Below, in pieces: positions 1 through 64,000 of a stretch of 64,000 bases of DNA. Numbering within the stretch: position 1 is the stretch's first letter; every line of letters starts with the position of its first letter. The stretch is from a virus: the IMG/VR virus record IMGVR_UViG_3300027902_000006, positions 1-64,000 of that record; one strand, 5' to 3'. The position numbers and the translations under genes were made by a program. A model generated the notes under the pieces. The model was not told the origin of the DNA. It was given only the letters and a program-made list of their open reading frames with translations, and searched no databases.

Positions 1-433
1 CTAGCCTCCCTGTCCCTTGCCTCGGGTGCTGCCTCAAAATTCGAGGTGAGCTGCATCCGCTTTTCCCAAGATTAAGTGCGCTTTCTCTAGCCACTTTGCT
101 CGCCCTGCGAGATTGCCATTTGGTGAGAAGGCCCAGGATGGGGTTCCGGCCCCAAAAGGAGTTTGAAGTCCTCTGCGTACATCCTGCCTCCGGGAGCTGG
201 CAAAGCCCCGCTTTTTTGGCTGATATGGCATTGCCCCCTGAGAGATGGAATAGAATCATGGGCTAAAGCTATCATATCCCCCAGCCCTTGCATATCAGGC
301 TTTCCCTGATTTTTCAATTTTTTTTCTAAGGGATATCCCCTAGGGGCACCCCCTGGATTGCCTGTTATACGAATAGATGATTACCTTTACATGAACTGAA
401 ACTATTATATGAACTATTACCACGTTACTTCTA
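1..433. other. left-edge intergenic stretch, no confident gene
   Basis: I see no convincing gene here. Two overlapping minus-strand frames are open (87-317 and 34-231), but neither has a recognisable domain or a clear ribosome-binding site. The stretch contains CCCCTAGGGGCACCCCC-type palindromic words near 343-358 like those further right, and a T-rich tract near 313-328. Its vocabulary resembles 2500-3290 more than the phage genes after 4.7 kb. Confidence 0.5.
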
Positions 434-454
434 TCATTCCCCTGTTTCCCCTGG

Positions 455-610
455 TTGTATGCGTTGTATGCGTTGTATTCCCCTGTTTCCCCGTATCTCC
501 GTTGTATTCGTTGTATTCCCCGTTGTATGCGTTGTATGCGTTGTATTCCCCGTTGTATTCCTAGTATTCCTTAGTAGGGGTTGTATCCGTTGTATTCCCC
601 TGTTTCCCCC
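455..610. repeat. GTTGTATKC short tandem/interspersed repeat
   Basis: A 9-base word GTTGTATGC / GTTGTATTC is repeated about a dozen times, singly or in runs of two or three, punctuated by CCCCTGTTTCCCC and CCCC blocks. The minus-strand frame across it (434-625) encodes only Ile-Gln-Arg/Asn-Thr-Thr repeats, as expected from translating a low-complexity tract, so I treat it as non-coding. It could be a slippage-prone spacer or an iteron-like binding array. Nothing in the sequence decides between these. Confidence 0.75.
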
Positions 611-835
611 GAAGGGGGTCGCCATGTAAGTCAGGAAAGATTACCCTAACACTACCAATACACCCCAAACAACCAGCATATACAAGTAAGTCCCACTCCA
701 TCACCCAGGGATTCACGGGCTTACATCGGCAGCACATTCATACACAGTCGTATACGGGCTATTAGGAGTATGACCCCCAGATTTAGGGATTCACGGGGCT
801 TTACGTAAGTATGTATTGCAGACACACAACTGGAA

Positions 836-2020
836 GCAGGTGCTTTTATGTTTCGTGTATATCAGTATGTATTTAAGGAAGTGCGTCTTAGGGGAGCTGG
901 GAGTATGTTTATAGGTAAGTAAGTCCCCCCAGGCACAAAGACTTAGTATACTTAGCTATGTGGGGACTATATGAAACTGACTCCCACATCAATTAAAATC
1001 GGGTATTACGGAGTACTCCTGAAACTTGATTTACTTTGTTTGTGCGTGGTTCGGAGTTTAGAGATGGAAGTTTACCCGTACCGAAAAACCTCATTACACT
1101 TGCGGTATCTATTAAACTTTAATATCTTGTGATACAGGAACGCTGTTTATAGGTAAGTAAGTCCCCCAGCGCTTAATACTTACTTACGGTGCTCCAGAAG
1201 GGACGACATACACGCACTTTGCTACTCGCTATTGAAATTATACTATTGCGTTCTATGACAGAGATTCGCGTATCTGTTTATCTATAACTGTCTTCGCTTC
1301 GTCATAGTCTGTCTTAGCGTCCTTGAGACTTACGCTAAAAGGGCTATTGCATCTAGTACATTCGTAATGCAATATAGGTTGCTCAGTTAGTTCTTGGAGC
1401 ATAATAACCCTATTGTGGTATTTCTCAGGAATCCGTCCCCGGTATATCCACGTGTGTACCGTAGACTGATCTACCCCAAGTATTCTACCGATCTCACTGA
1501 TACTTAAAACGCCTGAAACTAACCATTTCAACATATACGTTCTCCCATGCAATAGTATTATTTCTCTACTGAGTATACAAGTATTTGATTGATGCAATAG
1601 AGTTATCTTATCATAGTTTGAGTGGGTATGCAATTCCTATATCGCATAGAATTTTTACGTATACGTACCACGTACGTAAGTACGTATCGCAAGACACACG
1701 TCGGATACACCTATTTTGTCTTTCGTAGTACGTTTGTATATAAATAAATAAGTAAGTCTTCTACAGAAAGGAACATACGCTAGGACGTACCTACTTACAT
1801 CGCCCCAGAAGCACCCTGTAAGTTTCTACGTATGTAAGTAAGTCCCCCAGCGCTGGAAACTAACTCAGAGACGAACATACTTACACCCACTGGGGACGTA
1901 CAAACTTACACGACAAAAAACAACAGTCGGATACACCTCTTTTGTGTTTCGTGTATATCAGTAAGTCAGTCGGTCGCCGTTGGAATGAGGTGCTTTTGTG
2001 TTTCGTGTAGCTAAGTAAGT
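836..2020. repeat. four copies of a TTTTGTGTTTCGTGTA element
   Basis: A second repeat family has the core TTTTGTGTTTCGTGTA, usually preceded by CGGATACACCTC or GAGGTGC and followed by TATCAGTAAGT. Copies lie at 836-870, 1699-1732 (diverged core), 1924-1966 and 1987-2020. All face the same way. Same-orientation, spaced copies in non-coding DNA suggest promoters or binding sites for a phage regulator rather than a transposable element. No -10 hexamer is common to all four, so the function is unassigned. Confidence 0.65.
1253..1534 (-). CDS. small helix-turn-helix DNA-binding protein
   Basis: This 93-residue protein is a probable regulator. Residues about 8-40 (SGVLSISEIGRILGVDQST, then VHTWIYRGRIP) read as a helix-turn-helix of the type that recognises DNA by inserting the VDQSTVHTW helix. 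A CTRC pair near the middle could hold a metal or be incidental. I start it at 1534 because GGAGAA lies five bases upstream. The frame is open to 1633, but that region has no good ribosome-binding site. It is the only convincing gene in a 3.5-kb repeat-rich stretch, so the nearby repeated elements are natural candidate targets. That is inference. The exact family is not recognised. Confidence 0.7.
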   Translation of the reverse strand: MLKWLVSGVLSISEIGRILGVDQSTVHTWIYRGRIPEKYHNRVIMLQELTEQPILHYECTRCNSPFSVSLKDAKTDYDEAKTVIDKQIRESLS

Positions 2021-2135
2021 AGGGGGTTCCCCGATGTCGGGCTGGGGAGTTCCCCTAGGTCGTAAGTAGGGGGTTCCCCGATGTTTGAGTAGGGAGTCCC
2101 CTTAGGGTGTCCCCTGTAAGTAAGTATGTCCCCCA

Positions 2136-2192
2136 GCGTTTCCCTGAGGTTCATGTCAGCGTTTCCCTGAGGTTCATGTCAGCGTTTCCCTG
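2136..2192. repeat. 23-base tandem repeat AGCGTTTCCCTGAGGTTCATGTC
   Basis: Two full direct copies of a 23-base unit (AGCGTTTCCCTG followed by AGGTTCATGTC) stand head to tail at 2136-2158 and 2159-2181. A third copy breaks off after 11 bases and runs straight into the CGTCTCGT tandem. This gives a sharp repeat-to-repeat junction. Confidence 0.8.
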
Positions 2193-2502
2193 CGTCTCGT
2201 CTCGTCGCGTTCGTCTCGTGCGTCGCGTGGCGTGCGTCTCGTCGCGTCCGTCTCGTCGCGTTCGTCTCGTGCGTCGCGTGGCGTGCGTCTCGTCCCGTCT
2301 CGTCGCGTCCGTCTCGTCGCGTCCGTCTCGTGGCGTGCGTCTCGTCGCGTCGCGTCTCGTGGCGTCTCGTGGCGTCCGTCTCGTGGCGTCCGTCTCGTTC
2401 GTCTCGTGGCGTCCGTCTCGTGCGTCTCGTGGCGTCCGTCTCGTTCGTCGCGTGGCGTCCGTCGCGTTCGTCGCGTGGCGTGCGTCTCGTCCCGTCTCCA
2501 TA
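2190..2502. repeat. CGTCTCGT / CGTGGCGT low-complexity tandem array
   Basis: About 310 bases are built almost entirely from 5- to 9-base words: CGTCTCGT, GTCGCGT, GTGGCGT and CCGTCTCGT. Frames stay open on both strands only because of the repeat and encode Arg/Ser/Val or Asp/Ala/Thr/Arg runs. With no start, ribosome-binding site or domain, I call it non-coding. The word CGTCTC recurs many times; it is also the recognition sequence of BsmBI-type enzymes, which is probably incidental. The array is unstable-looking and asymmetric (the plus strand is pyrimidine- and G-rich with very few A). Confidence 0.8.
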
Positions 2503-2782
2503 GGGGCGTTCCCTTAGGGGCTGGCCCCCAGAGCGCCCAGGGTGTTCCCCTAGGGAAAAGCCCGATAAAAAAATTGAATTTTCGATATAAATTCCTGGCC
2601 TATATCAAGATCCATGCCAAGCCCGCAAAGCAAGCAATGGCGCAGCTTTCCCAAAAGGGGGCAAAATCTAGAAAAAAATAATATCAAAATGAGAAAATAG
2701 CTATATATCTAGCCATCTAGCGCCCACCCCCCAGCCCGCAAAGCAAGCAATAGCTAGGGGCTGGGGAAAAGGCGCGCTTGGC
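2503..2782. other. intergenic stretch with a 9-bp hairpin
   Basis: There is no clear gene. The 16-base string CCCGCAAAGCAAGCAAT occurs twice (near 2620 and 2734). CCCCAGCCC at 2729-2737 can pair with GGGCTGGGG at 2758-2766, making a 9-bp hairpin with a 20-base loop just ahead of the reading frame at 2783. The plus frame 2232-2681 crosses the tandem repeat and is not supported as a gene. Confidence 0.5.
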
Positions 2783-3277
2783 ATGGCCTATGCAATAGAT
2801 AAGGGCAAGATGCAAGCATATCCCAAAAAAAGGATGGAAAAGAAAATGGCAAAGCAGATTAAGGCGCAGGAGATTCTGGCGGAAGCGGCTGCTGATTATC
2901 AAAGCGGCTTGGCAATGGAAGCGGCCCAGATGGATTATCAAGCTGATATGCGCCGCGAAGCGGCCCAGCTTGAGGAAAAGGCAGCAGCAGAGCGGCAAGC
3001 GCGAGAAGCGGCAGCCATCAAAATTCTGCCCCAGAATAAGAGCGGCCGCGGCAAGATGGGCAGCAGATTCTTAGCCAATGGGAAAAGCGAAAATGGATTC
3101 TTGCTCTCTGCGGGCAGCGGCCAGATTGATAAAGCCTATATGGAATATAGGAGAGGGAAGGGGCGCTTCCCGAGCATGGCTGAGGCTGCTGCCATGCTTG
3201 CCCCCCTTGGCCTATCGGAAAAGGATATCCTTATCCATATCCGATTCTATCAGCGGCATAGGGGGCTTTATATCTAA
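2783..3277 (+). CDS. hypothetical Lys/Ala/Glu-rich protein
   Basis: This 164-residue frame has a strongly charged helical N-terminal half (repeated EAAQ/AAAE/KKMEK text, about residues 15-80, predicted coiled coil). A less biased C-terminal half contains a run DKAYMEYRRGKGRFPSMAEA, then GLSEKDILIHIRFYQRHRGL. The C-terminal part looks like a folded domain rather than repeat noise, which favours a real gene. No family is recognised. The start is uncertain: ATG at 2783, 2810 and 2834 are all possible and none has a strong ribosome-binding site. A perfect 16-bp hairpin follows 11 bases after the stop. Codon use differs from the phage late genes, so it may have another origin. Confidence 0.45.
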   Translation: MAYAIDKGKMQAYPKKRMEKKMAKQIKAQEILAEAAADYQSGLAMEAAQMDYQADMRREAAQLEEKAAAERQAREAAAIKILPQNKSGRGKMGSRFLANGKSENGFLLSAGSGQIDKAYMEYRRGKGRFPSMAEAAAMLAPLGLSEKDILIHIRFYQRHRGLYI

Positions 3278-3288
3278 GGAATAGCCCC

Positions 3289-3325
3289 TAGGGGAAGCCC
3301 CGATGGAGGATCGGGGCTTCCCCTA
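3289..3325 (+). terminator. perfect 16-bp hairpin downstream of the 164-residue gene
   Basis: Bases 3289-3304 (TAGGGGAAGCCCCGAT) are perfectly complementary to 3310-3325 with a 5-base GGAGG loop. The position just after a stop codon suggests a transcription terminator, but the T-tract after it is poor (TCTCTTTG). It could equally be one of the CCTAGG-type palindromic repeats common in this region. Confidence 0.55.
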
Positions 3326-3540
3326 TCTCTTTGCCCTAATTTCTAAGGGTTTCCCCTAAGCAGTTCCCCTGACCCAGCCTAAGAGTTTCCCCTATCCTAT
3401 CAGGAGTCCCCTTAGTATTCTTCTAGGGAGTTTCCCCAAGTATGTGCTAGGGGAGTCCCCTATGTTGTGTAGGGGAGTCCCTGATAGCCAAATCCGAGTT
3501 TCGATGTGGCCCCCGGCAACATAGTACCTCAGTAAGTTGT
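3326..3540. repeat. cluster of short GGGGA/TCCCC palindromes
   Basis: This stretch is dominated by variants of TAGGGGAGTCCCCTA (perfect 6-bp palindrome with a 3-base centre at 3448-3462) and half-copies such as GTTTCCCCT and AGGGGAGTCC at about 3347, 3382, 3400, 3426 and 3471. Similar words recur at 2022-2110 and 2510-2550. They are dispersed palindromic elements in non-coding DNA. No gene is seen. Confidence 0.65.
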
Positions 3541-3579
3541 TTGCGTCTGGGAAAACTTTCTCAAGTGCTCAAGTGCCCC

Positions 3580-4545
3580 TCACAAGTCAAGAGGAAACTG
3601 ATCCAATTGTTTATACGATGTGCTCTTCGTAACCATAGGTCGGTTGCGACATTGCGCCCCACAATACTTATGCTTTTCCCAAGTGTATTCTTTTTCATAA
3701 CGTTCTCTACCGAAAGGATTTCCACAGTTTTGACAGTACTTTATCTCAACGTATCCCAACTGATCCCGATACCTCTTACCGGAGGTCTTCATTTTTCTGC
3801 TCTTAAGTGATCTACTTAGATTACGTCTATGTTCTATAGAAAGCGGTTTACCTTTATGTCCTTTCGAGTAGTTTAGTTGAGAAAGGCTTTGTTTCTTCTT
3901 GTGCTCTTCTGATGTAACTAGAACTCTACCGGCACAACGCCGACAAAGTCCAGTCTTGCCTACTGCATGGGGAACTAACTTGCCGCAGTCTTTGCACCAG
4001 AATATGATACTGTACATCTTACGATTAGCGTCTTTCCTACACTTGTCACTACACCAACGACGTTTTTCCCAAGCTACCTTTCCCTTTCTACGACAGTTTC
4101 CAAAAACCTTTCCGCAGTAGTCGCAATATTTAATCTCTGTAGAGGTTCGGTAGAACAAGATTAATTGATCTCGGTCTGCTTGACTAAGTTCACTTCCGCC
4201 AGATAGGATATTAGTTAAGCAACCTCCATCCGCTTTGCGTCCGTAGAGAGCAATGATCCTCTCTTCTAAGTCATATGCTTCTTGTTCGGACAAATTAGAG
4301 GTATAAATTGTCTCTTCAAAATCTAAACCACGGTCCCAGAGGTAGTAGATTACATTTATTTTATGGGGGTTGTCTATGAAACGTAGATCTTCGGTTCTTC
4401 GAAACTTCTTAGCCTGTTCCCTATGGTTTTTGAGCCGTTGTTGTTGTCCCTTTCCAACATAGAAAGGCATTGATTGTGTAGAGTCAAGAGGATCGACTTG
4501 ATCGGGTCTCCGTAAGATATAAACGTAATGAACATTTTTAGTCAT
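3580..4545 (-). CDS. free-standing GIY-YIG homing endonuclease with zinc fingers
   Basis: This 321-residue protein has an N-terminal GIY-YIG nuclease domain (YVYILR near residues 7-12 and FYVGKG near 28-33, with a conserved Glu region DLEERIIALYGR and the Asn of GGCLTNILSGG). After it come three Cys-rich knuckles of the YCxxCG...CSxxC / CxxCG...CRRC type and a NUMOD3-like repeat (SKGHKGKPLSIEHRRNLS). That order of nuclease then DNA-binding modules is typical of mobile homing endonucleases, which cut an allele lacking them and are copied in by repair. It is transcribed away from the terminase operon and sits alone beside it, a common location. A second GIY-YIG protein is fused to a glycosyltransferase at 28539. 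Confidence 0.9.
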   Translation of the reverse strand: MTKNVHYVYILRRPDQVDPLDSTQSMPFYVGKGQQQRLKNHREQAKKFRRTEDLRFIDNPHKINVIYYLWDRGLDFEETIYTSNLSEQEAYDLEERIIALYGRKADGGCLTNILSGGSELSQADRDQLILFYRTSTEIKYCDYCGKVFGNCRRKGKVAWEKRRWCSDKCRKDANRKMYSIIFWCKDCGKLVPHAVGKTGLCRRCAGRVLVTSEEHKKKQSLSQLNYSKGHKGKPLSIEHRRNLSRSLKSRKMKTSGKRYRDQLGYVEIKYCQNCGNPFGRERYEKEYTWEKHKYCGAQCRNRPMVTKSTSYKQLDQFPLDL

Positions 4546-4644
4546 AGATTTATAATATCATATTACCTAACCGGTACGAAAATACGTAGGAAAAGGGCGC
4601 CTCAATTTTTTTTGGACCCTCTGTACAAATACTTGTTATGCAGG

Positions 4645-4680
4645 TTTTTCTTGGTTTCCTTAGTCTTAGCTATTATGATA
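4645..4680 (+). promoter_or_regulatory. candidate phage promoter upstream of terS
   Basis: TTTTCTTGG at 4646-4654 is followed, 27 bases from its start, by TTATGATA (4673-4680), 24 bases ahead of the chosen terS start. The arrangement matches two better conserved intergenic elements at 32802-32842 and 37111-37151, where the two boxes are 26 bases apart. It also argues for the later terS start at 4704. Shared sequence is visible; promoter activity is inferred. Confidence 0.4.
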
Positions 4681-4703
4681 GGAAAGTAAGAGAGGTTGTG
4701 GTT

Positions 4704-5213
4704 ATGTCTACGTCGTGTACGGGAACAAAAGGTAAAGTTATTGGTATTAGAAAGAATATCAAACCTCCTACTAAAAGAGATTCAGTAGCGACACATATTT
4801 TGAAGAGTTGGGAACCTAGTGAGAAAGAACGTTATGCCGTACGCATAATGGTTGCTGGTGGGATGAAACAAGATGACATTGCCAAATGTATTCATCCACA
4901 GGGACCGATTTCAGTCAGTACGCTAAAACGTAAATTTCCAGAAGAGATTTCTCACGGACGAGCGGACATCACAAAACAGGTTATTTCCGTTCTGACGGAG
5001 ATGGCTCTTAACGGTAGGAATCCGGGCGCGACGATGTTTTGGTTAAAGACGCAAGCTGGTTGGAAGGAGACTAATGGGCTTGGAAGTAGTATCGGTAATT
5101 CCAAGTTTGGAACTAATTTAAGTGCGACGGAAGAGATTACGAAGAAACTTCAGAACACAGCCAAGTTTGCTGCCGAAACCCTTCCTAGATGCAAGACAGG
5201 TACAGGGGACTAA
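4704..5213 (+). CDS. terS: terminase small subunit
   Basis: This 169-residue DNA-recognition subunit would bind the packaging site and hand DNA to the large terminase. It shows the familiar small-terminase pattern: a helix-turn-helix (AGGMKQDDIAKCI, then STLKRKFPEEI) followed by a helical stretch ending in AMIFWLKT-like text (GATMFWLKTQAGWKET). I start at the ATG at 4704 with AGAGAGG eight bases upstream. The frame opens at 4638 but lacks a ribosome-binding site there and would overlap the candidate promoter. It leads an operon in which a 61-residue protein and a radical SAM enzyme intervene before the large subunit. Confidence 0.85.
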   Translation: MSTSCTGTKGKVIGIRKNIKPPTKRDSVATHILKSWEPSEKERYAVRIMVAGGMKQDDIAKCIHPQGPISVSTLKRKFPEEISHGRADITKQVISVLTEMALNGRNPGATMFWLKTQAGWKETNGLGSSIGNSKFGTNLSATEEITKKLQNTAKFAAETLPRCKTGTGD

Positions 5214-5399
5214 ATGACTAATATCTTAGACTTATCTAACAAACTTGCTGAAAAGTGCAGCATAGATTATTATGACTCCATCGACCTGTTAGAAGCTCTG
5301 TTAGACCTCAAAGAGAATCAGATGATGTTCGTAAGTAATATTCGAGGTGAGTTACGTTACGAGATTGTTCCAGCACGTCGGTTCTTTATTGATTTATGA
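5214..5399 (+). CDS. hypothetical 61-residue protein
   Basis: This small acidic protein starts at the base after the terS stop and overlaps the next start by four bases (ATGA), so it is translated as part of the terminase operon. It has a helical N-terminus (LDLSNKLAEKC, then DSIDLLEALLDLKEN) and a strand-like C-terminus. I do not recognise a family. The tight coupling is the main evidence that it is real. Confidence 0.6.
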   Translation: MTNILDLSNKLAEKCSIDYYDSIDLLEALLDLKENQMMFVSNIRGELRYEIVPARRFFIDL

Positions 5400-6574
5400 T
5401 CGCCTTAATAGACACTGCTCCTAAGAAGGATATAAAGACGGTCAACTTAGGTTTGGAACTCGTCAAAGCGGAGATGAACGCAGATGTCTATCACTGGTCA
5501 GACTCAGTGGATGTTTCCAAGTACGAGACAATCGCCTTTAATACGTACTACGTTATGCATAATAAGAACATTATTCGCTTCCTTAAAAAACACGATTGTA
5601 CTGGGAAAAGACTCCTGACAGGTGGTCAAGGAGTCCGTGATTGGGTCGAGACAGAAATCTTCTTAGGTGAGTACGACGGAGATGTTGTAGACAAGCACGG
5701 TTTTCATCGAGCGTCTGAGTTAATATCTCCTCCTGTCATACATGGACCCAGAGCTGTATTGGAAATGACACGAGGTTGTAAGTATCGTTGTCATTTTTGT
5801 GAGTATGGCTGTTGGCAAGGTGGGAAGTATCGAGAGAAGGAGATCGGACTCGTCCTAGAACAACTCAAGGAACTTAAGTTGAAGGGCGTGAAGACAGTTA
5901 ATCTGTTCTCAGTCAATCTAGGTGGTCACAGTCAAATACAAGAGTTGTTTGATTACAGAGAACTAATTCTCCTTTGTACAGGGTGCACACTTAAAGACGT
6001 TAAAAATGTCATGCCCTTTTTAAAACATCGGCCATATGTGAGAGTAGGTATAGAGACATTTGATGAGCGTACTCGCAAACGTTTATCTCCTGGTAAGTTC
6101 GTCTCCGACGACAAGATGTTAGAAATCTTTGATTATCTCTTTCAACATGTCAATTATGTTTTTATCTATCTCATTTATGGACTACCCAAAGACAACTATC
6201 AGGCATGGTTTGACTGGGTCAAGAAGTTGGCCGTTCTCAGACAGAACCATACAAAGATAAAGTCGAAGAAGATTTTGTTTTTTGATGATGTGGAGACAGT
6301 GACATACGACCGGAACATCCGCGTAGACTTTTCTATTAGCTCTCTTGAACCGTTGCCTCATACACCTCTAGAAGGGGCTCCACTTGTAGATTTTGTCAAG
6401 CGCCAAGAGTTTCTCAAAGAGTGGTTGCCATGTCTTAAGGAGTATGGATTTAGGAAGACTGACACTGGAGGAGGTAGACTCGGGCGAGGAGAGGTGTCTT
6501 ACCTTGAGGCACTTAGATTGAAGGGAGTTGTTGAAGAACACGGAATGTTAAAGAGATCTGATGCCAAAACGTAG
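5396..6574 (+). CDS. radical SAM enzyme, B12-binding-type architecture
   Basis: This 392-residue protein has the radical SAM signature CxxxCxxC at Cys128, Cys132 and Cys135 (TRGCKYRCHFCEYG), which holds a 4Fe-4S cluster that cleaves S-adenosylmethionine. About 110 residues precede it and look like a degenerate cobalamin-binding-type Rossmann domain. The barrel continues with VRVGIETFDERTRKRL and YLIYGLPKDN, typical of the MiaB/B12 radical SAM branch. The substrate is unknown. It is unusual to find such an enzyme between small and large terminase genes. It is coupled by overlap both to the gene before it and to terL (14 bases). It may be a late-expressed modifying enzyme rather than a packaging factor. 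Confidence 0.85.
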   Translation: MIALIDTAPKKDIKTVNLGLELVKAEMNADVYHWSDSVDVSKYETIAFNTYYVMHNKNIIRFLKKHDCTGKRLLTGGQGVRDWVETEIFLGEYDGDVVDKHGFHRASELISPPVIHGPRAVLEMTRGCKYRCHFCEYGCWQGGKYREKEIGLVLEQLKELKLKGVKTVNLFSVNLGGHSQIQELFDYRELILLCTGCTLKDVKNVMPFLKHRPYVRVGIETFDERTRKRLSPGKFVSDDKMLEIFDYLFQHVNYVFIYLIYGLPKDNYQAWFDWVKKLAVLRQNHTKIKSKKILFFDDVETVTYDRNIRVDFSISSLEPLPHTPLEGAPLVDFVKRQEFLKEWLPCLKEYGFRKTDTGGGRLGRGEVSYLEALRLKGVVEEHGMLKRSDAKT

Positions 6575-8033
6575 TTACGGGGAAGGTCCGGCCCAAGGAG
6601 GACGTCCGAAGAAGCAGGACTACTTAACTCTGCGTTGGACGAAGATGCGTCCACACGATGAGCAGCGTCGCTACTGTGAGTCTGCTTCTCGATTCAAAGT
6701 TGTCCCTGCCGGTAGGAGAAGTGGAAAAACTGAACTTGCCAAACGTAAGTTAGTTATTAGAGCACTCGATCCTTTTAGTACAAACATGTTACCTCTCCCC
6801 TCCAAGTTCACTAGTCCTCGATACTTCTTCGGTGCTCCTATCTGGTCTCAGGCCAAACGCATCTTTTGGTACGATATTAAGTCCATGATTCCTGAGTGGG
6901 CATATAATCCAGATTCACGTCGTGGAGTAAGTGAGTCTGAAATGAACATCAGACTAAAGTCTGGTGCCGAGATCTGGGTTATTGGTATGGATAAGCCAGA
7001 GCGTATTGAAGGTACTCCTTGGGATGGGGGAGTGCTAGATGAGTACGGTAACATGAAATCTCGTACTTGGCCAGAGCACGTACGTCCCGCCCTCTCTGAT
7101 AGATTAGGTTGGTGTGATTTTATCGGTGTTCCCGAAGGGAGGAATCATTATTGGGACTTAGCAGAAGTTGCCAAACGTGTTGCGGAAGAAGCAGCGTTAA
7201 AAGATATAGTTCCTGAATGGGACTATTTTCATTGGAAGAGTTCTGAGATTCTTCCAGCTCACGAAATAGAGAGCGCTAAGAACGATCTTGACCCTTTAAC
7301 CTTCGCCCAGGAATTTGAAGGCTCGTTCGTACATTTCCAAGGAAGAGTGTATTATCCCTTCGAACAGAAGGTTCATTGTCGTCCCTTACAATACGATCCG
7401 TCCCAACCTCTAATAATATGTTTTGACTTCAACATTTCTCCGGGCGTGGCTGTCATTTGTCAAGAACAACAACTTCCAGGTGTATCTGAACCGGTTTATG
7501 ATGAAAGAAGGAATGAAACATATTATAATCCCGTTATCGGTACAGGAGTTATCGCAGAAGTCTTCATTCCTAAGAATAGTAACACAGTCGCTGTCTGTAA
7601 CAGGTTGATTCAGGATTGGGCAAACCATAAAGGTGATGTACATGTCTATGGTGATGCAACGGGTGGTGCAGGAGGATCAGCTCAGACAGAAGGTTCAGAC
7701 TGGGACATTGTGAGAAAGATGTTTAAAGACAAGTGGAAACGTATTTATTACTTTATTCCAACTACTAATCCGAGAGAGAGGGCTAGAGTCAATGCGGTAA
7801 ACTCTAGATTAATGTCAACTACTGGTGTGGTAAGAATGGTCATAGATGCTGACAAGTGTCCTAACGTTGTTAAAGATTTTGAGGGTACTAGATTACTTGA
7901 AGGGGGGTCAGGAGAGATTGATAAGAGAGCCACTCCTGATCTTACCCATATGACAGACGCTCTGGGCTATTACGTGTGTTATCGTTATCCAGTTGAAGAA
8001 CTGGTAGGTAGGAGTATAGAACTATTATGGTAA
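6561..8033 (+). CDS. terL: terminase large subunit
   Basis: The packaging motor ATPase and headful/cos nuclease, 490 residues. Walker A is GRRSGKT at 51-57 and Walker B is GGVLDEYG with Asp160-Glu161. The RNase H-like nuclease shows Asp289 (CFDFNISPG), Asp365 (VYGDATGG) and a C-terminal THMTDALGYY with Asp466. Length and motif order match Terminase_6/3-type large subunits. The ATG lies inside the last codons of the radical SAM gene, with AAAGAGAT upstream. The following gene overlaps its stop. Confidence 0.95.
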   Translation: MPKRSYGEGPAQGGRPKKQDYLTLRWTKMRPHDEQRRYCESASRFKVVPAGRRSGKTELAKRKLVIRALDPFSTNMLPLPSKFTSPRYFFGAPIWSQAKRIFWYDIKSMIPEWAYNPDSRRGVSESEMNIRLKSGAEIWVIGMDKPERIEGTPWDGGVLDEYGNMKSRTWPEHVRPALSDRLGWCDFIGVPEGRNHYWDLAEVAKRVAEEAALKDIVPEWDYFHWKSSEILPAHEIESAKNDLDPLTFAQEFEGSFVHFQGRVYYPFEQKVHCRPLQYDPSQPLIICFDFNISPGVAVICQEQQLPGVSEPVYDERRNETYYNPVIGTGVIAEVFIPKNSNTVAVCNRLIQDWANHKGDVHVYGDATGGAGGSAQTEGSDWDIVRKMFKDKWKRIYYFIPTTNPRERARVNAVNSRLMSTTGVVRMVIDADKCPNVVKDFEGTRLLEGGSGEIDKRATPDLTHMTDALGYYVCYRYPVEELVGRSIELLW

Positions 8034-8314
8034 GTAGTAATATTGTTAATCTTCAAGACTATCGCAAAGCTCAGATTTGTCATATCACGGGTGAGGCAAG
8101 GTGTTTAGAATGTTTTTTTGAGTGGGTCGCCACTGAACCCCAAGGGACTAGATTTATAGAATGTCCAAGTTGTGGGTGTTATAAGGGAACGTTTGCAGCT
8201 CAAGTTGAGATAGATTGTCCTCATTGGACGTGTAATTGTGGAAATTCGCTATTCTACGCTACGGAGGATGGGATGTACTGTCCTATGTGCGGTTTGTTCC
8301 AGAACGGGTTCTAG
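8027..8314 (+). CDS. zinc-ribbon protein, function unknown
   Basis: This 95-residue protein carries three Cys pairs in zinc-ribbon form (CLEC, CPSCGC, CNCG and a final CPMCG), so it probably binds one or two zinc ions. The N-terminus (IVNLQDYRKAQICHITGEARC) resembles small phage proteins that end in zinc ribbons. It overlaps the terL stop by seven bases and so belongs to the packaging operon. No more specific role can be read. Confidence 0.7.
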   Translation: MVSSNIVNLQDYRKAQICHITGEARCLECFFEWVATEPQGTRFIECPSCGCYKGTFAAQVEIDCPHWTCNCGNSLFYATEDGMYCPMCGLFQNGF

Positions 8315-8326
8315 AAGGAGTGGTTA

Positions 8327-8593
8327 ATGGATTTTGACTATGGGATTTCATTTTGTGCAGGTAACGAGGAGTTGTGGAAAAAGGACGCAACTGTAGCAGA
8401 CCTTATTGCTATTTTGAAAGAGTTCCCATCCGACTTACGGATCAGTGCATTTTTTGATTGTAGAGTGGATAACGGAAATAATGTAGTATATATAGAAGAT
8501 AAACGTACTACGTCACTGGTCGATATTGTTTTGGAGTGCCCGATGTGTAGTCAACATCTGAAACTTCAACCCAATGATCACATTATCAACTGA
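8327..8593 (+). CDS. hypothetical 88-residue protein
   Basis: This small protein begins after a good ribosome-binding site (AGAAGGAG). It contains a helix TVADLIAILKEFPSDLRI, a form seen in small phage proteins of unknown role (percent-level threshold, then a beta strand), and a Cys pair CPMC near the C-terminus. It sits between terL and portal. No function is assigned. Confidence 0.65.
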   Translation: MDFDYGISFCAGNEELWKKDATVADLIAILKEFPSDLRISAFFDCRVDNGNNVVYIEDKRTTSLVDIVLECPMCSQHLKLQPNDHIIN

Positions 8594-8601
8594 GGTTTGT
8601 C

Positions 8602-10254
8602 ATGGCTATTCTGAAAGACTGGTTAACTGGGGAAACAATAGTTGAGACTAAGATATCGAAAATTTCAACTATTGATGTTCCCCTTATGGGTTCACCCGCT
8701 CCATCTGGAGTAGAAATACCTCGAAAGGAGTATGTCGAGCATCAGGAACGACTCGATCTGATTACATCTCTTTTGGGTGGGACAAAGGCTATGAAAGAAG
8801 CCGGTCAAAAGTTCCTTCCAAAAGAGACGAAGGAAAGTGATGAGAACTATCAGAATCGCCTAAGACGAACGTATCTCTTTAATGCTTTCGGGAGAACCGT
8901 CTCTTATCTGGGTGGCCAAGTTTTTACGCAACCTGTTAAGTTACTGGCTGATGTCCCCTCTGCTATCAGGACAACTAAGACACAAGACGGTTATGAAGAA
9001 GATATAGACTTGAAGGGTAGCAATCTAGATGCTTTTCTTAAACCTGTTTTTGAGAGAGGTGTTTCAGATGGCGTTTCGTGCGTACTCGTAGATTATCCCC
9101 AAGGAACATATCTCGGTACTATTTCTGTAGCCGACGAAAAGAGAATAGGACGTCGGCCTTACTGGGTTCATCTTCCTCCTTCCTCAATCATAGGATGGAA
9201 GACAGAAATCGTAAGTGGTAAAACTCTTTTTACCCAATTACGTATCCGAGAGACTGAAGAAGTTGACGACGGTCAGTTTGGGGTCAAGCAAGTAAATCGT
9301 ATACGAGTTTTAGAACCTAGGCGATGGACGCTCTACGAAGAGCAAAAAGATGAACAGATCAACCAGATGAAGTGGGTTGTAATAGGTGCGGGTCCTACAA
9401 CTCTAGACATAATCCCGTTGGCTGTCTTTATGCCAGGTAAAACGATCTCTGCTCTTACTGCTGAACCTCCTTTGGATGACTTGGCATATATGAACTTGGC
9501 TCACTGGCAGAGTACTAGTGACCAGATGAACATTCTCCATTTTACTCGTTTACCTATTCTCTTCGGTAGAAAACTTACAGACTCGGATAAAATAGACCAG
9601 ATTGAGATCGGACCTAACAGGATGATTCACTCCGATAGTCTAGAAGGGGATCTTAAGTATGTAGAACACACTGGGAAGTCTATTGCTGAGGGTCATATGC
9701 ACCTCATAGACTTAGAGACTAAGATGGCCATGTGGGGTTTACAACTTCTGATGCCCAAGACTGGTACGATTACGGCCACTGAAAAAGCATTGTCCTCGGG
9801 GGAGAGTGATAGTACTCTCAAATCTTGGGCACTCCTCTTCACTGATTTTATTGAACAATGCCTGTTCTTCACTGCCTTGTACATGAGAGAAGAACGGGGA
9901 GGAGCTGCTGAAGTCAATACTCAATTCCGCTGGATGCAGACGCTTGATGCTGAGGTTCTATTGCGTGGTGCTCAACTTAGGGTACTTCCTGGTCAGTTGG
10001 TCTTTGAAGAACTCCAACGGCGTGCGATTATCAGTGACCAGTACGATTACGCTGATCTTCAGTCAATGTTCGACGAAGAGAATCGCGGCTTAACTTTTGC
10101 TAAAGGAAGTTTTGGAAACATCGCTCAAACGGTTCTAAGTCCCGGAACAACACGTACTCCAACTTCGACATCGGTGACTGCCACTCGCGCTCAATCTGGG
10201 ACTGGGACTCCCTATTCATTTAAACGTGGCCACGGAACAAAAGGTACTCCGTAA
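8602..10254 (+). CDS. portal protein, DUF4055 family
   Basis: This 550-residue protein would form the dodecameric ring at the capsid vertex through which DNA is packed and leaves. The N-terminal text (YVEHQERLDLITSLLGGT, LPKETKES, NRLRRTYLFNAFGRTVSYL) and the internal FKPVFERGVSDGVSC-like segment match the DUF4055 phage portal family, and the position immediately after terL fits. The C-terminus is a low-complexity Ser/Thr/Gly tail. The ribosome-binding site is GAGG. Confidence 0.85.
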   Translation: MAILKDWLTGETIVETKISKISTIDVPLMGSPAPSGVEIPRKEYVEHQERLDLITSLLGGTKAMKEAGQKFLPKETKESDENYQNRLRRTYLFNAFGRTVSYLGGQVFTQPVKLLADVPSAIRTTKTQDGYEEDIDLKGSNLDAFLKPVFERGVSDGVSCVLVDYPQGTYLGTISVADEKRIGRRPYWVHLPPSSIIGWKTEIVSGKTLFTQLRIRETEEVDDGQFGVKQVNRIRVLEPRRWTLYEEQKDEQINQMKWVVIGAGPTTLDIIPLAVFMPGKTISALTAEPPLDDLAYMNLAHWQSTSDQMNILHFTRLPILFGRKLTDSDKIDQIEIGPNRMIHSDSLEGDLKYVEHTGKSIAEGHMHLIDLETKMAMWGLQLLMPKTGTITATEKALSSGESDSTLKSWALLFTDFIEQCLFFTALYMREERGGAAEVNTQFRWMQTLDAEVLLRGAQLRVLPGQLVFEELQRRAIISDQYDYADLQSMFDEENRGLTFAKGSFGNIAQTVLSPGTTRTPTSTSVTATRAQSGTGTPYSFKRGHGTKGTP

Positions 10255-10273
10255 CAAAGTGAGGTTTACTGAG

Positions 10274-10741
10274 ATGAAAAAATGTAAAGTTTTTATAGGA
10301 AGTTTTGTCTCTGTAGTAGTATTTTTGTTTAGTCTGAGTGTGGCAAACTCCGAAAGTCCCGACAATAGACCCCTAACTCTTCCGTCACTAAATGAACGTG
10401 TAATCGGACTGGAAGAGTTAATAAGAGAGAGATCTCGTTTGAACGAGAGATATACAGAAGCCGCGCGTGCGGCAATGGAACGACGACTCGATGGAATGAA
10501 TGAGTTTAGGGAGACATTGAGAGACCAAGCTTCTAGGTTTATTACTCGACAGGAAGTTGATCTGACTGTTTCCAAGATCAGGACAGATAGCGACCTACTT
10601 TTCAAGACAACCGATCAGCAAAGTCGGTCTATACTGCTTGTTTTACTAGTTGCTGTGATTGGTCTGTTATTCGGAGTAGCGGCACTTCTACTAGCCATTC
10701 GCGAGACCTATAAAACATCAGCTAATACTATTGAAAGGTAA
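10274..10741 (+). CDS. membrane-anchored coiled-coil protein
   Basis: This 155-residue protein has an N-terminal hydrophobic segment or signal (FIGSFVSVVVFLFSLSVANS), a charged coiled-coil centre (ERVIGLEELIRERSRLNERY onward) and a C-terminal transmembrane helix (SILLVLLVAVIGLLFGVAAL). I start at the ATG at 10274, which gives a clean signal-like N-terminus behind AAGTGAGG. The earlier ATG at 10226 lies inside the portal gene. This layout is seen in spanin-like and lysis-accessory proteins, but no lysis partner is adjacent, so the role is open. Confidence 0.65.
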   Translation: MKKCKVFIGSFVSVVVFLFSLSVANSESPDNRPLTLPSLNERVIGLEELIRERSRLNERYTEAARAAMERRLDGMNEFRETLRDQASRFITRQEVDLTVSKIRTDSDLLFKTTDQQSRSILLVLLVAVIGLLFGVAALLLAIRETYKTSANTIER

Positions 10742-10744
10742 TGT

Positions 10745-11443
10745 ATGAAAATAAATTGGAAATGGATTTTTGCAGTTAACGATCAGTTGAAAGCAAGTAG
10801 CGAGACGATTCATGACATTAATTTTGTTAGAGAACTGATTAGTTATTTAGTTCTATCTTCGGCTACGAGTATTGTCGAAACTGGGACAGAGAGGGGCGTT
10901 ACTGCGAGATTTCTAGCTGCTCTCTTTCCTCAACTTAAACTCTATACTTGTGATAAGTTTTTGAACGGCCCAGTAGTAGCAGAGACACTTCGGGGTATCA
11001 CGAACGTAGTATGTCAAGCTCTGGATAGTCGTGAGTTTCTTCCTCTCTTGGGGAAAATAGAACTTGGTCCGAGACCCTTTTATTTCTTAGACGCCCACGC
11101 TCGAAACAATCCCAATCCAATTCGTGAGGAGTTTCAAGTTATTAATGAGAAGCTCGCTCAACACGAAATTGTCGAAGCTCATATATGTGTACATGATTTT
11201 AAGGTTGAAGATAAACCTGAGTTCGGTTACAACATGTCTGACTACGATGGGACCGACTTATCTTGGGAGACAATTGAAGATCTAGTTAGACCTCTTGCTA
11301 AAGGCGTATGGTTTCCTAGGGGTGAGCCATTGACAAAATATTCGAGAGGTCGTATTTTTATTTACATGTCTGCTATCCAACCTGTTCTTCCTTATAATCT
11401 AGAGTATTTGGAGAACTTGGGGATCTTGTGCAGATATCTATAG
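10745..11443 (+). CDS. Rossmann methyltransferase-fold protein
   Basis: This 232-residue protein has a class I SAM-binding-like motif (SIVETGTERGVTARFLA) and an acidic strand followed by a catalytic-type segment (FYFLDAHARNNPNPIREEF), resembling Methyltransf_24-type proteins. Such folds modify sugars or small molecules, but some relatives have lost catalysis. It is one of several proteins of this fold in the window (11994, 26197, 26718, 27206), which points to an expanded phage family. The substrate is unknown. Confidence 0.6.
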   Translation: MKINWKWIFAVNDQLKASSETIHDINFVRELISYLVLSSATSIVETGTERGVTARFLAALFPQLKLYTCDKFLNGPVVAETLRGITNVVCQALDSREFLPLLGKIELGPRPFYFLDAHARNNPNPIREEFQVINEKLAQHEIVEAHICVHDFKVEDKPEFGYNMSDYDGTDLSWETIEDLVRPLAKGVWFPRGEPLTKYSRGRIFIYMSAIQPVLPYNLEYLENLGILCRYL

Positions 11444-11634
11444 TTCCTTCACCCCCCTCCTTTCCCAGATGCGCTTGGAGTCTGGCCGTAAGTGGTTATC
11501 TGCCTTTGGTTTCTCTCCTTTTCCAGAGGTTAACGTCTCGGGTGAAGGCTCTTCGTTATGAGACCAAGAAACCGAACCAGCGAGAGCCCCTGCGAGAGTG
11601 GGGCATATCTTTATACTAAGAGAGGTATTGAACT

Positions 11635-11991
11635 ATGTCTGCTATTCAATCGTCATTATACGAATTAAAAATTACTGGAGCTGGTCCTTATACAGATGTC
11701 GCATCCTTCATACATCGTTATTCTCCTGTCATAATCTCTGTTAATACTGCTACTGCCTATACTATAAGATTACCTAAAGCGTCTCTTTCCTCGTCAGACT
11801 TGACTATTGTTAAGCTTCAAGCTAATACAGTAAGTGTAAAAGTAGCGCCGGGAGATAAGATAGGGAGTTCATCTACGGGTTGGAGTTGTACTCAGGCGAC
11901 CCAAACATGGGCGTCTCTAGTACTCCAACCAGTCTCAGGGGCCAGTAAGTGGATAATAGTTGGGAAGGATGGTACTTGGAATAAGATCTAA
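11635..11991 (+). CDS. beta-rich small protein, possible virion component
   Basis: This 118-residue protein is rich in Ser/Thr and alternating strands (YELKITGAGPYTDVASF, YTIRLPKASLSSSDLTIVKL, WIIVGKDGTW), like capsid decoration or tail-decoration proteins. AGAGAGG precedes the ATG. It lies among head genes with no family recognised. The preceding 190 bases (11444-11634) hold no convincing gene. Confidence 0.55.
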   Translation: MSAIQSSLYELKITGAGPYTDVASFIHRYSPVIISVNTATAYTIRLPKASLSSSDLTIVKLQANTVSVKVAPGDKIGSSSTGWSCTQATQTWASLVLQPVSGASKWIIVGKDGTWNKI

Positions 11992-11993
11992 GT

Positions 11994-12611
11994 ATGAAAA
12001 TAGACTTCTTCGATGAACTGTGTTCTGGTATTCCAGGTGTCCCCGATTCAGTCGGAGACGCCCTCAAACAACTCACTTGGGACTGTCCATCGAACCCAAA
12101 GTTTTTAGAAGTAGGATCATGGAAGGGTAGGTCTTCGTGTTATTTAGCGGCGATAGCTAAGGTGCGGGGCGGTCATCTAACTTGCATAGACCATTGGCAA
12201 GGTTCTCTATCCTCTATAGGTGGTAGTGAGATTGTCGATGGGGGTCTTAATCTATACGAAGAGTTTCTATCTAATTTAACACAACGCGGACTACGTGAGT
12301 ATATAACTCCTTTGAAGATGTCCTCTGAAGAAGCTAGTTTACTTATTCCAGACGAGTCTCAAGATTTAATTTTCATAGATGCCGATCATTTATATCCTAG
12401 TATAAAAAGAGATTTGGAACTTTGGTTTCCTAAAGTTAAAACAGGTGGGATTTTTTGTGGACACGACGCTGAGTTTTACTACTCAGAGAAGGCGGATCGT
12501 GAACTTAACTTATCTAGTGCATGTACTTATAGTTATCATCCTGGAGTTATTACGGCCCTTTTTGAGAAGTTCGACGACAAACATAACTTGATTAAAGGTG
12601 CTCACGTTTAG
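11994..12611 (+). CDS. class I SAM methyltransferase, Methyltransf_24 type
   Basis: This 205-residue protein has a glycine-containing SAM loop (FLEVGSWKGRSSCYLA) and the paired motif LIFIDADHLYPSIKRDLE ... KTGGIFCGHD that marks the Methyltransf_24 family. Relatives are often found in glycan gene clusters, where they methylate sugars. The start is three bases after the previous stop. It probably acts on a glycan or capsid-linked substrate; that is inference from neighbouring cargo. Confidence 0.75.
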   Translation: MKIDFFDELCSGIPGVPDSVGDALKQLTWDCPSNPKFLEVGSWKGRSSCYLAAIAKVRGGHLTCIDHWQGSLSSIGGSEIVDGGLNLYEEFLSNLTQRGLREYITPLKMSSEEASLLIPDESQDLIFIDADHLYPSIKRDLELWFPKVKTGGIFCGHDAEFYYSEKADRELNLSSACTYSYHPGVITALFEKFDDKHNLIKGAHV

Positions 12612-12625
12612 TGGATTAAACGCCG

Positions 12626-13678
12626 ATGCTCTTAACTCCCAATGAGACTCTATTACTAATAGTTTTAGCTAGAAATATTGAGTGGCGTCTGCGTTTAGAT
12701 TCGTATGAAGCGTCGGCTCTCAAGGTTCTTCTACGATCCGTTAAACAGTCTGAACGTGATGTGTTAGATAGGATAACGAGTTATGGTCTTACTGTCCCAG
12801 TATGGGAAGAGGTACGAACTCTTAACCTTTTGGACGAGTTCAGTAGTCTAACAGGAGAGTTAAGAAGTGTAGTAGGTAAGAACATCGCTGAGATGGTTTC
12901 ACATGCTGGGGTCGCCTCGTTGCTTGTTCACAACGACATTGTCTCTTTCGGAAATAGAATCACAACCTTCCAACCAGTTTCCGCGTCTACTGAACAACTA
13001 CGTAGTGTATTTACTGATGTTCCAGTAGGTGGGTATCTTCTCTCCGATAGAGTCGACAACTTGTATGATAATATCGCCGGAAATATTCGAGAGGACCTCT
13101 CGACTGGATCATTACAGGGAGCTGATTATCATGGATTTGTTCGAGACTTAACTACAGGTTTTCGAGAGGCTGAGAAGGATGCGGCTACTCTAGCTCAGAC
13201 CTATGTTCAATCGGCCAATACACTCGCTCAGGAGGTAGTTTATAGACAGAATGGGGATATTGTCAAGGGTGTTAGATGGACAGCTATTTTAGAGGCTGGT
13301 TATAAACGTACGGGTAGGGGAACTTGTTTGCGATGTGCTGTACTAGATGGAATAGTATTTGCATTGGGAACGAATCCACCTTGTCCGTTACATGACAACT
13401 GTAGATGTAGTCTTCTACCTGAGTTTGCACCGGCGAGTTCACTAGGTTTGAATATGACCGAAATAAGTAACGAGTACAGTGAATATATCAATACTAAAAC
13501 TACTCCAGGCATCTCGGGGAACTATGAGTCTTGGTTTAAAGCTCAGAGTGAGTCTACTCAACAAAATTTAGTAGGACCAAACCGATACGCACTTATTAAA
13601 ACAGGAAGGATCTCGTTTAGTGACTTGATAGACAGGGATACAGGTAGACTACGAACACTAAGCGAGTTAGGAGGTTAA
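12626..13678 (+). CDS. minor head protein, Mu F / SPP1 gp7-like
   Basis: This 350-residue protein has a C-terminal module with GVRWTAILEAGY, then CLRCAVLDG and CPLHDNCRCSLLP. This is the Cys/His-rich pattern of the Phage_Mu_F/SPP1 gp7 family, usually linked to the portal and early DNA entry. The N-terminal 200 residues are helical. Its place between portal and scaffold agrees. The stop overlaps the following ATG (TTAAATG). Confidence 0.8.
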   Translation: MLLTPNETLLLIVLARNIEWRLRLDSYEASALKVLLRSVKQSERDVLDRITSYGLTVPVWEEVRTLNLLDEFSSLTGELRSVVGKNIAEMVSHAGVASLLVHNDIVSFGNRITTFQPVSASTEQLRSVFTDVPVGGYLLSDRVDNLYDNIAGNIREDLSTGSLQGADYHGFVRDLTTGFREAEKDAATLAQTYVQSANTLAQEVVYRQNGDIVKGVRWTAILEAGYKRTGRGTCLRCAVLDGIVFALGTNPPCPLHDNCRCSLLPEFAPASSLGLNMTEISNEYSEYINTKTTPGISGNYESWFKAQSESTQQNLVGPNRYALIKTGRISFSDLIDRDTGRLRTLSELGG

Positions 13679-14524
13679 ATGAAGTTAGGTCATAAAACGA
13701 TTCCTTATCGAATAACTTCTCCAGTTAGATTAGTCGCTCTAGGGGATCTACACGTGGGTAGCAGTACGTTTGCACGTAGACGTTTTAAAAAGTTTATGGA
13801 GGAACAGGCAGAAATTCCTCAGACGCATTTCATTATTATGGGTGATGTCTTTGACGCCCTAGTCGTGGCAGATAGTAAACGTTTTAGATTATCAAATATA
13901 GATAAACGGTACTTTGATTGTCCTAATCCAGACAGATTCTTAGATGCTCAGATAGATGATGCTATCGAACTCCTAAGTCCGTATTCTTCTAAGATATTAG
14001 GTATTCTAAGAGGGAATCACGAAGACCAAATACTGAAACGTTACAATACAGATATGATTTGGCAACTCTGTGATCGTCTAGGGGACAAAACACTTGATCT
14101 AGGCTACAGTGCTCTACTCTACCTGCAACTTAAATATGATAGTGAAAAGAATAGGAATACTAGAGCTATACGAGTGTTTCTGCATCATGGTTACGGAGGA
14201 GGCTCTAGAACAGAAGGAGGGGCGATTACTACGTATTCAAGATTCATTACATACTACGACGCTGATATTTATTTAGTAGGTCATAGCCATCAACAGTGGT
14301 CAAAAAAAATCGCTAGAGTTTCCATTACACGAAAAGGTGATTGGGAAGATAGAACAATTATTCTAGCTAATAGCGGGACATTTAAGAAATCGTTAGTTGA
14401 GGGAGTGGCACCGTCATGGGAAGAGACAATGGGATTTTGTCCGCGCTTGTTGGGAGGAGTTGCGGTAGAGATTAAACTTAATAGTGGAAATACCTATCCA
14501 GAACTTTCAGTCTCAGACATATGA
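13679..14524 (+). CDS. calcineurin-like metallophosphoesterase
   Basis: This 281-residue protein shows all metal-binding motifs of the family: GDLHVG (Asp23, His25), MGDVFD (Asp56), RGNHED (Asn113, His114) and LVGHSHQQ near the C-terminus. Such enzymes cleave phosphomono- or diesters; in phages they may process nucleotides or DNA. It sits between the minor head protein and the scaffold, so it is expressed with the virion genes. The substrate cannot be told from sequence. Confidence 0.85.
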   Translation: MKLGHKTIPYRITSPVRLVALGDLHVGSSTFARRRFKKFMEEQAEIPQTHFIIMGDVFDALVVADSKRFRLSNIDKRYFDCPNPDRFLDAQIDDAIELLSPYSSKILGILRGNHEDQILKRYNTDMIWQLCDRLGDKTLDLGYSALLYLQLKYDSEKNRNTRAIRVFLHHGYGGGSRTEGGAITTYSRFITYYDADIYLVGHSHQQWSKKIARVSITRKGDWEDRTIILANSGTFKKSLVEGVAPSWEETMGFCPRLLGGVAVEIKLNSGNTYPELSVSDI

Positions 14525-14566
14525 AAACTATGTTTTTTCTTTGGTTATATAACTTATTGAATTAAC

Positions 14567-14604
14567 CTTATTCTTAGAATAAGAAAAAAGGTACCCTCGG
14601 TACC
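14567..14604 (+). promoter_or_regulatory. paired small hairpins ahead of the scaffold gene
   Basis: CTTATTC (14567-14573) and GAATAAG (14577-14583) form a perfect 7-bp inverted repeat with a 3-base loop. GGTACC-CTC-GGTACC follows immediately (14590-14604). The TTATTCTTA box resembles the second box of the candidate promoters at 32830 and 37139, but its spacing to an upstream TTTTCTTTGG (14535) is 33 instead of 26. It may be a promoter, processing site or weak terminator between the early head genes and the heavily expressed scaffold/capsid genes. Confidence 0.35.
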
Positions 14605-14645
14605 ACAACTACAGGCGAGATGCCTTTTTGGAGAGATCCTACTTT

Positions 14646-15446
14646 ATGGCTACACAGAAAGAAAAAGAACTGAAATTGACGCTTAAGAAAGACGACGAGG
14701 ACAACTTGGTGTTGTCTGAAACTGGCTATCCTATCTGGGTTGATCAGGATGGCGAGGAAAGAATGTATGATGTGGAAAAGCTTTTGAAAGAGAAACAAGC
14801 CGCTAATAGTGAGTCGGCTGGTCGCAGAAAACGTATTGAAGACTTGGAAAGTCAGATTCACGAACTGCAAGGTAAATATGAGGGTATTGATGTCGATGAA
14901 GCTAAGAGAGCCCTCGATACTTTACAGAACATTGATCAACAAAAGCTGATGGACACTGAAGGCGTAGAAAGCGTCAAGAGACAGATGAAAGAAGCCTTCG
15001 AAACAGAAAAAACTAAGGAACGTGATACTTGGGAAAAACAAGTTAAGGAACGGGAAGAGGCGCTGAATCTAAAGACTAATCAGATTAGGAATCTGTTAGT
15101 TCGGAACGCTTTTACCTCTTCTGAATTTTTAAGAGAAAAGACTTTGTTAATTCCTGAGATGGCCTACTCCTACTTCGGAAACTATTTTGAAGTTAAGGAG
15201 ATAAACGGGGTCCCGACTGCTATCGGCAGGATGAACGGAGAAGATATCCTCTCAAAGAGAAACCCCGGTGAAATAGCTGACCCGGAGGAAGCTATTGAGA
15301 TAATCATCGACCGATTCCCTGCTAAAGAACGTATTCTTAAAGGGAACGTACAGGCGGGTTCTGGCGTGTTTAATCCAGATCAGGAACCAGTGGGATCACC
15401 AGATCATCTGGCGAAATCACTCTATCCAACGATGCTTAAAAAGTAA
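14646..15446 (+). CDS. capsid scaffolding protein
   Basis: This 266-residue, highly charged protein has a long coiled coil (about residues 45-145: KLLKEKQAANSESAGRRKRI, then LESQIHELQGKYEG ... QVKEREEALNLKTNQI). Its position immediately before the major capsid gene is the classic place for the scaffold that templates prohead assembly. The C-terminal short basic/aromatic tail fits capsid docking. I start at 14646 (ATG) behind GGAGAG; a TTG at 14628 is possible but would lack spacing. Confidence 0.8.
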   Translation: MATQKEKELKLTLKKDDEDNLVLSETGYPIWVDQDGEERMYDVEKLLKEKQAANSESAGRRKRIEDLESQIHELQGKYEGIDVDEAKRALDTLQNIDQQKLMDTEGVESVKRQMKEAFETEKTKERDTWEKQVKEREEALNLKTNQIRNLLVRNAFTSSEFLREKTLLIPEMAYSYFGNYFEVKEINGVPTAIGRMNGEDILSKRNPGEIADPEEAIEIIIDRFPAKERILKGNVQAGSGVFNPDQEPVGSPDHLAKSLYPTMLKK

Positions 15447-15476
15447 TATTACAAAACTATAACGAGGTAACTTAAC

Positions 15477-16448
15477 ATGGCACTTTTGACTGCTAACAGA
15501 ATGACCCTCATTGACCTCGCTAAACGGTCCAAAGATGGTGCTATCCTTGCCATCGCGGAAGTGATGAACAAGGTTAATTCTATCATGGACGACGCGGTAT
15601 GGGTTCGTTCTAATGGAGATACTCAGCATATTACTGCCAAGCGGCTTTCCCTTCCTACGGGTTCTTGGCGTAAAATTAATTCTGGCGTAACGCTGGAAAA
15701 GTCTAGCACTCAACAGATCGTTGAGGGCATCGGTATGTTGGAAGCCTACTCACAGGTTGATATCGCTCTTATCGACGTCGCGTCTGATAAGGCCGCTTTT
15801 CGCCTGACTGAAGATCTTGCCTTCGTCGAAGGTATGTCTCAGACGATGGCCTCTACTATTATCTATGGTTCTACTAGTGGTGCTCCTGAGAAGTTTAATG
15901 GCTTCTCCACTCGTCTTGCTAACCTTACTACTATTGGCGTGAGCGCCATCGCCAACTGTCATAACTACGGTGGAACTGGTTCTACACTGAACTCTATCTT
16001 CGTCGTTCAATGGGGACCGACTACTGTTCACATGATCTATCCTAAGAATTCCTCCACCGTTGGTTTTTCGATGAGTGATGATGGGATTCAAACTGTTTAC
16101 GATCCTTCTGGTAATCCTTACAAAGTTTATCAGACACACTTCAAGCAGAACGCTGGTCTCTGCGTCCGTGATGAACGGTGCATCCAGCGTGTGGCTAATG
16201 TTCCTGCTACTGCTACGAAGTTGGCGAATACTCTTATTGTCGCCCTGCGTCAGATGCCTTCTGGCGGGGCTGGTTCTGTAATCTACATGAACCCCACTGT
16301 CCTGACCTGTCTTGATAAAGAGGCGAAGGATAAAACAAATGTTCAGTACGGTCCTGCTGATGCTTTCGGTCGTCCAACAATGTTCTTCCGGGGTATCCCT
16401 GTGAAGCAGGTCGACGCTATGCTGAATACTGAAACTGCTCTTACCTAA
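15477..16448 (+). CDS. major capsid protein, GP5-like
   Basis: This 323-residue protein is recognisable by its N-terminal pattern: TLIDLAKRSKDGAILAIAEV, then PTGSWRKINSGV, STQQIVEGIGMLEAYSQVD, and AAFRLTEDLAFVEGMSQTMA. These match the GP5-like major capsid family with an HK97-type fold. It follows the scaffold and precedes a probable decoration protein. Codon use is more biased than in the cargo genes, as expected for a highly expressed protein. The ribosome-binding site is ACGAGGTAA. Confidence 0.9.
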   Translation: MALLTANRMTLIDLAKRSKDGAILAIAEVMNKVNSIMDDAVWVRSNGDTQHITAKRLSLPTGSWRKINSGVTLEKSSTQQIVEGIGMLEAYSQVDIALIDVASDKAAFRLTEDLAFVEGMSQTMASTIIYGSTSGAPEKFNGFSTRLANLTTIGVSAIANCHNYGGTGSTLNSIFVVQWGPTTVHMIYPKNSSTVGFSMSDDGIQTVYDPSGNPYKVYQTHFKQNAGLCVRDERCIQRVANVPATATKLANTLIVALRQMPSGGAGSVIYMNPTVLTCLDKEAKDKTNVQYGPADAFGRPTMFFRGIPVKQVDAMLNTETALT

Positions 16449-16466
16449 TTTTGGGGGTATATTAAT

Positions 16467-16910
16467 ATGACTATTATGGACTATCGCACTCAGCTTGCGG
16501 ATGCTAAAGCCTTGACGGGTGCTGTCTCCGCAACTATTACTGACTTTACTGTGGATTTGGCCGCGGTCAATCCCAATGTTGGTCGTGGCGAACCTATCTT
16601 CGTCCACGCTAAGATCGGTACTGCCGTGGCTAGTACCAAACCTCTTACTGCTACTCTGTCTCTTTACTTGCAGGATTCTCCTTCGTCTACTGCGGCCAGT
16701 TTTGGCAATTTGCTGAACCTGAATCTCTTAGGGGCGGCGAGCATGACTGTTAGTAAGTTGACCGTCGGAAAACTTGTCTATAGTGGGGTTATTCCCACTA
16801 AGTGTAAGCGGTACGTGCGTATTAAGGCTACTATTGCTGGTACTCCAACAACTGGTGGTACTTTGGACGCGTGGTTGGATATCGCTCCACTTGCAACTAG
16901 AATGGAATAA
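16467..16910 (+). CDS. capsid-associated beta protein (decoration-like)
   Basis: This 147-residue Ala/Thr-rich beta protein directly follows the major capsid gene and ends at a strong terminator. The text (TLSLYLQDSPSSTAASFGNL, then VGKLVYSGVIPTKCKRYVRI) is like the small Bbp16-type proteins found beside GP5-like capsid proteins. It probably decorates or stabilises the shell. The exact family is inferred, not proven. Confidence 0.7.
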   Translation: MTIMDYRTQLADAKALTGAVSATITDFTVDLAAVNPNVGRGEPIFVHAKIGTAVASTKPLTATLSLYLQDSPSSTAASFGNLLNLNLLGAASMTVSKLTVGKLVYSGVIPTKCKRYVRIKATIAGTPTTGGTLDAWLDIAPLATRME

Positions 16911-16921
16911 TAACCCATGCG

Positions 16922-16953
16922 CCGGGGGGCGGTTGCCGCTCCCCGGTTTTTTT
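16922..16953 (+). terminator. Rho-independent terminator after the capsid genes
   Basis: An 11-bp stem (16922-16932 with 16936-16946, one G-T wobble), a TTG loop and a run of seven T make a textbook intrinsic terminator 12 bases after the decoration gene. It would isolate abundant capsid transcripts from the genes that follow. Confidence 0.9.
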
Positions 16954-16982
16954 ATATATAATATTATTGGGGGTATGGGATT

Positions 16983-17243
16983 ATGAAAGACGAATCCATA
17001 AAAGCCAGTCCAAAGCTTACTTTGAATCAGGTTACAGCTTTTGAATCATCCAAAATGGAGGAACCAACTCTACCAGCAGAAGTTAAGGGACCCAGTAAAG
17101 TTAAGGAACTCACTTGGCCTAGGAAGTACACTTGTATAGTTATGTGTTATGTAGCTAGCAAAGCACAAGTTTTCAATGTTGGAGACGTAGCGGAATTTGC
17201 AGAAGGGGAATATATCCCAAGTCATTTCTCACCACTAGATTAG
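16983..17243 (+). CDS. hypothetical 86-residue protein
   Basis: This small protein has a charged N-terminus (Lys/Pro/Glu-rich) and a C-terminal half TCIVMCYVASKAQVFNVGDVA resembling small phage proteins near the head-completion genes. A GGGGGT/GGGA-rich leader precedes it. No family is assigned with confidence. Confidence 0.6.
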   Translation: MKDESIKASPKLTLNQVTAFESSKMEEPTLPAEVKGPSKVKELTWPRKYTCIVMCYVASKAQVFNVGDVAEFAEGEYIPSHFSPLD

Positions 17244-17256
17244 TGGGAGGATCACT

Positions 17257-17535
17257 ATGGCTAATGATACTAACGGGGATAAATGGACAATGCGACCCGT
17301 GGTCGCTTCTCTTCTTGTAGTTGGAACATTTGCCCTTTTTTGGTTTATTCAACAGGGTCAAGTAGGTAAAGAAGTTATCACTCTTATTGTCGGAGCTTTG
17401 ATAGCGAACTTGACCTCTGTCGTTTCTTTCTATTTTGGATCGTCTGCGGGTAGTGCTAAGAAGGACGATACTGTTATGCTTGCCCTTCAGAAAACTGGCC
17501 AACCCACGTGTCCACCAGAATCAAAAGAACAATAA
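17257..17535 (+). CDS. two-helix membrane protein, holin-like
   Basis: This 92-residue protein has two hydrophobic helices (VVASLLVVGTFALFWFI and VITLIVGALIANLTSVVSFY). It ends in FGSSAGSAKKD plus a polar tail, a combination seen in class II holins and phage membrane proteins of unknown role. GGGAGGATC precedes the ATG. No endolysin is next to it; the nearest lysozyme-like gene is on the other strand at 60.2 kb. Holin is therefore a plausible, not certain, call. Confidence 0.6.
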   Translation: MANDTNGDKWTMRPVVASLLVVGTFALFWFIQQGQVGKEVITLIVGALIANLTSVVSFYFGSSAGSAKKDDTVMLALQKTGQPTCPPESKEQ

Positions 17536-17592
17536 AAATATGATAAGATTATCTAATAGTGAACTAAACTCCTAAAAAAATTACGAGGGATC

Positions 17593-18786
17593 ATGAAGAT
17601 CAGTGCGTGCATGATGGTACGGAACGAGGCACATAATATGTCTCAAGTTCTAGAGTCCTTACAGGACGTCGTCGACGAGATCATAGTTGTCGATACAGGA
17701 TCAACAGATAAGACCATAGAAATTGCTGAACTCTATGGCGCTAAAGTCTATCACCACCCGTGGGAAAACAACTTCTCTACACATAGAAATCAATCTATTA
17801 ATTACGCTACTGGTGACTGGATTATAATTATCGACGCTGACGAGCGTCTTGTCAAAACCCCCCATTATACTCGGAGTATGTTTCATAAATGGCTGGAGAG
17901 TGAAATCGAAGCTCCGGGTTATACATCCATAGCTGTATTCATCAACGACTTTCAAGACGGCCAGTTGGCCATGAGTTGTAACTCAGCTAGGATGTTTAAA
18001 GCTGGGACTATCCATTATGTAAATTGTATCCACAATCAGCCAATCTTTGCAGGAGCGTGTGTTCTCAATCCTTACTTCTCGCTCTCACATTTTGGTTACG
18101 ACCTAACGCCAGCACAGATGAGAAAGAAGTTTTTTAGGACTAAAGGACTTCTCTACAAAGAGATGCGTGATAATCCCGAGAACTTCGATGTACCATTCTA
18201 CTTCTGTCAGCTTTACGGTCATCATAACTACCATGAGAAAAGCAGATACTGGGGTGAGAAGTATCTGGCTATGAGGGACCAGATACCTACTGAAAGTTTT
18301 AATTCTACAATCTACTTTACATTGATCCGTAATTATCAAGAATCGGGAGACTTGGAAAAAGCGTTAGACTTGATGAGAGAAGCCATGAAAGATCGTCCGA
18401 ATGACCCAGACCTAGCTTCTGCAATGTCGGACCATGGAGCCATGGTGAGCAATAACTATCTTATGGCGGAAGGTGCACGACGTTATATTACTGGATATGA
18501 GGAAATGACTAACAACCCTGCTCTTAAGGGTGGACAGTTTTATTTTAGTATGTCTGAAGACGTTCTTGCTCTTAACCTATATCGTCTATGTGTAGCTTCT
18601 CTTGAGGAAGGAATGCGTTGTTGGGAAGCTATCAAGCCCAAAGTTAGACAGATGAATTCTGGACTGCGAGATGAACTTAAAGCTAATCTCAATATAGTAG
18701 GTCTACCCCATCTGTTACAAGAAGTTCCCGAACTCGGGGGTATTGCACACAAGACTGTTATAGATATTCGAGAGGTGGAGTTATGA
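17593..18786 (+). CDS. family 2 glycosyltransferase with TPR-like tail
   Basis: This 397-residue protein has a GT-A domain opening with ISACMMVRNEAHNMSQVLES and VVDEIIVVDTGSTDKT, and the metal-binding DAD at 81-83 (IIIIDADERL). The C-terminal half contains a TPR-like repeat (NYQESGDLEKALDLMREAMK). This layout matches bacterial glycosyltransferases of lipopolysaccharide core or surface-glycan synthesis. It opens the glycan island that follows the capsid genes and overlaps the next start by four bases. Confidence 0.9.
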   Translation: MKISACMMVRNEAHNMSQVLESLQDVVDEIIVVDTGSTDKTIEIAELYGAKVYHHPWENNFSTHRNQSINYATGDWIIIIDADERLVKTPHYTRSMFHKWLESEIEAPGYTSIAVFINDFQDGQLAMSCNSARMFKAGTIHYVNCIHNQPIFAGACVLNPYFSLSHFGYDLTPAQMRKKFFRTKGLLYKEMRDNPENFDVPFYFCQLYGHHNYHEKSRYWGEKYLAMRDQIPTESFNSTIYFTLIRNYQESGDLEKALDLMREAMKDRPNDPDLASAMSDHGAMVSNNYLMAEGARRYITGYEEMTNNPALKGGQFYFSMSEDVLALNLYRLCVASLEEGMRCWEAIKPKVRQMNSGLRDELKANLNIVGLPHLLQEVPELGGIAHKTVIDIREVEL

Positions 18787-18995
18787 GTTGTGGAGAAGAA
18801 CAAGAAAAGAATTTTTTTATAGTCGACTTTGAGAATGACGCCGGTTTTCTTGGCTGGTTTGGAATGTCCAAGGAACTCTACGACGAATCAGAACACGAAG
18901 AAGTTAGCTATATGATCATGAGAGTGATAGACGCTTGGCTTAAGAGACGCTCATTCGTTCATAACAATGTAGAAATGTTTAAGACGTTATGTTAA
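18783..18995 (+). CDS. hypothetical 70-residue acidic protein
   Basis: This small acidic protein (FFIVDFENDAGFLGWFGMSK and following) is coupled to the glycosyltransferase (ATGA overlap) and overlaps the next gene by seven bases. It has no recognised family. Coupling on both sides suggests it works with the sugar enzymes or is a translational linker. Confidence 0.55.
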   Translation: MSCGEEQEKNFFIVDFENDAGFLGWFGMSKELYDESEHEEVSYMIMRVIDAWLKRRSFVHNNVEMFKTLC

Positions 18996-19837
18996 AGTTT
19001 GCTATAACTGGGGTGGCAGGATATGTAGCTCCGCGTCACTTAAGAGCAATTAAGGATTGTGGGGGTACGGTAGTCGCTGCCATCGACCCCTTCGATTCGG
19101 TAGGGATTTTAGACTCTTACAATAAGGACTGTTTCTTTACTAAGGATTGGAAAGAGTTCTGTTCTTATTGTTCGTTTGAACAACCAGATTATTTTGTAAT
19201 CTGTTCTCCGAATGTGTATCATTTTGAACAGTGTCTGACTGGACTAAGACTTAAGGCAAATGTTATTTGCGAAAAACCTGTAGTACTGACGCTCACTGAT
19301 ATTAAGAGATTGCAGGATTGTGAGGAGGAGACTGGTACGAAAGTTAATACAATCCTTCAGGTTAGACTGAAGCCAGAACTTCAAGCACTTAAGGATAGAG
19401 TTACCAACGGACATAAAGTTTTCCTACGCTACTACACTCCTAGAGGTAAGTGGTACCACATAACTTGGAAGGCACAGACTAGGTGTTCGGGTGGGTTGGC
19501 TACGAATATCGGGGTTCATATGTTCGATACTCTCCTTTGGATTTTTGGAGAGAACTATAAGAAAGTTACGCTGATCGAAAAGAACGATGAACGTATAGTT
19601 GGGTCGTTTACTACTGATAAAGCTCTCGTAGAGTTCGATTTATCTATCTCTCCTAATCACGAGGTCACTCGAACTCTCATGGTTGACGATGAACTGGTAG
19701 ACTTTACAACTAATTTTACTAACTTACATTCTGAGTCTTATCGGCATATCATCGAGGGAAATGGATTCGGTCTAGATATCGCCAAACCGAGTGTGGGATT
19801 ATGCGAGAAGATTCGTCACCTGTCCTCAGCTACATAG
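18989..19837 (+). CDS. WlbA/WbpB-like UDP-sugar 3-dehydrogenase (Gfo/Idh/MocA)
   Basis: This 282-residue NAD-dependent oxidoreductase begins with FAITGVAGYVAPRHLRAI, a feature of the WlbA/WbpB branch that oxidises C3 of UDP-GlcNAcA. The catalytic EKPVVL motif and the C-terminal-domain segment GGLATNIGVHMFDTLLWIFG are present. Together with the WlbB-like acetyltransferase at 20133 it supplies two of the steps to UDP-GlcNAc(3NAc)A. No 3-aminotransferase (WlbC/WbpE) is visible in the window. It may come from the host or from genome outside the window. Confidence 0.85.
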   Translation: MLKFAITGVAGYVAPRHLRAIKDCGGTVVAAIDPFDSVGILDSYNKDCFFTKDWKEFCSYCSFEQPDYFVICSPNVYHFEQCLTGLRLKANVICEKPVVLTLTDIKRLQDCEEETGTKVNTILQVRLKPELQALKDRVTNGHKVFLRYYTPRGKWYHITWKAQTRCSGGLATNIGVHMFDTLLWIFGENYKKVTLIEKNDERIVGSFTTDKALVEFDLSISPNHEVTRTLMVDDELVDFTTNFTNLHSESYRHIIEGNGFGLDIAKPSVGLCEKIRHLSSAT

Positions 19838-19872
19838 ATATTAAACAGAGCCACTTAGGTGATTTTGTCCAG

Positions 19873-20127
19873 ATGTCACTTTTTCCGATCACTGATACTA
19901 CAGGAGTGGTATTTCAGTGCGAGAAAGGTTGTCTTACTCCTACTCCTTATAATACACCACTCAGATGGTGGATTCCTTTTGGTAACTTGTTAAAGAGGTT
20001 TATCTTCTGTCCTGAGTGTAATACGAGCCACGTAGTTATGGTTGGCTTATACCGGGAATTTTCCAAAGAAAAACAAACTTGGATATGGGACTACGATGGT
20101 AGTCTACAACTAAAGAACCGGAGCTAA
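19873..20127 (+). CDS. small zinc-ribbon-like protein
   Basis: This 84-residue protein has CEKGC and CPEC pairs that could form a zinc ribbon, with an aromatic C-terminus. I start at the ATG at 19873 behind AGGTGA. The frame opens at 19801 inside the dehydrogenase, which seems less likely. It sits between the two sugar enzymes. Function is unknown. Confidence 0.55.
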
Positions 20128-20132
20128 TTTTT

Positions 20133-20657
20133 ATGGGTCAAGTATTTATTCACAGAACGTCAGATGTCGAAGCTGGTTGCAGTATTGGAGATGGGACAAA
20201 AATTTGGCACTTCTGTCATGTCATGGACGGAGCCGTAATCGGTGAGAATTGTGTTTTGGGTCAGAACGTTTTCATTGCAGCCAATACTACGATTGGTAAC
20301 AACGTGCGTATCCAGAACAATGTCAGTATCTATGATGGAGTAGAACTAGAAGACGATGTCTTTATTGGACCGTCTGTAGTTTTTACTAACGTCAAACGTC
20401 CTCGGGCATATAAACGCGGACGTTTTGAAAAGACAGTAGTGAAGAAAGGGGCGGCTATCGGAGCTAACGCAACTATTGTCTGCGGTGTCACCATTGGCGA
20501 AAATGCTTTTATAGGAGCCGGATCGGTCGTTACAAAAGACGTTCCAGCTAATATGATTGCATGGGGTGTTCCTGCCAAAATTCAGAATTACGCATGGATT
20601 AAACGAGACCTAAGTAGTAGTACTAAATTGATTCGTGAAGAACTTCATGAACGCTAG
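20133..20657 (+). CDS. WlbB/WbpD-like hexapeptide N-acetyltransferase
   Basis: This 174-residue left-handed beta-helix acyltransferase opens with [20 protein letters not shown] and [23 protein letters not shown]. It carries the [30 protein letters not shown] region typical of WlbB/WbpD, which acetylates the 3-amino group of UDP-GlcNAc3NA. About ten I/V-G-x-x hexapeptide turns are visible. Pairing with the WlbA-like enzyme strongly supports a role in making a 2,3-diacetamido uronic acid for a surface or virion glycan. Confidence 0.9.
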
Positions 20658-20665
20658 GAGTTAAT

Positions 20666-20830
20666 ATGGCTAAGAAAAGTTCGACTTCAGAACCTAAGGC
20701 AGGTAAGACGTCTTGGGCAACTGAGCAAATAACAAACTCTGGTTCTGTGGGGGCTACCCCAGTCAGAACGATCAAGAGCACCCCGAAGAGTCAGCCTAAA
20801 TCCAAGTCCGTTCCGAAGAAACGGGGATAG
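20666..20830 (+). CDS. Lys/Ser-rich basic microprotein
   Basis: This 54-residue frame starts behind AGGAG. It is rich in Lys, Ser, Thr and Pro (ends PKSQPKSKSVPKKRG). It is the first of four short basic proteins in a row (20666-21413). It has no domain; it could bind DNA or a phosphate-rich partner in the virion. Real because the ribosome-binding site and gene spacing match its neighbours. Confidence 0.6.
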   Translation: MAKKSSTSEPKAGKTSWATEQITNSGSVGATPVRTIKSTPKSQPKSKSVPKKRG

Positions 20831-20834
20831 AACA

Positions 20835-21035
20835 ATGGCAAAGAAAAAGTGGATTCCGGGTGACCTGAAGGAAGGTGCATTTACTGCCAAAGCAAAAAAA
20901 GCAGGAAAGCCCGTCCAACAGTATGCAAGTCAAGTACTGGCTAATCCAGATAACTATGATACTAAAACTGTCAAGCAGGCCAACTTGGCTAAAACATTCA
21001 ACAGAATTGCTAAGGGCAATAAGAAAAAGAAATAG
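20835..21035 (+). CDS. basic microprotein of a phage-common type
   Basis: This 66-residue lysine-rich protein (KKKWIPGDLKEGAFTAKAKK, then QANLAKTFNRIAKGNKKKK) resembles small basic proteins often found in phage genomes near head genes, whose job is undetermined. The start is four bases after the previous stop. Confidence 0.65.
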   Translation: MAKKKWIPGDLKEGAFTAKAKKAGKPVQQYASQVLANPDNYDTKTVKQANLAKTFNRIAKGNKKKK

Positions 21036-21044
21036 GAGATTATC

Positions 21045-21263
21045 ATGGCAAAGAATAGTAAAGTTCCTGGTAGTAGGACCACTCCTCCTGACTCTAATAC
21101 GGGTTCGAGGATGAAGAGTAAACATTCTGATACTACAACTCCAGACAAGGCTGGTGGTATGTATGGGGATATGAGTTATCATATGAATGAAACTACTCAT
21201 ACACATAGGGCTAGAAACATGCATAAGAACATGCATGACAACCCACCCAAGGGCGGCGATTAA
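21045..21263 (+). CDS. His/Met/Thr-rich small hydrophilic protein
   Basis: This 72-residue protein has no hydrophobic segment. Its C-terminal half is rich in His, Met and Asn (MSYHMNETTHTHRARNMHKN). The cluster of His and Met could bind metal, but this is speculation. It has a good AGGAG upstream and lies in the basic microprotein run. Confidence 0.55.
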   Translation: MAKNSKVPGSRTTPPDSNTGSRMKSKHSDTTTPDKAGGMYGDMSYHMNETTHTHRARNMHKNMHDNPPKGGD

Positions 21264-21278
21264 ATAGGGGATAGAAAA

Positions 21279-21413
21279 ATGGCTGGTAAAAAGGGTGTTG
21301 TTCCCCCTCAGTTTGCGGCTAATGCTTCGAAGAAGAAAGCGACGGCCAAGGGGAAGGGCAAGGGAAAGACTGGTTCTCCCAACAATAAAAAAATGGACAA
21401 ACCGACCAACTAA
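21279..21413 (+). CDS. Lys/Gly-rich basic microprotein
   Basis: This 44-residue protein (ASKKKATAKGKGKGKTGSP inside) has alternating Lys-Gly, a disordered nucleic-acid-binding style. It starts behind AGGGGATAG, and its TAA overlaps the next ATG (TAATG). Confidence 0.6.
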   Translation: MAGKKGVVPPQFAANASKKKATAKGKGKGKTGSPNNKKMDKPTN

Positions 21414-21724
21414 TGGGAATCTTTAACTGGCTTCTAGACTTAGATGTCATACAAAAACAACTAGATCGCATGGAACTCATGTTGATCAACATTCTAAAAA
21501 AGGAAATTAAACTCATGCAACAATTTGATGACTTGTCAGCGGCCGTGGCTACAGAGACTACCGTAATCGACTCTGCTATTGTTTTGATTAATGGGCTGAT
21601 TGCGGAAGTAGCTACTTTGAAGGATGCTCCAACTCCAGAGGCGGTTCAGGCTGTCTTGGACAAAGTTGTGGCTTCTCGGGACGCTCTTGCTGCGGCTGTA
21701 GAGGCCAACACTCCTGTAGCGTAA
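21413..21724 (+). CDS. coiled-coil small phage protein
   Basis: This 103-residue protein has an N-terminal amphipathic helix (NWLLDLDVIQKQLDRMELML). It continues with the pattern QFDDLSAAVATETTVIDSAI, then VLINGLIAEVATLKDA, and an Ala-rich end (AAAVEANTP). The second half matches a widespread small phage protein of unknown role that often lies beside structural genes. It ends just before a strong terminator. Confidence 0.7.
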   Translation: MGIFNWLLDLDVIQKQLDRMELMLINILKKEIKLMQQFDDLSAAVATETTVIDSAIVLINGLIAEVATLKDAPTPEAVQAVLDKVVASRDALAAAVEANTPVA

Positions 21725-21732
21725 CTTTACCT

Positions 21733-21763
21733 AGGGGTCTAGTTATCCTAGACCCCTTTTTTT
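21733..21763 (+). terminator. Rho-independent terminator
   Basis: A perfect 10-bp stem AGGGGTCTAG / CTAGACCCCT (21733-21742 with 21748-21757) has a 5-base loop and is followed by a T-run to 21763. It lies nine bases after the coiled-coil gene and closes the capsid-to-microprotein transcript. Confidence 0.9.
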
Positions 21764-21774
21764 GAGTGTGTGTT

Positions 21775-21915
21775 GTGGGCGCTAAAAATAAAGTAAAAAA
21801 ACCACCCAAAAAAAAGAAGAAGGCCGGTCCTAAACTTCCTAAGTCTCAACGACTTAGCAAGGTAAAGGGTAACGCTCCTAATCCGAAAGAACGTAGAACT
21901 AAGTTAAGAGGGTAA
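21775..21915 (+). CDS. Lys/Pro-rich basic microprotein (GTG start)
   Basis: This 46-residue frame has 17 Lys, mainly in the first half (KVKKPPKKKKKAGPKLPKS). It starts at GTG 21775, 12 bases after the terminator, and ends six bases before the next glycosyltransferase. The ribosome-binding site is poor, so certainty is moderate. It belongs to the same compositional class as 20666-21413. Confidence 0.45.
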   Translation: MGAKNKVKKPPKKKKKAGPKLPKSQRLSKVKGNAPNPKERRTKLRG

Positions 21916-21920
21916 GGGTT

Positions 21921-22703
21921 TTGAAACTATCTGTGGTAATCCCTAGTTGGAAAGATCCTTATCTGATTAATACTATAGACTCTTTTCTTTCCAATTCTGA
22001 GTTGGGCGATCAGTTAGAGGTCATAGCAGTCTTTGATGGTTATTGGCCTACATTTAAACTTAGGATAGACCCGAGAGTTCGTTATGTTCATTTGGGGAAG
22101 AATCGCGGGATGCGAGACGCTATCAATGCAGGTGTCTCAGTAGCTCGCGGTGAGTTTATATGTCGTTCAGATGAACATGTGATGGTCGCGCAGGGCTTCG
22201 ATCGTATTATGACTGAGAGCTGTCAACCAAACTGGATCATGACAGCTACTCGCTATTTTCTAAATCCGAAAACTTGGACTGTGATGGAAGATCAACCCCC
22301 TGTGGGTTATGAGAAACTTGTTATTCAAGGGGGTATTAAGTTCGCAGGGCAAAGATGGAAGAGTCGTGATAGTAGGAGAAAGGATATACCCATAGATGCT
22401 ACTATGGCGATGCAGGGAAGCGTCTGGCTGATGCCGAGAGCATGGTGGGAGACAGTCATAGGGAAGTTGCAAACAGAGGGGTACGGGCCGTTATACCAAG
22501 ACTCACACGAGGTTGTCTTCAAAACTTGGCAGGCAGGTGGGCATCTCATGTTAAATAAGAATACTTGGTTTGCTCACAAGCATCGCTCCTTCTCTAGAAC
22601 ACATAATTATGGAACAGCTGAAGCCACACCTGGCTGGTTGTATTCCTTGAATACTTGGAGAAAGTATTACGAGGAAACTGTACGGCCTCAATGGGGGATC
22701 TAG
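21921..22703 (+). CDS. family 2 glycosyltransferase (TTG start)
   Basis: This 260-residue GT-A protein opens with LSVVIPSWKDPYLINTIDSF and contains the acidic metal region FICRSDEHVMVAQGF, with the acceptor-loop segment MQGSVWLMPRAWWE and the late NKNTWFAHKHRS. It is a paralogue of the N-terminal part of the fusion protein at 28539 (same order: GFD, MQGS, NTWYAH). The start is TTG with AAGAGGGTAAGGG upstream. It probably adds a sugar to the same glycan as its neighbours. Confidence 0.85.
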   Translation: MKLSVVIPSWKDPYLINTIDSFLSNSELGDQLEVIAVFDGYWPTFKLRIDPRVRYVHLGKNRGMRDAINAGVSVARGEFICRSDEHVMVAQGFDRIMTESCQPNWIMTATRYFLNPKTWTVMEDQPPVGYEKLVIQGGIKFAGQRWKSRDSRRKDIPIDATMAMQGSVWLMPRAWWETVIGKLQTEGYGPLYQDSHEVVFKTWQAGGHLMLNKNTWFAHKHRSFSRTHNYGTAEATPGWLYSLNTWRKYYEETVRPQWGI

Positions 22704-22752
22704 ATGTATGTCTCCCATCCTTCCTTTAACCAACCTCTAGTTCGATTCCTCG

Positions 22753-23526
22753 ATGAAACTTCAGTTTGAAAGCACGACTGCGTGTAACGCTATGTGTGTT
22801 TTCTGTCCTCGTTACGACATGACTCGTCCTCGTGGAGAAATGAGTGATGAACTATTCCATAAGATAATCAAAGATGGAAAGGCGATGAACAATTCGTTCT
22901 TCGTTCCCTTTCTTAATGGAGAACCTTTTGTATTTCCTAGAATTTGGGATTGGTTGGACTATATGCGGGCTGAGAAAGTCCGCGTCCACATTTACACAAA
23001 TGCTGAACTGGTTGACGTTGATAGACTGGTCAAATATCACAATATCAGTTGTATTTGCTGTAGTATCAATGCGGCAACGAAAGAGACTTATGACAAGGTT
23101 GTCCGAGGTCCTGAGTACGAAAGAGTAGTGAGTAATGTGAGGAAACTCATTGAGAAGGCGCATTGTAAGGTCTTCGCTTCAATGGTCCTTGTTGACGATA
23201 ATTATCATGAGATAAGACGATTCAAACAACTCTGGGGAAAGAATCACATTTTCGGGGAGTTTAAGAACTGGGGTGGGGCTAGGCATCAGAAGTTGGAGAG
23301 AACGGGGAAACGTAAGGTCTGTTGGGCTTTGAACAATACAATGAGTATTCTCTGGGATGGCAGAGTCGTCGCCTGCTGCATGGATTATGACGGTAAATTA
23401 ATTCTAGGAGATGTTAATACTCAGACTCTCACTGAGATTTGGCACCAGTCGTATAGGATTAGAAAACGTAATAGAGGGCTTGACTTCAGTATGGAACCCT
23501 GTCTGAATTGTAACGCTAATGTATAA
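22753..23526 (+). CDS. SPASM-type radical SAM enzyme
   Basis: This 257-residue protein has CxxxCxxC at Cys11, Cys15 and Cys18 (TACNAMCVFC) almost at the N-terminus, then PFLNGEPFVF. The C-terminal Cys-rich tail (KVCWALNN, RVVACCMDYD, PCLNCNAN) matches a SPASM domain binding an auxiliary cluster. SPASM enzymes modify peptides or sugars, often by oxidation or thioether chemistry. It lies between glycosyltransferases, so a sugar or glycopeptide substrate is likely, but no precursor peptide is evident. Confidence 0.85.
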   Translation: MKLQFESTTACNAMCVFCPRYDMTRPRGEMSDELFHKIIKDGKAMNNSFFVPFLNGEPFVFPRIWDWLDYMRAEKVRVHIYTNAELVDVDRLVKYHNISCICCSINAATKETYDKVVRGPEYERVVSNVRKLIEKAHCKVFASMVLVDDNYHEIRRFKQLWGKNHIFGEFKNWGGARHQKLERTGKRKVCWALNNTMSILWDGRVVACCMDYDGKLILGDVNTQTLTEIWHQSYRIRKRNRGLDFSMEPCLNCNANV

Positions 23527-23537
23527 GGGAGACGAAG

Positions 23538-23849
23538 ATGGAGTACCAACCCTATTCTGAAGACCGAGAAGTTGTAAAGGCCGACTTGATGTATAGAGCA
23601 CATCGACATGTTTGTATTTGTGAGAAGCTTAGACAGATTTACGACGTAGTTTATGAGTTGCCGGAGAGTGAACTAAAGCTCAGTCTTACGGAACTTGTAG
23701 TTGATGCTTTCGTCATGGGCAAGAAACTCGCGCAGAGGTTATCCTATATGGTAAATACACATACGGATACTACAGGGAATAAGGGAGCCAACTTGATAGT
23801 AACTCCGAACCTCTGGGAAACTAGAAAAAAAAGAAAAGTCAGAAGATGA
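23538..23849 (+). CDS. hypothetical 103-residue protein
   Basis: This mostly helical protein (YRAHRHVCICEKLRQIYDVV, then LKLSLTELVVDAFVMGKKL) has a basic C-terminus. GGGAGACG precedes the ATG. It overlaps the next gene by four bases. No family is recognised. Confidence 0.55.
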   Translation: MEYQPYSEDREVVKADLMYRAHRHVCICEKLRQIYDVVYELPESELKLSLTELVVDAFVMGKKLAQRLSYMVNTHTDTTGNKGANLIVTPNLWETRKKRKVRR

Positions 23850-24655
23850 AGAATCTTATGGTTTATGTCCATCCTAGAAAGGATTTTTGCCAAGAGAGTC
23901 GTATACTAATTAAGATTCAAATAGACAATAGTTTAGAATTGGGTTGGGGGCTAGAGGATATTATTTTAGTAACGAACTTCCATTATGAATACAGAGGAGT
24001 AAGAGCGTTCCTTATTGGTGACGAAAATTATTGCGATTTTTATCCTATGGCTACTAAGGAGAATGTCATAATTGATCTCATCAAAGGAGGAGTTTTACAA
24101 TCAAATACTTTATACTGGTTTCACGATCTCGATTGTTACCAGTGTGAGGTTCTGACAGAAGAAGAGATTAACCTTGGTGAGCACTACTTGGCACTATCTG
24201 ATTACGGTAGGATGGTCCAATGGAATACAGGTAGTATGTTTTTCACCACGAAAGTTTTAGATATTTTTGAGGTATTGAGAGCGGTAGAATATGCTCACAA
24301 ACTTCCCGAGGAACACGCTCTGTGCCTACTGACTGAAGATTATTCGGACGCAGTTGTGACTAAATATCTGATTAATAACAGACACTCCTTCGACCTGTCT
24401 AGACTCCCGAGGCTTAAAGAGTTTAATAGGATTAAACGACTTAACATTTCCTACAATTTTACTTTTATAAATGTTCGATCTAACTACACACAAGCAGTGA
24501 AACCTATAAGGGTCATACACTTTCACCCATTTGGGAGTTGGCGTCGATCTGGGATTCCAAGATTGTTGGACTTCTATAAAGGTAAAAATAAGATCAATCG
24601 AGTCTTAATGCCTCAACGATTAATCCAAATCTTTGATCGACATGGGATTGTATGA
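23846..24655 (+). CDS. putative GT-A-like transferase, first of a pair
   Basis: This 269-residue protein shares most of its layout with the next gene: MVYVHPRKDF, QIDNSLELGW, DIILVTNFHYEYRGV, GDENYC. A DLD triplet in LYWFHDLDCYQ resembles the DxD metal site of GT-A glycosyltransferases, and a late HFHPFG motif may be catalytic. I infer a glycosyltransferase-like enzyme; the family is not named with certainty. Start and stop overlap neighbours by four bases. Confidence 0.6.
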   Translation: MKNLMVYVHPRKDFCQESRILIKIQIDNSLELGWGLEDIILVTNFHYEYRGVRAFLIGDENYCDFYPMATKENVIIDLIKGGVLQSNTLYWFHDLDCYQCEVLTEEEINLGEHYLALSDYGRMVQWNTGSMFFTTKVLDIFEVLRAVEYAHKLPEEHALCLLTEDYSDAVVTKYLINNRHSFDLSRLPRLKEFNRIKRLNISYNFTFINVRSNYTQAVKPIRVIHFHPFGSWRRSGIPRLLDFYKGKNKINRVLMPQRLIQIFDRHGIV

Positions 24656-25371
24656 AACAAGTGTTAACTTACATAAGTCCAGATCGGGAATTTAATGACG
24701 AACATAGAATGGCAGCTAGAATCCAGATTGACAATAGTTTAAGTATAGGTTGGCACAAAGAGGACATCTTAATAGTAACTAATTTCAATTATGAGTATAA
24801 CGGAGTCAAATCTATCGTCATTGGAGATGACAACTATTGCTCGATTCACTGGCCCGCTACTAAGGTCTATGTACTCGTTTATCTTATGCAGAAGGGTCTA
24901 ATTGGAGACGATCTATACTGGTATCATGATTTTGATTGTTTCCAATTCGTATCGTTTAGGGAGGACGAACCAGACTTGGGGACGGCTGATTTAGGTTTAA
25001 CTAACTATAGTCGGATGCCTAGACTCTGTTCTGCCAGTATGTTCTTCAAGAAGACCGCCAGAGACATTTTTGAACAACTAAAAAAGGAGGTAGACCAAAC
25101 AGGAAAAGACGAAGAGATGGGACTAGCGAGGATGATAAACCGAGACAAGAAATTGAGAATTCGTGTTAAACATTTAAACATCACATACGCTTTTCACAAA
25201 TTTAATCTACGTTCTTGTATTAATATCGTAGATAAACCGATCAGGGCAGCTCATTTTCATTTAACCCCTGATAAGTATGACTTCTATGTCAGAGGAAATA
25301 ACAAACTGAACCTACCTCTGATACCTGAAAGATTAGTTAAAATCTTTCATCAACATGGGTTCGATAAATGA
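24652..25371 (+). CDS. putative GT-A-like transferase, second of a pair
   Basis: This 239-residue tandem paralogue of the preceding gene has the same segments QIDNSLSIGW, DILIVTNFNYEYNGV, GDDNYC and the acidic triplet DFD in LYWYHDFDCFQ, and AAHFH near the end. It is shorter in the middle. Sequence divergence suggests an old duplication with different specificity. ATGA overlap joins it to the first copy. Confidence 0.6.
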   Translation: MKQVLTYISPDREFNDEHRMAARIQIDNSLSIGWHKEDILIVTNFNYEYNGVKSIVIGDDNYCSIHWPATKVYVLVYLMQKGLIGDDLYWYHDFDCFQFVSFREDEPDLGTADLGLTNYSRMPRLCSASMFFKKTARDIFEQLKKEVDQTGKDEEMGLARMINRDKKLRIRVKHLNITYAFHKFNLRSCINIVDKPIRAAHFHLTPDKYDFYVRGNNKLNLPLIPERLVKIFHQHGFDK

Positions 25372-25383
25372 AAGGAGAGATAT

Positions 25384-25581
25384 ATGTTTTGTCCATATTG
25401 TGATGCCGACGAAGAGTATCCCCCAAGTCCTTGTACTTCTTTCGCTGTTTTTAAATGTGGTACAGAGTATCGTGACGGAGAGTACTATCAGAGTGACTTT
25501 TGTGAGGGCAAAGCCGAGTTTAATGAATTGGTTGAAAAAGTACAAAAATTGGAGGCTAAGTTATGCAGGATCGGACAATAG
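25384..25581 (+). CDS. small zinc-binding-like protein
   Basis: This 65-residue protein begins CPYCDADEEYPP and has further Cys (FKCGTEY) and a short C-terminal coiled coil. It resembles short phage proteins with one zinc knuckle. AAAGGAGAG precedes the ATG. It overlaps the next gene by 19 bases. Confidence 0.55.
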   Translation: MFCPYCDADEEYPPSPCTSFAVFKCGTEYRDGEYYQSDFCEGKAEFNELVEKVQKLEAKLCRIGQ

Positions 25582-26207
25582 TTTACTACACTGCCAACGC
25601 GGAGAATCCGTTGTTCGAAGAACGGATTAGAGAAGACCTAAAAAAGAAGGCGGGGGACATTCCAATCGTTAGTGTATCTAGGAAGCCGATTGACTTTGGA
25701 ACCAATATCTGTGTAGGAGAGGTCCCCATCAGTTATACAAGTGAGTGGAAGCAGCTACTTCTTGGTTTAAAGGAAGCCAAGACAAGACTTTGTATTGCCG
25801 CAGAAGCAGATTGTCTCTATCCTCCTGAATACTTCACGATGACTCCAGAGGAAGACGATATGATGTACAACTACAATCATATCTGGATTATTTGGAGACG
25901 TCATAGAGGAGCGTGGCGTAAGTATGGATACTGTGAAGGGGCACAGATGTGCGGTCGGGAATATTGGATCGAGAGACTTGAGCCTCTACTTCCTAAAGAG
26001 TGGGAGCCCTATACGAGACTAGAAGAGAATGCTTTGGTCAACAAAATCTTTCCTGATAGAAAGGAGTATACAGGTAGACCAGCGATCTCGTTTAAGACTG
26101 GTGATGGGGTCAGTTGTAGGACTACTTTTAGTAGGAAGAGTAGAACAAACGAACTAGAATATTGGGGTGGTGTAAAACAACTAAAGGAGATATATTTTGC
26201 ATCTTAA
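25563..26207 (+). CDS. putative glycosyltransferase-like protein (family B copy 1)
   Basis: This 214-residue protein is a paralogue of 27802. Shared blocks are IVSVSRKPIDFG, the acidic EAD in CIAAEADCLYPPEYF, and MTPEEDDMMYNYNHIW. The acidic triplet in the centre suggests a GT-A-like fold. The family name is uncertain. The stop lies inside the next gene, so translation is coupled. Confidence 0.55.
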   Translation: MQDRTIVYYTANAENPLFEERIREDLKKKAGDIPIVSVSRKPIDFGTNICVGEVPISYTSEWKQLLLGLKEAKTRLCIAAEADCLYPPEYFTMTPEEDDMMYNYNHIWIIWRRHRGAWRKYGYCEGAQMCGREYWIERLEPLLPKEWEPYTRLEENALVNKIFPDRKEYTGRPAISFKTGDGVSCRTTFSRKSRTNELEYWGGVKQLKEIYFAS

Positions 26208-26721
26208 GTATAACGCACACATTGGGGGCGGTTCTCATCTACCTATTGTAATGAGATTGATGGCTATGACAGAAGGTCCGGTTCTTGAATTGGGTATGGG
26301 TCTTTTTTCAACTCCATATCTTCACTGGGCTTGTTACGACTCGCAAAGACCCCTCGTATCTTGTGAGAATAAGAAGCCATTTTTAGACATGTTTGTTTTT
26401 AACGACAAAAGAGAAGTAGGAAATGATTATACCTTTCATGAAATCGTCTTCGTAGAGAACAGTGATTGGGATAAGATTGATGTTACTGATAGACACTGGA
26501 GTATTGTTCTGATCGACCATAATCCAGGTCCGCGAAGGCGTGAAGAAATGAAGCGAGTAGCCAATAACGCAGATTATGTCGTAGTTCACGATACCGATGA
26601 GAAGAACGATTGGTATTACAAGTATGCTGAGTACTTTCCACTTTTCCAAAATCGGTATGACACAGAGATCTATCCGAGAACGACTGTACTTTCTAACTTC
26701 AGGGATTTATCTATCCTATGA
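26197..26721 (+). CDS. methyltransferase-fold protein, first of a pair (TTG start)
   Basis: This 174-residue protein has a SAM-loop-like motif PVLELGMGLFSTPYLHW and the later strands VLIDHNPGPRRREEM and DYVVVHDTDEK. The next gene is a tandem copy. The TTG start has AAAGGAGAT upstream. A class I methyltransferase fold is likely; catalysis and substrate are not shown. Confidence 0.6.
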   Translation: MHLKYNAHIGGGSHLPIVMRLMAMTEGPVLELGMGLFSTPYLHWACYDSQRPLVSCENKKPFLDMFVFNDKREVGNDYTFHEIVFVENSDWDKIDVTDRHWSIVLIDHNPGPRRREEMKRVANNADYVVVHDTDEKNDWYYKYAEYFPLFQNRYDTEIYPRTTVLSNFRDLSIL

Positions 26722-27215
26722 ATATCAGTGGAGATATAGGATTCGGTAGTCATCTACCTATCTTAATCAAGATAGTCGGGATGACTACCGGTCCTATCTT
26801 AGAGCTTGGAATGGGAATGTACTCTACTCCGTTCTTACATTGGGCGTGCTTTAACGCTAAACGAAAACTTGTCTCTCTTGACTCTGATTATGAATGTTAC
26901 ACAATCAATCGTAGTTATGGACGTAGTGACTATCACGAGGTGCGCTTTGTCCAGAATTGGGATGAAGTCGACTTAGCTGGATTCTGGGATGTAGTTCTCA
27001 TTGACCACGAAAGAGATAGGCGTATCTACGAAATTCAGAAAGTGGTTAATTCGGCTAACTATATCATCGTACACGATAGCGAGGGACGAAGGGACAAGTA
27101 CTACAAATATTCCCAAATCTACCCACTTTTCAAATACAGATATGACTTTGCTAAGATAACTCCGTTTACTGTAGTCTTATCTAATTTTAAGGACCTGTCC
27201 GATCTATGCGATTAA
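26718..27215 (+). CDS. methyltransferase-fold protein, second of a pair
   Basis: This 165-residue tandem paralogue has PILELGMGMYSTPFLHW, VVLIDHERDRRIYEI and YIIVHDSEGRRDK, matching the first copy block for block. ATGA coupling to the first copy and a 10-base overlap with the following methyltransferase are visible. Same fold inference and same uncertainty as its partner. Confidence 0.6.
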   Translation: MNISGDIGFGSHLPILIKIVGMTTGPILELGMGMYSTPFLHWACFNAKRKLVSLDSDYECYTINRSYGRSDYHEVRFVQNWDEVDLAGFWDVVLIDHERDRRIYEIQKVVNSANYIIVHDSEGRRDKYYKYSQIYPLFKYRYDFAKITPFTVVLSNFKDLSDLCD

Positions 27216-27826
27216 TCGAGGGTATTGAATATACAGGCACTCCCTTTGAGATTCCCGATTGTGGAAGAGACGACCTCCCAGAATTTTTCAAGGAGATGGG
27301 GTATACTATTGGAGTGGAAGTTGGAGTCCTTCGTGGAGAATTTACAGAGAAGCTTTGTAAACCAGGACTGAAGGTTTACGGAGTTGATCCCTACGAAGGT
27401 TATAGAAACTATAGACGCGATTCTCGTGAGGAGCCTTACGAAGTGCAGTATAAGATGGCACTGGATCGTTTAGCTCCTTATGACTGTACGATTATTCGGA
27501 AACTCTCAGCGGACGCAGCAATGGATTTTAAGGACGAGAGTCTCGACTTTGTCTATATAGATGGAAACCACACTATTCCATATGTCGTCTCAGATATATA
27601 CGAGTGGAATAGAAGGATCAGAGTTGGTGGAGTTATCTCGGGTCATGATTATGGTTTGAACTCGAAGAACCCATACAGTTTCCAAGCTTGTCACGTTGTT
27701 CATGCAGTAAAGTTAATGACGGGTATTTTAGGAGTTAAGAATTGGTATCTATTAGGGGAGTACCGTCCTGAGGTGGGTGATAAACGTGATAAGTGGAGGT
27801 CATGGATGTGGATCAAGAAACATTAG
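27206..27826 (+). CDS. class I SAM methyltransferase, Methyltransf_24 type
   Basis: This 206-residue protein has GVEVGVLRGEFTEKL as the SAM loop and the FVYIDGNHTIPYVVSDIYEW ... GGVISGHDYG pair typical of Methyltransf_24 sugar or small-molecule methyltransferases. It is closer to that family than its two neighbours. It overlaps the next gene by 25 bases. Confidence 0.75.
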   Translation: MRLIEGIEYTGTPFEIPDCGRDDLPEFFKEMGYTIGVEVGVLRGEFTEKLCKPGLKVYGVDPYEGYRNYRRDSREEPYEVQYKMALDRLAPYDCTIIRKLSADAAMDFKDESLDFVYIDGNHTIPYVVSDIYEWNRRIRVGGVISGHDYGLNSKNPYSFQACHVVHAVKLMTGILGVKNWYLLGEYRPEVGDKRDKWRSWMWIKKH

Positions 27827-28542
27827 GGTGTATATACTATACAGACAATAGGATTGACGGTAATCGGTACGACAATATCTTCAAACTTACTCAGAAGTAT
27901 ATCTCTGCTAGTGGACTTCCTATAGTCAGTTGTTCTCTAAAACCGATTGATTTCGGAGATACTCGTATCGTCCTCGAAGGACGTGAGAGAAGTTATCCTA
28001 CTATGGTCCTTCAGATCTTAACAGCGTTAGAGGCCGGTACGACTAAGTATGTCTTCTTCACAGAGCACGATGTTCTCTATCATCCTTGTCATTTCGATTT
28101 TACTCCACCTACGGACGATCTCTATTATTATAATGTCAATAACTGGCGATGGCTATACTTACAGGACTATCTAATAACGTATAGCGATTTGACTTCTCTA
28201 TCAAGTCTGTGTTGTAATAGAGAGTTGGCGATTCGACATTACAAATTCAGACTTGATCATATCAAGGAAAACAAATTTGATGAGATAAGAAGTCGAGAAC
28301 CTAGATGGGCTAGGCGATTTGGATACGAACCGGGAACTAAGAGTCGTAGACGTGGTGGATTAACTGATGAGGAACATGTCAAGCGTCGTTCGATGCTTCC
28401 AAATATTGATATAAGACACAGGTGTACATTCTCAAGGCCAAAAGTAACTCTAGAGGAATTCATTCATAAGCCGAGTGATTTTGTTCAAGTTGGACTAGAC
28501 GATATACCCGGCTGGAACTTACGGGAACTTTTTCAGTTATGA
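27802..28542 (+). CDS. putative glycosyltransferase-like protein (family B copy 2)
   Basis: This 246-residue paralogue of 25563 has IVSCSLKPIDFG, the acidic EHD in FFTEHDVLYHPCHF, and PPTDDLYYYNVNNW. I prefer the ATG at 27802 behind GGAGG, although that spacing is short; GTG at 27793 is the alternative. It ends with ATGA coupling to the fused glycosyltransferase. Fold and role are inferred. Confidence 0.55.
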   Translation: MDVDQETLGCIYYTDNRIDGNRYDNIFKLTQKYISASGLPIVSCSLKPIDFGDTRIVLEGRERSYPTMVLQILTALEAGTTKYVFFTEHDVLYHPCHFDFTPPTDDLYYYNVNNWRWLYLQDYLITYSDLTSLSSLCCNRELAIRHYKFRLDHIKENKFDEIRSREPRWARRFGYEPGTKSRRRGGLTDEEHVKRRSMLPNIDIRHRCTFSRPKVTLEEFIHKPSDFVQVGLDDIPGWNLRELFQL

Positions 28543-30209
28543 GCACACTCAGTATAATTATTCCCTCCCGCAACGAAATGTTTCTAGCTAGAACAATTCA
28601 AGATATTCTAGAAAACATTGAAGCTGATACGGAGATCATTGCCACTCTAGATGGGGCGTGGGCCAGACCGCCCGTTCCCCAACATGATAGAGTCAATATT
28701 ATTTATGTACCTGAGGCTATCGGACAGAGAGCAGCTACAAATATAGCAGCTAAGTTAGCTCAGGGTAAGTATGTAATGAAAGTAGATGCCCATTGTTCCT
28801 TTGAGAAGGGCTTCGACCGAAAGATGATTGAGGGCTTTAAAGAAGTTGGAGACGATGTTACGATGGTTCCCATCATGCGTAATCTCTGGGCATTTTCGTG
28901 GAAATGTTACCTCTGCGGTTGGACTAAATATCAAGGTCCGCGACCTAAAGTCTGTGAGCAATGCGGAAAATCTGGAAAAGTTCGGATGAAGATGATGTGG
29001 ATTGGAAAACGTAATCCTCAGAGTATCAGCTATTGTTTTGATTCTGTTCCACATTTTCAATACTTCAACGCCTATAAAGTCACCGATGCTTTTAAAGAAC
29101 AACGCAAAACGAACTTCACTGAAACAATGTCTCTCCAAGGTTCTTGTTTTATGTCTACACTCGAGAAGTATTTAGAGCTTAATCTATGCGACGAGAGTCT
29201 CGGTAATTGGGGCAATCAGGGTATTGAAGTAGCCTTGAAGACGCGATTGTCAGGCGGAAGGGTTCTTGTCAACCACAATACTTGGTATGCTCATATGTTT
29301 AGAACGCAGGGCGGTGATTTTGGTTTTCCCTACGATCTATCAGGGAGAGGAGTTCAACAGACTAAAAACCGAGTCAAAGCGTTGTTCTTCGGGAACAGTT
29401 GGGACAAACAGATCTATCCTTTGTCTAAAGTGATTGAACAGTTCTGGCCGATTCCGGGTTGGTCCGAAGAAGCATTTAAATCACTGAAAAAAGACGAGAT
29501 GCAAGTTAAGCGGCCCGGAGTTTATTCTATTAAGAATAAAGACAACACTAAAGCCTATATAGGATCTTCGATCAATATAGCTCAAAGATTCGGAGAGCAC
29601 CTACGAGAACTCCGTAGAAATGAACATGGAAACGAATATTTACAACATGCTTGGAATAAGTATGGGGAGGATTACTTCTCGTTTAATATCGAATACTTCT
29701 GTTCTCAAGATACGTTATTAATAAAAGAACAAGAAATTTTGGACCTCTTCACTTCTGACTTTGGGTGGAGGAATATATATAACCTTAATCCTACGGCTAG
29801 TCTATCTGGTAGAAATCATACAGAAGAGACAAAGGCTAAGATAGGGGAGAAGAGTAAAGGAAGAAGAACATTTTTAGGTAAGAAACATTCTTCTGAATCT
29901 ATCGAGAAGATCCGTTTGTCTAAATTAGGAAAAGATCCTTGGAACAAGGGTATCCAACACTCTGAAACTACCAAGCGTAAGATTAGTGAGTCTAAATTAA
30001 AGAACCCTATTGAGGTGTGGAACAAAGGGAAAAAGGGACTTTATTGTGCCTCCGAGGAGACACGAAAAAAACTGAGCGACTCCCTAAAAGGACGTATTCC
30101 TTGGAATAAAGGAAAACACCATACTGATGAAACTAAACAGAAAATAAAAGAAGCCGCGAAGAAACATCATAGACATAAAGACGAGAAGGGTCGTTTTGTT
30201 AAAAAATAA
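28539..30209 (+). CDS. family 2 glycosyltransferase fused to a GIY-YIG homing endonuclease
   Basis: Residues 1-320 of this 556-residue protein are a GT2 domain (LSIIIPSRNEMFLARTI, YVMKVDAHCSFEKGFD). It is interrupted by a zinc knuckle (CYLCGW...CEQCGK) and ends QIYPLSKVIEQFWPIPGW. From residue 321 (an in-frame ATG at 29499) it becomes a GIY-YIG nuclease (RPGVYSIKNK, KAYIGSSINIAQRFGEH) with repeated NUMOD3-type modules (GRNHTEETKAKI, KGKHHTDETKQKI). The endonuclease has thus entered the 3' end of the transferase gene without breaking the frame. Downstream the remnant of a second transferase C-terminus remains (30202-30294). The endonuclease may also be made separately from 29499. Confidence 0.9.
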   Translation: MSTLSIIIPSRNEMFLARTIQDILENIEADTEIIATLDGAWARPPVPQHDRVNIIYVPEAIGQRAATNIAAKLAQGKYVMKVDAHCSFEKGFDRKMIEGFKEVGDDVTMVPIMRNLWAFSWKCYLCGWTKYQGPRPKVCEQCGKSGKVRMKMMWIGKRNPQSISYCFDSVPHFQYFNAYKVTDAFKEQRKTNFTETMSLQGSCFMSTLEKYLELNLCDESLGNWGNQGIEVALKTRLSGGRVLVNHNTWYAHMFRTQGGDFGFPYDLSGRGVQQTKNRVKALFFGNSWDKQIYPLSKVIEQFWPIPGWSEEAFKSLKKDEMQVKRPGVYSIKNKDNTKAYIGSSINIAQRFGEHLRELRRNEHGNEYLQHAWNKYGEDYFSFNIEYFCSQDTLLIKEQEILDLFTSDFGWRNIYNLNPTASLSGRNHTEETKAKIGEKSKGRRTFLGKKHSSESIEKIRLSKLGKDPWNKGIQHSETTKRKISESKLKNPIEVWNKGKKGLYCASEETRKKLSDSLKGRIPWNKGKHHTDETKQKIKEAAKKHHRHKDEKGRFVKK

Positions 30210-30294
30210 ACAAATACATCCTGTTTCTTGGTTAGTAGAACGCTTCTGGCCAGTACCTGGATGGACGCAGGAACAACTGGATCAGTTAAAGTAG
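30202..30294 (+). pseudogene. orphan glycosyltransferase C-terminus behind the endonuclease
   Basis: A frame shifted by +1 from the fusion gene reads KNKQIHPVSWLVERF then WPVPGWTQEQLDQLK and stops at 30292-30294. This is closely similar to the transferase tail upstream of the endonuclease (DKQIYPLSKVIEQFWPIPGW). It has no start codon or ribosome-binding site. I read it as the 3' end of a transferase gene cut off by the homing-endonuclease insertion. Because the upstream copy still has its own tail, the insertion apparently brought or exposed a second, diverged tail. Confidence 0.75.
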
Positions 30295-30300
30295 AGCTAA

Positions 30301-32793
30301 ATGGCAACTTCATACGTTAGTGTCAGCCACGGTAACATAGGGTCTGCGACGAGGCCACAAACGCTAGTGGTCAACACACCCGCTTCTCTCCAAGCAGGAG
30401 ACGTCATTGTTGCCTATATCGGTGCTTGGGGTGCTGCTGGTGCTCCAACTATTAGTACTCCTTCTGGTTGGACTTTAGTAGATTCTGCTGCTCCTACATC
30501 AAGTTATTTGGGTAAGTGGTTTTGGCACGCTTTCTCTGTGGGGGAAACTTCATATTCGTGGACTATTTCTGCCACATCAGGGAATGTAGCAGCTTATGGT
30601 TGTTTAGCAGGTTTTCGTGGTTGTAGTGTAACAAATCCCATTGACCATAAGAATAAAAATAGCGGTACTAGTGGTTCTTCTATTACCGTAACTGGTTTCA
30701 CTGACACGGATGCCAACTCAATCGCCCTTCTTTTTGCAGCATGTGAATACTCATCGGCACGGACTTTCAGTTCAGAAACTTTAAATTCTGTCGCTATGAC
30801 GGAAAGAGACGATGCTTCGGGTTGTACAACCTATGTTCATTCAGTCTCTGTTTCGACTTTACAGTTATCTTCTACAACTACCGGTAATGCTGCTGCTACA
30901 ATCAGTAGTAGTACTAATAATGCATGGGTGGGCGTTCTTATCACACTGCTTCCGGCAGGAAGCTCTGCTAGTCCGAGTCTATCTCCATCTTTAAGTCCGA
31001 GTCTTAGTCCTTCAATTTCTCCGTCGTTATCGCCATCTGTAGCGGGTAGTTTCAGTCCTAGTCTGAGTCCGTCTATATCACCCTCAATATCTCCTAGTCT
31101 AAGTCCAAGCATATCTCCGTCCTATTCACCGTCTATCAGTCCTAGCGTGTCTCCTAGTTCGAGTCTCTCTCCGAGTCTGAGCCCATCCTTAAGTCCTAGT
31201 CTATCCCCATCATTCAGTCCTAGCTTAAGTCCTAGCTTAAGTCCTAGCTTATCTCCGAGCAGGTCTCCTAGTGTATCACCTTCGGCTTCCCTCAGTCCTT
31301 CATTATCTCCGAGTCTATCTCCTAGTATATCTCCGTCTCTATCTCCATCTTTGTCCCCAAGTAGATCACCGAGTCTATCTCCGAGTCTATCTCCATCTAT
31401 TTCACCGAGTGTATCACCGTCTGCGTCTATTAGTCCCTCTATATCACCTAGCTTAAGTCCAAGTAGGTCTCCTAGTCTCAGCCCAAGCCTATCTCCGTCA
31501 ATATCTCCTTCCTTGTCTCCGAGTTACAGTCCTTCTCTATCGCCCTCCCTTGTTACTAGTTTTAGTCCGTCTCTAAGTCCAAGTATATCGCCGAGTATTT
31601 CTCCGTCCGTTAGTCCATCGGCTTCGATTAGTCCTTCGCTATCTCCTAGTCTCAGCCCTAGTTATAGTCCAAGTATTAGCCCTAGCTTAAGCCCAAGTAT
31701 TAGCCCAAGCATCAGTCCGTCTGCTTCACCTTCGGCTTCTCTAAGTCCTAGTCTTAGTCCTAGCATAAGTCCTAGCATAAGCCCAAGCCTTAGTCCCTCT
31801 CTATCACCTAGTAGGAGCCCATCAATATCTCCGTCGGTATCACCGTCGGCGTCCATTAGTCCAAGTCTTAGTCCTAGTCTGAGTCCTTCTATATCACCTT
31901 CTCTGAGTCCTAGTCTCAGTCCATCACTCAGCCCGTCACTGAGCCCAAGTTTAAGTCCGAGTATATCTCCTTCAGTTAGTCCGAGTGCAAGTATATCACC
32001 ATCGCTAAGTCCAAGCTTAAGTCCTAGCTTATCTCCGAGCAGGTCTCCTAGTGTATCGCCAAGTGTAAGTCCTAGTGCCTCTATAAGTCCTAGCTTAAGT
32101 CCATCTTTATCTCCGTCTTTAAGTCCGAGTCTTAGTCCGTCTATCAGCCCGAGTAGAAGTCCGAGTCTTAGTCCGAGTCTTAGTCCGAGTATATCTCCTT
32201 CGGTTAGTCCTTCTGCGTCGATATCTCCCTCTCTGTCTCCGAGTAGATCCCCGAGTTTGTCACCCTCGATCAGTCCGAGCGTATCTCCTAGCGTATCCCC
32301 GTCCGCCTCGATCTCTCCAAGTCTGAGTCCGAGTATCTCTCCGTCTATAAGTCCGAGCCTCAGTCCCTCCATCAGTCCGAGTAGAAGCCCGTCTCTGTCT
32401 CCGAGTGTCTCACCGTCTCTCTCACCTTCTATTATAACTAGTTTTAGTCCATCGCTATCTCCGTCTTTAAGTCCAAGTCTGAGTCCATCCAGATCACCTA
32501 GTAGAAGTCCGAGTCTTAGTCCTAGCTATAGCCCATCGCTTAGTCCTAGTTTAAGTGGGAGTATATCTCCATCCGTATCTCCTAGTGCAAGTATCAGTCC
32601 GAGTATATCACCGAGTTACTCCCCGAGTTACAGTCCTTCCGTCTCTCCAAGCGGATCACCCTCGGCGTCGATATCTCCATCTGTGTCACCATCTCCATCT
32701 CCTCCACCTATTATGGGAAGACGTACTACGATTCTACGCTTGGGTGGACTGAGTTCAAGATACCGCTTAGTCACCCGTGATCCAAGCGAGTAA
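30301..32793 (+). CDS. virion-type protein with long S-x-S-P repeat
   Basis: This is an 830-residue protein. Residues 1-220 form a beta-sandwich-like domain (SATRPQTLVVNTPASLQAGD, GWTLVDSAAPTSSYLGKW) of a kind found in phage surface proteins. Residues about 222-800 are roughly 145 tetrapeptides S-[L/I/V/A/R/Y]-S-P. The end is a basic tail GRRTTILRLGG. The repeats probably form an extended or disordered stalk, possibly a glycosylation platform given the many Ser residues and neighbouring glycosyltransferases. That link is inference. There is no signal peptide. Minus-strand open frames here are by-products of the repeat. Confidence 0.75.
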   Translation: MATSYVSVSHGNIGSATRPQTLVVNTPASLQAGDVIVAYIGAWGAAGAPTISTPSGWTLVDSAAPTSSYLGKWFWHAFSVGETSYSWTISATSGNVAAYGCLAGFRGCSVTNPIDHKNKNSGTSGSSITVTGFTDTDANSIALLFAACEYSSARTFSSETLNSVAMTERDDASGCTTYVHSVSVSTLQLSSTTTGNAAATISSSTNNAWVGVLITLLPAGSSASPSLSPSLSPSLSPSISPSLSPSVAGSFSPSLSPSISPSISPSLSPSISPSYSPSISPSVSPSSSLSPSLSPSLSPSLSPSFSPSLSPSLSPSLSPSRSPSVSPSASLSPSLSPSLSPSISPSLSPSLSPSRSPSLSPSLSPSISPSVSPSASISPSISPSLSPSRSPSLSPSLSPSISPSLSPSYSPSLSPSLVTSFSPSLSPSISPSISPSVSPSASISPSLSPSLSPSYSPSISPSLSPSISPSISPSASPSASLSPSLSPSISPSISPSLSPSLSPSRSPSISPSVSPSASISPSLSPSLSPSISPSLSPSLSPSLSPSLSPSLSPSISPSVSPSASISPSLSPSLSPSLSPSRSPSVSPSVSPSASISPSLSPSLSPSLSPSLSPSISPSRSPSLSPSLSPSISPSVSPSASISPSLSPSRSPSLSPSISPSVSPSVSPSASISPSLSPSISPSISPSLSPSISPSRSPSLSPSVSPSLSPSIITSFSPSLSPSLSPSLSPSRSPSRSPSLSPSYSPSLSPSLSGSISPSVSPSASISPSISPSYSPSYSPSVSPSGSPSASISPSVSPSPSPPPIMGRRTTILRLGGLSSRYRLVTRDPSE
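30964..32703 (+). repeat. 12-base coding repeat (S-x-S-P units)
   Basis: About 145 consecutive 12-base units encode Ser-x-Ser-Pro. Serine codons switch freely between AGT/AGC and TCN families and proline between CCT/CCG/CCA/CCC, so adjacent units differ strongly at DNA level while the peptide pattern holds. The periodic insertion SVSPSAS recurs at higher order, suggesting duplication of longer blocks. Confidence 0.9.
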
Positions 32794-32801
32794 AAAACAT
32801 T

Positions 32802-32842
32802 CGAATTTTCTTGTAGTTCTACGGACTTACTTTATCATTAAA
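32802..32842 (+). promoter_or_regulatory. bipartite promoter-like element
   Basis: Box 1 CGAATTTTCTTGTAGTTC (32802-32819), ten unconserved bases, then box 2 CTTTATCATTAAA (32830-32842). Box 1 recurs without change at 37111 with identical spacing to a near-identical box 2. It sits right after a stop codon and 33 bases before the next start. Identity over 18 bases in an otherwise mosaic genome implies function, most simply a late promoter read by a phage or host-modified polymerase. Confidence 0.65.
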
Positions 32843-32874
32843 AGAGAGTTAGGTAATGACTCCTTGGAGGCGTG

Positions 32875-34293
32875 ATGGCTGACAATATAAAAACCCCACA
32901 AGGATATGGAACTGATCCACCCGTAGCTACAGACGAGATAGGTGGGACCCATTATCAAGTTGTCAAGCAAGCCTACGGAGATCCAGACTCTGTTACTCAG
33001 GTTAGTCGAGTCAATCCACTACCTGTGGTCCCGGCTGATGCACCAACGGCAGTTACAGGGTCAGTCTCATCTGATGGACCACTCCTTTCTTGTGACACTA
33101 CTGGCTATCAAGTTATTTCTCTTCAACTATCTGGGTCTTGGCAAGGAAATGTTAAATTCCAAGCAAGTAATGACAATTCTACCTGGGTAGATGTCTTAGG
33201 TTATGGCGTTTCTTCAGAAATGTCTGCCGTAGAGTTCATAGCAAATAACGACATAATTTTGATTCCCTGTGTGGGTCGTTATTTTAAAGCGGTGGTGTGG
33301 GGATTAGTAAGTGGAACTGTGGTTGGTACGGCCTATCTTCGTCAGCAATCGCTAGCTGGTATTGGAGAAGCCCAACTCTCTCAAGCGATGGACCCCCTAA
33401 ATCTGCAGTTTTTGAACGTATCCCCGGCGGGAGTAGACCAACCGGGTTTACAACCGGTGACTCGATCATTCCCCGTGGCACTTGCTCGGGAACATATTCA
33501 GGACCTCTTCATACCCCCGAGGGCGTGGGTGGCAGGGAATCTTAACAACAATGTCATAGATCCGGCTGGTGGTGCGACTCCGGTTGATTGCCTTCAATAC
33601 CGAAGCATCCATGTCCAAATAGCAACGGGAGCGGGTGTTACCGGGGCAATAACTTTTGAGCAGAGTAATGACCTTATCAACTGGAGTGGCCTATTCTTGG
33701 AAGATCCGGGTGCCTCGGCGGCTTGGGCGACTTCTTGGACCTTGGCGGCCAGCACCACTAGGCTCTACTCCGGGGCAATTAAGGCACGGTATGTCCGGTT
33801 GAGAGTATCTACTATCTTGGTGGGGACCACGGTAGTTAGCGCAAAAGTGAGCATGACACCCCACCTGGTTGAATACTTGGCGGTGAATCCATCTTACATC
33901 AGCGGCACTGCCATCGTCACTGGAGGCTTGGCCGGATCTCAGGGCGTGGGTGGTCCCTCAGCAATCGGCGTAGTCCCCACTTACAATCCCCTCTTGGCCG
34001 GTGGTGTGGATCTTGCCAACCTTACTCGCAGGGTACGAACAGATGAATTAGGTAACCAAGTAGTAACTGGACTAGATCCAACACAAAACGCTAAAGCACT
34101 ACTCAATCCTGTATTCTCTCGACTTGCTATTTCTGGTAGGGGTGAAGAAGATACAGATATGCTCATTCGTATCTTAGCCGAGTTACGTACAATCTCGTTC
34201 TATCTAAGCGAACTGCCCTTTATGCTCCACTCTAATATTAACTTTGTTGATGACTCTTCGGATGTTTCCGACGAGGCAAGAATTAAACAGTAA
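32875..34293 (+). CDS. large beta-rich virion surface protein
   Basis: This 472-residue protein starts at ATG 32875 behind GGAGG. It consists of repeated jelly-roll-like modules (GYQVISLQLSGSWQGNVKF, QASNDNSTWVDV; later SIHVQIATGAGVTGAITFEQ, SNDLINWSGL) of the kind found in phage tail or decoration proteins that carry two similar domains. The middle (about 33270-34020) is clearly GC-richer than both ends, suggesting that the second module was exchanged by recombination. Confidence 0.65.
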   Translation: MADNIKTPQGYGTDPPVATDEIGGTHYQVVKQAYGDPDSVTQVSRVNPLPVVPADAPTAVTGSVSSDGPLLSCDTTGYQVISLQLSGSWQGNVKFQASNDNSTWVDVLGYGVSSEMSAVEFIANNDIILIPCVGRYFKAVVWGLVSGTVVGTAYLRQQSLAGIGEAQLSQAMDPLNLQFLNVSPAGVDQPGLQPVTRSFPVALAREHIQDLFIPPRAWVAGNLNNNVIDPAGGATPVDCLQYRSIHVQIATGAGVTGAITFEQSNDLINWSGLFLEDPGASAAWATSWTLAASTTRLYSGAIKARYVRLRVSTILVGTTVVSAKVSMTPHLVEYLAVNPSYISGTAIVTGGLAGSQGVGGPSAIGVVPTYNPLLAGGVDLANLTRRVRTDELGNQVVTGLDPTQNAKALLNPVFSRLAISGRGEEDTDMLIRILAELRTISFYLSELPFMLHSNINFVDDSSDVSDEARIKQ

Positions 34294-34311
34294 CTAATTT
34301 AGGAGAACATC

Positions 34312-34956
34312 ATGCTCGTTCAAGCACAAGTAGGACAACCCTCTGTCTCTTCCATTCAGCCCGGTACTACACCGACGCTTCGTCTCGGACAACTTGCTGA
34401 TCTGGTTGTCAGTGAACTCCAAGGGAGATACTATGAAAACACATACCGTGGTAACGTATATGTATCATCTACAGCCGCTGTCGGTACAACTATAGTTGCG
34501 GCCAATAACTCTCCAGTAGCTGCCGGTGCCGCCGCGGCTTATGCACTTGTTAATCCTGCTGGTAATACTTTCAACGCTGCCGTGTTGAAGATCTGGGCAA
34601 GTACTATCTCTGGTACTCCAGGTGGCCCGTTGGCCCTTAACGTGATAACTCCTCCATCTGGTATTACTGCTGTTACTACTCAGACTCCTATAAAAGCGAA
34701 TACATTGACAGCCGCTGGTTCTACTATGCGTGTCATTGTTCAGTCAGCTTTAACTGGTAGTATTTTAGCTATTATGTTTAGACCTCTCGGTGGTCCAGCC
34801 GCAATCGCTGCTGGTGCTGGTGTAAACCATGTGATGGAAGATGTGGGTGGAGATATTATAATTCCTCCTGGTGGGGCTCTGCTTGTTTGTTCGACGGCTA
34901 CCGGTACTAACCATGTTGTATGTATCGGTATGGCGTGGGCTGAGTTACCTCTGTAA
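34312..34956 (+). CDS. phage structural beta protein
   Basis: This 214-residue Ala/Thr/Gly-rich protein (LRLGQLADLVVSELQGRYYE, VPIPPGG-like GGDIIIPPGGALLVCSTATG) reads like a virion surface protein common in environmental phages. It follows the large surface protein behind TTTAGGAGAAC and precedes a fibre-like protein. Family assignment is from general appearance only. Confidence 0.6.
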   Translation: MLVQAQVGQPSVSSIQPGTTPTLRLGQLADLVVSELQGRYYENTYRGNVYVSSTAAVGTTIVAANNSPVAAGAAAAYALVNPAGNTFNAAVLKIWASTISGTPGGPLALNVITPPSGITAVTTQTPIKANTLTAAGSTMRVIVQSALTGSILAIMFRPLGGPAAIAAGAGVNHVMEDVGGDIIIPPGGALLVCSTATGTNHVVCIGMAWAELPL

Positions 34957-35023
34957 CCTGATGTTACTCTTTTGGCGAGTTAGAAGAGCATGGAGAAGTC
35001 GCCCGAAGACTAGAGAGGATCAA

Positions 35024-35911
35024 GTGAGAACAATAAAACAGTCGTCTGCATATAATTTGACGGTCTGTCTCGTTGATAATGTTAGCCACGTGTTGGGGTT
35101 AGCAGGAGCTAGTCTCAATGTGTGGCTATCTAAGAATGGTGGAGCCTTTTCACCGATATCGCCAACTATTACTGAACGCGTCAACGGTTGGTACAATATC
35201 GCACTTACAACAGGCAATACAGATACTTTGGGTGATCTCTCTATTCATATTGAGGCTACTGGAGCAGATCCAGTAGATATAGTCTGTCAGGTCGTGGCAG
35301 GAAGTCTAGATGCAGATGTGACTTCACGACTAGCAAGTGCGAGTTATACTGCTCCTGATAACGCTAGTATAACTACGATCAAAGGCAAAACCGATGCCCT
35401 CCCTGCCTCTCCTGCGGCAGTCGGCTCCGCAATGTCGTTAATAAGTGATTATGACGCAGCCAAGACAGCGGCTTCCGCATCAGGAGTAGCAGCCATTCCA
35501 ACAAACCCACTCCTAACTAGTGATTCTAGATTGAACAATTTAGACGCTACTATAAGTACAAGGGCGTTGGAAGTAGGTGGAAACGTGGCTTCAATTAAGG
35601 CGAAGACGGACACTCTCCCGGCTTCACCAGCTACCACTGGTTCGTTGATGAACCTAACGAGCGGTTATGATGCGGCAAAAACTGCTGCTAGTTCCGATTC
35701 AGTAGCACGAGCCTTAGGTTTGCTACAAGAGAATGTCTTCCATGATCAACTTGTCTATGACGGAAATGGACGTTTAACTGGTGGACGACGTAGACTCTAT
35801 TCAAATGCACTCTCAGTTGGGACTGATTCAAACGTTCTTGCTACCTACACAATTACTGTGGTCTGGAATTTGGATGAGACGATGCAATCCTACAAGGCCG
35901 TGAAAATATGA
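35024..35911 (+). CDS. tail-fibre-like protein with repeated linker motif
   Basis: This is a 295-residue protein from the GTG at 35024, which has AGAGAGG six bases upstream. The longer frame back to 34871 lies mostly inside the previous gene. The N-terminal domain (NLTVCLVDNVSHVLGLAGAS, LSKNGGAFSPISPTI, GWYNIALTTGNTDTLGDLSI) is a common phage beta domain. Two copies of I-K-x-K-T-D-x-L-P-A-S-P follow, each with a helical stretch. The C-terminus is beta-rich. It is probably a fibre or baseplate-proximal virion protein. Confidence 0.7.
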   Translation: MRTIKQSSAYNLTVCLVDNVSHVLGLAGASLNVWLSKNGGAFSPISPTITERVNGWYNIALTTGNTDTLGDLSIHIEATGADPVDIVCQVVAGSLDADVTSRLASASYTAPDNASITTIKGKTDALPASPAAVGSAMSLISDYDAAKTAASASGVAAIPTNPLLTSDSRLNNLDATISTRALEVGGNVASIKAKTDTLPASPATTGSLMNLTSGYDAAKTAASSDSVARALGLLQENVFHDQLVYDGNGRLTGGRRRLYSNALSVGTDSNVLATYTITVVWNLDETMQSYKAVKI

Positions 35912-36069
35912 GTATAGATCTACTAACTGGTGGAATGGTCCCCGCGGAGGGCATTACAGTAGAAGTGACAAGAGTGGATGGAATACAGATAGATTTAGTG
36001 ACACTACCCATACACGCTAATGTTACGATTCAAGATATCAATGTTGCAGTGGTGATAGAAAGGGGATAA
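35908..36069 (+). CDS. hypothetical 53-residue protein
   Basis: This short frame begins with an ATGA overlap at the fibre gene stop and ends three bases before the next ATG. It is hydrophobic/acidic with beta character (VPAEGITVEVTRVDGIQIDL). Coupling on both sides supports it. No function is assigned. Confidence 0.5.
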   Translation: MSIDLLTGGMVPAEGITVEVTRVDGIQIDLVTLPIHANVTIQDINVAVVIERG

Positions 36070-36072
36070 CGA

Positions 36073-36411
36073 ATGGCTGATATACAAACTCTTCCAGATG
36101 TAGTGATTCAGGGTGAAGGTAGATGGTTTAAATTTACCTACCTTGATACAAACAGTCAACCAATTGTCATGCCCGCATCTGGATATATTTTTATTTTAAA
36201 ACAGAGCGTCGGGGCTGCGACTACATTGTTTACAGCCAATTCTTTTGATGTGTCGAGTAGGGCAACTGGTATTATCAGAGTAAATGTACCCGCCTCCGTG
36301 AGTATCGTTCTACCACCTGGGAGTATCTTTGGTCAGATGACTGCCGTTATTACAGCTGGAACTGACGTGGATATCCAAAAATTTAAATTTAAAGTCGAGG
36401 CTGACATCTAA
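36073..36411 (+). CDS. small beta-rich virion-associated protein
   Basis: This 112-residue protein (DVVIQGEGRWFKFTYLDTNS, IIRVNVPASVSIVLPPGSIFG) is typical of phage proteins that pair with tail fibre or BppU-like components. Its stop directly abuts the next ATG. Function is not established. Confidence 0.6.
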   Translation: MADIQTLPDVVIQGEGRWFKFTYLDTNSQPIVMPASGYIFILKQSVGAATTLFTANSFDVSSRATGIIRVNVPASVSIVLPPGSIFGQMTAVITAGTDVDIQKFKFKVEADI

Positions 36412-36918
36412 ATGGCTATCTATGTAGAAACAGGATCTGGAACATTGGCTTCTGCTAACTCTTATTATAGTCTAGCTTCGGCCAATACGTACTTCGAAAC
36501 GATTGGATTTTCTGATTGGATAGATGGCGATGATGATGTTAAATCAGCATCATTAATTAGAGCTTGCCTCTATATGGAAACACTACCGTGGAATGGTCTT
36601 AAGTCTCTATCTACTAATCCCTTGGAATGGCCTAGACGTAATGTACTAGATCGAAATGGTTATTATGTCTCAGCTACAGGTATCCCACTAAAGATTAAGC
36701 AGGCACAAGCAGAGATTGCTTATCGGTACTTTACTGGTGGAAATCCTGTTCCCGACTTAGATTTCTCTGGTGGTAATATTGTCAGAGAGAAAGTTGATGT
36801 TATCGAAATTGAATACGATAGAGGCGGTAAGTCCGATGTCCCAGAATACCTTTACATTGATAATCTTCTTAGACCCTTTCTAGCATCAAGTCTGAACGTC
36901 GAATTAGTGAGGGCTTAA
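36412..36918 (+). CDS. head-tail adaptor, DnaT-like family
   Basis: This 168-residue protein matches the phage DnaT-like adaptor pattern: VETGSGTLASANSYYSLASA, NTYFE, then LIRACLYMETLPWNG and LEWPRRNVLDRNGY, followed by a helix IKQAQAEIAYRYF. These proteins bind under the portal ring and start the connector. The position ahead of the stopper, neck and tail tube genes is as expected. Confidence 0.8.
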   Translation: MAIYVETGSGTLASANSYYSLASANTYFETIGFSDWIDGDDDVKSASLIRACLYMETLPWNGLKSLSTNPLEWPRRNVLDRNGYYVSATGIPLKIKQAQAEIAYRYFTGGNPVPDLDFSGGNIVREKVDVIEIEYDRGGKSDVPEYLYIDNLLRPFLASSLNVELVRA

Positions 36919-36920
36919 CT

Positions 36921-37109
36921 ATGAGTCCCTGGACAGGAAAAACTTTCAAGAAAAAACACGATCAAAAACTGACAACGAAACAGGCGAATAAGGCGTCCAA
37001 GATCGCCAACGCTATACTTGCTGAGAATCCCGGTAAAGAGGGGATGGCAATAGCAACAGCCATTAAGTTAGCGACTAAGCCTCCTAAGAAGAAACCCACA
37101 AAGAAATAG
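36921..37109 (+). CDS. small basic protein of a phage-widespread type
   Basis: This 62-residue protein (TFKKKHDQKLTTKQANKASK, then IANAILAENPGKEGMAIATA) belongs to a short family often seen in phages and bacteria in which a K-H-x-x-K-L helix is followed by A-N-A-I-L and G-x-A-I-A-T-A. The function is unknown; the Lys-rich C-terminus suggests nucleic-acid contact. It ends one base before the candidate promoter. Confidence 0.7.
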   Translation: MSPWTGKTFKKKHDQKLTTKQANKASKIANAILAENPGKEGMAIATAIKLATKPPKKKPTKK

Positions 37110-37110
37110 C

Positions 37111-37151
37111 CGAATTTTCTTGTAGTTCGAACAATTTCCTTTATTCTTAAA
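37111..37151 (+). promoter_or_regulatory. bipartite promoter-like element, second copy
   Basis: Box 1 CGAATTTTCTTGTAGTTC (37111-37128), ten bases, then CTTTATTCTTAAA (37139-37151). The element matches 32802-32842 in sequence and spacing. Only five bases separate box 2 from the ATG at 37157. If box 2 is a -10 element, the transcript would be leaderless or would use the in-frame ATG at 37181. Confidence 0.65.
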
Positions 37152-37156
37152 TAGAG

Positions 37157-37528
37157 ATGGACTACAACGGACTTAACGTAATGGTGAGGAGCCTAGTCCA
37201 CAAGTGGGGCACTCCTCTAACTCTTCAACGTGTTGGATACTCTATGTTTAGTCCGACTAAAGGAGAGTATACCTCCACAGCCACGAGTAGTTTCGTCGTA
37301 TACGGAGTGATTCGTGCCTCCTACCGAATGTGGGCCGGAGAACGTTTTTACTTCGGAGTGGAAGTACAGTCGGGAGATAGGGATATTATCATCTCTACTT
37401 CGGCCTCAGTTACTCCGCTAGTTGGAGATATTATACAAATAAAAGGAGTTGCGTATCGGCTTGTAGTATGTCAGCCAGTGACTCCGGGTGGAACGGACCT
37501 TCTTTATAAAACACTCTGTAGGAGATAA
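37157..37528 (+). CDS. head closure / stopper protein
   Basis: This 123-residue beta-barrel-like protein (WGTPLTLQRVGYSMFSPTKG, EVQSGDRDIIISTSASVTPL, GDIIQIKGVAYRLVVCQPVT) has the usual stopper features: short, beta-rich, between adaptor and neck genes. Translation may start at 37181 (a second Met) since the first ATG has no good ribosome-binding site. Confidence 0.65.
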   Translation: MDYNGLNVMVRSLVHKWGTPLTLQRVGYSMFSPTKGEYTSTATSSFVVYGVIRASYRMWAGERFYFGVEVQSGDRDIIISTSASVTPLVGDIIQIKGVAYRLVVCQPVTPGGTDLLYKTLCRR

Positions 37529-37532
37529 AACC

Positions 37533-37583
37533 ATGAACCAGAAATGTAAAGGTAAAGGTAAGGGCGGTAAGAAAGGCAAGTAA
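37533..37583 (+). CDS. 16-residue Lys/Gly peptide
   Basis: A tiny frame encodes NQKCKGKGKGGKKGK after the Met. AGGAGAT lies seven bases upstream and its stop abuts the next ATG, so it looks like a genuine translated micro-gene or leader. It shares the lysine-rich style of the 20.7-21.9 kb microproteins. Size makes certainty low. Confidence 0.45.
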   Translation: MNQKCKGKGKGGKKGK

Positions 37584-38129
37584 ATGGCTGTTATTACCGG
37601 TGGAATTGGATCATTTAACCTAGGTGGCGGTACGAGTTTTGGGGGTTGTGCCGCCTCTATCGAAGCGTTTACTAAGAAGACAATCGCGAAGTCCGAGAGC
37701 ATCATTCAGCGTTCTGTAATGGAAGTCTTCAAACGTATCGTTATGAGGACTCCCATTGACACTGGCAGAGCTAGGGCCGGATGGCAGGTTGGTGAGACTG
37801 CAGCTATCTCCTCTCCATTAGGAGCTGTGGGTCCCATTGGTCCTAAGGGTAAAAGTGGACGAGTAGTACAATCTCGGGCACTCGGAGGAAAGTGGGTAAA
37901 AGCAGGACGCGGTACTTTCGATAAAAGAGGTCAAGCCACTATTGCTAGTGGTAGAGCTAATATTAAAGCTGCGTTTAGAGATGGAATAGCAGCCATCATC
38001 TCAAATCCAGTATACTATGTAGTCTATCTAGAGTATGGTCATAGTCAAGCCCAAGCTCCGGCTGGTATGGTTAGAATTACAATGGCGGAATGGCCATCTA
38101 TCGTGGCAAGTTTTGGAGGAGTAGTTTGA
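37584..38129 (+). CDS. neck/tail completion protein, HK97 gp10-like
   Basis: This 181-residue protein has the HK97-gp10 pattern: a helix (QRSVMEVFKRIVMRTPIDTG) followed by RARAGW, and near the end YYVVYLEYGHSQAQAPAGMV. These proteins join head connector and tail terminator. The stop overlaps the next TTG start. Confidence 0.85.
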   Translation: MAVITGGIGSFNLGGGTSFGGCAASIEAFTKKTIAKSESIIQRSVMEVFKRIVMRTPIDTGRARAGWQVGETAAISSPLGAVGPIGPKGKSGRVVQSRALGGKWVKAGRGTFDKRGQATIASGRANIKAAFRDGIAAIISNPVYYVVYLEYGHSQAQAPAGMVRITMAEWPSIVASFGGVV

Positions 38130-38542
38130 CGACTACTAATGAAGATATCGTACATGCTCTTAATAAGTGCTTTAGTATGTTTACTCCTACTCTAGCAACG
38201 GTGTACGAGAACCAACAGTTTAACCCGGAGCTGCTGACCCCTCATTTGCGTATTTGGCACTTGCCCGCTGAAACAAGTGTAGTCTCTTTAGGAGTTACTG
38301 GATACAACCAATATACTGGTATCTTTCAAGTGAGTTGCTTTTATCCACAAGGCTTCGGGTGGAACGACGCTAAAGTAATGGCAGGTAAAGTCTGTTCACA
38401 TTTTTATAGAGGACGACAGATTACGTATAACAATATAGTAGTTGAAGTCAGGCGATCGTGGCCTGATCCTGGTATAGCCGAGGATGAATATTATCATGTC
38501 CCGGTAAGTATACTCTATTGGTGTTTTGATAATACTTTGTAA
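38126..38542 (+). CDS. tail terminator, DUF4128-like (TTG start)
   Basis: This 138-residue protein would cap the tail tube. I place the start at TTG 38126 behind GGAGGAG; the open frame from 38090 is wholly inside the previous gene. The TTGA overlap with the preceding stop and the alternating helix/strand layout (HLRIWHLPAETSVVSLGVTG, YTGIFQVSCFYPQGFGW) fit the family. Confidence 0.75.
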   Translation: MTTTNEDIVHALNKCFSMFTPTLATVYENQQFNPELLTPHLRIWHLPAETSVVSLGVTGYNQYTGIFQVSCFYPQGFGWNDAKVMAGKVCSHFYRGRQITYNNIVVEVRRSWPDPGIAEDEYYHVPVSILYWCFDNTL

Positions 38543-38556
38543 GAGGTAACTAAACT

Positions 38557-39714
38557 ATGACTGTATTCTCCCTTTTTGCTGCTGGGTCTAAACATGGAGT
38601 AAGGTATGTCTCTGAGGCTACTTTTGGGATCGTCCCTCCGACTCCAGCTATGGTTTCACTTCGGCATACGGGTTGCTCATTGATTCTTAGTAAGGACACT
38701 TTCCAATCTGCTGAGTTGAGAAGCGATCGTCAGATTGCTGACTTTAGACATGGTACTCACAAGGTCGCGGGTGATATAAACGTAGAAATGTCCTATGCTG
38801 AGTTCGATCCGTTCATTAAATCCGCGTTCTGTGGAACATTTCAAACATATACCGCTGCCCTCAATTCTAAGACTGGAAACATCTCTGTAACTTTGACCGG
38901 TGGCTCTAAGTTCTTAGCTGCCATCCAGACGTTTACTTCGTTCGGTGTAGGTAGTATCATTAAATACGGAGGATCTGTCACAAACGCAGGCTACTATGTC
39001 TTGTCTGCTGTCGCTCCTCATACACTCACAGTTATGGGAGCCTTGACAGCCCAAACTGCCGCAACATCTAGAACAATTAGATTGCAGCCTGCTATCACAA
39101 ACGGAACTGCAAACTATAGTTTAACTATTGAGCGCGCTCATACTGATATCACTCAGTACCAACAGTTCAGAGGATGTGTCGTCGATAAGTTTACACTGGG
39201 CCTCAAGCCTAGCGGGATCGTCACTGGTGTATTCAGTGTTATCGGCAAGGCTGCTACAATTACCGTAACTCCGTTGAAGGCTGTTCCAACCGTTAGCCAG
39301 ACCGGGTCTCCTTACGATACGTTCTCAGGTACGCTCAGAGAAGGTGGGACACTTATCGCTACTATTACAAGTATTGATTTCAGTCTGGAGAACGGTGGAG
39401 AAGCTACTTATGTTATCGGTAGTAAATACGCGTCTAACGTGGTACTTGGAAGGTGTAATATTACGGGAACAATTGAAGCGTACTTCTCTAGCGTTCTTCT
39501 GTTGAACAAGTTCATCAACGAGACTGAAACTTCCATCGAAGTTGATATCGGTGGTAGTTCTAACTTTTATAAACTCTTCCTCCCAAGAGTAAAATATGGT
39601 GGAGGCGATACAGGAGTAACGGGCGAAGGTCCGATTATGATGAAGATGCCTTTCCAAGCTCTATATAGTTCGACCTATGGATTCACAGTCCGTATGGCAA
39701 AAATGGTGACATAA
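38557..39714 (+). CDS. major tail tube protein, Phage_tube_2 type
   Basis: This 385-residue protein opens SKHGVRYVSEATFGIVPPTP, the usual start of Phage_tube_2 proteins. It continues with repeated beta segments and GHTKVAGDI-like DFRHGTHKVAGDINVEMSY. The length allows an extra surface domain. It stands between tail terminator and chaperones, and no sheath gene precedes it, so the tail is non-contractile. Confidence 0.85.
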   Translation: MTVFSLFAAGSKHGVRYVSEATFGIVPPTPAMVSLRHTGCSLILSKDTFQSAELRSDRQIADFRHGTHKVAGDINVEMSYAEFDPFIKSAFCGTFQTYTAALNSKTGNISVTLTGGSKFLAAIQTFTSFGVGSIIKYGGSVTNAGYYVLSAVAPHTLTVMGALTAQTAATSRTIRLQPAITNGTANYSLTIERAHTDITQYQQFRGCVVDKFTLGLKPSGIVTGVFSVIGKAATITVTPLKAVPTVSQTGSPYDTFSGTLREGGTLIATITSIDFSLENGGEATYVIGSKYASNVVLGRCNITGTIEAYFSSVLLLNKFINETETSIEVDIGGSSNFYKLFLPRVKYGGGDTGVTGEGPIMMKMPFQALYSSTYGFTVRMAKMVT

Positions 39715-39729
39715 CGAGAGGTGTGTTTT

Positions 39730-40131
39730 ATGGATTTGACTAAGTTCGAACCGGCTACTGCTAGTATAGAAGGAGTCAAGATGGAGTTGTACCATCCGGT
39801 GACTGAGGTATCTTTCGAACCTCCTATCTACATTACTGTGATAGGGATAGACTCCGATGTTTATCGGGCCGCTCAACGCGAACTGACAAATAAACGTCTT
39901 AAGAAGGCACAGGCTAGGAACCGGTTTAGATTTCAAGCTACTGCTGAGGAACTTGAACAAGATTCAATTGACCTCCTAGCCAAGAGTGTTCTTGGCTGGG
40001 AGAATATCGAGTGGGAAGGAAAGACACTTCCTTTTAGTTATGATAACGCTAAGAAAATTGTCACCGTCCCTTGGATTAGGGAACAGATTGATACCTTTGT
40101 GGGGGATCGTGCAAATTTTTTGAAGACTTAG
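39730..40131 (+). CDS. tail assembly chaperone, G-like
   Basis: This 133-residue protein starts at ATG 39730 with GAGAGG upstream. It has a beta N-terminus (GVKMELYHPVTEVSFEPPIY) and a helical Lys/Arg/Glu centre. It stops shortly after a canonical slippery heptamer (40113-40119), and most ribosomes would end here. It would coat the tape measure before tube assembly, as lambda gpG does. Confidence 0.8.
   Translation: MDLTKFEPATASIEGVKMELYHPVTEVSFEPPIYITVIGIDSDVYRAAQRELTNKRLKKAQARNRFRFQATAEELEQDSIDLLAKSVLGWENIEWEGKTLPFSYDNAKKIVTVPWIREQIDTFVGDRANFLKT
40113..40119 (+). other. -1 programmed frameshift site A AAT TTT
   Basis: In the reading frame GCA AAT TTT TTG the heptamer is A-AAT-TTT, exactly the X-XXY-YYZ form. 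A one-base slip back continues as TTT GAA GAC TTA GCT ... in frame with the next gene with no stop between. The zero-frame stop comes 10 bases later. Confidence 0.85.
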
Positions 40132-40523
40132 CTGTACTTCTAGAAGATGCAACTGAGATGTGGGCTAATCTCCACTATCCAGACGAAGACGACATAACTA
40201 ATTTTCAGCGGCTAAGTCAATTAGAAGAACAAACAGGAGATGTCCATGTTCCAGAAATACATATTCCAATGGAAGGCATGTATATCTGGGAATGGTTCAT
40301 GGACCTAGCCAATAGTCGTCAGTCTGGTTTTGGGATTAGCCCTATTTCGTATTCAGAATTAAAAGCATGGAGTGAGTTATCTAGTACATACCTCTATACT
40401 TGGGAAGTTTCTATAATACGTAGAATGGATCAATGTTTTATAAAGGTCATCAACGAGTTTTCTAAACGGAAAACTAGTTCTACTAAGTCAAAGCAGTTGG
40501 GCGAGACTAGAAGGATAATGTAA
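40119..40523 (+). CDS. tail assembly chaperone T domain, made by -1 frameshift
   Basis: The downstream frame gives 134 residues joined to the first 130 of the G-like gene, a product of about 264 residues. It has acidic text FEDLAVLLEDATEMWANLHY near the join and a C-terminal FGISPISYSELKAWSELSST, the shape of gpGT/T proteins that bind the tail tube protein. The only ATG of its own (40158) has no ribosome-binding site, so frameshifting is the likely route. It ends directly before the tape measure. Confidence 0.85.
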   Translation, partial: FEDLAVLLEDATEMWANLHYPDEDDITNFQRLSQLEEQTGDVHVPEIHIPMEGMYIWEWFMDLANSRQSGFGISPISYSELKAWSELSSTYLYTWEVSIIRRMDQCFIKVINEFSKRKTSSTKSKQLGETRRIM

Positions 40524-43500
40524 ATGGCCGATGTAGCTGCATTAAAAATTGTAATAACGATTGACGGTGCCGAAGCAACAGTTAGACAGTTAGGCAACGT
40601 TGAAGGGGCCGCTCATAGAGCAGAGAACGCTACTCGTAAAATGAAGGGGGCGACCCAAGAGTTCAATGACGAGCTTTTGAAATTTGGTCGTACTATGGCG
40701 TCGTTTGCTGCCATTTTTTATACCTTCCAAAACTTATTTGGACTATATGCCGTCGGTATGAAATTCAACCAAGTTATTGAAGATTCTAGAATAAGCATAG
40801 CTGGTTTGTTGTCTTCTCTTTATGAATATAAAGATACTACCGGTAAGGTTATAGAAGGAGTAGATAAGTTTAACATAGCACAGGAGGACGCTACAAAACT
40901 CCAACAGGGACTGAGAATCGCGGCTATTACCACTGAAGCTACATATGAAGAGTTAGTCTTCGCCATGCAGAACTCAGTTCTTCCTGCTACACAAGCTGGA
41001 ATAAAGTTTGAACAATTAACTGGATTTGTTCAACGTTTCGCTCAGATCATGCAGGTCGTTAAAGTCCCTATGAATCAAGTCAATGAGGAGGTTCGTAGCT
41101 TTCTCCAAGGTACTATGCAACCCAGAATGACCCGTGTTATGCCGTTCATGATGGGTATTGGACTGACCAACGATAAGATTAAAGAACTAGTAGCGAGTGG
41201 GAAATTTGCTGAGGAGTTTTTCAAGCGTACTCTGACAGTTGAAATCATGGCGGCTGAGGGTGCTAAGACATTTTCAGTAGCGTTATCTAACTTAAAGGAC
41301 GCGTTCTCTCAAGCACTCGGGGAAGGTACGAAAAAGTCATATGACGCATTAAAGAAGATATTCTACGATTTGACATACGATATAGTCAATATTACAGACG
41401 ACTTCGATGAAGCCGGTAATAAAATCGGGCAGACGTTAACAATCGATCCTGCTTTTTTAAACGCTATTATGGCTGTTGATGAGCGTCTGACTGGTATCAT
41501 TGCAAAACTGAAGAACTTTGCTAGTACATTGTCTGGGTTAAAGAGTTCCCATCCTGTTTTATCTCAACTGGTAGTAGACATAGGTGATATCGTTTTATCT
41601 ACGACGGCTTGGGTGACTTTACTCACTTCAGCGGTTGGACTCATAAGTTGGGCGTTTGGAAAGTTACTTGGAGTATGGCAAACTTTAATAGGTGCATTTG
41701 CTGTGATGGAAGCTGGGGTTGTTACTACTGCTGGGACTGGTATTTTAGGCTGGATCAGTGCCATAGCGGCGGCTCCTCCTATAGTTAAAGCGGCAATGGT
41801 ACTCATCGGTGCCATCATGGTAGATGAAATCGCCGCCGCCGTATCTTCTATGGCAAAAACTTTTTGGGATTGGGTCAGCTCCTTCGAAGTCTATGGTAAA
41901 CCTATAAAAGACTGGGCAGATGACGCTGCAGACTATGTCGTTGCGGCTTTTGCTAGACTGGGAGTTGACCTCCCGGCGGCACTACAAAAAGCATATGACA
42001 AAATAAAGGAGTTGGATGATAAACTAAAAGAAAAGAGAGACCAAGGATGGACTCTTGGAGGTATCGCTGGAGGTATCGCTAGTAGTGCTGCCGCGGCGAC
42101 GTCACAACTTCGTACTGGTATAACGATGTCTCAGATAGATTTACTTCAGGGACAGTTAACAGCGGCCCAACAAGCAACAGGAGCGGCAGCACCAGGGAGT
42201 GATGAATTTGAGTGGCAGTACGACCGAGTTAGATTAGCGTCCGAAACTTTGGCTAAACTACTCTTAGATATACGTGATCATGAATTACAACTTAATGCAG
42301 TCGTAGCAGTACTAGAACAAAGAATAGCAGAAAATCGTGTCGCTATCGGTGAGGCACTCAAAACTGGACAGACAGACTTGGCGAATTCCCTCGAAGACGC
42401 ATCTAACAAAGCCCAAGCACAAATCAACGCACTTAAAGGAGGGGCTGAGGGATTTGCTGCACTCTTCCCGATGCAACTCTCCATTGATATTATGGCGCGG
42501 ATATCTGGTCTTTCAGCACTAGATGCGTTATTTGGCGCGGGTCGATTACAGGATCTCCTAACAGGAGGGTGGAGAGGGGCTGACGTCAAGTTACAAAAAG
42601 AAGTTGCAGAAATGAAGAAGACAAGTACATCCGCAGGTATGGTCTCCTACGATGAGACAGGAGGAGCGATAGGTCAGGGAGGTGCCACTGGTGCCGGTCC
42701 TCGAAAGGCTCCGCCCGAAGTTGGAGGTAGAAGGTCTACTGTCCCACCTTTTGAACAAAAAGGTAAAGGTGGTGGAGGAGAAGACGCCGAAGCTCGGCGT
42801 TTACAGTCTCTCTATGATACTCTCAATAAAGATATAGCTAGACTTTCTGAGGGACGTATCTCCGAGATTGCCGAACTCGAAGAGAAAACTAACGATCAGA
42901 TTCTTAACAAGAAAGAGGTCAAGGAAGTAACTACCGATGAACTAATTGTCCTTAACCATAAAAGAGCAGCGCTTCAACGTCTGAAAGTTGAGGAGGATTA
43001 TGCGATTTGGTCCGGTAAAATCAGTGGTGACGTCACTCAGGAGTGGATAGCTAACGCAGCGAAGGAGTTACAACAGTGGAAAGGGTTTAAAGACGTTCAA
43101 TACAGAGTCCTTCAAGAGTACAATCGTAAAGTATCTATCTACAACGAGAAACAAATTGAAGCGGTAGCGACTGGACAGAAAGAATACTTGACTGCTCTAG
43201 GAGCCGTTACTCCTCTTCTGTCTGAGCAACTGAAAATTCAAGACCTTCAGCTAGATAAGGATCACGAACGCAAGATAGCCAAACTAGACCAACAACGCTT
43301 GGACGGTGATATCGGACGTCAAACCTACGAAACTTTAAGGACTATGGAAGAGCAAACCAACGAGCTTCAGAAACAGGCTATTGAACGGAAGAAATGGATG
43401 ACGGAAGGATGGCAGGGCGGTCTGAAGGAGTGGGCCTTCGCTAGAGCGGGTGAGGCAGAACAGAGACCTGCAAAAGCGATGATGGATCTGATGCAGACTG

Positions 43501-44369
43501 CTGAGACGGACCTAAGCAATTCTATATCTGGAGGTATCATAGGTGCTTTGAGTGCTACAAAAACAGACTGGATCAAAGCCGGTCAAGATATAGCCACCGC
43601 CTTCCTAAAGAAATCCGTTGATACCATGGTAGCCACGCTCTTTGACCAGTTAATTCCACAGATTTTACAATCCTTTGGAGTAGTTATGCCAACCCTAGCC
43701 AGTGCTGGTCAGACGGCAGGAGGAGCGTTAGCAGCCGGTGCGGCGGAAGCGGGGGCGACACTAATTCAGGCAGCAACTACCGCACAGGGTATTTTATCCG
43801 GACGAATATCAATGGGAGCGGGTGGGTTGACTATACCTGGAGTAGGATCTTCTAGTGCTTTTAGTGGGTTGTTTAAGAGTCTGTTCGGTGGTTGGGGTAT
43901 GGGCGGCGCTCCCTCGACTGCTGGTGGGGTAACTATTCCAGGTGTAGGATCTACGACTGTCGGCAGTTCTCTATATCAGGGCTGGCTAGGCGGTAACTAT
44001 AATGCTAAGGGTAATGTATTTTGGAATGGAGAAATTATCCCCTTCGCTTCTGGTGACATCGTTAATAGAAAATCCATGTTCCAAATGGGAATGATGGGTG
44101 AGGCCGGACCCGAAGCGATAATGCCACTATCCAGAACTTCTAGTGGGGCTTTGGGAGTAATAGCAGCGGGAGCGAATGTGTCCCAGCCTATTAGTGTAGT
44201 GATTAATAATGAGACAGGTGTTCAGGCTGATGCAGACGTCAAGATGGACAACGGTAAGCTTGAGATCACCCTATCTAAGATGGTCTCGTCTAACATCGCT
44301 AGAGGCGGGGAAATCCATCGTCAGATAGCTAGGTCGTTTAATGTCGGAACGAAGGTGCAAAGAAGATAA
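40524..44369 (+). CDS. tail tape measure protein
   Basis: This 1281-residue protein sets tail length. The N-terminus is IDGAEATVRQLGNVEGAAHR, followed by the tape-measure domain (LRIAAITTEATYEELVFAMQ, FLQGTMQPRMTRVMPFMMGI). Hydrophobic segments lie around residues 360-435, with coiled coils further on. A lambda-type C-terminus follows (FQMGMMGEAGPEAIMPLSRT). By the usual rule of about 1.5 angstrom per residue, the tail would be near 190 nm; that is an estimate. A Gly/Lys-rich linker lies near residue 750. Confidence 0.95.
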   Translation: MADVAALKIVITIDGAEATVRQLGNVEGAAHRAENATRKMKGATQEFNDELLKFGRTMASFAAIFYTFQNLFGLYAVGMKFNQVIEDSRISIAGLLSSLYEYKDTTGKVIEGVDKFNIAQEDATKLQQGLRIAAITTEATYEELVFAMQNSVLPATQAGIKFEQLTGFVQRFAQIMQVVKVPMNQVNEEVRSFLQGTMQPRMTRVMPFMMGIGLTNDKIKELVASGKFAEEFFKRTLTVEIMAAEGAKTFSVALSNLKDAFSQALGEGTKKSYDALKKIFYDLTYDIVNITDDFDEAGNKIGQTLTIDPAFLNAIMAVDERLTGIIAKLKNFASTLSGLKSSHPVLSQLVVDIGDIVLSTTAWVTLLTSAVGLISWAFGKLLGVWQTLIGAFAVMEAGVVTTAGTGILGWISAIAAAPPIVKAAMVLIGAIMVDEIAAAVSSMAKTFWDWVSSFEVYGKPIKDWADDAADYVVAAFARLGVDLPAALQKAYDKIKELDDKLKEKRDQGWTLGGIAGGIASSAAAATSQLRTGITMSQIDLLQGQLTAAQQATGAAAPGSDEFEWQYDRVRLASETLAKLLLDIRDHELQLNAVVAVLEQRIAENRVAIGEALKTGQTDLANSLEDASNKAQAQINALKGGAEGFAALFPMQLSIDIMARISGLSALDALFGAGRLQDLLTGGWRGADVKLQKEVAEMKKTSTSAGMVSYDETGGAIGQGGATGAGPRKAPPEVGGRRSTVPPFEQKGKGGGGEDAEARRLQSLYDTLNKDIARLSEGRISEIAELEEKTNDQILNKKEVKEVTTDELIVLNHKRAALQRLKVEEDYAIWSGKISGDVTQEWIANAAKELQQWKGFKDVQYRVLQEYNRKVSIYNEKQIEAVATGQKEYLTALGAVTPLLSEQLKIQDLQLDKDHERKIAKLDQQRLDGDIGRQTYETLRTMEEQTNELQKQAIERKKWMTEGWQGGLKEWAFARAGEAEQRPAKAMMDLMQTAETDLSNSISGGIIGALSATKTDWIKAGQDIATAFLKKSVDTMVATLFDQLIPQILQSFGVVMPTLASAGQTAGGALAAGAAEAGATLIQAATTAQGILSGRISMGAGGLTIPGVGSSSAFSGLFKSLFGGWGMGGAPSTAGGVTIPGVGSTTVGSSLYQGWLGGNYNAKGNVFWNGEIIPFASGDIVNRKSMFQMGMMGEAGPEAIMPLSRTSSGALGVIAAGANVSQPISVVINNETGVQADADVKMDNGKLEITLSKMVSSNIARGGEIHRQIARSFNVGTKVQRR

Positions 44370-44767
44370 TGCCGACTTGGCCCACCACTCTCCCCATCTA
44401 TCCCGACGATAGTGCGTTTACCGAAACAAGCCAAAAGGTCACGATTAGTTCTCAGCCCGAAATTGGACCCGCCAAGGTGCGGAGGCGGGTTACAGTAGCC
44501 CCAAGAAAGTTAACAGCGTCCTATACGATGACCGACGCAGAAATAGCAATATTCAGAACTTTTTATATAGATACGTTACTAGGTGGACAGGAAGTATTTG
44601 AATGGCCACATCCTCGTTTGGATAGGTCAGTGACGGCTTATTTCACTAAAATTCCAACATATAAGAACAAGGCGTATAATCAGTACTCTTTGGATATAGA
44701 GATTTCAGTGGATGAAAGCAAACTGGATGGATGGTTCGTCGCGGGATGGTTCGACGATTGGTTTTAA
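44369..44767 (+). CDS. distal tail protein, RRR-motif family, copy 1
   Basis: This 132-residue protein has WPTTLPIYPD at the start, GPAKVRRRVTVAPRKLTASYTMTDAEI as core and FEWPHPRLDRSV late. This layout (start P-x-W-P, G-P-x-V-R-R-R, Fy near the middle, wPhP) is common in phage minor tail proteins that follow the tape measure. 45904 encodes a second copy. It overlaps the tape measure by one base. Confidence 0.7.
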   Translation: MPTWPTTLPIYPDDSAFTETSQKVTISSQPEIGPAKVRRRVTVAPRKLTASYTMTDAEIAIFRTFYIDTLLGGQEVFEWPHPRLDRSVTAYFTKIPTYKNKAYNQYSLDIEISVDESKLDGWFVAGWFDDWF

Positions 44768-44776
44768 GGAGTAAGG

Positions 44777-45904
44777 ATGGGTACGTATACAACTGCAAAT
44801 GTTTTTTACAAACCTATCAAGGGTGCTTCCGGTGATAGTGAGAAAGTAACCTTTGATGCGGCACTGGACAAGACCGCTAGAATCATAGCAGGTTCGATGG
44901 CACCCGGTGTTCTAGTGAACGGTAAGATTGATTATTCTATTAATGGTTCTGGTGACCTGAATGTTAGAATTCTTACCGTAGCTGGAACAAATCCCTCTAC
45001 TTTAAATCCAGTATGGTGTAGAGTCGGTTCTAGAGTTGTGACGATCAAGTCTGCTCTAGGGATTACTCGAACTCACGTTCCAGTCCCCGAATCTGGATGG
45101 AATCCCTCTTGGCTAAACTTAGCAAAGCCACCAGTTAATGCGTGTGAGACGGATCTGTTCGTCTACACTGGCTGGAATAATGCGAGACAACTTCCATATA
45201 TAGCAGTATCTCGTCACGGATTTCATAATCAGTTTGTCTTTGAATCAGAGACTTCTGGTCACGGGGCAATGTGTAGCCTCACTACGAGTTTTAATTACTT
45301 AGCTCCATCTTATCCATATCACTCGCTAGATGAGATTGCCGTTTCAGGTAGGATTGCAGTTACTCTGACTACTCCCAATACTTGGTCTACTCCAGCTAGT
45401 GGTTCTCTCATAGTACAGAGACCTACTCAAGATACTCGGCTGCTTAAATTCAATCCCAACTGGAGAACTTATTCTCACTTTAGTCCGAGTACTTCTATGA
45501 AGTATTATGGTGGAGGTACTATGTCAGTGGCTGTAACTTACCTCAACCATTATGCTTTTAATGGTCAGTATATCAATCTGATGTTATCCACGTACCTTTA
45601 CTACTACCATGCTAATGCAGCGGCTACTCGGACGGATGGTATCTTTTTCGATGTCCCTCTTTCAGTTCAGGATTATGCCCACGCCGGGGCCAAATCCTTC
45701 GGAGCCGTTACTATGTGTACTGCGGGAGGTGTCTTAACTTTGGAAAGGGCTCCGTTAGCAGTATCGCAAACCGGGACAGACGAAGGAAAACTGATAAAAC
45801 TTGTTACGGCTAGTCAAGCCTCGTACACACCGAGTCTGATGTACGTTACTGGTCAATATAGAGTATACTTACCTGGTACGAGACTCAGGTTTCTTAATTT
45901 CTAA
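44777..45904 (+). CDS. tail-associated beta protein, role unknown
   Basis: This 375-residue Ser/Thr/Tyr-rich beta protein lies between the two RRR-motif tail proteins. It has no hydrophobic helix or catalytic motif. It may decorate or extend the distal tail, or bind a receptor glycan. Family not recognised. Its last base is shared with the next ATG. Confidence 0.6.
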   Translation: MGTYTTANVFYKPIKGASGDSEKVTFDAALDKTARIIAGSMAPGVLVNGKIDYSINGSGDLNVRILTVAGTNPSTLNPVWCRVGSRVVTIKSALGITRTHVPVPESGWNPSWLNLAKPPVNACETDLFVYTGWNNARQLPYIAVSRHGFHNQFVFESETSGHGAMCSLTTSFNYLAPSYPYHSLDEIAVSGRIAVTLTTPNTWSTPASGSLIVQRPTQDTRLLKFNPNWRTYSHFSPSTSMKYYGGGTMSVAVTYLNHYAFNGQYINLMLSTYLYYYHANAAATRTDGIFFDVPLSVQDYAHAGAKSFGAVTMCTAGGVLTLERAPLAVSQTGTDEGKLIKLVTASQASYTPSLMYVTGQYRVYLPGTRLRFLNF

Positions 45905-46254
45905 TGACTAAGTGGCCGTCTTCCGTTCCCGCTACACCTCTGATGGGTCAGTTTGAGGAAGGACTACCCACTCAAATAGTCTTTTCTAATATGGATGTGG
46001 GACCCGATGTCAGAAGGCGTAGAACTACATTGGGAAACTATCCTATCACGGCTGAGTTTGGGATGACTCGTCTTCAGGTGTGTGCATTTTCAGTATTTTA
46101 CGACGATACTGTCAAGTGTGGAAGTATTCCGTTTACTTGGATTAACCCTAGAACATTGGCTACTATATCGGTGTGTTTTATGGAGGCTCCTCAGTTTACA
46201 GCAGAGACGTTTGATTGGTATAAAGTCAGTATAAAGGTAGAAGTACTTCAATGA
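45904..46254 (+). CDS. distal tail protein, RRR-motif family, copy 2
   Basis: This 116-residue paralogue of 44369 has WPSSVPATPL, DVGPDVRRRRTTL, a VCAFSVFYDDT centre and FTWINPRTLATIS late. Two diverged copies in one tail operon imply a duplication in which each copy kept a separate site at the tail tip. It overlaps the 21-residue fragment at 46251. Confidence 0.7.
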   Translation: MTKWPSSVPATPLMGQFEEGLPTQIVFSNMDVGPDVRRRRTTLGNYPITAEFGMTRLQVCAFSVFYDDTVKCGSIPFTWINPRTLATISVCFMEAPQFTAETFDWYKVSIKVEVLQ

Positions 46255-46316
46255 GTGTAATAGTCTATACTTCTTGTACACTCTACACTAGACGGAGTGC
46301 CATTCTTTTTTCTTAG
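46251..46316 (+). pseudogene. truncated 21-residue paralogue of the next gene
   Basis: The frame reads SVIVYTSCTLYTRRSAILFS then TAG. It matches the N-terminus of the following protein (TITAYTLCTIYTRQVTTLAFS), with the YT-x-C-T-x-YTR core shared, but stops there. It begins with ATGA coupling to the RRR-motif gene. I read it as the remaining start of a duplicated gene whose body was lost; a translational leader is the alternative. Confidence 0.6.
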
Positions 46317-46325
46317 GTGATATTT

Positions 46326-46808
46326 ATGACTATAACAGCTTACACTCTATGTACTATTTATACGCGTCAAGTAACAACCTTGGCGTTCTCTACTCCAGTT
46401 GATGTAATAAACATTGGTAATAAACAGACATATACTAGTGGGACTGGAAATTACCAAGTTCGATTTGTCTACACTCATCAAGGAACGTTAACTGGAGGAA
46501 GTTCCGTTACGTTCAATATTAAGAGTGGAACTCTGAAGGACAACTTGGGTAACCAATTAGTCTTCACGAAACTTAAGTCTGTCTATTTTTCAAATTTAAC
46601 TACTGCTCATACGTGGGCCGCTTGTCTCGGTAGTTGTGGAAATAACAACGTTCTAATGGCGTTTAAAATGGACAAGGTATATTGTTATGGAAAGAGCCAG
46701 CTATTCTTAACCTCACCCATAGCAGGAGTTTCTTGTGCGTCCATCTTCCGAGTCTTGAATACAGTTGGTACTACTATCACTTATAACATGATATTGATCG
46801 GAACATAG
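46326..46808 (+). CDS. small beta-rich tail protein
   Basis: This 160-residue protein starts at ATG 46326 with AGGTGA upstream. It has Ser/Thr/Tyr-rich strands (GTLTGGSSVTFNIKSGTLKD) and four Cys. It may be functionally equivalent to 44777, which follows the first RRR-motif copy. Family not recognised. Confidence 0.6.
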   Translation: MTITAYTLCTIYTRQVTTLAFSTPVDVINIGNKQTYTSGTGNYQVRFVYTHQGTLTGGSSVTFNIKSGTLKDNLGNQLVFTKLKSVYFSNLTTAHTWAACLGSCGNNNVLMAFKMDKVYCYGKSQLFLTSPIAGVSCASIFRVLNTVGTTITYNMILIGT

Positions 46809-46809
46809 G

Positions 46810-47286
46810 ATGCCGAGACCTACTAGTGCCGCCTTTACTCGTGCAGCATTTACTCAAACAACGGATGAAGTTGTTATAGAACTGCTAACCTTAGAGCATG
46901 AGCTTCTGTCTGAACCGGTTAGATTAGCGCGGAATACCGTAAATATTACTAGTCGTGGACATCTATATATAGGAGCGATGTTCGATTTAACTTGGCCTCA
47001 AGATAAAGAGAATGAACCTCCTCAAGCTTCTCTACGTTATCAGAATGTCAGTAGAGATCTGGTTGCCGCCATTCGTGTTCTCAGAACTCCTATGAATGCA
47101 ACTATAGAAGTAGTCCTCGCAAGTACTCCAGACACAGTCGAGGCGTCTTACACAGGGATGCAAGCTGTATCTAATACTTATGATGTTAATGTAGTCGACT
47201 TCTCGTTAACTTTTGAGCGCTTCATGCACGAAGGATTCCCAGGTAAAACTTTTGGGCCTGCCAATTTTCCGGGTATTTTCAAATGA
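46810..47286 (+). CDS. tail protein, DUF1833 (lambda-L-like position)
   Basis: This 158-residue protein matches DUF1833: LLTLEHELLSEPVRLARNTV, NITSRGHLYIGAMFDLTWP, ASLRYQNVSRDLVAAIR and the hallmark end FGPANFPGIF. In lambda-like phages it lies directly before the NlpC/P60 tail peptidase, as here, and forms part of the tail tip hub. Confidence 0.9.
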   Translation: MPRPTSAAFTRAAFTQTTDEVVIELLTLEHELLSEPVRLARNTVNITSRGHLYIGAMFDLTWPQDKENEPPQASLRYQNVSRDLVAAIRVLRTPMNATIEVVLASTPDTVEASYTGMQAVSNTYDVNVVDFSLTFERFMHEGFPGKTFGPANFPGIFK

Positions 47287-47687
47287 GTGTTCTTATTAAA
47301 TTCACTCAAGAAAGTATTGGGACTCCGTTTGTAGAGAATGGACGAAGTGCATCTACAGGATGGGATTGTTGGGGATTATGTGTCTCAGCATTTAAGACTA
47401 TTGGAATAGATTTGAGTAAGTATGAACACATTGAAACAATGGATGTCGAGAGTGCAGAAAGAGAGATTACGAAGCAGGTCAGTAACTGGACTAAGATAGA
47501 GCTTGGAAAAGAACGTCCTTGGGATGTTGTCTATATTCGCCCCGCTCATCTTGGGGTGGTAGTTCAAAAGGGAAAGATGCTTCACGTTACTCCTGGCTCA
47601 GAGACTTGTGTAGTGTCCTACAAAGATATTGCATGGAAGAATAGAATTTTAGGTTTTTATAGATATGGCGAACTTAGTAAAGACTGA
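47283..47687 (+). CDS. tail NlpC/P60 peptidase
   Basis: This 134-residue cysteine peptidase has its nucleophile in STGWDCWGL (Cys29) and histidine in RPAHLGVVV (His89), followed by MLHVTPGS. Such tail tip enzymes (lambda gpK C-domain) are thought to cut peptidoglycan peptides during entry. It overlaps both neighbours, with 23 bases shared with the J-like gene. Confidence 0.9.
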   Translation: MSVLIKFTQESIGTPFVENGRSASTGWDCWGLCVSAFKTIGIDLSKYEHIETMDVESAEREITKQVSNWTKIELGKERPWDVVYIRPAHLGVVVQKGKMLHVTPGSETCVVSYKDIAWKNRILGFYRYGELSKD

Positions 47688-50600
47688 ACCGATCTATATT
47701 TTTGCTTGTTCCAATCCTTTCAATATGGATCGGAAACAAATCCAACTATCGGACTATCGTCTTTCTCTCTATGAGATAATCGAAAGGCTTCAACCTAACG
47801 AGATGTATAGACATGGAGCCTATGTTGCTGTCAATAGTGAGGTAATTTTAGAGGAAGATTGGAAGTACTTCTATCCTGCTCCACGTTCAGTTATCAACAT
47901 TAGAGTCATCCCGAAAGGACCAGTTATTCCTATTGTTATGGCACTAGCCGCAATCGCGGCCCAGGTCGGTACACCACTAGCTGTCGCGGCTATATTAGAT
48001 ATTACATTAACTGCTACTACTGCGGCAATTATTGGGGCAGTTGCTGCTATGGTAGTCTCCGTTGTGGGCTACATTATCATGAACGCCTTAGTGAGACCTC
48101 CTGGGTCTACGGCTACACCAAAGGCGCTCACCGCTGCTTCTCAACGTTTTGACGATGCTAGAGACACCCCTTCTTCATACCTAACAGGGGCGAGAAATGC
48201 TACCTCTCCCTACGGAGTTATTCCTAGAGTTTATGGAACAGTCAGAATGACTCCACCTCTAGCTGCTCAGTCCTATACTGAGTTAGTTAACGTCATGGGC
48301 GTCCCTTTTGAATGGGTCGGACAAGCTAGTGGGGGTAAGTATTACGCGAATCAACCTAATTATTATAATCTTACAGAACAGTTAGGAGAGGCTCAATATC
48401 TCAGACTAGTAGTCTGTTGGGGATTTGGACCCGTCACAGTTAAGGGCTTACGTATCAGTACTACTGATTTAAGTGATTATAGTAATGTAGAAATAGAACA
48501 TCGGTATGGATATCCAGAGGATGAGAAACTCACTCTTTACACGGAAGATGTCTATGAAGAAGCTCTAGATGTATCACTCACGCGGGCTATTGGTTATGTC
48601 TCTAGAACTACACAAGCTCATACAGATGAAATCTCATTAGATATTGCTTTCCCAGGTCTCTACCAGACAAACCCTCAGACCGGTCAGAAACTACAAGTAT
48701 CAGTTGGATTCGTTATCAGATATAGGCCCGTCGGTACAGATGATAATGCTTGGATTTATCTACCTGTTTTTAATTGTTATGGAACTACAACTTCTACAGT
48801 ACGAAGAGGTTTCCGTTGGAAAGTTCCTAGTGGACAATATGAAGTTGCCATTGCTAGAGGCACAGATGACGATAGGAGTGGTTATATCATAGATAAGTCT
48901 GTGTGGGTACTTCTGCGTTCTATTCGATCAACATATCCCGTTAAAGAAAAAGGCTTGGCTCTTACTGCGATGCGGATTCGGGCTTCAGATCAGTTACAGG
49001 GAAATGTCGATGAACTCAACGGGCTAGTTACAAGTATCCTCAGAGACTGGGACCCTAATAGTGGAAGTTGGTCTTCTAGAGAAACCAACAATCCGGCGTC
49101 TATAATAGCCGATATTCTGTGTGGAAATCCCGAATACGGTATCTCGGCAAATACTAGGTTCATTTCCGACGACCGAGTTGATTGGAATAGTATTGAAGTT
49201 TTTCATGGGTGGTGTACTGAGAATAAGTTTGCCTGTAATTATATTTTTGATGCGTCTACTACTATCTGGGACGCTCTTCAATTAGTAGCAGCTTGTGGTA
49301 GAGCGACTATGTCAGTCGTCAATGGAAAATGGGGAGTCGTCATTGATAAAGAACAAGACTTTCCAGTCCAGCATTTCACTCCTAGGAACAGTTGGGACTT
49401 TAAGGCCACTCAGACTTTCCTAGATGAGATCCACGGATTTCGAATCAAATTTGCTAATGAGGAGGAAGACTACGCGGATGCAGAAACGACCGTCTACATG
49501 GACGGTTATGATGCGGACAACGCAACCAAGTTTGAAGACCTATCTTTACAGGGAGTTACCAACTACGATCAGATTTATAAGTTAGCTAGATACTTTTTAG
49601 CGGTCGGAGAACATCGTCGGGAAACTGTTACCTTCTCAGCCGATTTCGAACATATTATCTGTCAACGTGGGGATAGAATTAAATACTCCCATGATGTAAT
49701 GTTAATCGGGATTGTCTCAGGCAGATTAGCGGGACTGATTGACGACGGAGTCAATGTCACTCATTTTATTCTGGATGAAGTCGTCGAAATGGGGGAAGGT
49801 ATTTCCTATAATGTCAGATTCAGACTCAGTAATAATACATCTTATCTCTTTCCTGTTGTCACCATTGATGGGATGACTGATACATTAGAACTGACTTCTC
49901 CAGTTAATTTAAGTAGTTTGACTCTCCCAGAAATCGGAGATCTCTATACGTTTGGAGAAGCCGGTACCGAAACAGAAGACTTGCTAGTAAAAAGCATTGA
50001 GCCCGGACCTGATCTTACCGCTACAATAGAATGTACGCTCTATGCTCCGGCAGTATTCACAGCGGCCATCGGTCCCATTCCACCTTATGTGCCTAAGATC
50101 ACTGTACCTATATCGTGGCAGACTCCTCAAATAGATACTATTCTATCTGATGGAAGCGTCTTAATTTGGTCACAGGGATCATGGCAATCTAGAATTTTAG
50201 TAGATTTTTCTTATCCAACTTTCTTACCTCTCTATTCGGGAATAGAAGGAAGCTATCGACGGGCTCTCAGTGATAGTAGTGGAACTTGGGTATCCGTCAC
50301 GGCAGCACTTAGTGACAGTACACTCTCTTTCTATCCGGTGGAAGATGGTGCTGTCTATGAACTTAGGTTTAGATACACGCGGCAAAATGGGACTTTCGGC
50401 CCTTGGTCTAGTATCTATACCCATACCGTCTTGGGTAAAACCGCTCCTCCTTCTGATGTCTCTGGATTCTCAGCTAGCTATTTCGCTGGATTGGTGAATT
50501 TCAAATGGGACAAAGTTCCTGATGTAGATGTAGCAGCCTACGAGATCCGTTATGGAGAACCCGGAGGTGATTGGGAAGCTGGTACAGTTCTAGTTCAAAC

Positions 50601-51387
50601 TTTGGCAGCTACTTCTGCTATATCAGTAATGTTACCGGTCGGAACTTGGGACATATTAATTAAGGCGATTGATGTAGTTGGAAATTATAGTGATAACGCG
50701 ACGGTCACTCCAGTCTCAGTTTTGAGTATCTACCAGACAGTATTTAGACAGACCCATGAGAACTGGCCTGGTAGTAAGACTAATTATGTAGAAAACATAA
50801 TGACTGGACATCTCAATCCTACGTCAAGTATCATCGCTACAGCTAACAACTTTGATACATTTACCTCTTATGTCACTAGTCCGGCCACGACTTCAATTTA
50901 CACAGGAGCTACTATTACTCTGGGATCAGATGATACGGTACGTGCTTATGGAATGGTAAGGGGTAGATTGGGTCCGGGTAGTACTGGAGTCATAGCTCCT
51001 CACGTTCAAATAAATTACGGAGATGGGTGGAAAGACTGGTCTATCGGAAACGTAACAGCTTCGTATGTTCGCTTTAGATTTGTCTCACCTGCAAGTATTG
51101 GATTATTCTCAGTATCAGGCTTTGATTGCTATTTGGACAAAGAACCAATTCTTGAAACAGGGGATCTAAATGTCTCTGCAACTGGTACGACAGTAACATT
51201 TATGGAGAAATTCTATACTTCACCGCTCCTTCAAGTTTCGGCTTCGGCAGGGACGGGAAGTAAACCCAGAATAGCAACTTCAAGTGGATTAACGATAACT
51301 TATTTTGTCGCACATATACATACGAGCAATGGTACTGCAGTAGGTGGTAAATTAACATATACAGCAACAAGTAGGGAGGCTCTATAA
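47665..51387 (+). CDS. tail tip / host-specificity protein, J-like with I-like N-terminus
   Basis: This is a 1240-residue protein. Residues 1-85 look like the beta-grasp tail assembly I domain, followed by two hydrophobic segments (VIPIVMALAAIAAQVGTPLA and LTATTAAIIGAVAAMVVSVV). From about residue 160 it has the J pattern (GARNATSPYGVIPRVYGTVR, DILCGNPEYGIS). A fibronectin-III-like domain lies near 925-1020 (PPSDVSGFSASYFAGLVNFK) and the C-terminus is beta-rich. It forms the central tip and likely contacts the receptor. Fusion of I- and J-like parts is compact but known. Confidence 0.9.
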   Translation: MANLVKTEPIYIFACSNPFNMDRKQIQLSDYRLSLYEIIERLQPNEMYRHGAYVAVNSEVILEEDWKYFYPAPRSVINIRVIPKGPVIPIVMALAAIAAQVGTPLAVAAILDITLTATTAAIIGAVAAMVVSVVGYIIMNALVRPPGSTATPKALTAASQRFDDARDTPSSYLTGARNATSPYGVIPRVYGTVRMTPPLAAQSYTELVNVMGVPFEWVGQASGGKYYANQPNYYNLTEQLGEAQYLRLVVCWGFGPVTVKGLRISTTDLSDYSNVEIEHRYGYPEDEKLTLYTEDVYEEALDVSLTRAIGYVSRTTQAHTDEISLDIAFPGLYQTNPQTGQKLQVSVGFVIRYRPVGTDDNAWIYLPVFNCYGTTTSTVRRGFRWKVPSGQYEVAIARGTDDDRSGYIIDKSVWVLLRSIRSTYPVKEKGLALTAMRIRASDQLQGNVDELNGLVTSILRDWDPNSGSWSSRETNNPASIIADILCGNPEYGISANTRFISDDRVDWNSIEVFHGWCTENKFACNYIFDASTTIWDALQLVAACGRATMSVVNGKWGVVIDKEQDFPVQHFTPRNSWDFKATQTFLDEIHGFRIKFANEEEDYADAETTVYMDGYDADNATKFEDLSLQGVTNYDQIYKLARYFLAVGEHRRETVTFSADFEHIICQRGDRIKYSHDVMLIGIVSGRLAGLIDDGVNVTHFILDEVVEMGEGISYNVRFRLSNNTSYLFPVVTIDGMTDTLELTSPVNLSSLTLPEIGDLYTFGEAGTETEDLLVKSIEPGPDLTATIECTLYAPAVFTAAIGPIPPYVPKITVPISWQTPQIDTILSDGSVLIWSQGSWQSRILVDFSYPTFLPLYSGIEGSYRRALSDSSGTWVSVTAALSDSTLSFYPVEDGAVYELRFRYTRQNGTFGPWSSIYTHTVLGKTAPPSDVSGFSASYFAGLVNFKWDKVPDVDVAAYEIRYGEPGGDWEAGTVLVQTLAATSAISVMLPVGTWDILIKAIDVVGNYSDNATVTPVSVLSIYQTVFRQTHENWPGSKTNYVENIMTGHLNPTSSIIATANNFDTFTSYVTSPATTSIYTGATITLGSDDTVRAYGMVRGRLGPGSTGVIAPHVQINYGDGWKDWSIGNVTASYVRFRFVSPASIGLFSVSGFDCYLDKEPILETGDLNVSATGTTVTFMEKFYTSPLLQVSASAGTGSKPRIATSSGLTITYFVAHIHTSNGTAVGGKLTYTATSREAL

Positions 51388-52307
51388 TGCCTGGTGCAAG
51401 TTGGACACAACCTAATTTTGAACTTCAAGATGGAACGAGTTATAAAACATCTATTGATAATTGTATTCAAATAGCCGAACGTATGTGTCGAAATCGCTCT
51501 CCGAGGGAGATGGATACTCCGGCCATGCGTGTATGGACAGACTCTGGTATATTCTACAATGCCGCCTCTGGTACTCTCCTCGCCATTGCAGCTACTAAGA
51601 GTGCACTCTTTATCAGACCGGTCACAAATAATAGAATAGATCGACTTATCATGACTAGTATGGGGTCTACCTCGATAGTCAAAGGAGCATGTGCGGCCAA
51701 TCCTAGTCCACCTGCGATTACAGCTGGAAAATATCCGATCTGTCAAGTTTACATGAGTACTACTATTACTAAGATTCAAAATATAAATATTACTGATGAA
51801 CGTGTGAATTCAGCTTTGGGGCTTAATCCAGCGGCGACATCCATCAAGTTTACTAGTGCTACTGGAACATGGATTTGTCCGTCCAACGTTACTACTATCT
51901 ATATTACTGGCTGCGGTGGAGGTGGAGGGGGTGCAGGTTATAATGTCACCGGTGGTGGAGGCGGTGGAGCAGGAAGGTATGCTATTCGACACAAGCTAAC
52001 AGTAACTCCTGATGCAAGTTATTCGTATAGCGTTGGTGCTGGAGGAAGTGGAGGAGGAGTCAATTCATCCGGTAACCCCGGAAATATAACAACCTTTGGC
52101 ACGTCTCTCTTTACTCTAACTAACGGGGTCGGAGGAGTTCTGAATAGTACTCCAGCTACTGGCGGTTCTACCCCACTCGGTTTTGGTGGAATTGGGGGGG
52201 CTCCTGGTACAGTGGGTAAAGGTAGTGGTGCTGGTGGCGGTGGGGGAACTGCTCCTGGTACTGGAGGTGGTAACGGTTCCCCCGGACTACTTTGGTTGGA
52301 ATGGTAA
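51387..52307 (+). CDS. glycine-rich receptor-binding tip protein
   Basis: This 306-residue protein has an N-terminal attachment region and then a domain TSATGTWICPSNVTTIYITG. It ends in poly-glycine blocks (GCGGGGGGAGYNVTGGGGGG, GAGGGGGTAPGTGGGNGSPG). Gly-rich blocks of this type form polyglycine II adhesin tips in T4-like gp38 and related proteins. It shares one base with the J-like gene and is the most likely receptor-binding protein. Confidence 0.75.
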   Translation: MPGASWTQPNFELQDGTSYKTSIDNCIQIAERMCRNRSPREMDTPAMRVWTDSGIFYNAASGTLLAIAATKSALFIRPVTNNRIDRLIMTSMGSTSIVKGACAANPSPPAITAGKYPICQVYMSTTITKIQNINITDERVNSALGLNPAATSIKFTSATGTWICPSNVTTIYITGCGGGGGGAGYNVTGGGGGGAGRYAIRHKLTVTPDASYSYSVGAGGSGGGVNSSGNPGNITTFGTSLFTLTNGVGGVLNSTPATGGSTPLGFGGIGGAPGTVGKGSGAGGGGGTAPGTGGGNGSPGLLWLEW

Positions 52308-52337
52308 ATTCTCGAGTAAGGAGAATCGGTATGACAA

Positions 52338-52673
52338 ATGGTGATCTTTCTTGGAGACAAAGAATATGTGGCAGGCTGGTGCTTCGAAGGATTCACCTCT
52401 GCTGAGAAACTCACATCTCTACTTATAGAAGTATTGAAATTTATAGGGATAGAAACTGGGGAATTTATAATAGAAGAGACGGAAGACGTAGTTCGCGTAT
52501 CACTGCCAACTATTGTGGGAACCTCCTACCGATTTAGACAACGAGATCGTGTTGAGGAACGCGTCCGAGTTTTACTTGTCTCATGTACTAAATTTTCAGC
52601 CTATGAGGTTGGGCTCTTACTAAAAGATAAACTTGATATGTTGATGGTAGGCCGAGGGTACTTTACATACTAA
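52338..52673 (+). CDS. hypothetical 111-residue protein
   Basis: This protein follows the tip genes. The ribosome-binding site AAGGAGAA fits an ATG at 52331 in another frame better than the ATG at 52338, but that frame ends after 24 codons, so I keep 52338. It has an alpha/beta pattern (AGWCFEGFTSAEKLTSLLIE) with no named family. Confidence 0.5.
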   Translation: MVIFLGDKEYVAGWCFEGFTSAEKLTSLLIEVLKFIGIETGEFIIEETEDVVRVSLPTIVGTSYRFRQRDRVEERVRVLLVSCTKFSAYEVGLLLKDKLDMLMVGRGYFTY

Positions 52674-52687
52674 GAGGAGAATAACAC

Positions 52688-52906
52688 ATGGCCCTAGACG
52701 ACCCTTGGTTGAAGGAGTTCCTGAAGAAGGTAGATGAGCAGACCGGACGACTTGAAGCGAAGCTAGATACTTTTATTAAGAGAGTTGAAAATGACTACGT
52801 GAGTAAGACTGAACTATCCCCCATCAAAATCATAGTCTTCGGAATGGCCGGTTTTGTCCTAGCCGCTTTTATAGCAATGCTTGTATTAAAGGTCGGGTGG
52901 AAATAA
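52688..52906 (+). CDS. XhlA-like small membrane protein
   Basis: This 72-residue protein has a coiled-coil N-terminus (EFLKKVDEQTGRLEAKLDTF) and one C-terminal transmembrane helix (IIVFGMAGFVLAAFIAMLVL), the layout of XhlA-type proteins that assist phage lysis. It comes before two further membrane proteins. TAATG overlap couples it to the next. Lysis role is inferred from layout. Confidence 0.65.
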   Translation: MALDDPWLKEFLKKVDEQTGRLEAKLDTFIKRVENDYVSKTELSPIKIIVFGMAGFVLAAFIAMLVLKVGWK

Positions 52907-53415
52907 TGAATACGCAAACGACAACAGTCAGAAAAAACCACCTTCGTATGGCAAACTTCTTGGCTTATTTAACTATTACAGTAATGTTCACAACTCTCTG
53001 TGTGGGAGTTTTTTGGTTATTTTGGCCAACGGACGTTCTGGAAGTTTATTCTATCGAACTTCTCCAACCATCTGTCAAACAAGGTTGTGGAATTAGATAT
53101 ATTATACATTACGATAAGTATCAAGATGAACCCGGAGAAGTGACCAAGATGCTTATTGGAGAGGATAACAACCGAGCATATAGTCTAGTGGCTCATTTCA
53201 TGGGAGCATTACCTGCTGGAAGAGCGTTATCTGCGGAGACATTCACAGCTATTCCACCTTTCGTCAAACCCGGACGGTATAGACTACACTATCATATCAA
53301 ATATACTCTCAATCCGTTGAGAAACTTTCTTGAGGAGTTTGAGACTCCCGCCTTTGAGGTTACTCAAGGAGATCGAAAATCTAGTGACTGCTTTTGGAGT
53401 CCATATGGTAACTAG
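52906..53415 (+). CDS. membrane-anchored beta protein, first of a pair
   Basis: This 169-residue protein has an N-terminal transmembrane helix (FLAYLTITVMFTTLCVGVFW) followed by a beta-rich outer domain (VLEVYSIELLQPSVKQGCGI, IIHYDKYQDEPGEVTKMLIG, PGRYRLHYHIKYTLNPLRNF). A tandem copy follows at 53405. The start at 52906 overlaps the previous stop. It is probably anchored in the inner membrane with the beta domain outside; function unknown. Confidence 0.65.
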   Translation: MNTQTTTVRKNHLRMANFLAYLTITVMFTTLCVGVFWLFWPTDVLEVYSIELLQPSVKQGCGIRYIIHYDKYQDEPGEVTKMLIGEDNNRAYSLVAHFMGALPAGRALSAETFTAIPPFVKPGRYRLHYHIKYTLNPLRNFLEEFETPAFEVTQGDRKSSDCFWSPYGN

Positions 53416-53869
53416 AGAACTCAACTGGAGTTTAGTTCTCTCGATAGTTATCGTAACTATCATGGCACTTACTTTTAGTCTGGGTCTCTATCTGATAGTA
53501 TGGCCAGTTAATGTAGTAGATGTTGAATCAGTCGAGATCTTAACTCCGATTGTCTATCCAGGGGAGGTTGTTAGATATAAAATCTGTTACGATAAGTTTT
53601 TAGACATAGCCGGATTCGCTACTAAGATCCTTACTGGTAAGGATGAAGACCTCGTACCTAGGCGCTACGCGCTATCTATGACTGTAGGTCTTTTCGAAAA
53701 GGGTATAAGTATTTGTGTAGAGGAGTCTACCCAAATTCCTATTTATGTAGTGCCGGGTCAGTATAAGGTTCGATATAGAATTATATACCAGATAAACTCG
53801 TTAAGGACACATACTGAAAATTTCGAGACGACTCCTTTCAAAGTCGTTGCTCGGGATGTTAAAAAGTAA
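53405..53869 (+). CDS. membrane-anchored beta protein, second of a pair
   Basis: This 154-residue tandem paralogue has a similar helix (VLSIVIVTIMALTFSLGLYL), WPVNVVDVESVEILTPIV, ICYDKFLDIAGFATKILTG and PGQYKVRYRIIYQINSLR. I start at ATG 53405, 11 bases before the end of the first copy, rather than at 53330. The block-for-block match to the first copy shows a gene duplication. Confidence 0.65.
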   Translation: MVTRELNWSLVLSIVIVTIMALTFSLGLYLIVWPVNVVDVESVEILTPIVYPGEVVRYKICYDKFLDIAGFATKILTGKDEDLVPRRYALSMTVGLFEKGISICVEESTQIPIYVVPGQYKVRYRIIYQINSLRTHTENFETTPFKVVARDVKK

Positions 53870-54039
53870 TGAGTAATATTGTAGTGTTTAAGGTATCTAA
53901 GAAGAGAAAAGAACAATATACAGATGCACTCGTGCGTAAACGAGCTGAATACCTATACTGGATAACGAACGGTTTTGAGTTTATGTGCCAAGATCCAGAT
54001 GTTCGAGAACGCTTTGACAATGGTGAAATTGAACTGTGA
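53869..54039 (+). CDS. hypothetical 56-residue protein
   Basis: This short frame (VFKVSKKRKEQYTDALVRKR then AEYLYWITNGFEFMCQDPDV) starts at an ATG that overlaps the previous stop (TAATG). It is helical and basic at the start. Coupling to the membrane pair supports a real gene. Confidence 0.55.
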   Translation: MSNIVVFKVSKKRKEQYTDALVRKRAEYLYWITNGFEFMCQDPDVRERFDNGEIEL

Positions 54040-54072
54040 AGGGATTTTATCCTCTACAAGAAAACAATCCCT
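54040..54072 (+). other. 7-bp inverted repeat between small genes
   Basis: AGGGATT (54040-54046) and AATCCCT (54066-54072) are perfectly complementary with a 19-base loop, starting at the base after a stop codon. No T-run follows, so it is not a clear terminator; it may stabilise the upstream message. Confidence 0.35.
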
Positions 54073-54110
54073 TAGACGCCGTCTGACGAGCACAGAAGGG
54101 GGTAATAGAT

Positions 54111-54443
54111 ATGAAGATCAGGTGCAGTATATGTGGAGCGGATGTTTCCTCTGAGTTACCTGACGATACCGAGGTTGAGGCTTTCGTAGAGTGTCAGAAC
54201 TGTCGTACGAGGGAAGAGGCTCAAAATAAATCCGACGAGATAGTTGTTACTACTCATCAAGTCGTAGATCTTCCTCCACAACCTGAGCCGAAAGTTTCAT
54301 TCACGGCTCAGGTTATATCGAGATCTGTCGTAGAACAAACATATATGGAAACAAATTACGAAAGTTTAGTACAGAGGTTACTAGATGCCACTAGGATGAG
54401 GAAAAACAAACTTCCTATTACTATTGTTATAAGTCAGGACTAA
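54111..54443 (+). CDS. zinc-ribbon protein, last gene of the plus-strand operon
   Basis: This 110-residue protein has an N-terminal zinc ribbon (CSICGADVS ... CQNC) and an acidic linker, then a C-terminal helical tail. AGAAGGGGG precedes the ATG. Its TAA lies in the same four bases as the stop of the first minus-strand gene (54440-54443), so the two operons meet tail to tail with no space. Confidence 0.6.
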   Translation: MKIRCSICGADVSSELPDDTEVEAFVECQNCRTREEAQNKSDEIVVTTHQVVDLPPQPEPKVSFTAQVISRSVVEQTYMETNYESLVQRLLDATRMRKNKLPITIVISQD

Positions 54444-55246
54444 CTAATCTCTTCTCTGAATTTACAAATATCATTGCCATTCGGACAGCAGGCGTGCCAA
54501 GAGGGATCATCGCAAATCGACTCGATCCCTTTTCCTTTTACAGTATTGGCAATAATACAAGTCGGCTGACTATGATGACCACTTCTAATATATTGTAACT
54601 CCGTAGTCAGAGCCTCGAAGCTATGCCCATCACAAGTAGAGACTCTCCACCCAAAGGCTGAAAATTTCGCAGCTAAGTTATCTAGCGGGATAATATTGTC
54701 TGTAAAATCAGTAGCACAAATGCCATTCCGGTCAACAAGAACCACGAGATTATTAAGGCGATGAGCAGCGGCGAAGTCGGCTGCTTCCCAGATCTGTCCT
54801 TCATAACACTCTCCATCTCCGAGAAGTGTAAAAACTAAGTTGTTCTTACGATCCAGTTTCAGAGATTTAGCAATCCCACTAGCATACGAAAGACCCTGTC
54901 CTAAACTCCCCGTTGTAAACTCCACACCCGGAACTGTATATTGGAGATGAACGCCGAATTTACCGCCCTCTTGACAGAAGGTTTTTAACCAGTCCTTCGG
55001 ATAAAATCCACAGTCTGATAAAGTAACATAGAGAATTGGGGACGCTTGTCCTTTACTCAAGACAAAGTAATCTCGTCCTTCCCAATCAGGCTCTTCGTGT
55101 CTATAGTTCATTACTGAGTAATAAAGAGTTGTGAGGATCTCAACGCAAGAAAAGGAACTGGTTACATGTCCAGTTCCAGACTGACAACACATGTCATACG
55201 TCTCGTAACGTAATTGTAATGCTTTATTTTTGTGATATTCAAACAT
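54440..55246 (-). CDS. transketolase-like enzyme, N-terminal (TPP-binding) subunit
   Basis: This 268-residue protein binds thiamine diphosphate: GDGE at 143-146 and NN at 165-166 (LLGDGECYEGQIWEAADFAA). It resembles the N-terminal half of split transketolases (GTGHVTSSFSCVEILTTLYY, TTGSLGQGLSYASGIAKSL). His27 is present. In the motif that reads SKGHAS in most relatives it has SKGQAS, with Gln67 for the usual active-site His. The matching C-terminal subunit is at 59330, four genes upstream in the same operon. Split forms outside central metabolism often build unusual sugars by moving a two-carbon unit. Confidence 0.9.
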   Translation of the reverse strand: MFEYHKNKALQLRYETYDMCCQSGTGHVTSSFSCVEILTTLYYSVMNYRHEEPDWEGRDYFVLSKGQASPILYVTLSDCGFYPKDWLKTFCQEGGKFGVHLQYTVPGVEFTTGSLGQGLSYASGIAKSLKLDRKNNLVFTLLGDGECYEGQIWEAADFAAAHRLNNLVVLVDRNGICATDFTDNIIPLDNLAAKFSAFGWRVSTCDGHSFEALTTELQYIRSGHHSQPTCIIANTVKGKGIESICDDPSWHACCPNGNDICKFREEIS

Positions 55247-55562
55247 CGTTCCATCCGTTTTCTCTTAGTTTTGAAAGGCTTTCTCCACCGTCCCATTGGT
55301 ATTGATCATTGTAATCCCACGTCCTCTTTAGATCAGTATATTCTTTTTCTGGAAGATGATCTTTAAGTGGAATGAATCCACCAACACAACTAGCCCATAT
55401 GATGTGCCTTCTAGTATTAAAGATCCAATAGTAATCATCTTCTCCATCAACTACGTCTAACAACTGAACTACTTTAAATCCATCTAAAACTAGTTGATCG
55501 CGATACCTTTCAAGAGTGTTGTAGATAACCACTCGATTAGAGTCAAATACTTCCAGTTCCAT
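55239..55562 (-). CDS. hypothetical 107-residue protein
   Basis: This small protein has a strand-rich first half (RVVIYNTLERYRDQLVLDGF) and an aromatic centre (YYWIFNTRRHIIWASCVGGF). It overlaps the transketolase subunit by eight bases and has AAAGGAGG upstream. It could be a cupin-like or accessory subunit, but no family is clear. Confidence 0.55.
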   Translation of the reverse strand: MELEVFDSNRVVIYNTLERYRDQLVLDGFKVVQLLDVVDGEDDYYWIFNTRRHIIWASCVGGFIPLKDHLPEKEYTDLKRTWDYNDQYQWDGGESLSKLRENGWNDV

Positions 55563-55575
55563 CTTTCCTCCTTTT

Positions 55576-56559
55576 TTAGATGTTAAGGTCTAAAGCCCAC
55601 GTCATTGTAGAGTACTTAAAAATATTCAAACCTCCGGCATTTACTGGACGCTGAATCCAGTTCAACCATTCTGTTTTTTCAAAGAATCTTCGGGTCACTA
55701 ACTGTTCAAGAACATGAGCAGGCCAGTCGGTAGGCTTTGGAAGTTCAACGTAATCCTGACATGGATGGAGAAGTTTTGTAATCCATCTCAGAAATGGATT
55801 TGTAGGAAGTTTGTATGGCCAAGTCTCAGGATGTAGACAATACTGAAAGTACCAGTCTAGCGTCTTTTCGAGAAGATAGAATAAATCTCTATTATGAAGA
55901 GTAAAGTAATCAAACATAACTTGGCAGTAGGGTTCGAGTGCGAAGTTCACATACCACATTCCAGCGTTCGTGCGTTTCACTTCATGATAAAGAATTCCGT
56001 TTTTATCAATAGCGTTTTTAACATGGTCAGAAAATCCGTCTATCCAACAAAGGATATTTCTTCCTGCTAGACGCTCTGAACGCAAGAACCCTAGCCATGA
56101 CCACGCACCCTGATTATTTTCCTTACCCATATATTCCAAAGCACAGAGTTTATAGATGTTCTCCACCCAATTAAGAAATGATTCTCTATGCGTCCAGTTA
56201 AAACTATCTATAAGAAGATACGCATCCATGAACTTATTACCTTCCATAAGCATAGCAAACTTGGACTCTTTTCCTCTGACCTCTTGGTTTAGAATCCCCC
56301 ACTTAGTGAGATGCTGGGAAGCTCGGTTTGCTGCATAGACGTTCGTTTTATCCATCTTGTAGCGCAAGGCCCAATATAAAGCCGCAGAAGTCTGGTCCTC
56401 TAGAATCTTTCCAGCCACTCTATTTCCATCTGGGTCAGAATAAAAGTTAGGAATAGAGAGGATAGAAGGAGCGTTAGGTTCAACCCAAAACCACTTCTCT
56501 TCCTCCGCCATAAACATAGGTTTAGTTATACCCGCCCAATATGCTTTATCACCGTTCAT
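55576..56559 (-). CDS. PL5-like alginate-lyase-fold protein
   Basis: This 327-residue helical protein fits an alginate-lyase (alpha/alpha toroid) fold. It has NNQGAW at 148-153, where PL5 enzymes have N-N-H-G-x-W, and E-V-K-R-T (Arg196) followed exactly seven residues later by Tyr203, matching the Arg/Tyr pair of A1-III-type lyases. The His expected after the two Asn is Gln150. The distance from Gln150 to Arg196 (46) is close to the family's. It may be a lyase with changed chemistry or a glycan-binding relic. No signal peptide. The gene overlaps the membrane peptide at 56556 by four bases. Confidence 0.7.
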   Translation of the reverse strand: MNGDKAYWAGITKPMFMAEEEKWFWVEPNAPSILSIPNFYSDPDGNRVAGKILEDQTSAALYWALRYKMDKTNVYAANRASQHLTKWGILNQEVRGKESKFAMLMEGNKFMDAYLLIDSFNWTHRESFLNWVENIYKLCALEYMGKENNQGAWSWLGFLRSERLAGRNILCWIDGFSDHVKNAIDKNGILYHEVKRTNAGMWYVNFALEPYCQVMFDYFTLHNRDLFYLLEKTLDWYFQYCLHPETWPYKLPTNPFLRWITKLLHPCQDYVELPKPTDWPAHVLEQLVTRRFFEKTEWLNWIQRPVNAGGLNIFKYSTMTWALDLNI

Positions 56560-56681
56560 TTACGCCTTCTCCTCGCTTCCATTTTAATCCGTGCCAAAAA
56601 TGAAAAGTAAACTAGCCAGCACCCACCTACGAGAATTGCCGAATCAACAAAGTTGATATGATCGTATAACCAGCTAAACAT
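56556..56681 (-). CDS. 41-residue single-helix membrane protein
   Basis: A short frame begins at ATG 56681, inside the last codons of the radical SAM gene. It encodes one hydrophobic helix (VDSAILVGGCWLVYFSFLA), then a positively charged tail KMEARRRRK. Its stop overlaps the next start (ATGA). The helix plus basic end is a proper single-pass layout, which favours a real gene. Confidence 0.6.
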   Translation of the reverse strand: MFSWLYDHINFVDSAILVGGCWLVYFSFLARIKMEARRRRK

Positions 56682-58092
56682 TTCTCTTGAGTTTCGTTTT
56701 AGTCATCTCTTGAATGTATTTCTTTGTTTCTTCCCCAAAAGCATTTTCTATCATACGTAGATAGCCCGGATTAGTGAAATATGTATTAAAGGCATAGTCT
56801 CTATACTCTATGACTTCGTGAGGTTCAAGATAGTTAGTTGGTAAAGGAAGACTCTCAGGTGAATACTGACTATAACCTTCCCAAGTTGCAGGAAGCGGCC
56901 ATCCTTTTGCCCTAACTTCTTCGTAGAGTTTACTTCCTGGGTACGCCATAGTACAGTAAAAATTAGACCATTCTGCGTAAATGGATTGTGCTAAGTGTAG
57001 AGTTTGCTGCATGGTGGGATAAGAATCATTCTCGAAACCAAACATCCAGTTGGCATTGATATGGATTTCGGCGTGTTGAGTCATCTGGGCTACTCGTCTT
57101 ATTTTATCTGTCCAATCTCCATGACTCAATGTCTTTTCACACTCATATGCTATGGCGTTATTTCCAGTCTCAAATCCATAGCACAACCACTTAACTCCAA
57201 TAGATCTGAGATTGTTTAGCATGTCGTCATCTACTGTCGATACGCTGGCGTATGCCCAAATATTCAATTCTTTCTCTAAGTTGAATTGCGTTTCTCTGGC
57301 TTTTGCTTTTAGTGCCGAACAGATATCACTTACATGTTTCTTATTCAGAGTAAAATTTTCATCTAGAATACGAATATTTCTAACTCCAACCCTATCTATC
57401 CACCAGAAGATTTCTTCCACAACTTTCTTAGGATCTTTAAATCTCACTCCTCTAGAGTTATTAAACATTGCATGGATAACACAGAATGAACAACTGTACG
57501 GACATCCGAGACTTGTGAATAGCACACCGTATGGACTTCTCCCTTGGAGATTTCCAAAGCAATGCCAATTGTGTGCTCTATACTTTTCAACAGGTAGTAA
57601 ATCCCAAGCCGGAAATGGAAGTTGATTCAAGTCAGCAAGCGTCTCGGTATAGACTATACCCTCAAGGGATTCTCGCTTAGAGACAATATCGAAACCCTCG
57701 CCCACTATTATACCAGTAACTCCCAAGGAGTTCATCGTCTGTTCGGGTAAAGCAGAAGGATGTAAGCCGTGTAGAATCGTTGGAATCCCGAATAGTTTTA
57801 GGGCTTCCACCAAATCAACGGCACCTCTCATACTCTGAGTAGAAGCAGATGGATTATGTCCACACACAGAGATAATTACTGATCGAGGACGAGCCGTAGA
57901 TAATCTAAGGGCTAGTTCGGAAACACTTAAATTCTCTATCTCGTTATCGAGTAGCATAACATCCTGTCCACTTTGACGAATACACGCAGCCAGTAGAGCC
58001 GCCCAGATTGGCGGCTCTACTGCAGTAAGATTGGAGTCTTCTAGGACTCCGTATATCTTCTGTTTACTATTGGGTCTGACTATTGCAATCAT
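56674..58092 (-). CDS. B12-binding radical SAM enzyme
   Basis: This 472-residue protein has an N-terminal cobalamin-binding-type domain (AVEPPIWAALLAACIRQSGQ; ILHGLHPSALPEQTM) and then the radical SAM CxxxCxxC at Cys197, Cys201 and Cys204 (SLGCPYSCSFC). Later barrel motifs are IRILDENFTLNKKHVSDICS and WLCYGFETGNN. Such enzymes methylate or rearrange unactivated carbons, often in sugars or polyketides. It is in the middle of the minus-strand operon between a glycosyltransferase and the PL5-like gene. Confidence 0.9.
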   Translation of the reverse strand: MIAIVRPNSKQKIYGVLEDSNLTAVEPPIWAALLAACIRQSGQDVMLLDNEIENLSVSELALRLSTARPRSVIISVCGHNPSASTQSMRGAVDLVEALKLFGIPTILHGLHPSALPEQTMNSLGVTGIIVGEGFDIVSKRESLEGIVYTETLADLNQLPFPAWDLLPVEKYRAHNWHCFGNLQGRSPYGVLFTSLGCPYSCSFCVIHAMFNNSRGVRFKDPKKVVEEIFWWIDRVGVRNIRILDENFTLNKKHVSDICSALKAKARETQFNLEKELNIWAYASVSTVDDDMLNNLRSIGVKWLCYGFETGNNAIAYECEKTLSHGDWTDKIRRVAQMTQHAEIHINANWMFGFENDSYPTMQQTLHLAQSIYAEWSNFYCTMAYPGSKLYEEVRAKGWPLPATWEGYSQYSPESLPLPTNYLEPHEVIEYRDYAFNTYFTNPGYLRMIENAFGEETKKYIQEMTKTKLKRNV

Positions 58093-58328
58093 TCCTCGCT
58101 CAGTGGCTCCCCTTCATCATGCAAAAACATATTATGAGCTAATCCAACCACTACGCCGTACCATTCTAAGGGGTCATCTATTCTACCGTGGACAATTCTG
58201 CGTATCCCCTCTTTCGTCGAATAGATCACACATATCTCGCCGATGTCATCAACTATTTCATTAAGTTGTTCTAAAACACGATAATTCTCACTTAGATCAA
58301 GACGGACAACCTTCCTAGACTTTTTCAT
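58089..58328 (-). CDS. hypothetical 79-residue acidic protein
   Basis: This short protein (VVRLDLSENYRVLEQLNEIV, then ICVIYSTKEGIRRIVHGRID) is coupled at both ends by ATGA overlaps. It has the look of small phage proteins with one alpha/beta unit. No family. Confidence 0.55.
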   Translation of the reverse strand: MKKSRKVVRLDLSENYRVLEQLNEIVDDIGEICVIYSTKEGIRRIVHGRIDDPLEWYGVVVGLAHNMFLHDEGEPLSEE

Positions 58329-59329
58329 CAGTTCCTCCGAAAGAGTTTAAGTAAGTCGGGTTCATGGGTCAATGAAGATGTGAACTGTGGGAGACGCCAC
58401 GGAAAAGGATACGTCTTTAAACTATCCGAATATGTATCTATACCTTGTTGTAAGTTAGGATACTTTTCAACGAATTTAAGTAAGAGAGTCATTAATAGAT
58501 TAAGCCAAACTTCACGTTCATAGAACTCCTTCGCGTCTTTAGCGTTCATCCCACCTTCGATGAGATATTTGAGAATAACTGTTCGCATCACTTTTGCTGA
58601 CGGAGAGTAGCTACTATCTGTAATTGCTTCGAACGGATTGAGATTCTTCTGAACATAATTTCCATCGTCGTGTCTGAGAATAGCTTGATATAACGACTTT
58701 TTTAAAGCGTCTTTAATCTTCCCACTCATGGCAGAGATTGCACAAGGGAGAACCTCTGCACCTAACCATTGATTCGGCATCAGGTGAGCGTACTTAAACA
58801 TCTGATTCCACGTCTCTGTTCGATGTACGTAGTACGTAGTCTTACGGTTCATCCTTAAGTATGTTATTAGGCGGTCTTCAATGTAAGGAGTCTCTAACTC
58901 TAGACAGGAGATGTAGTGCATCCCTAGAGTTTCTCCATGTTGTGTCTTTGTACATTTAGTACCACTTGCTGCGATATAATCTTGATTCATCTTTAGGAAT
59001 TCAACACATTCAGAAAGTCCGCGTTTAATAACAACGTCGTTCTCGGTGCAACTCAGCACATATGGAGTATCTATCATACTTCTGATTGATTGAATCACCG
59101 CTCCCTCATGTTTTCCTTCACAACACACAAGAGTGATATTAAGTCCTCCCAGTAGGCCGTTCCTCCGTACAGTTTGGATAGCTTTAATACTTCTCCCGGT
59201 ACTGGAATCAGCTAGAATAATCCGACCACGGAAGCGTTTCTTGATATAGTAATTTATCGAAGTTTGGAGACTCCGATGTCTATTCTTAGTCGGGATAATG
59301 ATGGTAACTAGTTCTTCATTATTATACAT
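58328..59329 (-). CDS. glycosyltransferase, TIGR00180-like
   Basis: This 333-residue protein opens VTIIIPTKNRHRSLQTSINY and has GRIILADSSTG and an acidic TENDVVI, the layout of TIGR00180-type GT2 proteins. The C-terminal half is helical (LIEGGMNAKDAKEFYEREVW). It directly follows the C-terminal transketolase subunit (TAAATG), so both are translated together and plausibly act on one glycan. Confidence 0.85.
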   Translation of the reverse strand: MYNNEELVTIIIPTKNRHRSLQTSINYYIKKRFRGRIILADSSTGRSIKAIQTVRRNGLLGGLNITLVCCEGKHEGAVIQSIRSMIDTPYVLSCTENDVVIKRGLSECVEFLKMNQDYIAASGTKCTKTQHGETLGMHYISCLELETPYIEDRLITYLRMNRKTTYYVHRTETWNQMFKYAHLMPNQWLGAEVLPCAISAMSGKIKDALKKSLYQAILRHDDGNYVQKNLNPFEAITDSSYSPSAKVMRTVILKYLIEGGMNAKDAKEFYEREVWLNLLMTLLLKFVEKYPNLQQGIDTYSDSLKTYPFPWRLPQFTSSLTHEPDLLKLFRRN

Positions 59330-60226
59330 TTAGTCTACCAGAAGAGAAAGAAGATTTTCCTTGTCCAGTCCGTATTGTTTCCGTATATTTTCACGCCCTC
59401 CATACTCATATGTATATCCTAAGTTCCGGTCAACCTTAAGATGTATCATCGGGGGGAATCCAAATTCTTTTGTAAGTTGCTCGTAGAGAGGACTTTGGAA
59501 GTTTTCCTCTGCCAAAATTATACGACAGGCTTGGACTCTATACATGAAGGGAAGTAATTTTTTGAGTTCTTCTCCTAAACCCAGTTTCCACGGGAAGGTG
59601 TGAATATCTATTAATGTACAAGGACTCCCATAGAAGGAGTGTACTAAGTCTCCTTGTGTAAAGACAACCGTTCTCCAAGCAGGATTGAATTGCACAATAT
59701 GATAGCCAACATCGAAGAACGTCAGTTTATTGTATATAGGCTCTCTCACGGCTCTATCTAGACGGATGTAGGTAGGACCTTGAGGAACCTTGGCGACTCC
59801 AACTGCCATGACAGAGTCCGTTACTGTTATGACAGTCATATGGGGAAGAGTCGCCAAGATAGAGAAGTCTTCTAGTGTATGATGAGTGGGACCGGAGTCC
59901 TCATAACTAAATCCAGCCCCCACTCCAATCATAGTAATAGGCATATTGTGGGCACAGGGTCCGAGTTTAATTTGTTCATAGCATCGGAGACTGATAAACG
60001 GAGCTATGGCGTAGGTAAAAACCTTCTTACCGGCTCTAGCTAAGCCAACAGCTATGCCGATAGCATTAGCCTCTGCTATTCCAACGTTAATATACTGATG
60101 TGGGAGTTCCAACCTCCACTGATCCAAGGCTGGCGCTCCCATATCAGCACTGACTAAGATGATATTTCTATCGTTCTTAGCTTGTTGAAATAACTTATTG
60201 AAATAAGCGTCTCTTTGGGAGATCAA
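59330..60226 (-). CDS. transketolase-like enzyme, C-terminal (pyrimidine-domain) subunit
   Basis: This 298-residue protein carries the activating Glu52 in NVGIAEANAIGIAVGLARAG and the strand PFISLRCYEQIK. It then has GAGFSYEDSGPTHHTLEDFS, which forms the substrate and cofactor face in split transketolases. I take the TTG at 60226 as start because GGAGG lies seven bases before it. It overlaps the lysozyme-like gene by 32 bases. Its partner is at 54440. The two should form an alpha2-beta2 enzyme. Confidence 0.9.
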   Translation of the reverse strand: MISQRDAYFNKLFQQAKNDRNIILVSADMGAPALDQWRLELPHQYINVGIAEANAIGIAVGLARAGKKVFTYAIAPFISLRCYEQIKLGPCAHNMPITMIGVGAGFSYEDSGPTHHTLEDFSILATLPHMTVITVTDSVMAVGVAKVPQGPTYIRLDRAVREPIYNKLTFFDVGYHIVQFNPAWRTVVFTQGDLVHSFYGSPCTLIDIHTFPWKLGLGEELKKLLPFMYRVQACRIILAEENFQSPLYEQLTKEFGFPPMIHLKVDRNLGYTYEYGGRENIRKQYGLDKENLLSLLVD

Positions 60227-60683
60227 TTTTTGCCTCCGATTCCATAACTTGTGACCGACGGCAGATATCTCGTAAACAATTGTCTTTTCTCCATAGGGGA
60301 TTGTATTTTTTATAACGCTGTGCTGGATCTCCCCTGAAAAGCCTAGTCGCCCATTCTATTTGTAGAACAGGTGTATACATGACTTCAGGAGGAATGCGTC
60401 CATTTGGCCAAGTTAGACTTTTTCTGAATCCACACGGACCTTGAAAAGAGCTACTTAGAGACCCACCATTCCAGCCATTTCCTTCGATGTCAATAACGGC
60501 GGCTATAAAGAATGGATCAGTATTATTTTGTTTACAACCGCGTTTGACTGCTTCCCACCAATCGCTTGGCATTACTCTTCCATTGCGTGCTCTAGGGGGT
60601 AAGGTATGATCCCACCATTCGGCTTGAGCAGGTAAAGAATTAAAAGTTAAAAGCAAACCAAGGGCCACAGCGGCCCACCTCAT
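60195..60683 (-). CDS. secreted lysozyme-like protein
   Basis: This 162-residue protein has a signal peptide (RWAAVALGLLLTFNSLPAQA, cut after Ala21). A lysozyme/transglycosylase-like domain follows, in which Glu67 (AAVIDIEGNGWNGG) stands where the catalytic acid of that superfamily is expected, followed by SLSSSFQGPCGFRKS and QIEWATRLFRG. It may cut peptidoglycan in the periplasm at lysis or entry. The match is structural in style, not to a named family. Confidence 0.6.
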   Translation of the reverse strand: MRWAAVALGLLLTFNSLPAQAEWWDHTLPPRARNGRVMPSDWWEAVKRGCKQNNTDPFFIAAVIDIEGNGWNGGSLSSSFQGPCGFRKSLTWPNGRIPPEVMYTPVLQIEWATRLFRGDPAQRYKKYNPLWRKDNCLRDICRRSQVMESEAKIDLPKRRLFQ

Positions 60684-60712
60684 TCATACACTCCAGTTAG
60701 ATTGTTTTTCAT
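60680..60712 (-). CDS. 10-codon leader peptide ahead of the lysozyme-like gene
   Basis: AGGAGGAAGCT precedes an ATG at 60712 that opens a 10-codon frame (KNNLTGVYE after Met). Its TGA overlaps the ATG of the lysozyme-like gene. This is the strongest ribosome-binding site in the neighbourhood, so translation coupling of the secreted enzyme to the leader is plausible. Chance is also possible because GGAG lies nearer to the main start. Confidence 0.4.
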   Translation of the reverse strand: MKNNLTGVYE

Positions 60713-60735
60713 AGCTTCCTCCTGTGTTTAAACAC

Positions 60736-61125
60736 TTATTGTATTACGTTCAGTCCATTAGTAGTTCTCCATCGAATCCATTTTTCTTTGGAAAGTGGAG
60801 TGACCGGTTGAGTTGAATGTGAATTGTAATACTGCAAACCGATCAGATAATTCTCGTACTGATTCGCGCTAGCCGCGGAATCAAGCATCTGTTTTTCCAC
60901 ATTGTTACGATTTTTGATAGCCGAACCAATTAGAAGAGCCGCGACAAGTCCGAGAGCCATTGCTCCACCCGCGGCACCTGCTGCGTAACCCGGAGATACT
61001 CCGTACCTAAAGCCATAACCATAACCGTAACCAGGATAACAACCAGAACGCCAAGCAAAAGCAGGTGTTACTACTGCGAATGTTAAAGATGCACACACAC
61101 TGAGAGCTATAAGTTTCTTCTTCAT
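60736..61125 (-). CDS. secreted Gly/Tyr-rich protein
   Basis: This 129-residue protein has a signal peptide (LIALSVCASLTFAVVTPAFA), a Gly/Tyr repeat (YPGYGYGYGFRYGVSPGYAA), a hydrophobic stretch (GGAMALGLVAALLIGSAI) and a soluble tail. The layout recalls small glycine-zipper envelope proteins. It sits between a single-helix membrane peptide and the lysozyme-like gene, an arrangement compatible with a lysis or envelope module. Confidence 0.6.
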   Translation of the reverse strand: MKKKLIALSVCASLTFAVVTPAFAWRSGCYPGYGYGYGFRYGVSPGYAAGAAGGAMALGLVAALLIGSAIKNRNNVEKQMLDSAASANQYENYLIGLQYYNSHSTQPVTPLSKEKWIRWRTTNGLNVIQ

Positions 61126-61126
61126 G

Positions 61127-61249
61127 TTAGTCCCCCGCTCGTAGTATAGCGCCTATGATAACAAGAGACAGAGTTAATAGTATGATTATCTCACTAGCAC
61201 GTAGAAAATACTCAAATGGAATACCGAAGAAAGTTAATCCATGAAACAT
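61127..61249 (-). CDS. 40-residue single-helix membrane protein
   Basis: ATG at 61249 is eight bases after AGGAGG. The peptide has a short N-terminal amphipathic part (FHGLTFFGIPFEYFLRA) and a membrane helix (IIILLTLSLVIIGAIL). It ends one base before the next start. Size and layout fit a holin-like or regulatory membrane peptide. Confidence 0.6.
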   Translation of the reverse strand: MFHGLTFFGIPFEYFLRASEIIILLTLSLVIIGAILRAGD

Positions 61250-61263
61250 AATGCCTCCTTTTT

Positions 61264-61635
61264 TTAGTCGTATGTGTAGAAATCTACACTACCTATTTTA
61301 GTGTGACAAAATGCTTGAGAAAGTGGTTTAATCCAAACGACCCTTCCGTTGATTTGTGACCAGATCCAAAGTTTAAAGAGTTTTCTCCAAGGCCATGTCA
61401 GAAAAGCTCGTATCGGGGCGTTATACTCTAGGACGCGTTCATATTTGAGGAAGTCCGCCCATACTGTATTATAGCCAACTACTGAGACAGAAGACGGACC
61501 CTTCTTGACTGCTAGAGTAAACTTAGCTCCATCTTTCCAATACTGAGCTACAACATTCCCACACGTACAGCGAGTGGCGTTATAGCTAACTTCAATAAGG
61601 TAGTCGTTACACAGTCGGCATTTAACAATCTTCAC
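61264..61635 (-). CDS. zinc-ribbon protein (GTG start)
   Basis: This 123-residue protein has an N-terminal ribbon CRLCNDYLIEVSYNATRCTC and then a beta/aromatic region. Small phage proteins with this C-x-x-C ... C-x-C-G start are common; the function is unknown. The GTG shares its first base with the stop of the preceding peptide (TAGTG). Confidence 0.65.
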   Translation of the reverse strand: MKIVKCRLCNDYLIEVSYNATRCTCGNVVAQYWKDGAKFTLAVKKGPSSVSVVGYNTVWADFLKYERVLEYNAPIRAFLTWPWRKLFKLWIWSQINGRVVWIKPLSQAFCHTKIGSVDFYTYD

Positions 61636-61721
61636 TACTTCTTTCCCTTTCGACGCCGTCTTCTATTCCGTCGCTTCTTACTGCCTATTTTTCGACGGCC
61701 TGTTCTTCGTTTGGTTGCCAT
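61635..61721 (-). CDS. 28-residue Arg/Lys-rich peptide
   Basis: A frame begins at ATG 61721 inside the end of the glycosyltransferase gene and encodes an almost wholly basic peptide (RRTGRRKIGSKKRRNRRRRR and on). Its stop overlaps the next GTG. It has no good ribosome-binding site and partly overlaps a coding region, but the exact junction and the match in style to other basic microproteins make it worth listing. Confidence 0.4.
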   Translation of the reverse strand: MATKRRTGRRKIGSKKRRNRRRRRKGKK

Positions 61722-62698
61722 TCAAGTTTCCCGAGCACCTTGCTCCACCACTTCTTATAATTGTATTCCTCTGTCGCTCTTTTCCAACCATTCGCAGCGA
61801 TTTCAAGACGTTTCTTGGGATATCTCAAATAGTCTTTAATCTTTTTAGTGAGATCATCGTAGTTGGGTTCCTCCCCGTTCATCTCATAAGCAACATAGTC
61901 AACATCTGGAATGAACCAACGGTTCAACTGAGAGGTCTTTGCTGCCATCAACATAGTACCAGAGAGAGTAGTTTCCCATGCTCTCCCTTTATGATGGTAT
62001 GGAGTAAAGTCTAACATTATTTTACAGTTTCGCATATACCCTGCGTAGTCCTGAGCTGAGAGTTTATCCTCTCGCTGACCCCCTGAGTGACTCACAACGA
62101 TACCTCTTCTTTGTAACTCAGCAAAAGCCTTGACTCGTTCTGGCCTATTATCAAGGCTTCCGGCGTGGGCTACATCTATGGGACGTTCGCTTACCGGATC
62201 TCCGTAATAGAGTTCAGGATTCTGTGGAGTCCACATAGCCATAAGACTCTCGGGTGAGTCTTTGAATGTATAATCCATTGTCAGACTCAAATTAACATAC
62301 GGATAGAGAAGTTGAATCATGTGTTGACTTGTTTCCCATGTAGAGTCCCACCAGATAGTACATGTTCTCAGTTTCGGATTGATGCGCTTCATTCTATGGA
62401 ACGTAAGAATATCTGGATTGAATGGGCCAATAGGATCAGACGGCCCTAACTTTCCTACTAACCAAGTGTATATAACGATGTCAACCTTATGTTCTGCAAC
62501 AATCGTCAAAAGTTCAGAATCGGCCTTTTCTCCGTTTTGGAGAAACCAATCATCGAAGTGAAGAACTCTATGCTCCTCGGCAAATCCAGTTAGAGCTAGA
62601 GTATCAAAGAGGTTGTGATAAGAATTAGTCAGCCCAAACTCAGGGTTGTTAGAAGGCCATTTTTCTGTTACAAATAACACGTTGGGTTTCAAAAACAC
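61685..62698 (-). CDS. CgeB-like glycosyltransferase
   Basis: This 337-residue GT-B-type protein opens PNVLFVTEKWPSNNPEFGLT. Near the end it has KGRAWETTLSGTMLMAAKTS, then IPDVDYVAYEM and YLRYPKKRLEIAANGWKRAT. This is the CgeB/glycosyltransferase family 1 C-terminal signature, whose Glu binds the sugar nucleotide. It belongs to the minus-strand operon and may act on the same glycan as 58328. Confidence 0.85.
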   Translation of the reverse strand: MFLKPNVLFVTEKWPSNNPEFGLTNSYHNLFDTLALTGFAEEHRVLHFDDWFLQNGEKADSELLTIVAEHKVDIVIYTWLVGKLGPSDPIGPFNPDILTFHRMKRINPKLRTCTIWWDSTWETSQHMIQLLYPYVNLSLTMDYTFKDSPESLMAMWTPQNPELYYGDPVSERPIDVAHAGSLDNRPERVKAFAELQRRGIVVSHSGGQREDKLSAQDYAGYMRNCKIMLDFTPYHHKGRAWETTLSGTMLMAAKTSQLNRWFIPDVDYVAYEMNGEEPNYDDLTKKIKDYLRYPKKRLEIAANGWKRATEEYNYKKWWSKVLGKLEWQPNEEQAVEK

Positions 62699-62702
62699 TC
62701 CT

Positions 62703-62909
62703 TTACCAGCTCTTTCCGTCTAGATATGTATGGATATAATCAATAAAGTTTTCAACTGCTCGGTGTTCGGATGGAAACCCAGAAAGTCCCTCGTTTCCTG
62801 TTTCATCCCAAAACCCATAACTTAGTCTTGTTCCCTCTTTCTCGACAAAAATATACGGACGATGGCGCAGAGAAAAAACATCCTTTCCAACTCGGTCATC
62901 AGTAGTCAT
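62703..62909 (-). CDS. hypothetical 68-residue protein
   Basis: This small acidic protein (RHRPYIFVEKEGTRLSYGFW, then SGFPSEHRAVENFIDYIHTY) has alternating strand and helix. It lies just after a GC-rich non-coding patch and before the CgeB-like gene. No family. Confidence 0.55.
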   Translation of the reverse strand: MTTDDRVGKDVFSLRHRPYIFVEKEGTRLSYGFWDETGNEGLSGFPSEHRAVENFIDYIHTYLDGKSW

Positions 62910-62927
62910 CTTGATATCCTAATTACG

Positions 62928-63064
62928 GTGGGTCGGATTCGATACCGACTTGGGCAGATTCAACCAGAGCGTCCGACTCGAAAAAAAGCCTGCTCTTGGC
63001 AGCTTACGGCTCAACTCTACTGCCCCATAGGCGTGATAGTCTCGGTTCCCCGCCGAGTCGCCAC
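62928..63064. ncRNA. possible structured RNA in a GC-rich gap
   Basis: This non-coding gap has many complementary pieces: GGTGG (62928-62932) with CCACC at the far end, GTCGG/CCGAC (62932-62936 with 62945-62949), CGACTCG/CGAGTCG (62974-62980 with 63054-63060), GGCAG/CTGCC (62998-63002 with 63020-63024) and CTCGG/CCGAG (63041-63045 with 63053-63057). Some compete with one another. A run of seven A (62981-62987), read as T on the minus strand after the GCCT...AGGC pair, would also fit a terminator for the protease gene. I do not recognise an RNA family, and strand is undecided. Confidence 0.35.
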
Positions 63065-63073
63065 CATGTTATC

Positions 63074-63883
63074 TTAATCTAAATCTACCCAACCACTTTT
63101 GAGTAGAACCCAAAAGTCATCGGCTTGGTTACTATCGAAATACCAGTACGGGAGATATCCATATCCTTTGTCTCCCCAACTAGTTCCCCATGAGTTACGA
63201 ATAATTACATTCCCTTTATTATCGTCAAAACCAACGGCTGATATAGCATGACCGCCAACAGTAGGTTCGCCACTTTTAGGAGTGGGGATAACCCCAGTGT
63301 TACCTACATCTGGATTGTCTATACTCTTATAACAGGTAAAGCCGAACGCAACTGGAGTCTTCGTCTTAAGAAACGATTTTATTTGAGCTAACGAAGTAAG
63401 TTTAATATAGTTTAACCCTTTATAGGACTGTGCCATAGCATAGGCATCAGGAGGTGGTTCTATATCAAACTTAGTCTCATCGTAGGGCCAAATCCATTCA
63501 GGAGGACTACCGATGGCAGCTAGTGCCTTAATAGTAGTTCTGATTTCAGAGCCCGTATCTCCAATGGCAACTGGACCACGAGTTTTATAGTAGAGCTTGC
63601 GGCTAACGCGGTAAAGGAAAAGCCTTGAGTGGTCCAAATATTTACCAAAGCTTTGGCGTTCACCATATTCCAAGATACCCGTAACGGCATGTGCCGTACA
63701 CGACCCGAGGTTTCCCTGATCCTCAATCGGACTAAGAAATCCTGTCGATCTAAGATCAACCCGGGAGACAGCGAGATCGGCTCCCATTGCGAGTAGTTTA
63801 GTGGTAGTCGGAGGATGTGGAATATCACCCACACCGAAGTCTCTGACGTCCGGTAAATCCCGAATCCATCCAGTACCTTTCAT
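63074..63883 (-). CDS. papain-family (C1A) cysteine protease
   Basis: This 269-residue protein has the full catalytic set: Gln56 (IEDQGNLGSCTAHAV), Cys62, His212 (VGGHAISAVGFDD) and Asn230 (IIRNSWGTSWGDKG). There is no signal peptide or long pro-region, so it is active in the cytoplasm or in the virion. Phage C1A proteases are rare; related proteins occur in bacteria and giant viruses. It is coupled by ATGA to the gene at the window edge. Confidence 0.9.
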   Translation of the reverse strand: MKGTGWIRDLPDVRDFGVGDIPHPPTTTKLLAMGADLAVSRVDLRSTGFLSPIEDQGNLGSCTAHAVTGILEYGERQSFGKYLDHSRLFLYRVSRKLYYKTRGPVAIGDTGSEIRTTIKALAAIGSPPEWIWPYDETKFDIEPPPDAYAMAQSYKGLNYIKLTSLAQIKSFLKTKTPVAFGFTCYKSIDNPDVGNTGVIPTPKSGEPTVGGHAISAVGFDDNKGNVIIRNSWGTSWGDKGYGYLPYWYFDSNQADDFWVLLKSGWVDLD

Positions 63884-64000
63884 TTTGTTACTAAACCTCC
63901 CTCTTTAAACTGTCGCTCTAATTCATAGGTTTTCTTCAATTTAGTAGTAGCCGGAACTACTTGGTTAATAGTAGTAATCGCTTGTGGAAATTCTACGGTC
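63880..64000 (-). CDS. partial gene cut by the window edge
   Basis: A frame is open from 64000 to a TGA at 63880-63882 that overlaps the protease ATG. The visible 39 residues are hydrophobic at first and then Lys/Glu-rich (KLKKTYELERQFKEGG). Only the C-terminus is in the window, so no function can be assigned. Confidence 0.5.
   Translation of the reverse strand, partial: TVEFPQAITTINQVVPATTKLKKTYELERQFKEGGLVTK

Follow-up and report, generated by a model that had tools for sequence, protein, structure and literature searches.

What does a run of apparently glycan-active enzyme genes do inside the virion operon of a phage, and on what would the enzymes act? The window analysed here comprises the 64,000 nucleotides at positions 1 to 64,000 of IMG/VR virus record IMGVR_UViG_3300027902_000006; the genome is that of a 140-kb siphovirus, in which the cassette lies between the capsid and tail genes. 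The reading that we favour, at a probability of roughly 0.6, is that the island is a virion protein-glycosylation cassette acting on the product of a neighbouring gene, the SPS-repeat protein.

Organisation of the cassette

As originally predicted, the island is located within the virion operon, flanked on a single strand by a GP7-type capsid gene (15477) on one side and a head-tail adaptor gene (36412) on the other. The open reading frames of that prediction were confirmed at their coordinates, the start of C2 being set at ATG 27802 rather than GTG 27793, in agreement with the starts of its homologues. The 4-base overlaps said to couple almost all of the genes were found at just four of 11 junctions (23849/23846, 24655/24652, 26721/26718 and 28542/28539); the remaining seven have overlaps of 10-34 bases or gaps of 11-49. 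The SPS protein, a homing endonuclease, the relation between GTa and GTb and the small ORFs at 23538 and 25384 are additional features that had been missed. The features are as follows.

17593..18786, +: GT2 and TPR protein, upstream, possible accessory (PF00535 E=2.8e-19)
18989..19837, +: Gfo/Idh/MocA oxidoreductase, possible sugar-nucleotide supply (PF01408 E=9e-15)
20133..20657, +: hexapeptide sugar acyltransferase, NeuD/PglB/VioB-like (PF00132)
21921..22703, +: GTa, family 2 glycosyltransferase, first cassette gene (PF00535 E=1.5e-10)
22753..23526, +: radical SAM/SPASM enzyme of 257 aa, an optional module (PF04055 E=1.3e-15, PF13186 E=2.2e-14)
23538..23849, +: small ORF, 103 aa, without a Pfam family in the Pfam search
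23846..24655, +: B1, predicted GT-A-fold glycosyltransferase, B2 paralogue (39% identity to B2; family model)
24652..25371, +: B2, predicted GT-A-fold glycosyltransferase, GT8/GT6-like (family model and Foldseek; invariant D93/D95 in HDFD)
25384..25581, +: small ORF, 65 aa, function not assigned (ORF list)
25563..26207, +: C1, predicted GT-A-fold glycosyltransferase, C2 paralogue (pair alignment; family model, Foldseek)
26197..26721, +: M1, small Rossmann/methyltransferase-like enzyme of putative activity (motif; weak PDB profile match)
26718..27215, +: M2, M1 paralogue (47% identity to M1)
27206..27826, +: MT, Methyltransf_24 methyltransferase (PF13578 E=6.8e-13)
27802..28542, +: C2, predicted GT-A-fold glycosyltransferase (model pLDDT 88, Foldseek)
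28539..29498, +: GTb, family 2 glycosyltransferase, last cassette enzyme (PF00535 E=6.9e-13)
29499..30209, +: predicted homing endonuclease with GIY-YIG and NUMOD3 domains, in frame with GTb (PF01541 E=3.8e-8, PF07460 E=1.4e-23)
30301..32793, +: SPS-repeat protein, 830 aa (ORF list; repeat count; conserved adjacency)

Upstream of the cassette, the GT2 and TPR protein at 17593 has a SunS-like score of 73.9 bits, under the cut-off of 350, and the acyltransferase at 20133 scores 88 bits against TIGR03570, under the cut-off of 160.8. Genes for nucleotide modification (FolE, QueC/D/E-like and ThyX) are present elsewhere in the phage, far from the cassette.

The ORF beginning at 28539 is a GT2 fused, in a continuous reading frame, to GIY-YIG and NUMOD3 domains. 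The endonuclease part has an in-frame ATG at 29499, the point at which GTb of relatives ends, and it matches TIGR01453 (group I intron endonuclease) above cut-off. Bearing both the catalytic domain and the NUMOD element, 29499..30209 is assigned from its domains as a GIY-YIG homing endonuclease. A group I intron around it was ruled out by the absence of any Rfam match in the window and by the continuity of the frame with GTb.

Predicted glycosyltransferases and modifying enzymes

The two GT2 proteins (21921, 28539), the SPASM radical SAM enzyme (22753) and the Methyltransf_24 enzyme (27206) named in the original prediction all score above their Pfam cut-offs: 41.7 bits for GTa and 49.3 bits for GTb against a curated PF00535 cut-off of 23.3, and 58.5 and 53.9 bits for the radical SAM and SPASM domains against 29.5 and 21.5. 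Profile searches gave nothing for the B and C families, which have no Pfam or PDB sequence-profile match and so are placed in no named sequence family such as GT8 or GT6. All three proposed paralogue pairs proved homologous: B1/B2 (23846/24652; 39% identity, 268 aa aligned, E=7e-61), M1/M2 (26197/26718; 47% across 170 aa, E=2e-54) and C1/C2 (25563/27793; 37% across 99 aa of the N-terminal half only, E=7e-14). GTa and GTb form a fourth related pair (hhalign 99.95%).

The GT-A fold suspected for B and C is what AlphaFold and Foldseek indicate for both families, the B model (pLDDT 91) matching LgtC (E 2e-7) and the C model (pLDDT 88) alpha-1,3-GalT (E 1.6e-5), with a PBCV-1 capsid glycosyltransferase also among the matches of C2. 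On these models both pairs are GT-A-fold glycosyltransferases, and with them the cassette has six predicted glycosyltransferases; no relation between B and C as a single sequence family was detected, though both have this fold. Profile searches with GTa matched GalT1 and polypeptide GalNAc-transferases, and those with GTb matched polypeptide GalNAc-transferases (E=3e-6), the enzymes that initiate mucin O-glycans; this likeness is local and generic. GTb also contains a conserved internal four-cysteine insert, zinc-ribbon-like in the family alignment.

The M family shares the motif GPVLELGxGxxST...DHxPG...VVHD, and its best PDB profile match is a weak one to MW1564 (E=0.02), so that it looks like a small enzyme of Rossmann/methyltransferase type. 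A glycosyltransferase-like nature of the pair was not borne out; the ELGxGxxST part of the motif is suggestive of a SAM-binding Rossmann fold, which makes the two candidate class I methyltransferases, and no profile relation of the family to MT was found. Counting family genes, MT stands directly upstream of C2 in 37 of 38 loci.

In the radical SAM enzyme the CxxxCxxC cysteines C11, C15 and C18 are invariant across the family alignment, and the C-terminal part matches BtrN (E=5e-11), whose substrate is a sugar-like cyclitol. SPASM radical SAM enzymes are often peptide-maturing and this one has weak NCBIfam matches to maturases, so a RiPP-like or other small-molecule pathway built around it was considered. 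Such a pathway is very improbable: the radical SAM enzyme occurs in just 11 of 75 viral loci whereas the glycosyltransferases are constant, the cofactor-domain match is to the cyclitol enzyme, and genes for precursor export are absent. A glycan-modifying role within the proposed glycosylation cassette is preferred.

Conservation and distribution

Relatives were gathered from IMG/VR by scans with B2 and C2 and then with a GTb alignment. The cassette was found again, in order, in dozens of viral contigs, its genes not scattered singly, and in 59 non-redundant viral loci GTa comes first in 58 and GTb last in all 59; this recurrence is far above chance. A tblastn search of INPHARED with M2, B1 and C1 found no relatives, and a scan of IMG/VR with M2 as the single query gave no match. 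In trees, every pair member is nearer to genes of other phages or CPR metagenome-assembled genomes (MAGs) than to its partner in the window. The pairs are accordingly placed by the trees as old paralogues, and the expansion by tandem duplication that had been proposed is unsupported as a local event. The original view of the island as a modular enzyme set for a multi-step glycan is strengthened by the six predicted glycosyltransferases, the predicted methyltransferase(s), the sugar-type radical SAM enzyme and the conserved order.

Cellular homologues of the cassette are almost confined to the ultra-small Patescibacteria (CPR). A prophage origin was ruled out for three of these loci (L128, L129 and L136) by their non-phage flanking genes, namely tatC, a Cache-domain gene and Mg-chelatase; at least these are therefore chromosomal. 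In a Patescibacteria-wide survey GTb was found in only five of 380 genomes, which marks the locus as sporadic and accessory rather than housekeeping; the strict SPS pattern was present in two of the five and in two other genomes.

The SPS-repeat protein

The SPS protein consists of an N-terminal domain of about 230 aa followed by 134 S-P-S-x units. The repeat serines are spelled by all six codons and the prolines by four, and the DNA repeats mostly match one another at 70-88%; it is therefore the amino-acid pattern that is under selection. The protein could be assigned to no recognised virion family, neither a signal peptide nor an LPXTG anchor is visible in the sequence or hydropathy of SPS proteins, and a literature search on the SPSLSPS motif returned only unrelated eukaryotic papers, mostly on phosphoproteomics.

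Of 41 viral loci with enough flank, 36 carry an SPS ORF no more than 4 kb downstream of GTb, about 20 of these within some 100 bp, and five lack one in that interval; all 99 SPS ORFs are on the same strand as the cassette. The reverse scan, starting from the repeat, found cassette glycosyltransferases in 17/38 against 1/81 (Fisher P=2.6e-9). In the other 21 of the 38 pattern-found loci, many of which are short, the available sequence shows no cassette gene. An SPS ORF is nearby in 13 of 20 CPR MAG loci with enough flank, chromosomal ones among them, and none lies within 4 kb downstream in seven.

This pairing bears on the identity of the acceptor. The enzymes might instead glycosylate other virion proteins such as the major capsid or tail-tube protein, the SPS gene being just a co-inherited neighbour: the cassette sits within the head-tail gene block, the C2 model resembles a PBCV-1 capsid-glycosylation enzyme, and such glycans are reported in Mycobacterium phages (cited in PMC12619734). 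We consider this unlikely, since it is the SPS repeat that constantly accompanies the cassette, on CPR chromosomes with no head genes nearby as well. Furthermore, the cassette is common to phages with unlike heads (GP7-type versus portal, protease and Dit from other families), and such movement among unrelated heads implies that there is no fixed capsid acceptor. The SPS protein remains the preferred acceptor.

Phage-encoded glycosyltransferases can alter host serotype, and the cassette might similarly change the host surface polysaccharide, with antigen conversion or superinfection exclusion as the outcome. The occurrence of the same locus on CPR chromosomes and of O-antigen sugar genes in Patescibacteria phages (PMC12911398) would suit this. 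Against it, the 19-residue hydropathy maximum of every cassette protein is below 1.6, so that none has a membrane segment and there is therefore no flippase, polymerase or lipid-linked route; a membrane glycosyltransferase is likewise lacking, and the virion-operon position and tight pairing with the repeat-protein gene also argue otherwise. This explanation is quite improbable. Hypermodification of phage DNA by the cassette enzymes scarcely deserves credence: phage glycosyltransferases can modify DNA and this phage has FolE, QueC/D/E-like and ThyX genes, but the cassette is distant from them, lies in the virion operon with a repeat-protein gene as its partner and also occurs on CPR chromosomes, and MT is a Methyltransf_24 match.

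Proposed role of the cassette

Virion protein glycosylation thus remains the favoured reading, and its basis is the modelled glycosyltransferase folds, the gene order, the two-way adjacency with SPS, the lack of membrane segments, the setting in the virion operon and the amino-acid-level repeat. From these we infer that the SPS protein serves as acceptor and is present in the virion, probably as a stalk. In the infected cell's cytoplasm, GTa, GTb, B1, B2, C1 and C2 would build a glycan stepwise on serines of the (SPSx)134 protein, with no lipid-linked step, the sugars and the order of addition being presumptive. MT, and perhaps also M1 and M2, would methylate the glycan, and the BtrN-like radical SAM/SPASM enzyme might act on a sugar hydroxyl by oxidation or epimerisation. 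The glycan-coated Ser-Pro stalk would then become part of the particle, forming a mucin-like fibre or decoration, to the presumed benefit of the phage. Because the pairing of cassette and SPS gene recurs in uncultured phages and Patescibacteria, a sugar-coated virion stalk is probable. It is tempting, if distinctly speculative, to suggest that cassette and SPS glycoprotein form a mobile glycan-coat module common to Patescibacteria and their phages, which crosses virion types and chromosomes, and that the phages display their hosts' glycoprotein as a decoy, adhesin or mimic; we hold this to be possible, with the odds against it.

Comparison with known systems

Systems dedicated to glycosylating the virion proteins of phages are, to our knowledge, barely known, and this one is conserved, modular, accompanied by a likely acceptor and easily reconstituted. 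It turns a 'hypothetical' gene set into a testable pathway and marks phages linked to the Patescibacteria; for most of this huge bacterial group the viruses and the proteins of the cell surface have yet to be characterised. GTb together with the SPS repeat offers a sequence handle for locating such phages and host loci.

Like phage gtr cassettes, the locus comprises phage glycosyltransferase genes acting on glycans, but it has neither the membrane glycosyltransferases nor the flippases of those systems. The alga-infecting PBCV-1 encodes its own cytoplasmic protein glycosylation, with methylated sugars, and the Foldseek match of C2 provides a link to it (A64R structure, PDB 2p72/2p6w); PBCV-1 is, however, a eukaryotic virus whose enzymes lie outside one operon and whose acceptor is the major capsid protein. 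Mycobacteriophages likewise use phage-encoded glycosyltransferases to place glycans on virion proteins, as is proposed here, the reported sites being capsid and tail-tube C-termini (Freeman et al. 2023, cited in PMC12619734); they have few such enzymes, whereas here there are about ten conserved enzymes with a dedicated repeat protein. Groundwater Patescibacteriota phages also carry sugar genes, in the form of galE/rml/gmd-type AMGs, together with concanavalin-like lectins (PMC12911398); a search of that text turned up neither a repeat protein of this kind nor a methyltransferase or a radical SAM enzyme.

The closest resemblance is to the SRRP loci of streptococci and lactobacilli (e.g. Fap1), where several glycosyltransferase genes adjoin one long gene for a serine-rich repeat protein and the repeat is O-glycosylated stepwise (PMC5207161). 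The cassette differs in lying in a phage virion operon, in its additional methyltransferase and radical SAM enzyme, in its SPSx repeat, and in having enzymes that match GT2 or GT-A only, without the initiating Gtf1/Gtf2 (GtfA/GtfB) pair or Gtf3; no accessory Sec genes are found in it. By analogy, and with the acceptor and sugars putative, the best explanation of the locus is that it is a phage counterpart of the serine-rich-repeat adhesin loci.

Gene content and setting of the cassette

The window covers the opening 64 kb of an IMG/VR record of 140,478 bp, in which genes on the + strand follow the order terminase, portal, capsid, Bbp16-like, cargo, head-tail adaptor and tail genes.

Virion block
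6561, +, terminase
8602, +, portal
15477, +, GP7/Bbp17-type major capsid
16467, +, Bbp16-like, just before the cargo
36412, +, head-tail adaptor, after the cargo
38557, +, minor tail
40524, +, tape measure
47665, +, lambda-J-type central fibre

Since tape measure, minor tail and lambda-J-type fibre, among others, are present in this + strand block, the phage is, to judge by its genes, long-tailed; the capsid proteins of BPP-1 and BcepC6B are ~40% identical to its own. The record's left end carries imperfect short tandem repeats of 5-47 bases (434-2496; GC-rich from 2192). A LEM-3-like GIY-YIG protein that includes a DUF2256 segment is encoded at 3580-4545 (minus strand), and a papain-family cysteine protease (PF00112, E=2.2e-14) at 63074-63883.

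The enzyme island of the original prediction (21921-30209), here called the cassette, indeed lies within the virion operon, with capsid genes before it and the head-tail adaptor after it. Its genes are real, as are its three paralogue pairs, B1/B2 (23846/24652), C1/C2 (25563/27802) and M1/M2 (26197/26718); the GT2 genes GTa (21921) and GTb (28539) form an additional related pair, and 27802 stands as the more probable start of C2. The near-universal 4-base overlaps were overstated, being seen at 4 of 11 junctions. Nor did the proposed origin by local tandem duplication hold: in trees every member of the window's pairs groups nearer to genes outside the window than to its own partner, which argues that the pairs are old paralogues, reshuffled.

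Enzyme identities

Neither the B nor the C family gave a significant match in Pfam, PHROG or PDB sequence searches. AlphaFold2 models built from family alignments (pLDDT 91 for B, 88 for C) did match GT-A glycosyltransferases, the fold suspected for 23846 and 25563: for B, with E from 2e-7, LgtC, a xylosyltransferase and BoGT6a; for C, where a viral structure library was also searched, with E from 1.6e-5, alpha-1,3-galactosyltransferase and the PBCV-1 capsid-glycosylation enzyme. Because TM-scores were only moderate (about 0.5-0.6 for B, 0.35-0.5 for C), the models support assignment of both families to the GT-A-fold glycosyltransferases as a fold class, rather than to a particular donor or acceptor. 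Searched against solved structures, the profiles of GTa and GTb find polypeptide GalNAc-transferases; the M pair has a methyltransferase-like motif and a weak PDB profile hit, to MW1564 (E=0.02), and may be methyltransferase-like; and the cofactor-binding C-terminal part of the radical SAM enzyme resembles BtrN.

The GTb ORF of the window (28539-30209) continues in frame as a GIY-YIG and NUMOD3 endonuclease, with an in-frame ATG at 29499 where the endonuclease part starts; the GTb of relatives stops at this point. Free-standing HNH or GIY-YIG endonucleases lie between cassette genes in at least the related loci L005, L006, L009, L013, L021 and L074. The cassette is, by this pattern, a repeated target of homing endonucleases, which may help it to spread.

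A conserved and mobile module

A search for the same neighbourhood in other phages, using IMG/VR scans in which loci were chosen by a GTb or B/C2 match and never by gene order, found the cassette, with its order kept, in many viral contigs. In counts drawn from metagenomic contigs, with some redundancy, GTa came first in 58/59 and GTb last in 59/59 non-redundant viral loci having both ends; counting cassette-family genes, C2 adjoined GTb in 40 of 41 loci, and MT, the Methyltransf_24 gene, directly preceded C2 in 37 of 38. C1, MT and C2 are common, B and M rarer, and the radical SAM gene optional (11/75 loci). The window's capsid family was found in 0 of 11 related contigs examined, several of them fragments, and in a 70-kb relative the cassette is flanked by portal, protease and Dit genes, all of other families than the window's; these comparisons argue that the module moves between virion types.

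The SPS-repeat partner

Ninety-one bases past the fused GTb-endonuclease ORF begins the gene for an S-P-S-x repeat (SPS) protein of 830 aa and 134 units, the sole one in the 140-kb record. An SPS ORF (at least 8 SPS motifs, starting no more than 4 kb downstream of GTb) was present in 36/41 viral loci with enough flank, obtained without searching for the repeat, and in 13/20 MAG loci; in GTb-found viral loci, duplicates counted, all 99 of 99 lie on the cassette strand. In a reverse scan of IMG/VR by the repeat's DNA pattern, cassette glycosyltransferases accompanied 17 of 38 true SPS loci and 1 of 81 pattern matches without an SPS ORF (P=2.6e-9, among the matches listed); the two tests overlap to some extent, because some pattern loci sit on GTb-found contigs. 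All six codons are used for the serine of the repeat, which argues for selection at the protein level. The 70-kb relative encodes an SPS protein of 1,919 aa with 303 motifs (40166-45925 of the reversed contig) and, in its tail region, a second SPS-rich gene (55133-58594).

Cellular relatives

A GTb relative is present at 41 genome loci, 36 of them under Patescibacteria (CPR) names; several are phage-like or short contigs. In L129 (a 916,571-bp chromosome), L128 (744 kb) and L136 (240 kb), from different CPR lineages, cassette and SPS gene are followed by tatC, and these loci are chromosomal.

tatC after cassette and SPS gene in CPR chromosomal contigs
L128, 18306-19040
L129, 16901-17635
L136, 19737-20495

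Neither a signal peptide nor a membrane anchor is obvious in these three SPS proteins. The locus occurs in only 5 of 380 Patescibacteria genomes drawn evenly across the phylum. A tree of GTb keeps viral copies mostly apart from cellular ones, with several exchanges (9 changes of the viral label, against a shuffled mean of 29). By its sharing of cassette genes with these genomes, the window phage likely has a Patescibacteria host.

Proposed mechanism and sugar supply

The enzymes are all soluble and comprise several glycosyltransferases and a methyltransferase, joined in some loci by a sugar-type radical SAM enzyme, and their constant partner is a Ser-Pro repeat. Together these features suggest, as the simplest reading, that cytosolic glycosyltransferases add an O-linked glycan stepwise onto the Ser-Pro repeat. 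The glycosylated repeat would then provide the particle with a stiff, mucin-like stalk; the SPS protein as acceptor, its place in the virion and the sugars are what we infer.

Genes upstream of the cassette
17593, GT2-TPR, NCBIfam match below curated cut-off
18989, Gfo/Idh/MocA
20133, hexapeptide acyltransferase, NCBIfam match below curated cut-off

These and the distal heptose/RmlC/transketolase-like genes could supply sugars; no sugar is named, since the NCBIfam matches of the supply genes are all under curated cut-offs. Record positions 65149-69267 and window 54440-60226 hold HddA-like kinase, HddC-like nucleotidyltransferase, epimerase and RmlC-like genes and a transketolase divided over two genes, a possible heptose-type route of the phage, all under curated cut-offs. 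Amid more sugar-type genes, a B12-binding-type radical SAM protein (BchE/HpnJ-like, below cut-off) lies at 56674-58092, minus strand. Elsewhere in the record, ThyX is at 69460, and at 98587-105107 FolE (186 aa) and QueC exceed NCBIfam cut-offs, with QueD- and QueE-like genes under them; this set is likely a preQ0/7-deazaguanine pathway, perhaps serving DNA modification.

Comparison with known systems

No description of the pairing of cassette and SPS repeat was found in open-access literature text. Serine-rich repeat protein (SRRP) loci have an initiating GT pair, a signal and an anchor that were not found in the phage module, and membership of an SRRP locus is therefore not claimed; by analogy, it is nevertheless like such loci that the phage cassette and its SPS protein would work.
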